Source: Bdellovibrio sp.
Lineage (GTDB): Bacteria; Bdellovibrionota; Bacteriovoracia; Bacteriovoracales; Bacteriovoracaceae
DNA: 36,389 nt
NCBI GenBank assembly: GCA_020720455.1
Contig: DYOQ01000028.1
Location: 1-36,389, forward strand
Reading direction: 5' to 3'
The notes below the pieces were generated by a model. It saw only the letters and a list, made by a program, of their open reading frames with translations. It ran no database searches and had not been told where the DNA came from. Shown one piece after another: positions 1 to 36,389 of this stretch (within the stretch, counting starts at the first letter, position 1; every line of letters begins with the position of its first letter). The position numbers were made by a program, and so were the translations under genes.

Positions 1-1
1 A

Positions 2-433
2 GCTCCACCAGCGGTAGCACCCGAAGTTAAACCAGAAAAAAACCCTAAAATTGTTAAAGTCAAAGCTGTTTTTATACCAAACAGTCCTGAAGATTTTGAT
101 GGCCAAGACAAAATAGAATCGGATGAACTGAGTATCAATTTTTCAAGCGATGGCCAAGGAGATGATTCAGTCAATAACGATAGGGACGATAGGGACGATA
201 GGGACGAGAAGGACGAGAAGGACGAGAAGGATAAGGATAAGGATAAGGATGGTAGGAGTGGAAAGGATGATTCAGAAGAAGATGAAGAAGGTGATGATCA
301 TGGTTTACCAGATGATTTAACGCCAGACTTTAACAGTAATCAAGAAAATAAAAAGAATGGCCAAGTGCTTACTCCTCCGCAGCCTCCGTCACTTCCTGGC
401 CATGTCGTAGGTCCACATGTTATCGCCAGATAA
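2..433 (+). CDS. C-terminal part of an unidentified protein with a charged repeat tail (5' truncated)
   Basis: An open frame enters from the left edge and ends at TAA 431-433; its start lies outside the window. The visible 143 residues are rich in Pro, Lys, Asp and Glu. Residues about 60-83 form a low-complexity block of DRD, EKD and DK units encoded by tandem DNA repeats (179-250), followed by an acidic stretch and a Pro-rich end (PPQPPSLPGHVVGPHVIAR). No catalytic motif is visible. Composition suggests a flexible, hydrophilic and probably exported or surface tail, but that is inference. A 135-nt gap with a promoter-like -10 separates it from the next gene, so it probably belongs to a different transcript. 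I do not recognise the family. Confidence 0.6.
   Translation, partial: APPAVAPEVKPEKNPKIVKVKAVFIPNSPEDFDGQDKIESDELSINFSSDGQGDDSVNNDRDDRDDRDEKDEKDEKDKDKDKDGRSGKDDSEEDEEGDDHGLPDDLTPDFNSNQENKKNGQVLTPPQPPSLPGHVVGPHVIAR
179..250 (+). repeat. In-frame tandem repeats encoding an Asp/Arg/Lys tract
   Basis: Three copies of gatagggac are followed by two of gagaaggac, a gagaag and three gataag units. All units are 9 or 6 nt, so copy-number change would lengthen or shorten the protein without breaking the frame. Confidence 0.85.
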
Positions 434-486
434 AAAAATAAACACTTTCAAATAATTTATCACATTTAGTATCGCGCCATGCGCTC

Positions 487-492
487 TATAAT
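487..492 (+). promoter_or_regulatory. Putative sigma70 -10 box for the 569-7650 gene set
   Basis: A perfect TATAAT lies 77 nt upstream of the ATG at 569. No good -35 box is seen 16-18 nt further upstream, so the call is weak. If real, transcription starts near 499, which argues against the upstream in-frame ATG at 479. Confidence 0.35.
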
Positions 493-568
493 TTTATCTC
501 AAAGATATTTTCTCGGCACAACTATTGCACATCATTTATTCACACAAAACAATTCCAGAGGAGGAAAA

Positions 569-1375
569 ATGAGAATGATGTTAACAATGCTACTTTTTAT
601 GTTTGCCATTCATGGCTGTGGAGGACATGGTGATGGTTCTGCAGGTATGACACACAATGAGCTGGCGGCCAACTTTGTACAACAGCTAAACAGTAACGCA
701 TCGTTTAGCGTAACTCTTGTCAAAAATAGCACTCTGAAATCTAATTTTATTGTTATCTATGACCATAAATATGGAACATATGATGCAATTGATTTAAGCT
801 CATATGATCCAAATAAAATTTCTGCGACAGATTATTACAATCAACATGCAGGTCAATTTTTTTACGATCTTCAAGTACTGCCAGGCTATTACGAAACTGC
901 ATGGAATCTTGTAACTCATTACGATAGTTACGGTAAACCATATGAAGAGTGGGAACCGACTGAAACATGGGTACCAACGCAATATAGAGATTATTATTCT
1001 GGATTTGTTTTTGAAAAAATTGATACTTCAGCTAAAGACCTTGAAAAAATCTCTGCATTAAGCGAAGTAATCCGAGTTGAAAACACTGCAGAATATTTAA
1101 ACAAAGAGATGGGACTTACTCTTGAAAGAGGACAAGAAATCTCAAGGCTTGCGATACAATGGGAAAAGGCAGGTAAAGCGAGCATGACAACTGAAGAACA
1201 TGATGCATTTGCAAGTGAGCTGCTTGGAGTAACCATAACTGATGCTATGTCAGCTTACAAAAAATCAATCGAAGGTGATAATAAATCTTTAGAAGCTGTC
1301 ATTAAAAAAGCGGCCAATACTAATGGTATTACCCCAGAACATATGAATGAACTAATAACAAAATTTCTTGAATAA
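569..1375 (+). CDS. Small lipoprotein of unknown function (268 aa)
   Basis: Start chosen at ATG 569, preceded by a strong Shine-Dalgarno (gaggagg). The longer frame from ATG 479 has no ribosome site and would bury the signal peptide. The N-terminus (MRMMLTMLLFMFAIHGC) is a lipoprotein signal with lipobox-like IHG-Cys17. The mature part is Tyr/Trp-rich around residues 85-145 (EEWEPTETWVPTQYRDYYSG) and then mostly helical and charged, with no recognised domain. It is followed after 82 nt, containing a strong hairpin, by a large secreted protein and then a subtilase, so it may form an exported functional set with them. I cannot assign a function. Membrane of final residence is not predictable from this sequence alone. 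Confidence 0.75.
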   Translation: MRMMLTMLLFMFAIHGCGGHGDGSAGMTHNELAANFVQQLNSNASFSVTLVKNSTLKSNFIVIYDHKYGTYDAIDLSSYDPNKISATDYYNQHAGQFFYDLQVLPGYYETAWNLVTHYDSYGKPYEEWEPTETWVPTQYRDYYSGFVFEKIDTSAKDLEKISALSEVIRVENTAEYLNKEMGLTLERGQEISRLAIQWEKAGKASMTTEEHDAFASELLGVTITDAMSAYKKSIEGDNKSLEAVIKKAANTNGITPEHMNELITKFLE

Positions 1376-1385
1376 TACAGCGCAC

Positions 1386-1423
1386 GGAGCGATTTGATAC
1401 TGATAGCAGTGTCAAATTGCTCC
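1386..1423 (+). ncRNA. 16-bp RNA hairpin in the intergenic leader, not terminator-like
   Basis: Positions 1386-1401 pair continuously with 1408-1423 around the 6-nt loop gatagc. Fourteen pairs are Watson-Crick and two are G-U in the plus-strand RNA (1391-1418 and 1398-1411); on the minus-strand RNA these two would be C-A mismatches. No U tract follows. It lies 10 nt after the lipoprotein stop and 34 nt before the next start codon, so RNA processing, mRNA stabilisation or differential expression are possible roles. Confidence 0.7.
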
Positions 1424-1457
1424 TGCCTGGTGAAAAAATTACACTACAGAGGGCCAG

Positions 1458-4400
1458 ATGATAAAATATCAAGTCACAATTTTTTTAACTTTTATTTTTT
1501 TTCAATTGACGCATGCTGGTTCATTAAATGATTATCCTGGCTCTGTTCCTCTTACGTTTGGCAGATTACCATCTAGTGATCTTGTTTATAACGGTGAAAT
1601 AATCACTCCTCTTCAAGCAAAGCAGCTATATTTAAATGAGCATGTCGACTTAAGTGAACTTAATCCTCAAGATGGAAGTGATATCTGGAGTAATAATATT
1701 GGAACAATGCTAGATCCTAAAGATGATATACTCGATTTTGACGACACCGCTCCAGGAAAACATGTTTCAAATATTATCTCAAGAATTGGTAATTTTAGAT
1801 TTACAATTAAACAAAGCAGCACTAGTGGCGAAACTAAAACATATACAGTACTTGCAAGCAAAGATGTTCACGCATTCTTATTAAGAAAAAATTTACTAAG
1901 AAAACTCGGATACAAAATCCCTGCAATAAAATATTTAAAAAACTTAGATGTATCATTTAATGGAAGTGCATCTAAAAAATCATTTATCAGCGATCTCGAA
2001 TCTGCAACATTTGGTGGTTCAAAGCGGTGGGTAGCTAAAAATGAGGAGAGCGACAACTGCCTAACACTACAAGACGTCATAATGTTCGATTCGAATGAGC
2101 AGACATACAACCTTGCTATCGGTCAAATCCCTGGTGAGATTATAAGAGGCAGAAGAGTCTTAAACGCTTTAATCATACCATATGGAATAGTTGATACCAG
2201 AGAGAGTATAAACGGATTTAAATGGAGTGTTGGAAAAACTGTTAACAACTCAATATTGTTTGATATCATGGGAGCAGAAACATTTTCAACTACATGGCAC
2301 GATGGCATTTGGATTACAAAAAGAGTTGCGAAATTATCAAGAGAAGATTTTGAAGAGATAGTAGAGCAATCACACTACCCTGCTCCTGTTGCAGCACTTC
2401 TCGTAGAAAAACTTATCTCCAGAAGAAATAGTATCATCAACAAATTTAAACTAGAAAATATAAGTAATATAACAATAAATCCCAAAGTTTCTCTAGGGCA
2501 AGAATTAAACGAAGGAGTGCTATTAGAAAATGATTATCAAGGTTATGCTTCTAAATTTTCGTACGGAAGTCCAGACTCTCCACTCTCAAGTAGTGAAATC
2601 AGGTCATTCTTTTTATCAAAAATACTTTCTACTACTCTCGACAATCTTGTAGAAAACTTCAACGATAAATTTTTGTTAAGTGCTGACATAGGAAAAGCAG
2701 TATACGAAAAACAAAAAGATCTAATAAATAATCAGATTGAAAAATTTTTTAAAACAGGCGAACTAAATAAAATCCCCATTGGGATATGGGCAACTCCAAC
2801 GTATAATGGCAATGCTTCTATATCCCGAGATATCGTAACTGGAAGCTACATGGGAACATCTAACGTTATTCAGTTAGCGGACTCGCTAGATTTGCAAGCA
2901 GGAGTTGGAGTTTATGTAGGGATACATGGTCTTCCTGCAAACTTGAAGATTGAAGGTGGCGCTGGTGTATCACTCTCAAGAACTTACACTCACCTAAAAC
3001 CTATTAAGAGTATAAAAAAAGCTCTAAGGGAACCGTTTCGCCATATTTTAGTGCCGATGGTTAAAGATGGTTATGGGAAAATCTTTGATGATTTAGCGTC
3101 AGGTGAATACAAAGATGCTCCAGATGAATCAAAAGATAAAATGCTTGAAGAGTGCGTAAAACTTTTTCAGGAAAAAATGGAAATTGGTGAATCATTAATT
3201 ATCAGCGATAACATCACTTTTGGAGGATCTGTCGGCATTTCATATGGAATTACCGAATTGATAGAGGCACAGGCCAAATTCAATAGTTCTAGATATACTA
3301 TATCGAGACTCCACATAACAAGAGCGACAAAAGATGAGATTCATGTTTACAAAGATTATGGCAAAGCAACAATGGTTGGAGTTGGAATATCTCTTGAAGC
3401 TTATCTACCAATTATATCTCTGAAGATTACTAAGAATAAAGGTATCGCCAAAACAAAATTTTACAAAATTGATATTGGTAACAAAACAGAAAAAGAGTTG
3501 CGCAAGAAAAATTTATTAGCGCTTAATGACCTATTTAAAAACAATGACCTTGAATTTCTTGAAACTTTCAACAAACCATTTTTAATTGAGCACTCATTTA
3601 AAACCAACAATGCTGATACTCATATCTTGTTCTTCAGATCAAGCGGTCAAAAAACAAGCGACATGATTCTCATCAAACATCCAGAAGGTGGTGAAAAATC
3701 TATTAAACTAAACTCAATTGCCAAACGAACTGGAAAAGATTTGCAAGCATTTACAATTGAGGCCATTAATGCATTACTTGAAGAGTTAAGTGATGAGGAC
3801 ATCTCCGTTTCAAATCCAGGTGGCGGTGACCCTGCCAGTGGATATAAAGGATCGTCTTTTACTAAGGACATTCAGTTTGTAACAGATACTACCTCAAAAA
3901 AACCATATCCATTTGGAGACATCGAGTACAATTGGAAGGGATGGAATGCTAGAGAAGGACAAATCAAATCAACACTTGAACAAATCAAAGACAGATTTGG
4001 AAATGTAATTTTTGATGAACTCGATTTAATCATGACTGAAAATCTTCAGCTCTATGACATTAACGTTAAGGTGTATCTATACAAACCGGCCATCGAATCG
4101 CTTGTTCAACTTCCAACAAAAAGTCTTATTAAATTTATTAAAGAAAATAGTACACTGGAAAATGATGAAAACAATCTTGAAATGAGCTTAAAGGAGCATT
4201 TCATAACTAAGATATCCGATCTTCATACTAAACTTCAAAACAGCTATCGAGACTTTGACCATGAGAAGTCAAATGAGCTTGCCACTAGTTTAACCTATGC
4301 ACTAGATGAAAGTTTAAAGTTTTCAGACTTAACACAACTTCTCGGTGGAGAAAACAATATTTTTCTTCAAGGCGTAATAAAGGGGTTTAGAGACGGTGAT

Positions 4401-4544
4401 GAAGATGGTGACACTCCAATTATATCATCGACAATAGGTCAAATAGGTAGCGAACAAATTAGTGGGCCACTTAGAACGTTACAACGTCAAATTGGAATTA
4501 GCGATGGCGAATTTAGAGCGCTTTGGATTATGAGGGAGCTATAA
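1458..4544 (+). CDS. Large secreted protein of unknown function (1028 aa)
   Basis: ATG 1458 follows the purine-rich site gaggg. Residues 1-20 (MIKYQVTIFLTFIFFQLTHA) form a signal peptide with predicted cleavage after THA, without a lipobox Cys. The mature protein is mixed alpha/beta with no membrane helix and few Cys. Residues about 135-330 contain a block around LLRKNLLRKLGYKIPAIKYL and GIVDTRESINGFKWSVGKTV that looks like an ordered domain; residues about 485-520 hold a Gly-rich amphipathic stretch. I do not recognise a family with confidence. The gene ends 1 nt before the start of the S8 protease gene, so the two are almost certainly co-translated; it may be a partner, substrate or chaperone of that protease (inference). 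Confidence 0.8.
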   Translation: MIKYQVTIFLTFIFFQLTHAGSLNDYPGSVPLTFGRLPSSDLVYNGEIITPLQAKQLYLNEHVDLSELNPQDGSDIWSNNIGTMLDPKDDILDFDDTAPGKHVSNIISRIGNFRFTIKQSSTSGETKTYTVLASKDVHAFLLRKNLLRKLGYKIPAIKYLKNLDVSFNGSASKKSFISDLESATFGGSKRWVAKNEESDNCLTLQDVIMFDSNEQTYNLAIGQIPGEIIRGRRVLNALIIPYGIVDTRESINGFKWSVGKTVNNSILFDIMGAETFSTTWHDGIWITKRVAKLSREDFEEIVEQSHYPAPVAALLVEKLISRRNSIINKFKLENISNITINPKVSLGQELNEGVLLENDYQGYASKFSYGSPDSPLSSSEIRSFFLSKILSTTLDNLVENFNDKFLLSADIGKAVYEKQKDLINNQIEKFFKTGELNKIPIGIWATPTYNGNASISRDIVTGSYMGTSNVIQLADSLDLQAGVGVYVGIHGLPANLKIEGGAGVSLSRTYTHLKPIKSIKKALREPFRHILVPMVKDGYGKIFDDLASGEYKDAPDESKDKMLEECVKLFQEKMEIGESLIISDNITFGGSVGISYGITELIEAQAKFNSSRYTISRLHITRATKDEIHVYKDYGKATMVGVGISLEAYLPIISLKITKNKGIAKTKFYKIDIGNKTEKELRKKNLLALNDLFKNNDLEFLETFNKPFLIEHSFKTNNADTHILFFRSSGQKTSDMILIKHPEGGEKSIKLNSIAKRTGKDLQAFTIEAINALLEELSDEDISVSNPGGGDPASGYKGSSFTKDIQFVTDTTSKKPYPFGDIEYNWKGWNAREGQIKSTLEQIKDRFGNVIFDELDLIMTENLQLYDINVKVYLYKPAIESLVQLPTKSLIKFIKENSTLENDENNLEMSLKEHFITKISDLHTKLQNSYRDFDHEKSNELATSLTYALDESLKFSDLTQLLGGENNIFLQGVIKGFRDGDEDGDTPIISSTIGQIGSEQISGPLRTLQRQIGISDGEFRALWIMREL

Positions 4545-4545
4545 A

Positions 4546-7500
4546 ATGAAGATAACAGGATTAACTATACTGATTTTTGCAATAACACTTACTTCGATAG
4601 CAGCAGTATCTGCCACTCAAAAAAAACAATACATAATAGAGTTTCAAAACATACCAAGCGATAGTGAAATTCAAATAATCCGAGAAAACTTCTCAAGTGA
4701 CATCGCTAGAATGTCATCATATAGCGACAGTGACTATTTCAAGAGAGCATACAAAATTTCGCTTCACCCACACCAACTAAAAGCAATAAAAAGTAGCATT
4801 AAAATAAACGAGATAGAAGATGTTGTTACTTTTACATCAGAGAGCATTATTCCATCAAGTGGGAATGATCAAATCAGTGATGATACGTTTGCCAACTACC
4901 AGTGGGGACTAAAGTTTAATGGCCAGCAACTAACTGAAGAAAAATCAGATATAGAAAGCATAGTAATTGATGGGAATGAAAATAGTGATATTAATATATC
5001 AAGAGATTTAATTAAAAATATTGAAAATAAAATAAATAAGGATGTTATTGTAGCTGTAATAGATACAGGCATTGATCACTCTCACCCTGACCTTAAAAAC
5101 AGTATTTTCATTAATAAGCTAGAGTGTCCAGATGGTGTAATTCCTTTTAACCCTAAGCAAGATCTCGACCATAATGGGTATATTGGCGACTGTTCAGGAT
5201 TAGATTTTACATCAGATCAAGGAATTGACAACCGCCCAGAAGACCTAATTGGACATGGAACACATGTTGCGGGAATCATCGCGGCGGCCAGTAATAACGA
5301 TGAAGGAGTATCTGGACTAAGCAACAAAATCAAAATTCTTCCACTTAAAGTCTTATCTAATAGGCAGTCAAAAAATACGACTACCGCGATTGGATTAAGT
5401 GACAGATTAGCTGAAGCTATTTTGTACGCTGTCAAAATGAAGGTAGATGTTATTAACCTTAGTATCGGCATTCCAATTTCTATGGACAAAAATCATATTA
5501 GGATGGCAGTCGCTGAAGCAATAAAAAACAATATTGCAGTCATTGCTGCTGCTGGAAATAACAATAGCGATGGCATGATTATCCCTTGTGCGTATTCTGG
5601 AGTTATCTGCGTTGGTGCAACAACAATTACTGGTGACACATCATCTTTTACAAATTTTGGTGGGCATGTAGATATCTTAGCTCCTGGAGATAATATCCTT
5701 AGTACATTTCCTACTGGCCTAGAACCTTTAATTTTTTCAACTAAAGGGTATGAGATTAAGAGCGGGACAAGTCAAGCAGCACCTTTCGTTGCTGGAGCAC
5801 TAGCATTATTAAAAGGGTTGCGTCCAAGTTACGATATCACAACGCTAAAAAGCAGACTGTTTTCTTCCTCAAACCAAACAAATAAAATTAGTAAAAATTC
5901 TCTTTTCGGCCTAATTGATATTAATAAATTACTATCTAATATCAACAGTGATATACCATATCCTCAATTTAAAGAGCTAGGACAAATCGTTATTGGTGAT
6001 AAAAACCAGTTTACTATTAAGATACCAATCTTTAATTTACAAAAAAATCTTAGGGTAACTGTTTTACCTACAGTAAATATTGAATATCAACAGACGGAAT
6101 ATGACATTAAACACTTTGGCCAGAGTGAGATTGAAATAAATGGCAAAATATCAAATCTCTTAATGGACTCACGAGTTGAAATAAAACTAAAATTTACAAG
6201 TGATGCTAGTACAAGAACATTCACGCATACAACTAAAATTTCCAAGGAACCAACAAAAAACGAGCAAACACTTTCTAAATCTATTGCTATCCAATCTCAA
6301 CTAATGGCATCGCTTAGAACAATAGATTCAGGAACTTTTGATTTAGACTCTCCAGATTACTATTTAACAAGAGAGCTAAATAGTTCAATAGAGATCGACA
6401 TCTACAAACACATTGGCCTAAACATTATAAAACAAGACACCATCACTATCCCGAATGCTGCAAGCTTACTCTCTATCTTCAAGCAAGATTTTAACGGTGA
6501 CAATTCCCCTGATTATTTGCTTAGAACTCTTGAGATTCATAATAATGAGCAATCAATTCATTATCATTTTTACGACAACGAACTAAATCCTCTTTGGAAA
6601 AACATTCAATCATCATGGCCACTCATTTTTGAACATGTAATTTTAGACAACGCCAATTTTGCTACACTTCAAATAAATATCGAAAATGAATCGGTCCCAG
6701 TCTTTATATTTAAAGCTATTGGCCCACAACCAAAAAGTGATAAACCTAATAATAAATTTGACGATATTGATAAAACTAATAAACCTCGTATTTATGGATT
6801 TTCTCCTATCAAAAACGGAGATGCTATCAATCTACAGACACATGAAGTTCCAATCAGAGATTATGTAACCGAAAATTTCGAAATACTATTCAATGATGAC
6901 ATTGTCGTTTCTCATTTAATTCCACAAACCGATGCTGATAGAGTACTTAATCAATTTCGCGTTATAATTGCCGTTGGAAATAATTACCTGAAAAAAAATT
7001 ACGTGTTAACAATTCGTGATATTTTTGATTTTTCAAAATGGAGTCATCAAGAATTGGATATAGAAATTCCAACTAATCTATCTATAATGAATAAAACTGT
7101 TGATCTAATCAAGGGGACATGGAACGGAGTCTCTCTCACAAGCTCAGCTGGTGATGCACTAAGAACATACATTACAACACTACGACCTGATGGCCTTGCA
7201 ACTACGAACTATGTTCTACAAAAAGATTGGAGTGAGCCAATGCTCGATCACATAGTAACCGCAATCAAAAATGATACAACGTTATCAGTTTTTCAAACGA
7301 GAAGTAAGTTGCTAGCAAAAATTTTCAATGGAAAGCAAATAAAAACTTTTTCGTTTCCAACCCACATCAGCTCATTCTTAACTGGAGAAATCCTCAAAGA
7401 AGGACTCTATGTTTTGCCAATGAAAGATAAGATTGCCATCTACGTCGATGCTTCACCCGTTACGATGAGAAATATTTACGTAATGTTTATTGATGAAAAC

Positions 7501-7650
7501 GGGATAACTGCTCCCATTGCAAACAGTCTACACGTGCCACTAAATTGTATGGCAAAAAACCCTGTCAAAATTAATGGTAAAATCCACTTTACGCTTGGAT
7601 GCAGTGAAAATGGTAAATCAATGATTAAATATATCGAAGTAAATGACTAA
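4546..7650 (+). CDS. Secreted subtilisin-family (S8) serine protease with long C-terminal extension (1034 aa)
   Basis: Signal peptide at residues 1-23 (ending AAVSA). Residues about 25-100 look like an inhibitor-I9-type propeptide. The catalytic domain spans about 165-460 and keeps the triad: Asp173 in VIDTGIDHSHPDL, His237 in GHGTHVAG, and Ser409 in SGTSQAAP (family consensus GTSMAAP); Asn338 in AAAGNNN fits the oxyanion hole. About 570 residues follow, predicted beta-rich; DFNGDNSPDYLL (about 645-656) resembles an FG-GAP/VCBS-type calcium-loop repeat, but only one clear copy is seen. The family cleaves peptide bonds outside the cytoplasm. The start is 1 nt after the stop of the upstream secreted gene. 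The stop overlaps that of the convergent phosphodiesterase gene by 4 nt (7647-7650), leaving no room for a terminator between them. The S8 assignment is firm; the substrate is unknown. Confidence 0.95.
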   Translation: MKITGLTILIFAITLTSIAAVSATQKKQYIIEFQNIPSDSEIQIIRENFSSDIARMSSYSDSDYFKRAYKISLHPHQLKAIKSSIKINEIEDVVTFTSESIIPSSGNDQISDDTFANYQWGLKFNGQQLTEEKSDIESIVIDGNENSDINISRDLIKNIENKINKDVIVAVIDTGIDHSHPDLKNSIFINKLECPDGVIPFNPKQDLDHNGYIGDCSGLDFTSDQGIDNRPEDLIGHGTHVAGIIAAASNNDEGVSGLSNKIKILPLKVLSNRQSKNTTTAIGLSDRLAEAILYAVKMKVDVINLSIGIPISMDKNHIRMAVAEAIKNNIAVIAAAGNNNSDGMIIPCAYSGVICVGATTITGDTSSFTNFGGHVDILAPGDNILSTFPTGLEPLIFSTKGYEIKSGTSQAAPFVAGALALLKGLRPSYDITTLKSRLFSSSNQTNKISKNSLFGLIDINKLLSNINSDIPYPQFKELGQIVIGDKNQFTIKIPIFNLQKNLRVTVLPTVNIEYQQTEYDIKHFGQSEIEINGKISNLLMDSRVEIKLKFTSDASTRTFTHTTKISKEPTKNEQTLSKSIAIQSQLMASLRTIDSGTFDLDSPDYYLTRELNSSIEIDIYKHIGLNIIKQDTITIPNAASLLSIFKQDFNGDNSPDYLLRTLEIHNNEQSIHYHFYDNELNPLWKNIQSSWPLIFEHVILDNANFATLQINIENESVPVFIFKAIGPQPKSDKPNNKFDDIDKTNKPRIYGFSPIKNGDAINLQTHEVPIRDYVTENFEILFNDDIVVSHLIPQTDADRVLNQFRVIIAVGNNYLKKNYVLTIRDIFDFSKWSHQELDIEIPTNLSIMNKTVDLIKGTWNGVSLTSSAGDALRTYITTLRPDGLATTNYVLQKDWSEPMLDHIVTAIKNDTTLSVFQTRSKLLAKIFNGKQIKTFSFPTHISSFLTGEILKEGLYVLPMKDKIAIYVDASPVTMRNIYVMFIDENGITAPIANSLHVPLNCMAKNPVKINGKIHFTLGCSENGKSMIKYIEVND

Positions 7651-8411
7651 AACATATAAGTCGCATTATCGGACCCAAGAAGTGTGATACGGCCTTCATT
7701 AATTTTATCGATCTCTTCATACAACTTAGTTTGGTAAGTTGGTTTGAGATGGCCAACAAATAGTGGAATTTTTGGAGGCATCTTTTTTATCTCGTTTTTT
7801 AATCCCATCGGAGTTAAGTGGAAACTATCTTTCGCTACCTGCTCCATGAAATTTGGAAAACTAACCTCTGTAAAAATAGCTTTCAGATTTGGCTCAAGTT
7901 TTGCCAACTCCCAAATTCTTTCAGTTGGGCCAGTGTCTTGAGTAAAAACAATTGCAGTGTCGCCCTTTGATATTATAAATCCAAGCGCATCAGTTGGATG
8001 GTTAACACTAACAGGAAGTACATCATACTGGCCGATCTTAACTTTCTTTTCAGGCACAAGATCATGGTAAGAAACGATAGGATTTTCAACTGATGGAATT
8101 TTTGTAAAATCAGGCCAAATAATATCGTTCATAATATGTTGCTTGATAGCTTTTTTTACAGTCTTATTGGAATAAACATGGAAGGGTTCATCTTTTAGGC
8201 CAAAACAGTTATCACACAAGAATGGTAGATCACCCAAATGATCTAAGTGAGCGTGTGAAATTAAAACATTCTCAATTAATTTTTGCTCATCAATAAGGAG
8301 ACCTGCTGCAACTGAACCCGCATCAATTAACAATTTCCCATCAACAAGATAGGAGGTTGTTCTATAGTTAGGGGCCCTGCCTCCGTGTCCACCAATAATC
8401 TTTACTAACAT
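7647..8411 (-). CDS. Metallo-beta-lactamase-fold hydrolase, class II 3',5'-cyclic-nucleotide phosphodiesterase-like (254 aa)
   Basis: The metal-binding signature is complete: His53, His55, Asp57, His58 in SHAHLDHLGD, His138 (VNHPTD), bridging Asp159 (TQDTGPTE) and His221 (VGHLKP). The block TEVSFPN and HLTPMGL at residues 181-204 is typical of class II cyclic-nucleotide phosphodiesterases, which hydrolyse cAMP or cGMP, rather than of RNase Z or glyoxalase II. The length fits. There is no signal peptide, so it is probably cytoplasmic. ATG 8411 is preceded by a gaggtt-type site. It is probably transcribed as a single gene or downstream of rsmI, separated by 59 nt. Substrate identity (cAMP or another cyclic nucleotide) is inference; an alternative is a broad MBL-fold phosphodiesterase. 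Confidence 0.75.
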   Translation of the reverse strand: MLVKIIGGHGGRAPNYRTTSYLVDGKLLIDAGSVAAGLLIDEQKLIENVLISHAHLDHLGDLPFLCDNCFGLKDEPFHVYSNKTVKKAIKQHIMNDIIWPDFTKIPSVENPIVSYHDLVPEKKVKIGQYDVLPVSVNHPTDALGFIISKGDTAIVFTQDTGPTERIWELAKLEPNLKAIFTEVSFPNFMEQVAKDSFHLTPMGLKNEIKKMPPKIPLFVGHLKPTYQTKLYEEIDKINEGRITLLGSDNATYMF

Positions 8412-8470
8412 AATCTAACCTCAATAATAAAATTATCGCTATTTCTTTAATAAACGTCAAACAACAAAAT

Positions 8471-9298
8471 TTAGATCAGTTGCGAATATATTTTCTTAGG
8501 GGATTCATTAAGAATCTCACCAAGTAATTTTGAAAGTTGCTTACTCCCACCTCTTCCATCTAAAACCTGCTGAGCAAGCGCAACTAACTTCTCATTTTGA
8601 AGGCCCCCTCGAGATGTTTTTTCTTGAACATATATGACAATTACAAATTCACCCTTTATAACTATTTCATTAATAGCAGTAAGATGTTCTGATGAATGAA
8701 ACCGATAAACAGATTCATACATCTTCGTCATCTCTCTACAAACTGCAAACCTTGCATCAGTTATTTCATTTGCAAGAAGGGCCACACTCTGTTTTATTCT
8801 ATGTGGAGACTCGAAAATCACATACGTTCCACCATTAGATTTAATCTTACTAATAAGTGAAGCCTGCTTATCACTCTCTCTTGGAAAAAACCCAGAAAAA
8901 GTAAATGGGGTAACAGGTAAACCAGAAAGCTCAAGCGCAACAATAACGGAAGAGACACCTGGACAAGTAGATAGCTCATGTCCACGCTCTAAGGTTGCCT
9001 GAATAAGAGGATAAGCTGGATCGGAAATAATTGGACTTCCAGCATCCGAAACAAGAGCTAAGTCACTTCCACCATCTAAAATTGATAAAACTTGTTCCAA
9101 CTTCTTTTCATCTGAATGATCATGAAACGAGATAACCTTTTTAGAATCTGAGGAGATTGATAAGAGATTTAAAAGTTTATAGAATACCCGACTATCTTCG
9201 GCAAGTATATAACTGCTGTCAGCTATTTTTTGGCGAGCTCGCGGCGAAATATCGTCGAGATTTCCAATAGGTACTGTTACTAAATTAAGTGTGCTCAA
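8471..9298 (-). CDS. rsmI: 16S rRNA (cytidine1402-2'-O)-methyltransferase RsmI (275 aa)
   Basis: The sequence shows the tetrapyrrole-methylase-fold features of RsmI: LVTVPIGNLDDISPRAR at the N-terminus, LAEDSR (residues 32-37), VSDAGSPIISDP (83-94), CPGVSS, FESPHRI (162-168), CREMTKMYE and KGEFVIV. The family transfers methyl from SAM to the ribose of C1402 in the 30S P site. The open frame extends to 9409, but I place the start at TTG 9298: it has a good upstream site (cggag), a -10 box 26 nt upstream, and gives the canonical N-terminus MSTLNLVTVPIG; the longer version adds 37 non-conserved residues and overlaps the divergent gene. Length 275 matches the family. Its proximity to the rnhB/yraN block is common in related phyla. 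Confidence 0.95.
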   Translation of the reverse strand: MSTLNLVTVPIGNLDDISPRARQKIADSSYILAEDSRVFYKLLNLLSISSDSKKVISFHDHSDEKKLEQVLSILDGGSDLALVSDAGSPIISDPAYPLIQATLERGHELSTCPGVSSVIVALELSGLPVTPFTFSGFFPRESDKQASLISKIKSNGGTYVIFESPHRIKQSVALLANEITDARFAVCREMTKMYESVYRFHSSEHLTAINEIVIKGEFVIVIYVQEKTSRGGLQNEKLVALAQQVLDGRGGSKQLSKLLGEILNESPKKIYSQLI

Positions 9299-9323
9299 AT
9301 ATAATCTCCGTAAATGTAATATG

Positions 9324-9329
9324 ATTATA
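9324..9329 (-). promoter_or_regulatory. Putative -10 box for rsmI
   Basis: TATAAT on the minus strand lies 25 nt before the TTG start and 14 nt before the ribosome site cggag. No convincing -35 is visible. It supports the short rsmI start, because an initiation codon at 9409 would lie upstream of this promoter. Confidence 0.4.
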
Positions 9330-9402
9330 CATTTCTTTCCGACTAAAAGAAAACCAAAGGAAGTGGTAAAATCACTAAAGAACCTTTTATGCGGGAGAAA
9401 AT

Positions 9403-9789
9403 ATGTCAATGCAAGCTAGAATTCATACAGATTCAAAAGGAGATATCACTCTTCACATGAGAGGAGGATTAAATTTTGAGAATAATAATATGCTTAAAAC
9501 AGCTCTTACTGATCTGATAAATGAGCATCCAGCTTCAAGCATCACCATCGATATGGATGGGTTAAATTTTGTTGGATCTTCAGGAATTGGCCATTTTGTT
9601 GATACAATCAATTACGTTAACAAAAACAGAGATCAAATAAAGCTTAAAAATGTCAGCAGTGAGTTTTTAAAAGTCTTTAAGCTTTATAAGTTTGATGCTA
9701 TGGACATAATCATATCTAACTTTGAAACTGATGATACAGAGAGCTTATCGCAAAAGTTTGCCAATAGAAAAAGAACTTTCGAAAACTAA
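9403..9789 (+). CDS. STAS-domain protein, anti-sigma-factor-antagonist-like (128 aa)
   Basis: A single STAS domain fills residues about 3-110 (ITLHMRGGLNFENNNML, ITIDMDGLNFVGSSGIGHF, KLKNVSSEFLKVFKLYKF). In SpoIIAA-type proteins the Ser of the DSSG motif is phosphorylated by a cognate anti-sigma kinase; here the motif is GSSG (Ser59/Ser60), so the usual preceding Asp is replaced by Gly, while the serines remain. No partner kinase or sigma factor is seen nearby, so the partner is probably encoded elsewhere. A hydrophilic tail of about 15 residues follows the domain. ATG 9403 follows a clear gggag site. Cytoplasmic. The stop abuts the stop of the convergent gene at 9790 with no gap. Confidence 0.88.
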   Translation: MSMQARIHTDSKGDITLHMRGGLNFENNNMLKTALTDLINEHPASSITIDMDGLNFVGSSGIGHFVDTINYVNKNRDQIKLKNVSSEFLKVFKLYKFDAMDIIISNFETDDTESLSQKFANRKRTFEN

Positions 9790-10251
9790 CTAAAACTCTT
9801 TATTAAAAAAATTCAGATAGAATAATTTATGATCATATTTTGGAGAAAGGTTGTATACATTATTTGAAGCATTGTTATTGATATCGGATGGGTTATCCCA
9901 GTATCTAGAGACAGGTGACGACGTTCCTCCTCCGTATGGGTCAGTATCATCATAACTGCCACCATCTTGTTGTGGTTGAGCAGGCCCACTCCTTTTTGAA
10001 TGAGAGGCCACAATATATGACCCGAAAATAATACCTAAATACAGACCAATTGATGCACCTTGAGCTATCGCTCGTCCATTCGTACCAAACGCCATGCTAG
10101 CAGTTCCAAGCAATGCTCCACCAACAGTACCATACACTGCTATAGTACCAAACGCTGAGACTCTTGGATCAACGTCTGCCCTTGCAAGCTCAACCGGAAT
10201 TACTGCTGCAAAAAAAATTAATAGAAAAAAAACTGCGACACATTTTCTCAT
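9790..10251 (-). CDS. Small exported glycine-rich protein of unknown function (153 aa)
   Basis: I prefer ATG 10251 (MRKCVAVFFLLIFFAAVIPV...) over GTG 10275: gagga lies 11 nt upstream and the peptide begins as a normal signal sequence, with cleavage probably after LARA (residue 25). Residues about 33-82 hold hydrophobic segments with small-residue spacing (FGTIAVYGTVGGALLGTASM, GASIGLYLGIIFGSYIVA), like glycine-zipper membrane segments. The last 70 residues are polar, rich in Gly, Asp, Asn and Pro, ending in aromatic residues. It is probably an envelope protein. No family recognised. Its stop codon directly touches that of the STAS gene. Confidence 0.65.
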   Translation of the reverse strand: MRKCVAVFFLLIFFAAVIPVELARADVDPRVSAFGTIAVYGTVGGALLGTASMAFGTNGRAIAQGASIGLYLGIIFGSYIVASHSKRSGPAQPQQDGGSYDDTDPYGGGTSSPVSRYWDNPSDINNNASNNVYNLSPKYDHKLFYLNFFNKEF

Positions 10252-10294
10252 ATTCAAATCTATCCTCAAACACACTAATCTAGCTTAAAATTTC

Positions 10295-10615
10295 CTAATG
10301 AATTTGGCAAAGAATATTTCTACCTGTAGCAAGAAAGCAACTTGCAGGACAATCAAGAATTGTGGAAATGAACTCTGCACTCATCTTTAACCTTCCAATT
10401 TGCTTGGCGGACACTGCTTCACTCGACTTTACTTCAAAAATAGCAACGCAATTTTCACCGCTGCTATTTTTATAAAGCATTGAAACATCAATTTGACCGC
10501 ATCCAAACTCTCGAAGTAAAGATGAAGAAATTAAAATTGGAACACCTTTTATATGAACTTTTTTTGACAACTCAGCCTCAGCGGCCGCTCCTATAGCTAG
10601 TTTTGAACCACCCAC
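10295..10615 (-). CDS. YraN/UPF0102-like predicted endonuclease-fold protein (106 aa)
   Basis: The protein resembles UPF0102 (YraN): an N-terminal GAAAEAEL segment, then FGCGQIDVSMLY (Asp43) and VAIFEVKSSE (Glu61, Lys63), which fit the D...ExK core of a restriction-endonuclease-like fold, and a following helix with Lys77. Family members are small cytoplasmic proteins of about 110-120 residues and usually sit next to rnhB, as here. The start is GTG 10615, with aggggt 6 nt upstream, and lies inside the end of rnhB, overlapping it by 19 nt; translational coupling is likely. The biochemical activity of the family is not firmly established, so I give no function beyond the fold. Confidence 0.75.
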   Translation of the reverse strand: MGGSKLAIGAAAEAELSKKVHIKGVPILISSSLLREFGCGQIDVSMLYKNSSGENCVAIFEVKSSEAVSAKQIGRLKMSAEFISTILDCPASCFLATGRNILCQIH

Positions 10616-11331
10616 TCTTTGACCCCTTTAAAAGATTTGCGATGAATCTCACAAATCCCTTTAGCTTGAATCAAATCTTTATGTAGAGGTGTAGGGTATC
10701 CTGCGTGAATTTCAAAACCGTATCCAGAATATATATTACTTAGCTTTTCCATCAACCTATCCCGATACTCTTTTGCAATAACAGATGCCAAACCAATAAG
10801 AACATCCCGCGAATCACCTTTTACTAGAGGATAAATTTCAACACCACCAAAAAAATCTTTTCTCGGTGATTTGTTTCCATCAACTAGCCACAAACCAGAA
10901 CTATTTTTATCAAATAAAGAGGTAAATGAGTTATTCATCGCCTCAAGGGATGCATTTAAAATATTGATCTCATCGATCCTTGCTGCTGAAATTTCACAGA
11001 TATTAAATGAGGTAGAAAAATAGTTATCAGCTCTCAGTAAATAATTTACGCTCGGAGATAGCTCCTCAATATTGATAGAAAGCTCTTTTAGAAGTCGCAA
11101 TCTTTTTGTCGTCGTCAATTTTTTTGAATCAGTAATTCCTAGATTTCTTAACTGCTGAAAATAATCAGAAACGATTTTTTTACAATCATCTCCACCTCGT
11201 GATTGATTGATTGTTAACATCACAGTTGCTGCAACCACTGGGCCTGCGAGCGGGCCTCTTCCTACTTCATCACTTCCTGCAATAAAACTACCTTGGTTAT
11301 ATTCAAACTTGCTCAATATCTCTTGTGACAT
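10597..11331 (-). CDS. rnhB: Ribonuclease HII (244 aa)
   Basis: RNase HII cleaves the RNA strand of RNA-DNA hybrids, including single ribonucleotides in DNA. The signature AGSDEVGRGPLAGPVVAA carries Asp21 and Glu22; Asp151 is in WLVDGNKS and Asp173 in VKGDSRD, completing the acidic site. ITDSKKLT, IGLASVIAKEYRDRLM and YGFEIHAGYPTPLH are also family blocks. The length is slightly above the usual 200-220 because of an insert around residues 42-60. ATG 11331 follows gtaggtaag. It lies between rplS, from which it is separated by a terminator-like hairpin, and the yraN-like gene, with which it overlaps. Confidence 0.97.
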   Translation of the reverse strand: MSQEILSKFEYNQGSFIAGSDEVGRGPLAGPVVAATVMLTINQSRGGDDCKKIVSDYFQQLRNLGITDSKKLTTTKRLRLLKELSINIEELSPSVNYLLRADNYFSTSFNICEISAARIDEINILNASLEAMNNSFTSLFDKNSSGLWLVDGNKSPRKDFFGGVEIYPLVKGDSRDVLIGLASVIAKEYRDRLMEKLSNIYSGYGFEIHAGYPTPLHKDLIQAKGICEIHRKSFKGVKEWVVQN

Positions 11332-11362
11332 CTTACCTACTCTCTAAATTTCTAAAATCCCT

Positions 11363-11396
11363 AAAAAAAAGGCCCGTTTTACACAGGCCCTTTTTT
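11363..11396 (-). terminator. Intrinsic terminator-like hairpin between rplS and rnhB
   Basis: On the minus strand, six A residues and ggcc pair with ggcc and a run of eight T residues, with one bulged G. On the plus strand the same element also ends in a T run, so it could act both ways. It would end or attenuate the ribosomal-protein transcript before rnhB. Confidence 0.7.
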
Positions 11397-11416
11397 GTTT
11401 CGTTAAAATTAAGGTA

Positions 11417-11779
11417 CTACTTTCTCTCGTAGTCGATAGCAATTCTAGCACTTTTACCTGAACGATCTCGCAAGTAATAGTGTTTTGCTTTTCTTGTCTT
11501 ACCTTTTCTAAGCACTTCGATTTTCGCAACAGAAGGAGAGTGAAATGGAAAAATTCTTTCTACTCCAACTCCACCGGAAACTTTTCTTACCCTAAAATGA
11601 CCCTGGATAGAATTCCTTCTTCTAATCGCAATACATACGCCTTGAAAAATCTGAATTCTACTCTTTTCACCTTCAGTAATTTTTACGTGAACAACAACAG
11701 TATCTCCTGATCGAAATTCAGGAAAACTTGTAACGTTCGGGCTTAGATGATCCGCATTTACAACATCAATCAAATTCAT
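11417..11779 (-). CDS. rplS: 50S ribosomal protein L19 (120 aa)
   Basis: A typical full-length L19: [20 protein letters not shown] near residues 20-39, [35 protein letters not shown], and a basic C-terminus with [11 protein letters not shown]19 lies at the 30S-50S interface. It follows the SPOUT methyltransferase gene by 27 nt and is followed by a terminator hairpin, as expected for the last strongly expressed gene of the rimM-trmD-rplS unit. Confidence 0.98.
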
Positions 11780-11806
11780 AACGACTCCACTATCAAAAAT
11801 TCAGGA

Positions 11807-12400
11807 TCAGAGGCCTCGCCGCATGCGATCGCAATAAATAGCGACAGCACTTCGGACGGAGAGATGGTTATAGCCAGTAGGCCCTGCACCAAATATTGGT
11901 GGCAGACAACACTCCGCGCGATTAATCACCGTGGCAGATAATCCCCAACCTGTACCAAATAGTAGAAAACAAGGTCTTTTGTCAAGTTGCATCTTAGAAA
12001 ATAAAGATAAGTAGCTGTTATTATATTCCTTAAGATTTGCACCAGTTACCGTAATAAAGGCAGAATTGCCATCCAACTCCTCGATTCTTTTTTCGGCCGC
12101 TTCAATTGATACCGCAAGTTCAACTAACTCAAGAGCATCAAACCGGTCTGGGTTATAGACGTTTGCCTTATCACTTTTCCAGTGGTCAAGTATCCTATTA
12201 ATTAAAACATGCTGGGCCTCAATTGGAGTGATTATAAAATATTTTTTTACACCAAATGTTTTGGCCGTTCTTGCTATGTCATGAACATCTAAATTAGTCA
12301 CGGAAGTTGCAACCTCCTGTCCACGCTTATTCATAACAGGATGATGAACTAATCCGATGTAAATATCGATACTGGTTCCGCCACTCTTATCACTGCTCAC
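11807..12400 (-). CDS. SPOUT-type SAM-dependent RNA methyltransferase, COG4752/PF09936-like (197 aa)
   Basis: The protein matches the TrmD-associated methyltransferase family: GLVHHPVMNKRGQEVATSVT (residues 16-35), NLDVHDIARTAKTFGVKKYF, LDHWKSDKANVYNPDRFDAL, and the knot region FLLFGTGWGLS (146-154) and YNHLSVRSAVAIYCDR (177-192), where SPOUT enzymes bind SAM. The RNA target is not established for the family. The frame is open up to 12631 inside trmD, but I place the start at GTG 12400, 1 nt after the trmD stop, with ggag upstream; this gives the conserved N-terminus and the usual length of about 190. Tight spacing to trmD suggests coupled translation. Confidence 0.9.
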   Translation of the reverse strand: MSSDKSGGTSIDIYIGLVHHPVMNKRGQEVATSVTNLDVHDIARTAKTFGVKKYFIITPIEAQHVLINRILDHWKSDKANVYNPDRFDALELVELAVSIEAAEKRIEELDGNSAFITVTGANLKEYNNSYLSLFSKMQLDKRPCFLLFGTGWGLSATVINRAECCLPPIFGAGPTGYNHLSVRSAVAIYCDRMRRGL

Positions 12401-12401
12401 T

Positions 12402-13139
12402 TTACAACTCCAACAGATCTTTACGATACAGCTTAGTAACTCTAAGCCGCTCCTCTCTTTTATATTTTTCAATATTCGCATGATGCCCAGAATATAAAAT
12501 CTCTGGCACCTCAATATCTTCAAACACTCGAGGTTTGGTATACTGAGGATGATCAAGAAGTCCATCCTCAAACGAATCACAAAGAACGCTACTCGAATTA
12601 CCAAGAACACTAGGTACAAAACGAAGAGCACTATCTAAAAGCGCCATGACAGCAATCTCACCACCACTTAAAACAAAATCTCCGATCGAAATCTCTTCAT
12701 CAACATAAAGATCGACAAACCGTTCATCAACACCTTCATAACGGCCACAAATAAAAACTACGTCCTTATCTCCACAGTTTTTTGAACTACTTAAAAATTT
12801 TTCTGCAAACTCTTTTGAAATTTTATTATCAACTCTTCTACCCCTTGGCCCAGTTAAAACAACATGCAAATGATCTTTATACGCTTCACCGTAACCACCA
12901 CCATTAACAACACCTTGTAAAAGTGCGTTCCGCAAACAATCGGCCCTCATGACCATGCCAGGGCCTCCTCCGACTGGAGAATCATCAACACTTCCGTAAC
13001 TATTTAACGAAAAAATTTTCAAATTAATAAGTTCTAACGTAACACCAAGATCACCATTTAGTCCTTTGGATGTTACACCAAAATCGATTAACGGTTTAAA
13101 GTATTCTGGGAATAGTGTAATAACCCAAACTTTTCTCAA
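12402..13139 (-). CDS. trmD: tRNA (guanine37-N1)-methyltransferase TrmD (245 aa)
   Basis: TrmD methylates G37 next to the anticodon and prevents frameshifting. Seen here: VITLFPEYF at the N-terminus, DDSPVGGGPGMVMRAD, VVLTGPRGRRVDNK, VFICGRYEGVDERFVD, the trefoil-knot SAM site IGDFVLSGGEIAVMALLDS, and the catalytic loop EDGLLDHPQYTKP. The length is normal. The start (ATG 13139) overlaps the rimM stop by 4 nt and the stop is 1 nt from the next start, so rimM-trmD-methyltransferase is a tightly coupled operon. Confidence 0.98.
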   Translation of the reverse strand: MRKVWVITLFPEYFKPLIDFGVTSKGLNGDLGVTLELINLKIFSLNSYGSVDDSPVGGGPGMVMRADCLRNALLQGVVNGGGYGEAYKDHLHVVLTGPRGRRVDNKISKEFAEKFLSSSKNCGDKDVVFICGRYEGVDERFVDLYVDEEISIGDFVLSGGEIAVMALLDSALRFVPSVLGNSSSVLCDSFEDGLLDHPQYTKPRVFEDIEVPEILYSGHHANIEKYKREERLRVTKLYRKDLLEL

Positions 13140-13684
13140 ACTTCCACCACCTGCGGCAAAATCAGTTCAACCTCACCCTTTTCTATATCTATATTTTTAA
13201 AAAAATCACCAACGAATGGAACATCAATCCGTTTACCATTTTTAAGCTCTATCTCAAATACAACTTGGGCCCCATTATCATAGCTACCATAAATTTTTCC
13301 AAGTTCATTGCGAGTAATTGGATCAATTACGTTTAGGCCAACTAAGTCTGAGATGTAGTATTCATCATCTTCGGTTACAGGAAATGTCTCTCTCTCAACC
13401 TTTATCACAAATGGAACCATCTCTTCCACTATGTTTATATCTAATATGCCATCTAAATAAACAATGACTTTATTTCCAAATGAAATTTTTGAAATTTTAA
13501 ACTCCTCACCTTCAGAACAAATCGAACTAATTGAACCATTTGATGAGTTAGGAAAAAGAGTAACAACAGAGCCTTCGGTTAGGACTGAATTGTCTTTGTT
13601 ATAAAGATTAAAAGTAAAACCACCTTTAAGGCCATGGGCCCTAGTACAAAATCCAAGTTCTATTAATGTTCCTGATCCTGGCAA
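13136..13684 (-). CDS. rimM: 16S rRNA processing/ribosome maturation factor RimM (182 aa)
   Basis: RimM assists maturation of the 30S head. The N-terminal domain starts with IELGFCTRAHGLKGGFTFNLY (family pattern G-x-hydrophobic-x-x-x-HG-x-x-G); the C-terminal PRC-barrel holds YYISDLVGLNVID, LGKIYGSYDNGAQVVFEIEL and the family-typical DVPFVGDFFKNID. The start is TTG 13684 with a very strong Shine-Dalgarno (aaggagga) 5 nt upstream; it lies within the end of the preceding gene, overlapping by 22 nt. Sequence divergence is moderate, but length and operon position next to trmD make the call secure. Confidence 0.95.
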   Translation of the reverse strand: MPGSGTLIELGFCTRAHGLKGGFTFNLYNKDNSVLTEGSVVTLFPNSSNGSISSICSEGEEFKISKISFGNKVIVYLDGILDINIVEEMVPFVIKVERETFPVTEDDEYYISDLVGLNVIDPITRNELGKIYGSYDNGAQVVFEIELKNGKRIDVPFVGDFFKNIDIEKGEVELILPQVVEV

Positions 13685-13956
13685 AGTTCCTCCTTAATTT
13701 TTTTACATCCACTAAGCTTAGCAGCAGCTTCGTTAGCAACTTTTTCAAAACTAGCAACCTTAAAAGATTGGCCTTTAGCAGAATTAACATCTTCTTCAGC
13801 AGCACCAACTTCAATCTCAGCTTCTTGACAATCGTGATCTAACATTTTACATATTTGCGCCAGCTCATCTGTATCAAATGTAAGCGCAAATCCTTTATAA
13901 GACGCAAGTGACATTGCCAATATAAACAATATGTTAGACAATAATCGAAATGACAT
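13663..13956 (-). CDS. Small exported four-cysteine protein upstream of rimM (97 aa)
   Basis: Residues 1-24 (MSFRLLSNILFILAMSLASY...GFA) are a signal peptide without a lipobox. The mature 73 residues contain four Cys in two pairs, C36-x6-C43 and C84-x7-C92, separated by an acidic, Ala-rich helical stretch; two disulfides in the periplasm are plausible. The start ATG follows ggagtgg. Its 3' end overlaps rimM by 22 nt and contains rimM's ribosome site, so translation of the two is probably coupled. In many bacteria rpsP (and a KH-domain gene) occupies this place; neither is seen here. I do not recognise the family. Confidence 0.7.
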   Translation of the reverse strand: MSFRLLSNILFILAMSLASYKGFALTFDTDELAQICKMLDHDCQEAEIEVGAAEEDVNSAKGQSFKVASFEKVANEAAAKLSGCKKIKEELCQDQEH

Positions 13957-14096
13957 TTACCACTCCTTACTTAATTGACCGAATGGATCTTATCACGCAA
14001 ATTGTGCATTGCGTAGACAGCGTGTAATTTTTTCTTCTCGGGCAAAAAATCTCTACCGTGCTAAAATATATCTAGCTACCAAGCTGGAGACTAATT

Positions 14097-14586
14097 ATGA
14101 AGTTAGCCGATCATGCAGATAACTCTGGCATAAGAATATTTCCAACGAGGATAAGAAGTATACCTCCAGATTGCGAGGTAGAAAATTTTTAAATATAGAC
14201 AAAACTGGCTTCAAAAAATTTTTACAACCATACGTCAACATTTAGATAAATATTATAAAAGTAAAAGATACTTCATAATAATTCCCTGTGAAGTTGTCAC
14301 TTTAGAAGAAGGAGAGAGGTTCCATTCAAATATTATAAACATTTCAAGAACTGGAGTGTTTTTAGACCATTTTTCAAAAATCAAACAAAGCTCAGGTATA
14401 ATAATTAATTTTAGTTTTGAAGCAAGAGAGTACTCTCTTGTGTGCAAACATATTAGCGATCATAAAGTCATTGACACAAAAGGCATTGGGGCCCAATTCC
14501 TTTATAATGAATTTTACCACGATCAAAAACAAGTAGTCGAAGATTTAGTATCTAAAATAGAAAAAACAAAAAACATTCCACGATAA
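14097..14586 (+). CDS. PilZ-domain-like protein read across an apparent +1 frameshift (162 aa if joined)
   Basis: ATG 14097 has a good ribosome site (ggag) and opens a 31-residue frame ending at TTT TAA (14187-14192). The +1 frame continues without a stop to 14586 and, from codon AAA 14191, encodes 131 residues that resemble a PilZ domain: KRYFIIIPCEVVTLEEG, NIINISRTGVFL (the N-x-S-x-x-G motif, from codon 14338) and KGIGAQFLYNEF. The RxxxR half of the c-di-GMP site is degenerate (KRYFII), so ligand binding is uncertain. The downstream frame has no ATG, GTG or TTG before mid-domain (GTG 14356) and is closed upstream by TAG 14179-14181. Either ribosomes shift +1 at UUU-U, or there is a one-base indel or sequencing error in the T5 run. 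The gene is convergent with the motor operon. Confidence 0.6.
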
Positions 14587-14621
14587 AATTTAAAAATTTA
14601 AAATTTAAAATTTAAAAATTT
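14584..14621 (+). repeat. Pure A/T tandem repeat between convergent genes
   Basis: Five copies of an aattta-core unit (aaattta with variable A runs) fill the gap between the PilZ-like stop and the coiled-coil gene stop. It is self-complementary and could fold on either strand; a role as a weak two-way transcription end is conceivable but unsupported. Confidence 0.6.
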
Positions 14622-14622
14622 A

Positions 14623-17600
14623 CTAGAAAGGAGCAACTTCTAAATGTGAAGGAATCTCATAAATAGAGATTGAACCAGACATAACTTTATCACCAACCGA
14701 CATTTTAGCGCTCTCCCATGCTGCCCCACCCTTAAACGACTTAATCAAATTTATAGCTTCATCTTTTGGAAAGTCGGTACTTTGATTAAAATTGGCGATA
14801 TAATTTACAGTAAGTGCACTATTGCCATTAGCGGATATCCCGATACTTGTAACGACATCTGTGTAATCAAGCAAAAAGTTTATAAACTCCATCAACCGTC
14901 TACTCTCTTTAACAAACAGCCTCTGTGCTTTTTTATTCGATATATTAACGACAATATTTCTATAGTGACAACTCATGTCCTGAACTATTTTTAAATATTG
15001 ATCATCACTTTTACCTTTTTCACTATTCAGTTTTTTAGACAAAGACGGGAGCATTTTATCGAGAGTAGCTAACTCAAATATTTTTTCATCTAGTAAAACT
15101 TTGCTAGCATCTACTGCTCCCTGAAGTGTTTCAAGCGCTAACTGCTTATCATCTACCTCTTTTTTAACTTGAGTCACCTGCATGTGGAGTTTATTCCCTT
15201 TCTCCTTTTGAATCGATAAATCAGTCTCAAGAACTGAGATTTGATTTATTAATTGAATATGATCAATTTCTAAATCCTCTTTGGCCTGAAGTTTATTCAA
15301 ATTTTCTTTTGATAATTTTCTTATTTCAGTACGAACAGATCCGAGGTGTTTTTGCTTTAATGAAATTTCATTATTAATTAAATCTAAATTGCTAGCAAGC
15401 ATCTTGCTCTCTTCTTCAACTGCTGAAAGATTCTCGAGTGATGATAGATACTCAACGTTAACCGAATCTCTAGAAACAGCTACCAAACGAACTTCTTCGC
15501 TAGCTACAAGTAAGGACCTATCCGCTTCGATTTTTTTACCGCTTATATCTCGAATCAACTGCTTCAAGTTTTCCTGCTCAGCTTCTAGCTCTACCATCTT
15601 ATATTTTCTTTGTTCCAGGCCCTTTAACGCTTTTTGTAGCTCATGAGTCGCATTGTCTTTTTCTGATTCAATTTGCAAAATGTTATCGCAAGCAAGACCA
15701 ATTCTCCTGTCAAAATCAGCATTATCCGCTCTTAACTCAGTACATTTTTTAACCAATAGCCCCAACTCTTGTTGTTGATACTGATACTTCTCATCATGAG
15801 AAAGAAACATCTCCTTCTTCGACTTTAAATCATCTGATGCTTTTTTTGCGTTTTTCTCATAAGTCGCGATATCATTAAGTATTATTGTTTTTCTTTTATT
15901 TGATTCTTCCAACTGGTCATTTATCTTATTAATCTCAACAAAAGTAGCTTGAATCTTTCTTCCTAAATCGCTTTTAACCTCTAATAACTCATCATGTTTA
16001 AGCATAGAGGTAGATAGTTGCAGTGATCGATCATTTAATTCCAAGCTGGCCAAAGAAAGCGACTCATCAAGCTTTACAATCTCATTTTGGTAAGCTGCTA
16101 TTGCAATGTTAATATCGGCCACTCCTTGCGCCTTTAATCCAATCGATGTTTTAGTGTCGACAATAGAACTCTTTAAAATTTTAATACGAGCAAAAATATC
16201 ACCCTTTTCCTGTTCCAAGATAGTCAAACGCTTGCTCTCTTTATCTAAACTGTCTAATAACTCTCTACTTCTTGCGATAAGTGTTGACGACTCTTCTTCC
16301 AAAAGTGAGACCTCACCTTTTTTCCCAAAAATCACTGCATTTAACTCATCTTTAGATTTTATACGTCCTTCAATCTCGTTCTTAATTTTACTATTTTTTA
16401 GATTTAGGCCCTCAAGCTCAACCATTAACCGTTCTTTCTCCTTTGCGCTACCAGCAATAAGCGCTCGGACATTATCAAGTTCTTCTACCTTTTCTGACAA
16501 TTCACTTTTTAACTGCTGCTTCTCTCCTAATAAATTTGCATGCTCACTTTCTGCACTGTCAAGTTCCACACGATAATTTCCAAGCGCAGTTTCTTTTTCT
16601 CCTATCAATGCCTTTAATACATCAACATCCATCACCAGCTTATTAACATCTGCAAACTTGCTATCAATTTCACTCTGTTGTTTTGCTAACTGTTCATTTA
16701 ATACTGTTAACTTGACACTATTTTCTCGTTGTTCATTAAGCGCACTATTTTTCAAATCATCAACTCGTTCAAACTCAGTGTCACACTGTTTTATTTTGAT
16801 GTCTGCTTGAGTGCAACGTTCTTGCAACTGAGATACGCTCGTAATAATAGAAGACAGTTTCTTTCGCTTCCCATCTAAGATATAGCGTTTCTCTACAAGC
16901 ATCTCTTCAAGCATTACAAGGTTTGTTTTAACCTCATCATGTTCTTGCTCAGAGTTCTTCATCTTGTAAAGAATCTCTTTTCTCTCAAGATCTAGTTTGT
17001 TAATATTACCGTCACACTCTTTTGTTTGCTTGTGAACATCAGAAATTCTACCCAGAATTATTTTATGTTCTTCAACCAAACTATTAATGTCGGTCAAAAT
17101 ACTACTGCGAATTTGATCTAAAGATTTATACTCTGAATCTTTCTCCTGTAGTTCAACACTAACAACATTTAATAGCTCTTTGTGAGCGCCCAAGTCTAAC
17201 GTTAAATTTTTGATTTCAGATTCAACATTAAGAGCATCAGTCTTAGACTTAGAAATCGCCTCTTTAAACTTATCTATTTTTAGATTAATCTCCTCAATAT
17301 TTTTACTAATGGAATCTTTCTCTGCTTTTTTATCTCTTAAGAATGATACTTGCCAGTTTAAACTTTGCTGAACAGCTCCGATATCACCAAGGATAGATTC
17401 ATATTTTACTTTTAAACTGCCTATGGATTCAGAGAGATCTTGCTCACTTTTTTTATTCGTCTTAATTACTTTTCGCTTTAAATTTAGTTCAGAAGAAGAA
17501 CTATCTATTTTCGAACTAACGTCGACCAGCTCTTTTTTTAGCTTCTCAATATTTATTATTTGTTCATCTATCGACAACTGAGCATCAAGTAACTGCTGTT

Positions 17601-17907
17601 CCCTATCCTTAACAAGTCCATTTAGCGCTTCCAGTTCTTGATTATATTTGGTTAGCTGTCTAATATTTCCACTAATTTTACTCTCTTGTCTTCCGATCTT
17701 TAGCCCGATCATTGCACCAAAAAATTTACCTTTTAATTTTTCTGCTACAAGTTTCTTTTTATACAAACCAGCATCCTGATCCATTACAACCAAGTCTCTG
17801 TCTGTTACTTCAATCTTTTCACCACTCTTCCTCTGATCGTAATAATTCTTTTTAGTGATCAACTGGTCAACAATATTTAGTTTATCCTCAGCTATTTTCC
17901 GGTTCAC
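14623..17907 (-). CDS. Giant cytoplasmic coiled-coil protein of the motor locus (1094 aa)
   Basis: No signal peptide or membrane helix. Residues about 1-80 are a basic N-terminal segment (KLVAEKLKGKFFGAMIGLKI). About 85-975 is almost uninterrupted heptad-like sequence rich in Glu, Lys, Leu, Ser and Asp, without the Walker A/B motifs of SMC or Rad50. Residues about 980-1094 look globular (NIVVNISNKKAQRLFVKESR, EINF-like hydrophobics, GGAAWESAKMSVGDKVMSGS). The start is GTG 17907 with ctaaggagt 5-6 nt upstream. It is the last gene of the MotA-MotB-lipoprotein-FliF/FliG-like series, 96 nt after the preceding stop. Long coiled-coil proteins often act as scaffolds or rods; here a scaffold or track for the motor is inference only. 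A sequence search could return spurious hits to myosin or SMC. Confidence 0.85.
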   Translation of the reverse strand: MNRKIAEDKLNIVDQLITKKNYYDQRKSGEKIEVTDRDLVVMDQDAGLYKKKLVAEKLKGKFFGAMIGLKIGRQESKISGNIRQLTKYNQELEALNGLVKDREQQLLDAQLSIDEQIINIEKLKKELVDVSSKIDSSSSELNLKRKVIKTNKKSEQDLSESIGSLKVKYESILGDIGAVQQSLNWQVSFLRDKKAEKDSISKNIEEINLKIDKFKEAISKSKTDALNVESEIKNLTLDLGAHKELLNVVSVELQEKDSEYKSLDQIRSSILTDINSLVEEHKIILGRISDVHKQTKECDGNINKLDLERKEILYKMKNSEQEHDEVKTNLVMLEEMLVEKRYILDGKRKKLSSIITSVSQLQERCTQADIKIKQCDTEFERVDDLKNSALNEQRENSVKLTVLNEQLAKQQSEIDSKFADVNKLVMDVDVLKALIGEKETALGNYRVELDSAESEHANLLGEKQQLKSELSEKVEELDNVRALIAGSAKEKERLMVELEGLNLKNSKIKNEIEGRIKSKDELNAVIFGKKGEVSLLEEESSTLIARSRELLDSLDKESKRLTILEQEKGDIFARIKILKSSIVDTKTSIGLKAQGVADINIAIAAYQNEIVKLDESLSLASLELNDRSLQLSTSMLKHDELLEVKSDLGRKIQATFVEINKINDQLEESNKRKTIILNDIATYEKNAKKASDDLKSKKEMFLSHDEKYQYQQQELGLLVKKCTELRADNADFDRRIGLACDNILQIESEKDNATHELQKALKGLEQRKYKMVELEAEQENLKQLIRDISGKKIEADRSLLVASEEVRLVAVSRDSVNVEYLSSLENLSAVEEESKMLASNLDLINNEISLKQKHLGSVRTEIRKLSKENLNKLQAKEDLEIDHIQLINQISVLETDLSIQKEKGNKLHMQVTQVKKEVDDKQLALETLQGAVDASKVLLDEKIFELATLDKMLPSLSKKLNSEKGKSDDQYLKIVQDMSCHYRNIVVNISNKKAQRLFVKESRRLMEFINFLLDYTDVVTSIGISANGNSALTVNYIANFNQSTDFPKDEAINLIKSFKGGAAWESAKMSVGDKVMSGSISIYEIPSHLEVAPF

Positions 17908-17933
17908 ACTGACTCCTTAGCTAATTCCTAAGA

Positions 17934-17969
17934 TTGCATAAAACAATCTATCATCTCTTAATTATGCAA
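17934..17969 (-). repeat. 8-bp inverted repeat upstream of the coiled-coil gene
   Basis: ttgcataa (17934-17941) and ttatgcaa (17962-17969) are perfect reverse complements 20 nt apart, in the 96-nt gap before the coiled-coil gene. It could be an operator or an RNA stem controlling the last gene; the length is not far above chance. Confidence 0.3.
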
Positions 17970-17994
17970 CAAATACTTCCGTGATAGGAGGTGG

Positions 17995-18018
17995 AAAAAA
18001 AGGCTAGCTTGCCAAGCT
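17995..18018 (-). terminator. Weak terminator-like element at the end of the FliF/FliG-like gene
   Basis: On the minus strand, agctt and aagct form a 5-bp stem with loop ggc spanning the stop codon, followed by agcc and seven T residues. It may lower expression of the downstream coiled-coil gene. The stem is short, so confidence is low. Confidence 0.3.
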
Positions 18019-19926
18019 TAGAATATCAGCATCACTTGACACTGATATCTCACCAAACCAAGACTTAGCTATTGCAAGAGCTGCCTCGCGAGTGATTTCG
18101 TCGGATTTAATTTTATCCTGAACTTTAACGACAAAAGTTCCATATATATCGTCTTTGTGACTATTTACGTACTCCATGGCCTCAACGTTTTCTAAAACAC
18201 GTGAAAGTTCAAACTCAATTACTTCCCTACCCTTCGTCCCAGCTTGAGTAGTTTTGTCTATAAACTTCACTCTTTTATCATCATCTAAGCAGGCAAGAAA
18301 TTCCACCTTAGCATCTATTTGCATATTCTTAAAAATACCTTTTAATACACCAGCAGGAAGTCTATCTATTAAACGGGCCGGAAAACTGCTTCTGATTACA
18401 TCTTCAATAGCATCAAACTGTTTAGTGTCTATTAAAACATCAAGCAAATTTTCTGACCTAATATAATCTAGCTCTTTCATTACTTCTGCAATTCTACGTT
18501 CAAAAGGATTACGGTATTTATCATCCACATATTTTTTCAACACTTGTTTTAATCCTGACAAACTACTCTCAAATTCTAGCTCTTTTACTTTTAATGCAAG
18601 AGAAGTTAGCTCTTTCGTTTTTGGAACATCTAAAAGCAAAAACATCTTTCCAAGAAAATCTCCGCCTACTAGATTTATCAGTAAAGAACCCTCTCTTGAG
18701 TTTTCAGAAACTAGCTTTGCTGCTTTTGCTGGTGTTATCTCAACAAGCAACTGCTGTAACTCTTTATCACTAACAACTGTAACGGAGATAATATCTTCGA
18801 GAACCTGTTGTCCTATATATTTATCACCGCTTGCCTTATCAGCAATTGTCATATCTATGCCAGTTGCTTTGCGGTAAGCAACTCTTTCGTCAACTGTAAG
18901 CTTCATAAAAACTTTAAACAACTCTTCAACTGATAGACGTTCAGAAAGAACACTTAATGCCGTTGCTGAAACCTTAGTATTTAAATTTATCCATTTCTTA
19001 ACTAAGTTTGTGGCCTGATCATAAGATTTTTCTAGATACAAACAAAAACGTTGAACACCTTCACTAGTATTTGAAATTGCTTCAGCAAGCTTTGGAGAAC
19101 CTGGACGCAACTCTGGATCAACTTTATGATCTGATTCGGGCAACTGTTTTTCTTCATCATGTGCCTGTTCTTTTTTCTTCGCCTTATCTTCACGATTAAC
19201 CATTTCGTCCCTTAATTTTTTATAGCTATAAAAGATAAGAGCTGAGGTTACACAAATCAAAAGGGTGGCTATAATTACCCCAACTGGGCCAGTAAAGCTT
19301 ATAAGGTCTTCATAAAAAGATTTTGGAGCTTCTTTATGCAACTCAAGAGATAAAATATCAACTGTAGGAGTGATGTTTTCAAATTTTGGAATCAAGTTTT
19401 GAACAAGATCCTTAATCTGAGATTTTTTATTTTCTGGAACAGAGTTATCAATCCCAATTCTAACACTTACTGCTTCAATATTTTGAAACAAATCGCTTTT
19501 CTCTAAAAACTCTCTTTCAACTCTCTTGCTGTATTGATAAATTTTAAGTTGTAAATCGCTTATTCGCTGATCATCATTTCCTTCATAAAGAGGGGCATTT
19601 AATCCAATCTTATCAAGCAAGATGTAATCATTGCTTACGGTTGACTGCCGCCTACTAGTTACCATAGGGCGTAACTCTTTTTGCAAGCTAAATGTTGGCA
19701 CGGTTAAATTTTGAGACTTTGCGGTAATATTAACGTCCACAAAAAATTTTGAACGTTCTATTACTTGGCCAATAACATCTTCAATCTTATTCTTCAGTCT
19801 ATTTTCAAACTCAACTTTTTGCCACTGGACTGATTTATAGTCATTATCATCTGCAACAGTTGATGCAGTTATTAGTAACATTAAGGCCGAGAAAAAAGCT
19901 AGATTTATACGTTGAAACAAACTCAT
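18004..19926 (-). CDS. FliF-like/FliG-like inner-membrane motor protein, copy A (640 aa)
   Basis: Predicted order: signal peptide (1-25, ending TVA); periplasmic domain with two halves like the FliF ring-building motif RBM3, FENRLKNKIEDVIGQVIERS (40-59, then FFVDVNIT) and AVSVRIGIDNSVPENKKSQI (152-171, then KDLVQNL); one transmembrane helix (about 211-235); a charged linker (236-280); and a helical cytoplasmic region. Segments ATALSVLSERLSVEELFKVF (321-340) and FPARLIDRLPAGVLKGIFKN (515-534) resemble the short-helix pattern of FliG. Thus the C-terminal half of FliF and a FliG-like region appear in one chain, lacking FliF RBM1/RBM2. By analogy it would form an inner-membrane ring facing the MotA/MotB stator. 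Its start overlaps the lipoprotein stop as ATGA. Signal and membrane calls are firm; FliF/FliG homology is motif-level and should be tested. Confidence 0.65.
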   Translation of the reverse strand: MSLFQRINLAFFSALMLLITASTVADDNDYKSVQWQKVEFENRLKNKIEDVIGQVIERSKFFVDVNITAKSQNLTVPTFSLQKELRPMVTSRRQSTVSNDYILLDKIGLNAPLYEGNDDQRISDLQLKIYQYSKRVEREFLEKSDLFQNIEAVSVRIGIDNSVPENKKSQIKDLVQNLIPKFENITPTVDILSLELHKEAPKSFYEDLISFTGPVGVIIATLLICVTSALIFYSYKKLRDEMVNREDKAKKKEQAHDEEKQLPESDHKVDPELRPGSPKLAEAISNTSEGVQRFCLYLEKSYDQATNLVKKWINLNTKVSATALSVLSERLSVEELFKVFMKLTVDERVAYRKATGIDMTIADKASGDKYIGQQVLEDIISVTVVSDKELQQLLVEITPAKAAKLVSENSREGSLLINLVGGDFLGKMFLLLDVPKTKELTSLALKVKELEFESSLSGLKQVLKKYVDDKYRNPFERRIAEVMKELDYIRSENLLDVLIDTKQFDAIEDVIRSSFPARLIDRLPAGVLKGIFKNMQIDAKVEFLACLDDDKRVKFIDKTTQAGTKGREVIEFELSRVLENVEAMEYVNSHKDDIYGTFVVKVQDKIKSDEITREAALAIAKSWFGEISVSSDADILSLAS

Positions 19927-20558
19927 TTTATCGTTCCTTTGTCACTTGCCAGAGGTCGTTTAACCCCTAGCTGATCTTCTAAATATTTCTTCATTTTAAG
20001 AGCATCAGCATTTTTAATATTATATTTGCACGCCATATCATAGTAGATTAAAGAATTTTTATAATCTCTTTTTAAATAGTAAACCGCTCCCTTAAGCTCA
20101 TTTATTAGTGAGCTATATGGATACTCTTCCATCAACTTATCTAAAATTTTCATCGAGCCATCATATCCGCCGGCCCTCATTAAACGTTGAGCTTCAAAAA
20201 GCTCCGATCCGACATTATCAATTTTAGAAATAATCGTATCAACATTTTTGGCATTTAAATTAAAATCATACTTTATATTCGTCTTCCCTAGATCATTAAC
20301 TATCAACTGTTTTGTTTCATACCCTACTCTGGTAACCTCAATGACTACCGGTGTATGCTCATTGTTTAAAACTTTCTTAATAATATCATCGCCAAGCGTG
20401 ATTGGAGTCTTTCCAATTTTTTCAAAATTTTCTGCGCCGACTTCCTTAATAAACACATCAGCTTGATCTGGTGTTGAATTAATAACGATCTCTCTAGTTG
20501 TCGAACAACTCTGTACGCAACCAACAACAAATAAAAATCCCAAAATTTTTTGTAACAT
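19923..20558 (-). CDS. PEGA-domain and TPR lipoprotein of the motor locus, copy A (211 aa)
   Basis: The N-terminus MLQKILGFLFVVGCVQSC ends in a lipobox-like VQS-Cys18. Residues about 22-100 form a PEGA domain (IVINSTPDQADVFIKEVG, IGKTPITL, VVIEVTRVGYETKQLIV), a family found in surface and envelope proteins. Residues about 115-195 are helical with TPR-like spacing (ALEAQR-type heptads; AVYYLKRDYKNSLIYYDMAC, NADALKMKKYLEDQL). The mature residue +2 is Ser, compatible with outer-membrane sorting by the enterobacterial rule, which may not hold here. ATG 20558 has a taggag site; it lies 63 nt after motB and overlaps the FliF/FliG-like gene by ATGA. It may tether the motor to the outer membrane or peptidoglycan (inference). 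Confidence 0.8.
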   Translation of the reverse strand: MLQKILGFLFVVGCVQSCSTTREIVINSTPDQADVFIKEVGAENFEKIGKTPITLGDDIIKKVLNNEHTPVVIEVTRVGYETKQLIVNDLGKTNIKYDFNLNAKNVDTIISKIDNVGSELFEAQRLMRAGGYDGSMKILDKLMEEYPYSSLINELKGAVYYLKRDYKNSLIYYDMACKYNIKNADALKMKKYLEDQLGVKRPLASDKGTIK

Positions 20559-20621
20559 TTACGTCTCCTAGGTAAGCGCATTACCTCTCAGATTTATTAT
20601 CGACACAAAAAAGTGGCACAA

Positions 20622-21518
20622 TTAGTTTTGATTAGATTTTGGTTGTGATGGAATATTTTTCCCTTTTAGATCTCTAAAAAATATCCCTAGGCCTAAATTA
20701 TCTTTAGGAGCATTTTTGTCATGTAATACTTTGATTACCACTCTACGATTAAGTTTTTGGTTTCCAGGAATTGGTTCTCCATTTTTATCTCTATTTTCAT
20801 AAGTTGGCCTAGAATCACCATATCCAACGGCGACTAGTTTTTTTGATGATATTCCAGCTTTTTCAAATTTTTTTAAAATAATTGCCGCTCTAGCAGCACT
20901 TAACTCCCAGTTTGATGGGTATATTCTGTTTTTAATATCAGTATCATCAGTGTGGCCTTCAAATAAAATAGTAAACTCCTCCTTTCTTTCAACTATCAAA
21001 TCAATCATTACTGACAATGAATCTTCAACCTCTCTTGATAAATCAACACTTCCAGGTCCAAACATAACTGAACCATTAAAAATCACTTCGATATCTTTTG
21101 GAGGATCAATTTCTGAGATACCGGCCGTTTTTACTACTCTATTAATGTGTGTTGCTAAATTTTTTGTCTCCGCCTGATTTTTTTCAGTATCTCTTACTTT
21201 TATCGTCTCAATTTCTACTGACTCACCAGTTACGACCTCTTTTTCTTTCTCCCCTTGTGATTTTAAAACTGCGCCTCTAAAAAACTTGGCGAAGCTTTGC
21301 GCTTTTTCCTGAAATGATGGATCTTCAAAATTAGCAAACGCAACAAGCAAAATAAAAAAGCAAGCAATTAACGTCATTAAGTCTGCATATGAAGTTAACC
21401 ATGTACCATCTCTATTAATTGGAGCATTACTGCTCAACTCTTCTATCTCTTGATTTAACTCAGCAAAAATATCAACATCATCATTATCAGGCCTATCCTC
21501 ATCAAGCTTGTTAGACAT
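20622..21518 (-). CDS. motB: MotB-like stator protein with OmpA domain (298 aa)
   Basis: An acidic cytoplasmic N-terminus (1-40) leads into one membrane helix (about 44-64) that begins with SYADLMTLIACFFILL; Asp46 is the conserved ion-binding residue of MotB proteins. A periplasmic linker (65-140) is followed by an OmpA-like peptidoglycan-binding domain (about 150-265) with LFEGHTDDTDI, NWELSAARAA, VGYGDSRPTYENRDKNGEPI and LNRRVVIKV. MotB forms the ion channel with MotA and anchors the stator to the cell wall. The start overlaps the motA stop by 8 nt. The gene sits in a locus without flagellar structural genes, so it may serve a non-flagellar motor; sequence alone cannot tell it from a second flagellar stator. 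Confidence 0.93.
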   Translation of the reverse strand: MSNKLDEDRPDNDDVDIFAELNQEIEELSSNAPINRDGTWLTSYADLMTLIACFFILLVAFANFEDPSFQEKAQSFAKFFRGAVLKSQGEKEKEVVTGESVEIETIKVRDTEKNQAETKNLATHINRVVKTAGISEIDPPKDIEVIFNGSVMFGPGSVDLSREVEDSLSVMIDLIVERKEEFTILFEGHTDDTDIKNRIYPSNWELSAARAAIILKKFEKAGISSKKLVAVGYGDSRPTYENRDKNGEPIPGNQKLNRRVVIKVLHDKNAPKDNLGLGIFFRDLKGKNIPSQPKSNQN

Positions 21519-22299
21519 TTAAAACCTCTTTCCAATCAAGCCGATCTTCATGGTTTAAATGTGAATTTAGCTCTTCCGCTAGTATCGCCGGAGAAGTTTT
21601 TTTAAGAATCAACTTTAATCCTTCCACAATAATTTTATTTTTTAAATTTATTTCCTGGGCACTATCATCAATATTTTCACTTACTGGAATAACCATGATG
21701 TTTGACATAATAACGCCATAAAAAGTTGTAATCAAACAAACGGCCATCGCAGGCCCCATAGTTTTCATTGCATCCTTACCACCAAGTTCTGATAACAAAA
21801 CAATCATCCCCATCGTCGTTCCGAGCATCCCAAACGCTGGAGGGTATTTCCCAATATTTTTAAATCTATTAATATCTATCATTAAGGATTTGTGCATATT
21901 TTTCACTCGATCATCGAGCATCCTAATATATCGACTGTCGTCTACGAGTTCATCGAGATAAAGCTGAACGCACTCTTTTAAAAATGAATCCTTTAATTTC
22001 TGCATCTCAACATTAAGGTTTTTCTTGCTTGCAAAAGCATGACTTAACTGAATTAATTCAGATATAACTTCTGGGAATTTTACTGCTTTACCTTTAATCA
22101 TTCTGTTCATAAAAATTTTAAAGAGGACAAACATTTTAGATGTACGTACAGAGATCGCTGTTGCTGCGAAAGTACCACCAACAACGATGAACACGCTTAC
22201 TCCATCAACAAACATCATCGGCTTATCTGTAGTTAGTCTTACACCAACGATAGTGACAATGATCCCAGAAAATAGCGCCAAGATGGAACCAATATTCAT
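21511..22299 (-). CDS. motA: MotA/PomA-like stator protein (262 aa)
   Basis: Four membrane helices (about 4-22, 32-50, 154-172 and 181-205) with the large cytoplasmic loop between helices 2 and 3, as in MotA/PomA. The block GKYPPAFGMLGTTMGMIVLL (150-169) is the family hallmark and contains the conserved prolines at the cytoplasmic mouth of helix 3. The loop carries the charged segment DDSRYIRMLDDRVKNMHKS, the region that contacts FliG in flagellar motors. ATG 22299 has aaggagtt 7 nt upstream. It is the first gene of the minus-strand motor operon, divergent from the beta-barrel gene at 22393. Ion type (H+ or Na+) cannot be decided here; the short 262-aa form is PomA-like. Confidence 0.95.
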   Translation of the reverse strand: MNIGSILALFSGIIVTIVGVRLTTDKPMMFVDGVSVFIVVGGTFAATAISVRTSKMFVLFKIFMNRMIKGKAVKFPEVISELIQLSHAFASKKNLNVEMQKLKDSFLKECVQLYLDELVDDSRYIRMLDDRVKNMHKSLMIDINRFKNIGKYPPAFGMLGTTMGMIVLLSELGGKDAMKTMGPAMAVCLITTFYGVIMSNIMVIPVSENIDDSAQEINLKNKIIVEGLKLILKKTSPAILAEELNSHLNHEDRLDWKEVLNV

Positions 22300-22366
22300 T
22301 TTATAACTCCTTCAGCTACATCAACAGAACTCACCATGTGATAAAACTTACTTCTGTGTACTAAAT

Positions 22367-22381
22367 TGAAATAATATTTCA
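22367..22381. promoter_or_regulatory. 15-nt perfect palindrome in the divergent intergenic region
   Basis: tgaaata-a-tatttca is a perfect 7+7 inverted repeat 12 nt before ATG 22393 and 68 nt before motA. It could be an operator for one or both transcripts; it could also be chance in A/T-rich DNA. Confidence 0.35.
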
Positions 22382-22392
22382 TAATTAATTAT

Positions 22393-23874
22393 ATGAAATA
22401 TGTACTATATCCGCCCCTTGGGAAAATGATTCCACTTATTATTGCTTTTAGCATCGTAATTGCTACAAATAGTGCAGTCGCTCAGGGTAAAACACTTAGG
22501 GGTGATAAAGTATACGCAAAGCTGTTTCTATACGGTTCCGACTTACCCTTAGCTTTAACAAATAGATATTATGAACTAAGAAAGCATGTTGTCGATGTTG
22601 TGCTTGCCACTCAAAAATACGATATAGTTTTCAGTGAAATACCCGACTATTTAGCTCTGTGCGAGACACCTCAATTTATCTTAAAATATAGACTGAGAAC
22701 ATCTGGGCCTTCTCAATACAGTCTTGAGTTTTTTCTCATTGATGCAGATAGAGTAACTATCGTTAAAGATATTAAGTATGAGAAAATCCACAGTGATGAA
22801 CTTCTCTATTTGTTTAGATTAAGTTTATACGAATTTATTTTAAATAGAACTCTTCGACCACTAGAAGAAGCAAAATTCAATAAAGAATCACAAGATAAAA
22901 TCAAAACATTTGCAAAAGAAAATAAAGCCGAAAAAACACATACTCCTACCCCTACTGCAAGCACAGAAAAAAATGAGATTAAAAATAATACTCAATTGCC
23001 AAAAAATATTAATGAAAAGCAAATATCAAAAACAGGTCCAACCAAAAAACCTAGTTTGTGGGAGCTATTAAAAGACCTAAGTAAAGATATCCCTTGGGAT
23101 AATGAGACTAAAATAGCAGAAGATAAAAATAGCGATAAGCTGCTTCAACAAATAGAAGAAACAAAATTAAATGAGAACCCATTTTTAATGTGGGCAAATA
23201 TCTCTCTTAAAGGAGCTGATGAGCTTAGCTCTCCGCTTACTGCTCATCAATTTCATACAGCTTGGAAATATGTTCAACGTGAACTTAGTATAAAAGATCT
23301 AGCAAAAGTTAGAAGCCAGTTTGTATCAGTCTTAAGTTTTACTGCCGAGTGGATCTACTATTTCCCTCTACATATTTCCAGATTAATGTTTAGAACCGGA
23401 ATGGAGCTTGACCGTGCTGTATCAACAAGTCCTATTAAGATGGATCAGCACTTCCTTTTTAGAACAGGGGTCGGATACAGGACAAACAACTGGTTTATGC
23501 CATCACTTTATTACGAACAGAGCAGTTTAAACTACGCAAACCTAAATGAGTATGGTGGAGGTATTGTTGCAAATACCCACGAAATAAGATGGATTAGTCT
23601 TGAGACTGCTATTCTTGGTAACCAAACATATTTTAGCACCCATCTTGCAAAATCAATTGCAAGTACAAAAAATGGCGATCCTCGCGAAGTAAGTGGCCCA
23701 TCAGGATATCGATATGGAGTTAATCTTCGATATTTTTTTAATAACAAAATATTCAAAATGAGACTTTGGGGTGATCTTGAATATAGAAGAGAGAGCTTTA
23801 CTCGAGACAATATCGACAACAAGATGGAAATAGAAAAGAGCGAATACTCAAGCAGAATCGGCATCCACTTCTAA
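22393..23874 (+). CDS. Exported protein with C-terminal beta-barrel-like region (493 aa)
   Basis: The hydrophobic segment MIPLIIAFSIVIATNSAVA, cleaved after AVA, is a signal peptide. ATG 22393 and ATG 22426 are both possible starts; 22426 has a slightly better purine site (ttggga), neither is strong. Residues about 35-160 form a small ordered domain (KVYAKLFLYGSDLPLALTNR, LYLFRLSLYEFIL), about 165-260 a Lys/Thr/Pro/Asn-rich linker, and about 300-493 alternating hydrophobic/aromatic strands (ISRLMFRTGMELD, QHFLFRTGVGYRTNNWF, RYFFNNKIFKMRLWGDLEYR) ending in Phe, as in outer-membrane barrels. It is divergent from motA and convergent (4-nt overlap) with the copy B barrel gene, so an outer-membrane part of the motor complex is plausible. 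No family recognised. Confidence 0.75.
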   Translation: MKYVLYPPLGKMIPLIIAFSIVIATNSAVAQGKTLRGDKVYAKLFLYGSDLPLALTNRYYELRKHVVDVVLATQKYDIVFSEIPDYLALCETPQFILKYRLRTSGPSQYSLEFFLIDADRVTIVKDIKYEKIHSDELLYLFRLSLYEFILNRTLRPLEEAKFNKESQDKIKTFAKENKAEKTHTPTPTASTEKNEIKNNTQLPKNINEKQISKTGPTKKPSLWELLKDLSKDIPWDNETKIAEDKNSDKLLQQIEETKLNENPFLMWANISLKGADELSSPLTAHQFHTAWKYVQRELSIKDLAKVRSQFVSVLSFTAEWIYYFPLHISRLMFRTGMELDRAVSTSPIKMDQHFLFRTGVGYRTNNWFMPSLYYEQSSLNYANLNEYGGGIVANTHEIRWISLETAILGNQTYFSTHLAKSIASTKNGDPREVSGPSGYRYGVNLRYFFNNKIFKMRLWGDLEYRRESFTRDNIDNKMEIEKSEYSSRIGIHF

Positions 23875-24491
23875 AAGAAAGAATTAACAAAGTATGAAGC
23901 TCCAAAAAAGACTTGAATATCCATACTCGTTGTTTCAGTACCTGAACCTTTTAATACTGTAAGTTCACACTTATATGAGCTTTTAGGATCGGCAGAAAAA
24001 AGAATCCCACCAAGGCCACCGAACTCAACACCAATGTCACTACGAACTTCTTTCTTTGGTTCATAGATCATATAGAATGTACCAGCAGTCCAGCCAGCAT
24101 AATATCTAAATACCGGAACAGTTGAAATTTCAAAGTCGTTATCTTTAAATTTTGCGCTCGTTCCATCTGCTCCGAAATAAAATCGTTGGCCTCCGCTAAA
24201 TGAGAAATACTTACTAATCTCACCAGCAAGACCAGAGCCTGTGCCCCTTAGAAAAAATGAAAATCTTCTATTAAAAAAAAATTCATAACTCAAGTCTAGC
24301 GCTATAACCGAGACTGAGCCACTAGAAGCAGTTTTTGAATCACTAATGGCACCTTCTTGCTGGCTAAATGATGAATTAACCATTCCAATGGAAACACTAA
24401 CTTGATCCTTATACTTAACATCACTAAACACTGTAGAGCTAGTGCAGAACATAAGTATAATAAATAAAATATTAAGCGGCTTTATTTTCAT
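23871..24491 (-). CDS. Small outer-membrane beta-barrel-like protein of motor module B (206 aa)
   Basis: Signal peptide at residues 1-23 (ending TVFS). The mature protein alternates polar and aromatic/hydrophobic residues in strand-length segments (VSVSIGMVNSSFSQQEG, VSVIALDLSYEFFFNRRFSF, FRYYAGWTAGTFYMIYEP, SDIGVEFGGLGGILFS) and ends in SYFVNSFF, with the C-terminal aromatic typical of outer-membrane barrels; 8 strands would fit the size. ATG 24491 lies inside the FliF/FliG-like copy B gene (20-nt overlap), so the two are probably co-translated, linking it to the motor complex. The stop overlaps the convergent 22393 gene by 4 nt. Family not recognised. Confidence 0.75.
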   Translation of the reverse strand: MKIKPLNILFIILMFCTSSTVFSDVKYKDQVSVSIGMVNSSFSQQEGAISDSKTASSGSVSVIALDLSYEFFFNRRFSFFLRGTGSGLAGEISKYFSFSGGQRFYFGADGTSAKFKDNDFEISTVPVFRYYAGWTAGTFYMIYEPKKEVRSDIGVEFGGLGGILFSADPKSSYKCELTVLKGSGTETTSMDIQVFFGASYFVNSFF

Positions 24492-25833
24492 CTAGCAAAA
24501 ACTTTCCTTCAACATAATCATTGTTTATCTCATCTAGAAAACCATTTAAGTATTTAGGGTTCTCATCACTCGGAGTCATCGCATCTACTGCTTTAACAAC
24601 CTCTGTCGATTTTTGTTCTGACATACAAGAGATCATGAAGTATCTACTTCCATCACTTAGAGGTTTTAGAATTTTAGCTAGCTCTTTAACATTTCTACGC
24701 TCAAGCTTTTGCTCAATATAAGAACTAGGCAGCTGAGTCAGATTATCTTTCGTAAACCTCAGTAAGCTAGCAGCTTCTTCACTAGCTTTCCCTGCTAAAA
24801 GTTGATTAATAATATCATCGATATCATCGTTGCTAACCTTCTCATGAGGGTTTTCACTAAGTGGTTTAACTGGAGCAGGTACCGTGTCTATAACTTCACT
24901 TACATGTTCAACAGGTTTAGCAACTGCTAGCGGCGCTTTTTCTTTAACAATAGTTTTTAACTTTTTCTCTGTTACCCTCTCTGAAAATTTTTGCAACCAT
25001 CTAGCAAAATCTTTTTCCGAACTAAAGCGACTCTCATTTGCAACTCTTATCAAAATTGACTTTGGAAAAATTTGTTCAGGCGGGTATAGTGACTCCAAGT
25101 ATGGAATTAGCGATTTAACACCTAATATATCATCTTCCTCATCTTGGACTACTTTTTTTAATATCGTACTATTTTCAGAAAGAGTGTTTTTAATAAATGA
25201 AATTAACTCCTCAACATTAGCACTGCCAACTTTATTCAATTTGCTTTTTCTGATTTTCACGAGGGCAAACAGCTTAAATAACGCCAGGCCAACAACTATA
25301 ATTACTCCAAGGGAGGAAACAAAATACAGTGCCAACCAAAACAGCTCTGATTTAAAAAATGAGTTTGAAAGCTTTGTTAACTTATGCAAAAATCCGACAT
25401 CATCAATCACGCTGTAATTAAGTTGATACGACCGGCCTTCTAACTCTCCCTCAATAATTGACTCAATCTTAAGTTTTTCAACAGGGGTGAGCTTCGCTAA
25501 AGAGACTACTTTCAAGTCATATCTTTTGATATATAAACTGTTCGGATGTTGTAACAATCCTTCTCTTGCGACTAGAGGCAAATAATCAAGCGTATTTTTT
25601 TCCGTCAACGCTGTAACCTCTTCCTTTGCATTAGTAGTAACGACATGAACGGAGACATACAGATCTAGCTCTGTCCAATTGTTTGATATCGCTTTGTCTA
25701 ACTTCTCACTTATTTGAGACTCTAACTGTAAAATGACTCTTTCATGTTCAGCGTTTATCATCTCATCAGCTATAGCTGGAATTAAGCACAGCAGGCCCAA
25801 AATTAAAAATAAAATTATATTAAATCTAAACAC
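24472..25833 (-). CDS. FliF-like/FliG-like inner-membrane protein, copy B (453 aa)
   Basis: Same plan as copy A but shorter and strongly diverged: signal peptide (1-22, ending AIA); periplasmic domain with LESQISEKLDKAISNNWTEL (37-56) then DLYVSVHV, and YDLKVVSLAKLTPVEKLKIE (105-124) then SIIEGEL, like the two halves of FliF RBM3; one membrane helix (about 163-190); a cytoplasmic helical region (205-290), a Pro/Val/Lys linker (295-330), and a terminal helical block with SSYIEQKLERRNVKELAKIL (370-389) reminiscent of FliG. It starts at GTG 25833, 3 nt after the stop of the PEGA lipoprotein, with aggggat upstream. The parallel gene order with copy A argues for an ancient duplication and perhaps a second ring or a partner subunit. 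FliG resemblance is weaker here than in copy A. Confidence 0.6.
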   Translation of the reverse strand: MFRFNIILFLILGLLCLIPAIADEMINAEHERVILQLESQISEKLDKAISNNWTELDLYVSVHVVTTNAKEEVTALTEKNTLDYLPLVAREGLLQHPNSLYIKRYDLKVVSLAKLTPVEKLKIESIIEGELEGRSYQLNYSVIDDVGFLHKLTKLSNSFFKSELFWLALYFVSSLGVIIVVGLALFKLFALVKIRKSKLNKVGSANVEELISFIKNTLSENSTILKKVVQDEEDDILGVKSLIPYLESLYPPEQIFPKSILIRVANESRFSSEKDFARWLQKFSERVTEKKLKTIVKEKAPLAVAKPVEHVSEVIDTVPAPVKPLSENPHEKVSNDDIDDIINQLLAGKASEEAASLLRFTKDNLTQLPSSYIEQKLERRNVKELAKILKPLSDGSRYFMISCMSEQKSTEVVKAVDAMTPSDENPKYLNGFLDEINNDYVEGKFLLDENKAA

Positions 25834-25836
25834 CTA

Positions 25837-26832
25837 TTATCCCCTCTTTACACTCGGTGCACTCGAAATAACCTCAAGCAATCTTTTTGCCATATCATCC
25901 TTTCCATCTATCATTAATGATTTTTTTAAATACCCTTGCGCCTTAGGAATTCGTCCCTCTTTTGTTTCGATATATGCTAACAGAGTATACAGCGCTGCCA
26001 CCTTTGGATTTTTTTGCTCCATTCGCAAAATCAGGTCACGGGCCGACTTATAATCATTGTTAATTATTAAAAACTGCACAGTCAAAAGCTCTCTTATAAG
26101 AGCGTTAGTCTGCGGAGTCGGATAATAGACAACTTTTGTTACAGTACTTTTACTAGACTCCTTTACGACCTTCTTGTCTTGTGGTCTGGGTGTATCAACC
26201 TCAACCTCTTTTTTATTTGGAGTGACAGGAACGATCTCTGCAAGAACTTCTGGTTGCACTGACTTAGTCGCAACGTCCACATTAACCTTTGCCGAAGCGA
26301 TCGATCTATTAAACGACTCATCTTTCATCTGGGCCAGTTGTAAATCACTCTCTTTCAGTCTACCCGTCAACACTTCCATATTTTTCAAGTACATCTCTTC
26401 ATTCTTTTTATAACTAGCGATTGCCTCTGACATCAAAACTTTCTGTGCCAGTAAATTATCATTTTTCTCTCTAACCGTTTCAATCTCCATCATCACCAGC
26501 TCTTTTCTCTTTGCGAGGTACTCTTTATCTACGGCAAGATCAATTTTAAGATTAACACTATCAGTTGCATCAAAAAAAACTACTCTAGTAAAATAGCCAC
26601 TCTTTTCAACGATAAATGAGACAAACCTACCATCAATTACATCCTCAACATCTGTCCACCCAAGAACAAGCGGGGTCTGTCCAATGATTTTTCCATCAGA
26701 TCTGTAAACATTCGCCCCTGGAACTGAGGTATACAAGCTGTACTCTGCATTAGGTGAACGTTCTCCCAATAAAGAGCATGATGCTAAAGCAAAAAAAGAT
26801 AAAGTAATTATAAAAAATGTTCTGTAATTCAT
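25837..26832 (-). CDS. PEGA-coiled-coil-TPR lipoprotein of motor module B (331 aa)
   Basis: Lipoprotein signal with lipobox ALAS-Cys19. Residues about 29-100 form a PEGA domain (AEYSLYTSVPGANVYRSDGK, IGQTPLVLGW, FIVEKSGYFTRVVFF). Residues about 105-175 are a coiled coil, 180-230 a Pro/Val/Lys-rich linker, and 235-322 TPR-like helices (LLTVQFLIINNDYKSARDLI, VAALYTLLAYIETKEGRIPK, AQGYLKKSLMIDGKDDMAKR). It is a larger counterpart of the copy A lipoprotein, also immediately upstream of a FliF/FliG-like gene. ATG 26832 follows gggtgg. The coiled coil could let it span part of the periplasm between the outer membrane and the motor ring (inference). Confidence 0.82.
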   Translation of the reverse strand: MNYRTFFIITLSFFALASCSLLGERSPNAEYSLYTSVPGANVYRSDGKIIGQTPLVLGWTDVEDVIDGRFVSFIVEKSGYFTRVVFFDATDSVNLKIDLAVDKEYLAKRKELVMMEIETVREKNDNLLAQKVLMSEAIASYKKNEEMYLKNMEVLTGRLKESDLQLAQMKDESFNRSIASAKVNVDVATKSVQPEVLAEIVPVTPNKKEVEVDTPRPQDKKVVKESSKSTVTKVVYYPTPQTNALIRELLTVQFLIINNDYKSARDLILRMEQKNPKVAALYTLLAYIETKEGRIPKAQGYLKKSLMIDGKDDMAKRLLEVISSAPSVKRG

Positions 26833-27109
26833 TTTCCACCCATGTTACTCTATTTTTTTTCGGGTTAATTCAAAAAAGTTTTTGTTATTAATTACTTTTC
26901 AAAAAATAGAGCAAATTCTGCCTAGAGATGAATGCCCAAAATAGTGGGCGAAATTACAAACAAAATTTGAATTAATATCTGACGAAACCGTTTTTGCTAC
27001 AACATTTTTTTCATCACTCAGCTCTCTAATTTTACAGAATCAAAAAAACATAAGTTATTGAAACAAACAGTTAGTCTCCAACCATAAACAATCTGTTGAT
27101 TTATTCCGA

Positions 27110-27118
27110 TGATATACT
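27110..27118 (+). promoter_or_regulatory. Putative extended -10 promoter of the giant lipoprotein operon
   Basis: TG-a-TATACT fits an extended -10 element; no -35 is visible at 17 nt, which is tolerated by extended -10 promoters. It would give a leader of about 45 nt before GTG 27169. Confidence 0.4.
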
Positions 27119-27147
27119 ACTAACGTTTCTCGCGCTTGGACGTTAGT
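27119..27147 (+). promoter_or_regulatory. 8-bp inverted repeat at the predicted transcription start
   Basis: actaacgt (27119-27126) and acgttagt (27140-27147) are perfect reverse complements with a 13-nt GC-containing loop. Directly after the -10 box, it could be a repressor operator or a 5' RNA stem-loop. Confidence 0.4.
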
Positions 27148-27168
27148 TAATGAATCGGGGGTAGGCCA

Positions 27169-30100
27169 GTGCAAAATTTAATCACCAAAACAATTTTAGC
27201 GATGATAATCATGTTTGCACTTATTAGTGCAGGTTGTGTTGGGGGAATCAAAGAGGATGAGTCTGAAGTTCCAATAGACAATTCCTCATTAATCGCTGAT
27301 CCAACATTTACCTTTCAAGGAATTTCTTACGCTGAAGCGATAAGCGATTCTAAAATTAATATTCACTTTCCGCCGGCCTCAATGATTGATGGGTCATCAC
27401 TCTCTCAAGAGGCTGCATCAGAAGGGAGTACTGCTGTTCTTTTTACATATAAGGTCACTCGTGATGGTTCAGACGTTTCCATAGGAAACTTTGTCGACTC
27501 AAACTTATCAGTCAATGCAGAAGGAAATTATGTAGTAACGATTAATTCAAACGGCCGAGGAGATTGTGGTACTTACAACGTAACCGCAATAAGATCATCT
27601 AACACTGAATCAAGAAGTGGGGTTAATTATTTTAGAGTTTGTAGTTTTAACGACTACTATCCTTCCTTTGATGGTGTCTTGGCGATGCAAGAGAGAACTG
27701 GGTGCGACATCTACAACGGAGCAAGAATTACATGGAGAGTTGCTGAAAAATCTCCTGAACTGTCTACAGAGATAGCTAGATACGACGCTCTAAAAATAGA
27801 AAATCTAACAAAATTCAGTCAAGGTGACATCGACTCAACAATATTTACTGCCAACAACACCGCATATGATGCAGCACTTGCAGTACTAGCAGAATACTCT
27901 CCTGAGTCATACTATGTTTTTTATAATGCAACAGAAGAGGAACTATTAGCTCGGTTAAATGATGATGCTGCCGTTCCTAATGCTACCATAACAAATGCAA
28001 GCACCACCTATTATAATGTTGATGGATTAACAGGAGGAGAGACATACTATTTTGCAGTAAGAGCAGCTACATCACTAATTACCTCTTCCGCAAAAAAGAA
28101 TGTTGAAGCAAATACTCATATAGTATCTTTTACTGTTCCAAAGTTACAACCAATTAGCTTTGCGGGAATAACATCGGTAGGTATACCTACAAATGCGGAT
28201 GGATATAATAGTGCAACCATTCGTTATGCAGCATGCACTGGGTGTGACTCTTATCGATATTATGCCAAAGATAACTCTCTACCACTTGATTACGATAACG
28301 ACACTCCAAAAGCAATTCTAGATCTTGCTAGTGTTGGTAACAACCCTACATCCTACACGTTAACGGCACTTGAGAAACATAAGACCTATTATTTTTACGC
28401 TGTTGGTGTTAATGATTGTAGTAATGGTGGCACCCCAGAGATTGCTGGTCAAAATGTCTATCGAACAAAAACGACGACTCCACCTCTTGCACCATTTAAT
28501 GGGGTATCTGGCATTACAACAGTAGGAGGGGCCCTCGATAGATTGATGTTAAACTGGTCACTACCTGATGCTACAGCAGGTGTTTATGATGAGTATAAAA
28601 TTTATCAAACAGATAGCGATGGAAATGTTTTAAGAACTTTATCAAATACTCCACACGCAACAAACCCGTACATAAATCCAATAGATGACGTAACTGATCC
28701 TAGTAGACAAACAGCAACTATTTTAAACTTAGACGCCGGTGATGATCAAATGCATCCAAATGAGTACTGCTTTATTGTCGTTCCAAAAGAGAGTGACTTC
28801 AATGGCCCATTTGGAATAGGCAGGGAACCAAATACAACGGATAGAGTGGTTGCCTGTAAAGATTTTTACTACCAAGCTCCAAATTTCGCAGGGCCACTTG
28901 CAGGAAACTGTAACTCAACATCAAACTCATTTGAAGTTAGGTTCCCAGTTCCAACAGAAGGTACCTACTCACAATTTAGACTTTACTACAAGGTTGATGA
29001 AGGCGAAACATTAATAGATTACGACGTAGCTGAAGCCGATACTGCTACAGTTGTGCAAGGAAAAGGGGTTGGGGCCCAATATACCAGAATAGAGTTTAAC
29101 TACGATTCACTTGCTACACCATCAGTGACGCCTCCAGTTTTTGCAGGAAATGTTTCAGTAAACCCTTTTAGAATTACTGGACTTACCCCAGATGTTACTT
29201 ATATTTTTGCAATGGAAACTTATTACGATCCAGACGGAGGAGGCGCCGCCACTCCATTTTATGTTAGGCCATCTATTTTAAGAAGTTGCAAAACAACTCG
29301 ACCTGATGTCGTTCATGATGGCTGGGAACATATTATGTCTCTTGGAAAAAAGACAAACGGACTTAATGGTGGTTCAACAATAAAAGAAAAACTAAGTCAA
29401 CAAACAATTGATGCTCTTGACTATCTTTCAAGTGGTGCAGCTATAGAAAACCCTATTACATATAACTCAGAGAAGCTCTCTTGGTGGTACATGGAAGAAG
29501 ACAGCTCGGCGAATGATACTGCTGGACACGTTTTTTTAAGTTGGTTCGATTATAAAATGTCCGGAAGTGGAACCTATGCAAACTCTCTAGTCGGAACAGG
29601 CTCAACGATGGAATACGTTATCACCCGTTCACTTAATTCAAACATGAGCGGTGCAACCGAGCTAACAACGATTCCTTTAGAGAGCGGAATATTTTTGTAC
29701 CACTACGTAGATGAAAATATTACGACTGGTTCAACTAGATATTACTACAAAATCAACTTAAGAGTAGACGGAATAGATTTGCAATTTGCTTCGTCGGCCC
29801 CAGCAGAAAAGGCAATCAACGATGCCAACGCAATTCTTGAAGTAATAGTTCCGCCTGCCAACATGGCATATGTTCACAAGTACATGTTTAACAAACATCA
29901 ATGTACAAGACTTGATACAACGATACCTCACTATGTACATGCGCTACCTGATGTTGATGAACCAGATACATCACACGACGACCTCATTGACTGGAATGTG
30001 TTAACTGGATATCAAATTAGAAATGTTAAAGGGGCTTTTTTTAATAGTCCGACACATAAAAACTATGACATCGCCAACAACTACCGTTGCTTATATAATG

Positions 30101-31644
30101 GGCTTGGCAGCAGTTATGACAGTGTCGTAGGAGATTACTTCTTCGATATCGGAAAAAGCTTTTTAGTCGACAGGTTTGAAGCTGGGACAAAAATTGGGCT
30201 CGTCGGAACAAACCCTTGCGAAGGTGATGGCAATGGGCCATATAACTGTATTTCTGAATACACAACATATCGAGGAGTAGCAGCTAAAAATACTGTCTGG
30301 TATCAAACAGGTAATAACAACGATACCGATACATGGGCCGGCCGCGCTTATAATGCTGATATCTATATAAACACATCTATTTCAACTCCAACAAATGCAT
30401 GGACAAAATTAAGGGATATGAGTGCTGCAACGCTCTCTCCAATCTCACACCTAGTTTTCTCTAATGAAGCGTACCTCCCACCGGCCAGAACTAGAGAACC
30501 AGCTCATGCAAAAACGTACTGTTCAAATAGGTCTATCACTGTTGGTAGTGATACATATACAGGAAGACTAGGATCTAGACAGGAGTTTATAGTTCTAGGT
30601 GGTTGGCATGATCAACTGGCCCCTATTGATGTTAAGCAAGTTGCTAACAGAATCGACTACACAGGAAACAGAGTAAATTTTGGATGTAACAGTAACTATA
30701 CAAACGCTGCCGTTATGGTTCCAAGGCAATCTATAAGCGGACTACCTCCGGACATAACACAAAATAATTACCCAAGTAGAAATTCAAATCCTACCACTGA
30801 TTCAGATTACGATCTTCATCTGCTTAGAACTGGTTCATACTCTAGCGATTATGCTACTCATCACTCAAGCCACCTCTGCTTTTCTAAATTTGGCCTTCAA
30901 GATTTTGTTGGTAATGAGATTGAAGTCACTGATGATTGGTTTGTTTCAGTGGGTGGTGAATTTAAACTCGATCTAACAAAAACACCTGATGAGATAAAAC
31001 CGTACTGGCTAAATACCGTACTAGCACCACTCTCTCCAATGTTTCCAAGTCAAAATGATTACTACAACCAGTATATGCTTAACTTCAGATATGATAATGC
31101 CGGAACCCCTGTCATGACAACCTATACAGGCAGACACCTAATTGGAGATGACCATAGACTATTTTACAACCCTCTAGCTGGGCTTAGATTTGCTTGCCAC
31201 ACTCCTGATTGGTTAGATGGAACAGGTGTAGCGTGGGATACAAACTGGGGAACTCCTCCAAACCCAACAACTAACTACTGCTATAACGAGAGTACTACCA
31301 ACTTTAATGCCCTTCGAGGACAATCAGACTGGATGAACCAGATGTATTCAAACTACGAGGATTACTGGAACCCAGGCTCTGGAATTATAGGCTATCCAAG
31401 AGCATTACGTTATGAAACAGATTTTATACCGTACTATTATGAACATATCCAAGCATACGTACAGTTCCCAAGAGATGTTTATCCACGCCCACTCACTGTT
31501 GGCGGAATGGGATACCAACCTTACTACTGGGAAATGGGCAACGGAACGACAAGGAACGGTGTCTACTCTAGTGGATATGCTCCAGTACAAGTTAGTGAAT
31601 GGCCAACCAAAGTAGGATTTAGGTGTGTTTTCACTGTTGATTAA
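27169..31644 (+). CDS. Giant lipoprotein with fibronectin-III-like repeats and C-terminal FGE/SUMF1-like domain (1491 aa)
   Basis: Start GTG 27169 follows gggggtagg. The signal ends in a lipobox-like SAG-Cys23. The central part (about 130-980) is beta-rich with fibronectin-III-like segments (TYYNVDGLTGGETYYFAVRA, SYTLTALEKHKTYYFYAVGV, PFRITGLTPDVTYIFAMETY). The C-terminal region (about 990-1491) has landmarks of the formylglycine-generating-enzyme/SUMF1 fold: AHAKTYCSNR, GRLGSRQEFIVLGGW, SKFGLQDFVGNEIEVTDDWF, GLRFACHTPD and final KVGFRCVFTVD. In other proteins this fold is catalytic or a variable binding (C-type-lectin-like) module; the FGE catalytic Cys pair cannot be assigned here, so I favour a structural or binding role. 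It is probably a surface adhesin-like protein. The next gene, 22 nt downstream, has a related end. Confidence 0.85.
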   Translation: MQNLITKTILAMIIMFALISAGCVGGIKEDESEVPIDNSSLIADPTFTFQGISYAEAISDSKINIHFPPASMIDGSSLSQEAASEGSTAVLFTYKVTRDGSDVSIGNFVDSNLSVNAEGNYVVTINSNGRGDCGTYNVTAIRSSNTESRSGVNYFRVCSFNDYYPSFDGVLAMQERTGCDIYNGARITWRVAEKSPELSTEIARYDALKIENLTKFSQGDIDSTIFTANNTAYDAALAVLAEYSPESYYVFYNATEEELLARLNDDAAVPNATITNASTTYYNVDGLTGGETYYFAVRAATSLITSSAKKNVEANTHIVSFTVPKLQPISFAGITSVGIPTNADGYNSATIRYAACTGCDSYRYYAKDNSLPLDYDNDTPKAILDLASVGNNPTSYTLTALEKHKTYYFYAVGVNDCSNGGTPEIAGQNVYRTKTTTPPLAPFNGVSGITTVGGALDRLMLNWSLPDATAGVYDEYKIYQTDSDGNVLRTLSNTPHATNPYINPIDDVTDPSRQTATILNLDAGDDQMHPNEYCFIVVPKESDFNGPFGIGREPNTTDRVVACKDFYYQAPNFAGPLAGNCNSTSNSFEVRFPVPTEGTYSQFRLYYKVDEGETLIDYDVAEADTATVVQGKGVGAQYTRIEFNYDSLATPSVTPPVFAGNVSVNPFRITGLTPDVTYIFAMETYYDPDGGGAATPFYVRPSILRSCKTTRPDVVHDGWEHIMSLGKKTNGLNGGSTIKEKLSQQTIDALDYLSSGAAIENPITYNSEKLSWWYMEEDSSANDTAGHVFLSWFDYKMSGSGTYANSLVGTGSTMEYVITRSLNSNMSGATELTTIPLESGIFLYHYVDENITTGSTRYYYKINLRVDGIDLQFASSAPAEKAINDANAILEVIVPPANMAYVHKYMFNKHQCTRLDTTIPHYVHALPDVDEPDTSHDDLIDWNVLTGYQIRNVKGAFFNSPTHKNYDIANNYRCLYNGLGSSYDSVVGDYFFDIGKSFLVDRFEAGTKIGLVGTNPCEGDGNGPYNCISEYTTYRGVAAKNTVWYQTGNNNDTDTWAGRAYNADIYINTSISTPTNAWTKLRDMSAATLSPISHLVFSNEAYLPPARTREPAHAKTYCSNRSITVGSDTYTGRLGSRQEFIVLGGWHDQLAPIDVKQVANRIDYTGNRVNFGCNSNYTNAAVMVPRQSISGLPPDITQNNYPSRNSNPTTDSDYDLHLLRTGSYSSDYATHHSSHLCFSKFGLQDFVGNEIEVTDDWFVSVGGEFKLDLTKTPDEIKPYWLNTVLAPLSPMFPSQNDYYNQYMLNFRYDNAGTPVMTTYTGRHLIGDDHRLFYNPLAGLRFACHTPDWLDGTGVAWDTNWGTPPNPTTNYCYNESTTNFNALRGQSDWMNQMYSNYEDYWNPGSGIIGYPRALRYETDFIPYYYEHIQAYVQFPRDVYPRPLTVGGMGYQPYYWEMGNGTTRNGVYSSGYAPVQVSEWPTKVGFRCVFTVD

Positions 31645-31666
31645 CTATAAGCAGGAAGAGTGATCT

Positions 31667-34600
31667 GTGAATAAAATCGGATCGATCATATTTATTATGT
31701 TAACAACCATCTTCTTTGTTTTAAGTAGCTGTAAGCAGCAAGATATAATTGAGAGCATCGATGGAAATTTTGGAACACTTGATATTGTAGCGCAAAGTAG
31801 TCCCGATTTTGGAAACGTCTTACCTGAAACAAGCTATAGCAAACAAATTACACTGAGAAATATTGGAGCAGGAAGAATAACATCAATTAATTTGTCTGGG
31901 GTAAATGACTCACTCTCTTTTGCAGGAGGAAGCTACCCTGGAACTGGTGGTAACTGTAACAGTGTTATTCTGGGGGGATCAAGTTGCGTTATCGTGCTCG
32001 AATATAATTCAAGTGAAAGAGAAATTTTTACTTCTGAGTTAATTTTTAGTTATAACGATGGACTTGAAAGCAAGCAACAGCTACTCACGATCACAGCAGA
32101 TGCAGCACTTCCAGGAGAACTCATCTACGCTTTTGGAGAATTTTCGACTCTTGCGGAAGTTAAAGCAAATGAGGCCTCAGCGCTTACATTTCCACGAGTC
32201 TCACTAGGTGCACTTTCGCTTAATCAAATTACGCTCGCAAATACAGGAGAGAGAACCATTTCCAATGTAATTCCACCATCACTTATTAATGGCCTATCAT
32301 ATAGTGGTGGGAGTTATCCTGGTATTAACGGAACCTGTTTAACATCAATAAATGCTGGAGAGGTTTGTACTATTGAGTTTCAACTATTTGGATTTAGTGA
32401 AGGACAAATAGTCGATAACTATACTCTATCTTACTTTGACGGCATGAACAGTATGGATCTTACTCTACCAGTTATTTTAGATATAGCAGATGAAAGAGGA
32501 AATGTTAGAGTCAATGGTATTTTAGCAATTGAGTTTGGCAAGGTTCCTCAAAATACTCCTCAAACAAAGTTGGTTCAGTTAATCAACGATGCTGTATTAA
32601 GCGCTACTGATTTAAGCATGGTAATTTCAAATAACCAAGGTGGAGTTAGCTTCACTGGTGGAACATACCCTGGCATCAATGGGACATGTGGCAATGATTT
32701 AATGGCCCTTTCAACATGCAGTATTGAACTTGAATTTAACTCCAATATTCTTGGAGCACACGCAGAGACACTAACGGCAACATTCAATGATAACCATGTA
32801 GTTAATCCACACATTGCAAACAAAGTGATTAATATTACCGCAACCGTCTCCTTGTCAGCAGATATTCAACTTGACCCTAGTAAAAGTATCCCTAATGTAA
32901 ATCCAAACATAATAGGAACAACAACAGTTGGTGTCGCTGTAAACAATGTTTTAACCTTTGAAAATCTAGGCGAACTTAAAGCAGATCAAATATCAGTTAC
33001 ACTAGAAAATAGTACTGGCGGGTTCTCTATTGTATCAGGCGGTAGTTGTGGTGCAACTAAAACATACCTAACAAGTGGTAGCACATGCAACGTCCGAATT
33101 AAAGCTGCATCAGTTGTAACAGGATCATTTAATGCTAACCTTAAAATATCTTTTGATAATGGTAAAGGCGGAGGAGTTCCAAATACTGATTACATGGCCC
33201 CACTCAGTGTTACATTCGTCGATACATCTAATCTTCGCCTTAATCCAAGTGGAATAGATTTGGGACAGATACTAGTTAATAGTACTAGTTCAACCACTTA
33301 CATTAATCTTGAAAACAATGGTGCCGGTGATGCCGAAAATATTATTTTTGATACTGCATCTATTTCACCATTTGAAGTTGTAAGTAATACGTGTGGCATT
33401 ACTTTAGCTGGTAACGCTACCTGCACAATTGGAATTAGAATCACCCCCATAACTGCTACCGATGTCCACAAGGCCCTAACTATTAACTACACAGATCTTG
33501 TCGGTGCAAAAACAAAAAGCCTAAGTTTAAATGCTAGCGTACGAAACCCAGCTTTGCTCAGATTAAGAAACTCTGATGATACAAGCGATATACCTCTAGT
33601 TGATTTCAAGGACTCTCCAATAGGACAAAACTCCACACTTCCTCTGGTAATAAGAAATTCAGGACTATCGGCGACAGCAATATCAGCATCAATATCAGGA
33701 ACAAATTTTTCAATAACCAACAGTGGAACGTGCACGCCATATCCGGGATTTTCATTAACAGATTGGGACGTCTGCGAGATGGAAATAACCTTCACCCCAT
33801 CTGGACCTGGTGTTATAAATGAAACACTTACCCTAAATTATCATAACGGAGCAGCTGTCGTTAATACTACATTTACAGTAACTGGGGAAGGAGCAATCTC
33901 CGGGTTATTAAAAGTTCAAGGTGTTGAAAGATATCAAACAGAAGTTCTTGCCAATTCAATGGCCACTATTCCTAAAAGCTATATATTTACAATTGAAAAC
34001 ATCGGTTCTGCCAATGTAACGGGATTTACCCTAAGTCCACTTATATCATATTTTTATGAAGGAACAAATGGGTGCCTAGGAACAATTATTCCAGGAGGAA
34101 CATGTACCTTAGAAATTCTTCACAACACTCCAATACAAGGGACTCTCTTCACTGATGTCGAATTTTATTACAACACTTCACTCAGCAGCAGACAGTTTAA
34201 ATTTATCGTTCAAGTCACAGCTAACACCCCTGCCAACATCTCCGTAACCTTTACTGGACTCGGCCAACCAAACTCATACGACTTTGGAGAAGTTCCACTC
34301 ATGATAACAAAATATCTCACAATAAGTCTGTTTAACTCAGGTTCAATTTCAGCAAACAACTTTAGCTTAAGCATTGGCCAAGGTGCTCTCACTTCATACT
34401 CAATTTTGTCAACAACCTGTCCCGTAGGAGGAAACCTCTCTGGTGGTGGAAGTTGTCAACTGGTCATCGCGTACAGTCCAGAAAACAAAACTGTTCACAA
34501 CGCAACTTTACAAATCAACTATGATGGATACGGTAACGAAGTACTACCGATAGAAGTAGACCTGAGTGCTGAAGGTGTCGATCCACTCGCTGTTTTCGTA

Positions 34601-35824
34601 GGTTGGAACCAAATCTATGCGGCAACGGATGCTAGTGATGGAGAGATTAGTCTAAAATGGGATCCTGTGCAACCAGCAGATGCAGGAATAACTATTGATG
34701 GGTATAACGTTTACATGAGGGAAAGTATCGTTCTTCCTTCTAACATTAGTTCGCTTGCACCATACTTGGTAAAGACAATAGTTGGAAATAATCCTGCTGA
34801 TTTAAACTACACTTTATCAAACACCGCTCCAGATAGTGTTTACTACATCTCAGTTAAGCCTACATACGATGGCGGCATTACAATTGATACAACCAATAAC
34901 ACTAGTGAATTAAAGATCATGATGCCACCGCCACATACGGCACTTGTTCATCCATACGCTGTTAATTATGAGGTATGCCACAATATGGGAATAGCAACGG
35001 ATAGCGATCATCAGCTAGGATGTCCATTTACTGGGCCAGGAAATGTTAACAACTACTATAATTTTAATAGGTACCTCTATGTCGATAGATATGAAATTAG
35101 TTTGGATAGTTATTCTAATCCTCAATCAGTACCTGGCGCAACGCCTGCTACATATATCAACCAACTATTAGCAAGCAGCGTCTGTACATCAACAGATCAA
35201 ATCTTTCAATCTGAAACTAGAAGTAAACGACTAATGAGGAGGTCTGAATTTGTCGCTGCTGCTGCTTGGGGCCCATCTCTTTCAATGGCACAAATTGAAA
35301 CAATTGAAAGCGGAGCAGGCCTTGATGATTGTATTATTAACCAAGATACACCGGACCTAACAGGATCTGCTTCAAACTGCGTATCAAGATACGGAATATA
35401 TGATTTAGTTGGAAACATTTGGGAGTGGAACTCTGATCAGATTAATAACGCAATTGGATGGAACTCAAGTGTAGATATTACCAATACTGAAACTTTTGGG
35501 TTAAATATGGGTGGGCTTTTTCCAAATTTGGTCACAGATCTACCATGTTTTAACTTTGCCCTAGGTGTTGTTTTAAACTACGATGCATCAGTGTGCACAG
35601 GTAGCACTCTAATTAACTCGAACGAGAATATTTTCTTAAACGATTACTACTGGCCTGCAATCATGACCGGTATAAAGCCAGTTAGAAGTGGAGGTAGTGT
35701 CGGAGTAAACGGAGGATTCTCAACAAGAAAGGGCGGACGCTGGGTGGGGGACTATAATACTCAGATGACGACTGCTGCTAGTAACACTGGCGCGAGATGT
35801 GTTTTTACTCTTCCATTTGAATAA
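31667..35824 (+). CDS. Giant lipoprotein with eight ASH-like repeats and C-terminal FGE/SUMF1-like domain (1385 aa)
   Basis: GTG 31667 follows aggaagag. Lipobox VLSS-Cys22. Residues about 37-960 contain eight repeats of roughly 100-130 residues, resembling the ASPM-SPD-2-Hydin/choice-of-anchor-D immunoglobulin fold: each has an FG-V...LxNxG-type strand and, near its end, a Cys pair (GNCNSVILGGSSCVIVLEYN, GTCGNDLMALSTCSIELEFN, NTCGITLAGNATCTIGIRIT, NGCLGTIIPGGTCTLEILHN). A fibronectin-III-like domain follows (about 975-1080, GEISLKWDPVQ...IDGYNVYMR), then an FGE/SUMF1-like domain (about 1120-1385) with LYVDRYEIS, RLMRRSEFVAAAAWG, SRYGIYDLVGNIWEWNSDQ, GGRWVGD and final GARCVFTLPFE. The repeats would make a long stalk carrying a terminal binding domain away from the cell (inference). 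Co-operonic with the preceding lipoprotein. Confidence 0.87.
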   Translation: MNKIGSIIFIMLTTIFFVLSSCKQQDIIESIDGNFGTLDIVAQSSPDFGNVLPETSYSKQITLRNIGAGRITSINLSGVNDSLSFAGGSYPGTGGNCNSVILGGSSCVIVLEYNSSEREIFTSELIFSYNDGLESKQQLLTITADAALPGELIYAFGEFSTLAEVKANEASALTFPRVSLGALSLNQITLANTGERTISNVIPPSLINGLSYSGGSYPGINGTCLTSINAGEVCTIEFQLFGFSEGQIVDNYTLSYFDGMNSMDLTLPVILDIADERGNVRVNGILAIEFGKVPQNTPQTKLVQLINDAVLSATDLSMVISNNQGGVSFTGGTYPGINGTCGNDLMALSTCSIELEFNSNILGAHAETLTATFNDNHVVNPHIANKVINITATVSLSADIQLDPSKSIPNVNPNIIGTTTVGVAVNNVLTFENLGELKADQISVTLENSTGGFSIVSGGSCGATKTYLTSGSTCNVRIKAASVVTGSFNANLKISFDNGKGGGVPNTDYMAPLSVTFVDTSNLRLNPSGIDLGQILVNSTSSTTYINLENNGAGDAENIIFDTASISPFEVVSNTCGITLAGNATCTIGIRITPITATDVHKALTINYTDLVGAKTKSLSLNASVRNPALLRLRNSDDTSDIPLVDFKDSPIGQNSTLPLVIRNSGLSATAISASISGTNFSITNSGTCTPYPGFSLTDWDVCEMEITFTPSGPGVINETLTLNYHNGAAVVNTTFTVTGEGAISGLLKVQGVERYQTEVLANSMATIPKSYIFTIENIGSANVTGFTLSPLISYFYEGTNGCLGTIIPGGTCTLEILHNTPIQGTLFTDVEFYYNTSLSSRQFKFIVQVTANTPANISVTFTGLGQPNSYDFGEVPLMITKYLTISLFNSGSISANNFSLSIGQGALTSYSILSTTCPVGGNLSGGGSCQLVIAYSPENKTVHNATLQINYDGYGNEVLPIEVDLSAEGVDPLAVFVGWNQIYAATDASDGEISLKWDPVQPADAGITIDGYNVYMRESIVLPSNISSLAPYLVKTIVGNNPADLNYTLSNTAPDSVYYISVKPTYDGGITIDTTNNTSELKIMMPPPHTALVHPYAVNYEVCHNMGIATDSDHQLGCPFTGPGNVNNYYNFNRYLYVDRYEISLDSYSNPQSVPGATPATYINQLLASSVCTSTDQIFQSETRSKRLMRRSEFVAAAAWGPSLSMAQIETIESGAGLDDCIINQDTPDLTGSASNCVSRYGIYDLVGNIWEWNSDQINNAIGWNSSVDITNTETFGLNMGGLFPNLVTDLPCFNFALGVVLNYDASVCTGSTLINSNENIFLNDYYWPAIMTGIKPVRSGGSVGVNGGFSTRKGGRWVGDYNTQMTTAASNTGARCVFTLPFE

Positions 35825-35833
35825 AAAACTTCT

Positions 35834-35839
35834 TATAAT
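35834..35839 (+). promoter_or_regulatory. -10-like TATAAT just upstream of the receiver gene
   Basis: A consensus TATAAT ends 5 nt before ATG 35845. If used, transcription would begin at or next to the start codon, giving a leaderless mRNA. No -35 of quality is seen and read-through from the upstream lipoprotein gene is an alternative. Confidence 0.35.
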
Positions 35840-35844
35840 TTAGC

Positions 35845-36264
35845 ATGTTTGAATTTCTAAAAAATAAATTTAGTAAAGGCCACAAATCTGAAGAGTTGAA
35901 ATATTACTTTTATCTTATTGATGACGAAGATGATGTTTTAGAAATTGTTTCTGCTCAGATCGAACGAACCTTTCCGTGCAAAGTCAAAACTTTCAATAAG
36001 ACTTTCTTAGCAATCGAATCATTACAACAGGAGACAATTGCTCCAGATCTAATCTACTCTGATATAAAAATGGGCAAGGAGTCTGGATTTTGCATTCGAG
36101 ATAAAATTAAATCTCTTGGCCTAAATATACCAATCCTTTTTATTACAGGCCTTGTTGGTGATGAAGGGTTTGCGAATGGGTATTGGTCAATTAATAAGCC
36201 TGTCTCTACTGCTAGCCTAAAAAAATACACCTACGAACTTCTGAGTAGTGCCGCTTCTAAGTAA
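35845..36264 (+). CDS. Stand-alone response-regulator receiver protein (139 aa)
   Basis: A single CheY-like receiver domain covers residues about 20-136: acidic pair Asp26/Asp27 (YLIDDEDDV), phospho-acceptor Asp73 (YSDIKMG), Thr101 (FITGLVG) and Lys118 (NKPVS), so phosphorylation chemistry looks intact. There is no output domain. The N-terminal 19 residues are basic (MFEFLKNKFSKGHK). No histidine kinase is nearby. The gene lies 20 nt after the second giant lipoprotein and lacks a clear ribosome site; a TATAAT lies immediately upstream. It may act as a phospho-switch on a protein partner. Confidence 0.92.
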   Translation: MFEFLKNKFSKGHKSEELKYYFYLIDDEDDVLEIVSAQIERTFPCKVKTFNKTFLAIESLQQETIAPDLIYSDIKMGKESGFCIRDKIKSLGLNIPILFITGLVGDEGFANGYWSINKPVSTASLKKYTYELLSSAASK

Positions 36265-36270
36265 TTCGCA

Positions 36271-36368
36271 CAAATGGCCGAACTAGTAAAATTATCACAG
36301 TTCGGCCATTTGTCCCACATTGACTTCAAATAGCCGAACTAGTAAAATTATCACAGTTCGGCCATTTG
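36271..36368. repeat. Two tandem 42-nt hairpin units (REP-like)
   Basis: Unit 1 (36271-36312) and unit 2 (36327-36368) are 41/42 identical and separated by 14 nt. Each has arms caaatggccgaact and agttcggccatttg around the same 14-nt loop; the arms of unit 1 pair perfectly over 14 bp. Unit 2 has one change (g to a at 36332), giving A-C on the plus-strand RNA but a G-U pair on the minus-strand RNA. No U tract follows either unit. They start 7 nt after the receiver stop. Confidence 0.85.
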
Positions 36369-36385
36369 AACAACAAGGACAAATT

Positions 36386-36389
36386 ATGT
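36386..36389 (+). CDS. Possible start of the next gene at the window edge
   Basis: ATG 36386-36388 is preceded by an aagga ribosome-binding-like site 6 nt upstream. Only the start codon and one further base are inside the window, so nothing about the product can be said. Confidence 0.3.

Follow-up and report, generated by a model that had tools for sequence, protein, structure and literature searches.

A gene set conserved in predatory bacteria and their relatives appears to encode an envelope-spanning, ion-driven machine that is built on the core of the flagellar motor and works outside the flagellum. We put the probability of this reading at about 0.7, with ring assembly, rotation and the force path inferred and no experiment behind them. 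We propose the set as a candidate gliding motor, both rotation and gliding being inferences. The window (the whole stretch of Bdellovibrio sp. DNA analysed, 36,389 nucleotides) had been annotated in a first pass as carrying a non-flagellar stator-plus-rotor machine. The core of that proposal stands, supported by homology to FliG and FliF, by separate stators and by genomes devoid of FliF and FlhA; rotation and output remain unproven.

The locus and its ring protein

As first annotated, motA, motB and the genes for a PEGA-TPR lipoprotein and a 640-residue protein (hereafter the ring protein) form one minus-strand series, borne out by Pfam and NCBIfam domain matches, open reading frames and coordinates. 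The overlaps between motA and motB (8 bp) and between the PEGA and ring genes (4 bp) point to an operon-like arrangement; a scan for promoters and terminators gave no more hits than shuffled sequence. The stators contain all the expected domains, namely MotA_ExbB, the MotB plug and OmpA (Pfam, NCBIfam). The unit does not end at position 22,299, where the first-pass annotation had closed it: beyond lie a 206-residue barrel-like protein, a 453-residue ring-like protein, a 331-residue PEGA protein and two giant lipoproteins. The ring-like paralogue aligns with the ring family over 456 columns (hhalign, Prob 97.6, E 3.5e-12), and the 1491-residue fn3 lipoprotein is present as a single copy in its own genome.

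Table 1. Features of the window, with residue numbers referring to the ring protein
Feature	Position	Strand	Basis
Coiled-coil protein, 1094 aa, directly downstream of ring	14623-17907	-	relative only at L092; weak SMC-type coiled-coil matches
FliF(RBM3)/FliG-like ring protein, single chain, 640 aa, putative rotor	18004-19926	-	AF2 + Foldseek; hhalign; MgtE_N 1.6e-5
FliG-like N-M-C helical region, predicted cytoplasmic, residues 285-610	18097-19074	-	hhalign, Foldseek
Codon of E573, which aligns with torque residue D289 of FliG	18208-18210	-	alignment with flagellar FliG
Membrane helix, ~residues 206-236	19219-19311	-	hydropathy
Split RBM3-like domain, residues 33-194, insert between strands 1 and 2	19345-19830	-	DSSP on models; Foldseek
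PEGA-TPR lipoprotein, 211 aa	19923-20558	-	adjoins ring in 59/62 loci; alignment
MotB, plug + OmpA peptidoglycan-binding domain	20622-21518	-	MotB_plug 3.7e-12, OmpA 4e-15; Pfam, NCBIfam
MotA, ring-linked stator group	21511-22299	-	PF01618 1.4e-18; NCBIfam; PDB PomA/MotA matches; tree
Exported protein, 493 aa, C-terminal barrel-like, frequent neighbour	22393-23874	+	26 ORF matches across ring loci, including the window
Probable outer-membrane beta-barrel, 206 aa, module component	23871-24491	-	homologue at 50/62 ring loci; barrel nature inferred
Second ring-like protein (paralogue), 453 aa	24472-25833	-	hhalign to ring family; FliG_C 1.6e-4
Second PEGA-TPR lipoprotein, 331 aa	25837-26832	-	PEGA family profile match
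fn3 giant lipoprotein, 1491 aa	27169-31644	+	fn3 1.9e-11; related proteins at 9 further ring loci
Giant lipoprotein with ASH/HYDIN Ig-like repeats, 1385 aa	31667-35824	+	Pfam; relatives at 8 other ring loci

The ring protein begins with a signal peptide, followed by a split RBM3 domain of the FliF type, a single membrane helix and a FliG-like N-M-C region, an order that the first reading had proposed and that hydropathy (a signal peptide and one further peak) and AF2 models confirm. In the models, a helix–strand–[insert]–strand–helix–strand unit leads into the membrane helix and then into an all-helical region; their confidence is moderate (pLDDT 71–72, pTM 0.36–0.47) and the TM-scores are low. 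When the whole model was compared with known folds using Foldseek, FliG occupied ranks 1–12 and 14, followed by FliF RBM3. The profile alignment with FliG extends over 288 columns (hhalign, E 9.9e-9) and spans FliG 15–318, and the relative from Bdellovibrio bacteriovorus HD100 exceeds the Pfam cut-offs for FliG_N, FliG_M and FliG_C, so that the N, M and C regions are matched over the whole length by hhalign, by Pfam in the HD100 member and by Foldseek with full-length FliG. In single-sequence searches the signal of the window copy is marginal, its only Pfam match being MgtE_N, just below the cut-off of that family, and a phmmer search against PDB sequences returned nothing meaningful; the signal is clear with profiles, relatives and fold. 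The cut-off of the FliG equivalog TIGR00207 (226.7 bits) is not reached, the HD100 member scoring 44.1 bits and the window copy giving no match. Note that the ring profile also matches the flagellar fliG beside fliF in five genomes (G361, G362, G285, G287 and G363, E 1e-11 to 1e-7).

For the N-terminal half, FliF accounts for 13 of the 14 top fold matches (Foldseek, best E 8.3e-4), and an FliF-type RBM3 followed by a membrane helix is recognizable from models and Foldseek. The models lack the N-terminal membrane helix, RBM1 and RBM2 of FliF, the signal peptide running straight into RBM3, and no FliF Pfam match was obtained for the 640-residue protein. Variant rings match the FliF profile weakly (0.0046 and 0.0087, best unrelated control 0.093). 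The window copy reaches only 0.025 on sequence alone, a near-noise value within the range of some controls, and we rejected it as evidence; the FliF assignment consequently rests on the fold and on the variant rings. Foldseek and profile comparison thus support the earlier suggestion that the C-terminal half of FliF and a FliG-like region share one chain; FliG and FliF head the fold lists of the two halves, so that the outcome named as refuting it, a match to neither, did not arise.

Conservation of the module and its stators

The ring was found in at least 114 of the 369 genomes of the phylum, in 10 families. Its distribution is patchy (it is missing, for instance, from genomes G017 and G002), and the idea of a module common to the whole phylum was rejected. 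The module comprises a PEGA-TPR protein, the ring, a small probable outer-membrane barrel, MotA and MotB, and giant lipoproteins of surface type are often its neighbours. The survey of gene order that had been suggested located PEGA proteins at 59 of 62 ring loci, the barrel at 50 and MotA at 43; motAB is missing from the examined stretch at about 30% of ring loci. A divergent second version of the module carries the same five parts, and in genome G082, where no ring was found, motAB of the module type and giant lipoproteins are present. The PEGA protein is not always a lipoprotein, a lipobox being present in only 21 of 62. Since the PEGA-TPR and barrel-like proteins are near-constant partners, the word "minimal" in the original description understates the machine, even though its stator and rotor core holds.

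The ring-linked MotAs form a group separate from flagellar MotA (65 rows in the tree, split 97/85). In flagella, torque involves a charge pair between stator residue MotA R90 and rotor residue FliG D289 (PMC12505986). The rotor site equivalent to D289 is E or D in all 61 family members, and the stator site equivalent to R90 of Escherichia coli MotA (PomA R88) is R or K in 47 of 51; the window MotA has A at this position, with K nearby. The second flagellar pair, MotA E98–FliG R281, is kept on the rotor side only, where the R281 equivalent is basic in 79%.

Proposed machine and rival readings

We propose that (i) many copies of the ring protein, in which half of FliF (RBM3 with the second membrane helix) is joined to a FliG-like N-M-C region, would assemble into an inner-membrane ring with cytoplasmic FliG-like domains, ring formation being inferred from RBM3 homology; (ii) dedicated 5:2 MotAB units, held to peptidoglycan via the OmpA domain of MotB, would push the FliG-like C-terminal domain through the flagellar-type pair of stator arginine (R90) and rotor acid (D289); (iii) in place of rod, hook and filament, the PEGA-TPR protein and the small outer-membrane barrel would receive force from the RBM3 ring in the periplasm and probably transmit it to giant surface lipoproteins. 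The likeliest output is surface (gliding) movement, or the moving of surface adhesins in prey contact, an inference that we hold only tentatively.

A transport device shares the motor core with this machine and differs on output: rotation or conformational cycling would power the export of giant lipoproteins or other cargo, or their insertion, in a T9SS/GldLM-, Tol- or Ton-like manner. Giant lipoproteins are indeed enriched nearby, and channels such as SpoIIIAG contain rings of the RBM3 type (PMC4768692). Proteins of at least 1200 residues are encoded at 17 of 34 ring loci versus 2 of 20 control regions (p 0.003), a moderate enrichment that counts for the proposed machine as well; close homologues of the two giant lipoproteins of the window occur at 14 of 62 loci, and we do not retain them as universal partners. 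However, the loci examined revealed no recognizable export gate, ATPase or secretin, and conservation of the FliG torque residue speaks for torque and against transport, which we regard as unlikely without dismissing it.

Alternatively, the stators could serve an ordinary flagellum, with the ring as an adaptor, storage or load-sensing ring. Most ring-bearing genomes also encode FliF, and in HD100 the gene set lies at the stator known as MotAB2. The ring gene of HD100 encodes 577 residues and lies at about 2,913,420–2,915,153 on the 3,782,950-bp chromosome. A 2011 knock-out study reportedly concluded that each of the three MotAB pairs of HD100 plays a part in flagellar motility, so that MotAB2 would contribute to swimming. 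The genome under study likewise retains a separate flagellum: the check for its own set found fliF and fliG on another contig and hook/rod-type genes elsewhere, so that the absence of flagellar genes reported at the outset holds for the window and not for the genome. This accessory role is nevertheless rather improbable, because the partners of the module are envelope proteins, none of them flagellar, the other, PomA-like MotA of the same genome groups with flagellar MotA, and the module is not confined to genomes with FliF and the export gate FlhA. Neither was found in G081 (94% complete), which has two modules and only module-type MotA, or in G257 (99% complete), which has ring and stators. 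The separate MotA group, the location of fliF/fliG and the persistence of the module in a lineage that lacks FliF and FlhA also argue against a mere flagellar stator locus beside an unrelated protein, the other outcome that would have refuted the first interpretation. In HD100, flagellar FliL binds MotB3, not MotB2 (PMC11323537).

Finally, FliG middle and C domains have the MgtE_N fold, the one Pfam match of the window copy, which leaves room for a non-rotary FliG/MgtE-like scaffold that only holds the stator or gates it as an ion channel, but this is very doubtful given the HD100 member above the FliG_N, M and C cut-offs, full-length FliG heading the fold list and RBM3 lying across the membrane from the FliG-like region.

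Relation to known motors

The proposed machine shares with the flagellar motor core MotA, MotB with plug and OmpA domain, a FliG-like region with its conserved acidic torque residue and a FliF-like RBM3 with the second membrane helix; it differs in lacking RBM1, RBM2 and the first membrane helix of FliF, in carrying its FliF and FliG parts on a single chain, in its PEGA-TPR and barrel partners and separate stators, and in a locus without rod, hook, filament or export gate. The Agl-Glt machinery of Myxococcota resembles it in its ion-driven stator of the same superfamily, its envelope parts and its gliding predator lineage; the Agl stators belong to the TolQR type, and the machinery is not known to contain a FliF/FliG ring. 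FliF and FliG parts are also united in one polypeptide in engineered Salmonella and Vibrio fusions and in the FliF-FliG fusion of non-flagellated Chlamydia (PMC4768692), which, unlike the ring protein, has no RBM3, only the M region of FliG and no described MotAB partner. The T9SS GldLM gliding motor of Bacteroidota has comparable 5:2 ion-driven stators and giant adhesin-like surface proteins, and spans the envelope without an appendage. GldLM are, however, reported to lack homology with MotAB (PMC13104615), the module has a FliG/FliF-type rotor, and no T9SS parts were recognized in the window, GldL and GldM not being named among its scanned proteins (Pfam, NCBIfam).

Of the gliding machinery in Bdellovibrio, an April 2026 review writes that it "remains unidentified", and it ranks the search for motor, adhesins and force transmission as a major open challenge (PMC13104615). 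The module offers a testable candidate, present in HD100 at the MotAB2 locus. More tentative still is the fuller proposition that it represents an undescribed class of rotary machine, in which a flagellar-type stator and rotor with a one-chain MS/C-ring act on the outer membrane and giant surface proteins. In Bdellovibrionota it would then serve as the long-sought motor of gliding or prey engagement, with the "flagellar" MotAB2 as its stator in B. bacteriovorus HD100. For flagellar evolution, a unit of stator, FliG and RBM3 that stands apart from type III export and the filament could be either a derived offshoot or a relic of a modular past. The module also cautions against taking MotAB counts in this phylum for flagellar stator counts.

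The FliF/FliG-like protein and its gene series

The first-pass annotation had proposed a stator-plus-rotor machine from a minus-strand series of motA, motB, a PEGA-TPR gene and a ring-like gene; all four genes were confirmed in this arrangement, with gene ends overlapping by 8 bp (motA/motB) and 4 bp (PEGA/ring).

Features of the window and of contig C45 of the same genome
Feature	Coordinates	Strand	Remark
motA	21511-22299	minus	
motB	20622-21518	minus	
PEGA-TPR gene	19923-20558	minus	
Ring-like gene	18004-19926	minus	640 aa
Second ring-like gene	24472-25833		453 aa; adjoins the next two genes
Second PEGA gene			331 aa
Barrel-like gene			206 aa
Giant lipoprotein	27169-31644		after the second ring-like/PEGA/barrel group
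Giant lipoprotein	31667-35824		after the same group
Coiled-coil protein	14623-17907		1094 aa; immediately follows the 640-aa ring gene; of the other loci compared, only L092 has a relative
Response-regulator receiver domain protein	35845-36264		after the giant lipoproteins
Very divergent second five-gene module	5669-10105 (L185, C45)		578-aa ring

Searched by itself, the 640-aa ring protein gave a single domain match (MgtE_N, 1.6e-5) and no match in a PDB sequence search; its FliG-like nature, weak from the single sequence, became clear once relatives were added. The family profile of the C-terminal part aligned with flagellar FliG of the same phylum over 288 columns (Prob 95.7, E 9.9e-9). In fold comparison, the best PDB match to the AF2 model (pLDDT 71.6) was full-length FliG (E 2.6e-4, prob 1.00), FliG structures holding ranks 1-12 and 14 and FliF structures coming after. 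The N-terminal half modelled alone displays the order helix-strand-[insert]-strand-helix-strand, and FliF accounts for 13 of its 14 top PDB fold matches (leading one: E 8.3e-4, prob 0.98). The profile match to FliG and the fold matches to FliG and FliF support the earlier proposal that FliF-like and FliG-like regions are joined in one chain. Ring members from other genomes show the relationship to FliG plainly. The 577-aa ring member of Bdellovibrio bacteriovorus HD100 passes the Pfam cut-offs for FliG_C (4.6e-10), FliG_M (1.4e-7) and FliG_N (2.1e-5), and matches TIGR00207 at 1.7e-11, yet well under the equivalog cut-off of that model; its profile aligns with the window ring family over 488 columns at E 3.7e-19 (unrelated profile pairs: 0.018 to 0.7). 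No description of the ring protein was found in the literature searched, which did not cover preprints.

Other FliG-like proteins were also observed. Short FliG_C-only proteins (~143-178 aa, E down to 6e-23), distinct from flagellar FliG, occur in the window's genome (C87:7660-7968 and C70:117355-117660; one is 260 aa), with similar ones in most family-f1 genomes. A further family of ~760-830 aa with a FliG M-C-like stretch is present in families f8, f24, f25 and f27 (G349:C4:38000, G348:C40:2933, G019:C11:16735 and others).

Spread of the module

Of the 369 genomes of the phylum, 100 gave a match to the ring-family profile (A3) at roughly E 1e-12 or below, and the HD100-type profile (A7) added 14 more (E below 1e-50), which places the protein in at least 114 genomes and 10 families. 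Many weaker A7 matches are flagellar FliG genes themselves, showing the homology again. Near 62 ring genes, some of them on contigs that end early, lay a PEGA protein (59), a barrel (50) and MotA (43). The divergent module on C45, with the order PEGA-motA-motB-ring-barrel, recurs with slight order changes in five other genomes, and its ring matches the ring family over 479 columns (E 8.3e-15). Proteins of at least 1200 aa accompany 17/34 full-length ring loci vs 2/20 control stretches (p 0.003). The window's fn3 lipoprotein has one copy in its genome; a remote match lies ~10 kb from a module in G081.

Separation from the flagellum

The first-pass annotation had named as an alternative that this is simply the flagellar stator locus beside an unrelated membrane protein. 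A maximum-likelihood tree was built from 72 MotA. A well supported branch (97/85) sets apart every one of the 63 stators linked to a ring, which cover three versions of the ring; two others lie among them (one from G082, one long branch), and the C72 MotA of the window's genome groups with PomA. MotA was sampled mostly by neighbourhood, so the tree indicates separation, not completeness. The separate flagellar set whose presence was to be checked does exist in the same genome: fliF, fliG and hook- and rod-type genes on C70, with FlhA on C55. The flagellar-locus alternative therefore fails.

Modules also occur where FliF and FlhA were not detected. G081 (94% complete) carries two modules and only module-type MotA; searches for FliF and FlhA found neither there nor in its genus mates, so an assembly gap is unlikely. 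G257 (99% complete) carries ring and PEGA genes, with motAB 27 kb off on the same contig, and searches for FliF and FlhA likewise found neither. Altogether, the system is real, conserved and non-flagellar, and is built on the flagellar motor core. We put the probability that it is a MotAB-driven ring machine at about 0.7; gliding or adhesin movement, its inferred output, is a tentative assignment at somewhat under even odds.

Two loci are noted in addition. L184 (G082) has module-type motAB and giant lipoproteins, without a ring gene being found, in a genus without FliF or FlhA; L187 (contig C5 of the window's genome, 5349-6116) holds that genome's fourth motAB pair, a long branch in the MotA tree.

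Charged residues of the putative rotor and the stator, and the HD100 locus

In flagella, MotA R90 contacts FliG D288/D289 and MotA E98 contacts FliG R281 (PMC12505986). Where FliG has D289, the aligned ring proteins always carry E or D (61/61; E573 in the window copy), and no other column of the alignment is fully acidic; the ring column matching R281 (window K565) is basic in 79%. On the stator side, the PomA R88 column (E. coli R90) is R in 45/51 and K in 2/51; the PomA E96 column is not conserved. The window's own MotA is among the few exceptions, with A at the R88 column and two K close by. Judged from these alignments, both sides retain one charge pair out of the two described for flagella, which argues for torque transfer by the putative rotor rather than a mere scaffold.

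Genome G139, which we take to be HD100, has three MotA, at 0.13, 2.92 and 3.17 Mb, presumably MotA1, MotA2 (Bd3021) and MotA3 (Bd3254), the gene numbers being inferred from position. The middle one is grouped with PEGA and the 577-aa ring protein; the barrel was read from the near-identical G145. In HD100 two-hybrid assays, FliL bound MotB3, not MotB2 (PMC11323537). A HAMP-SpoIIE phosphatase-type regulator adjoins the HD100 ring gene (L233:2673-4424), a possible control input.
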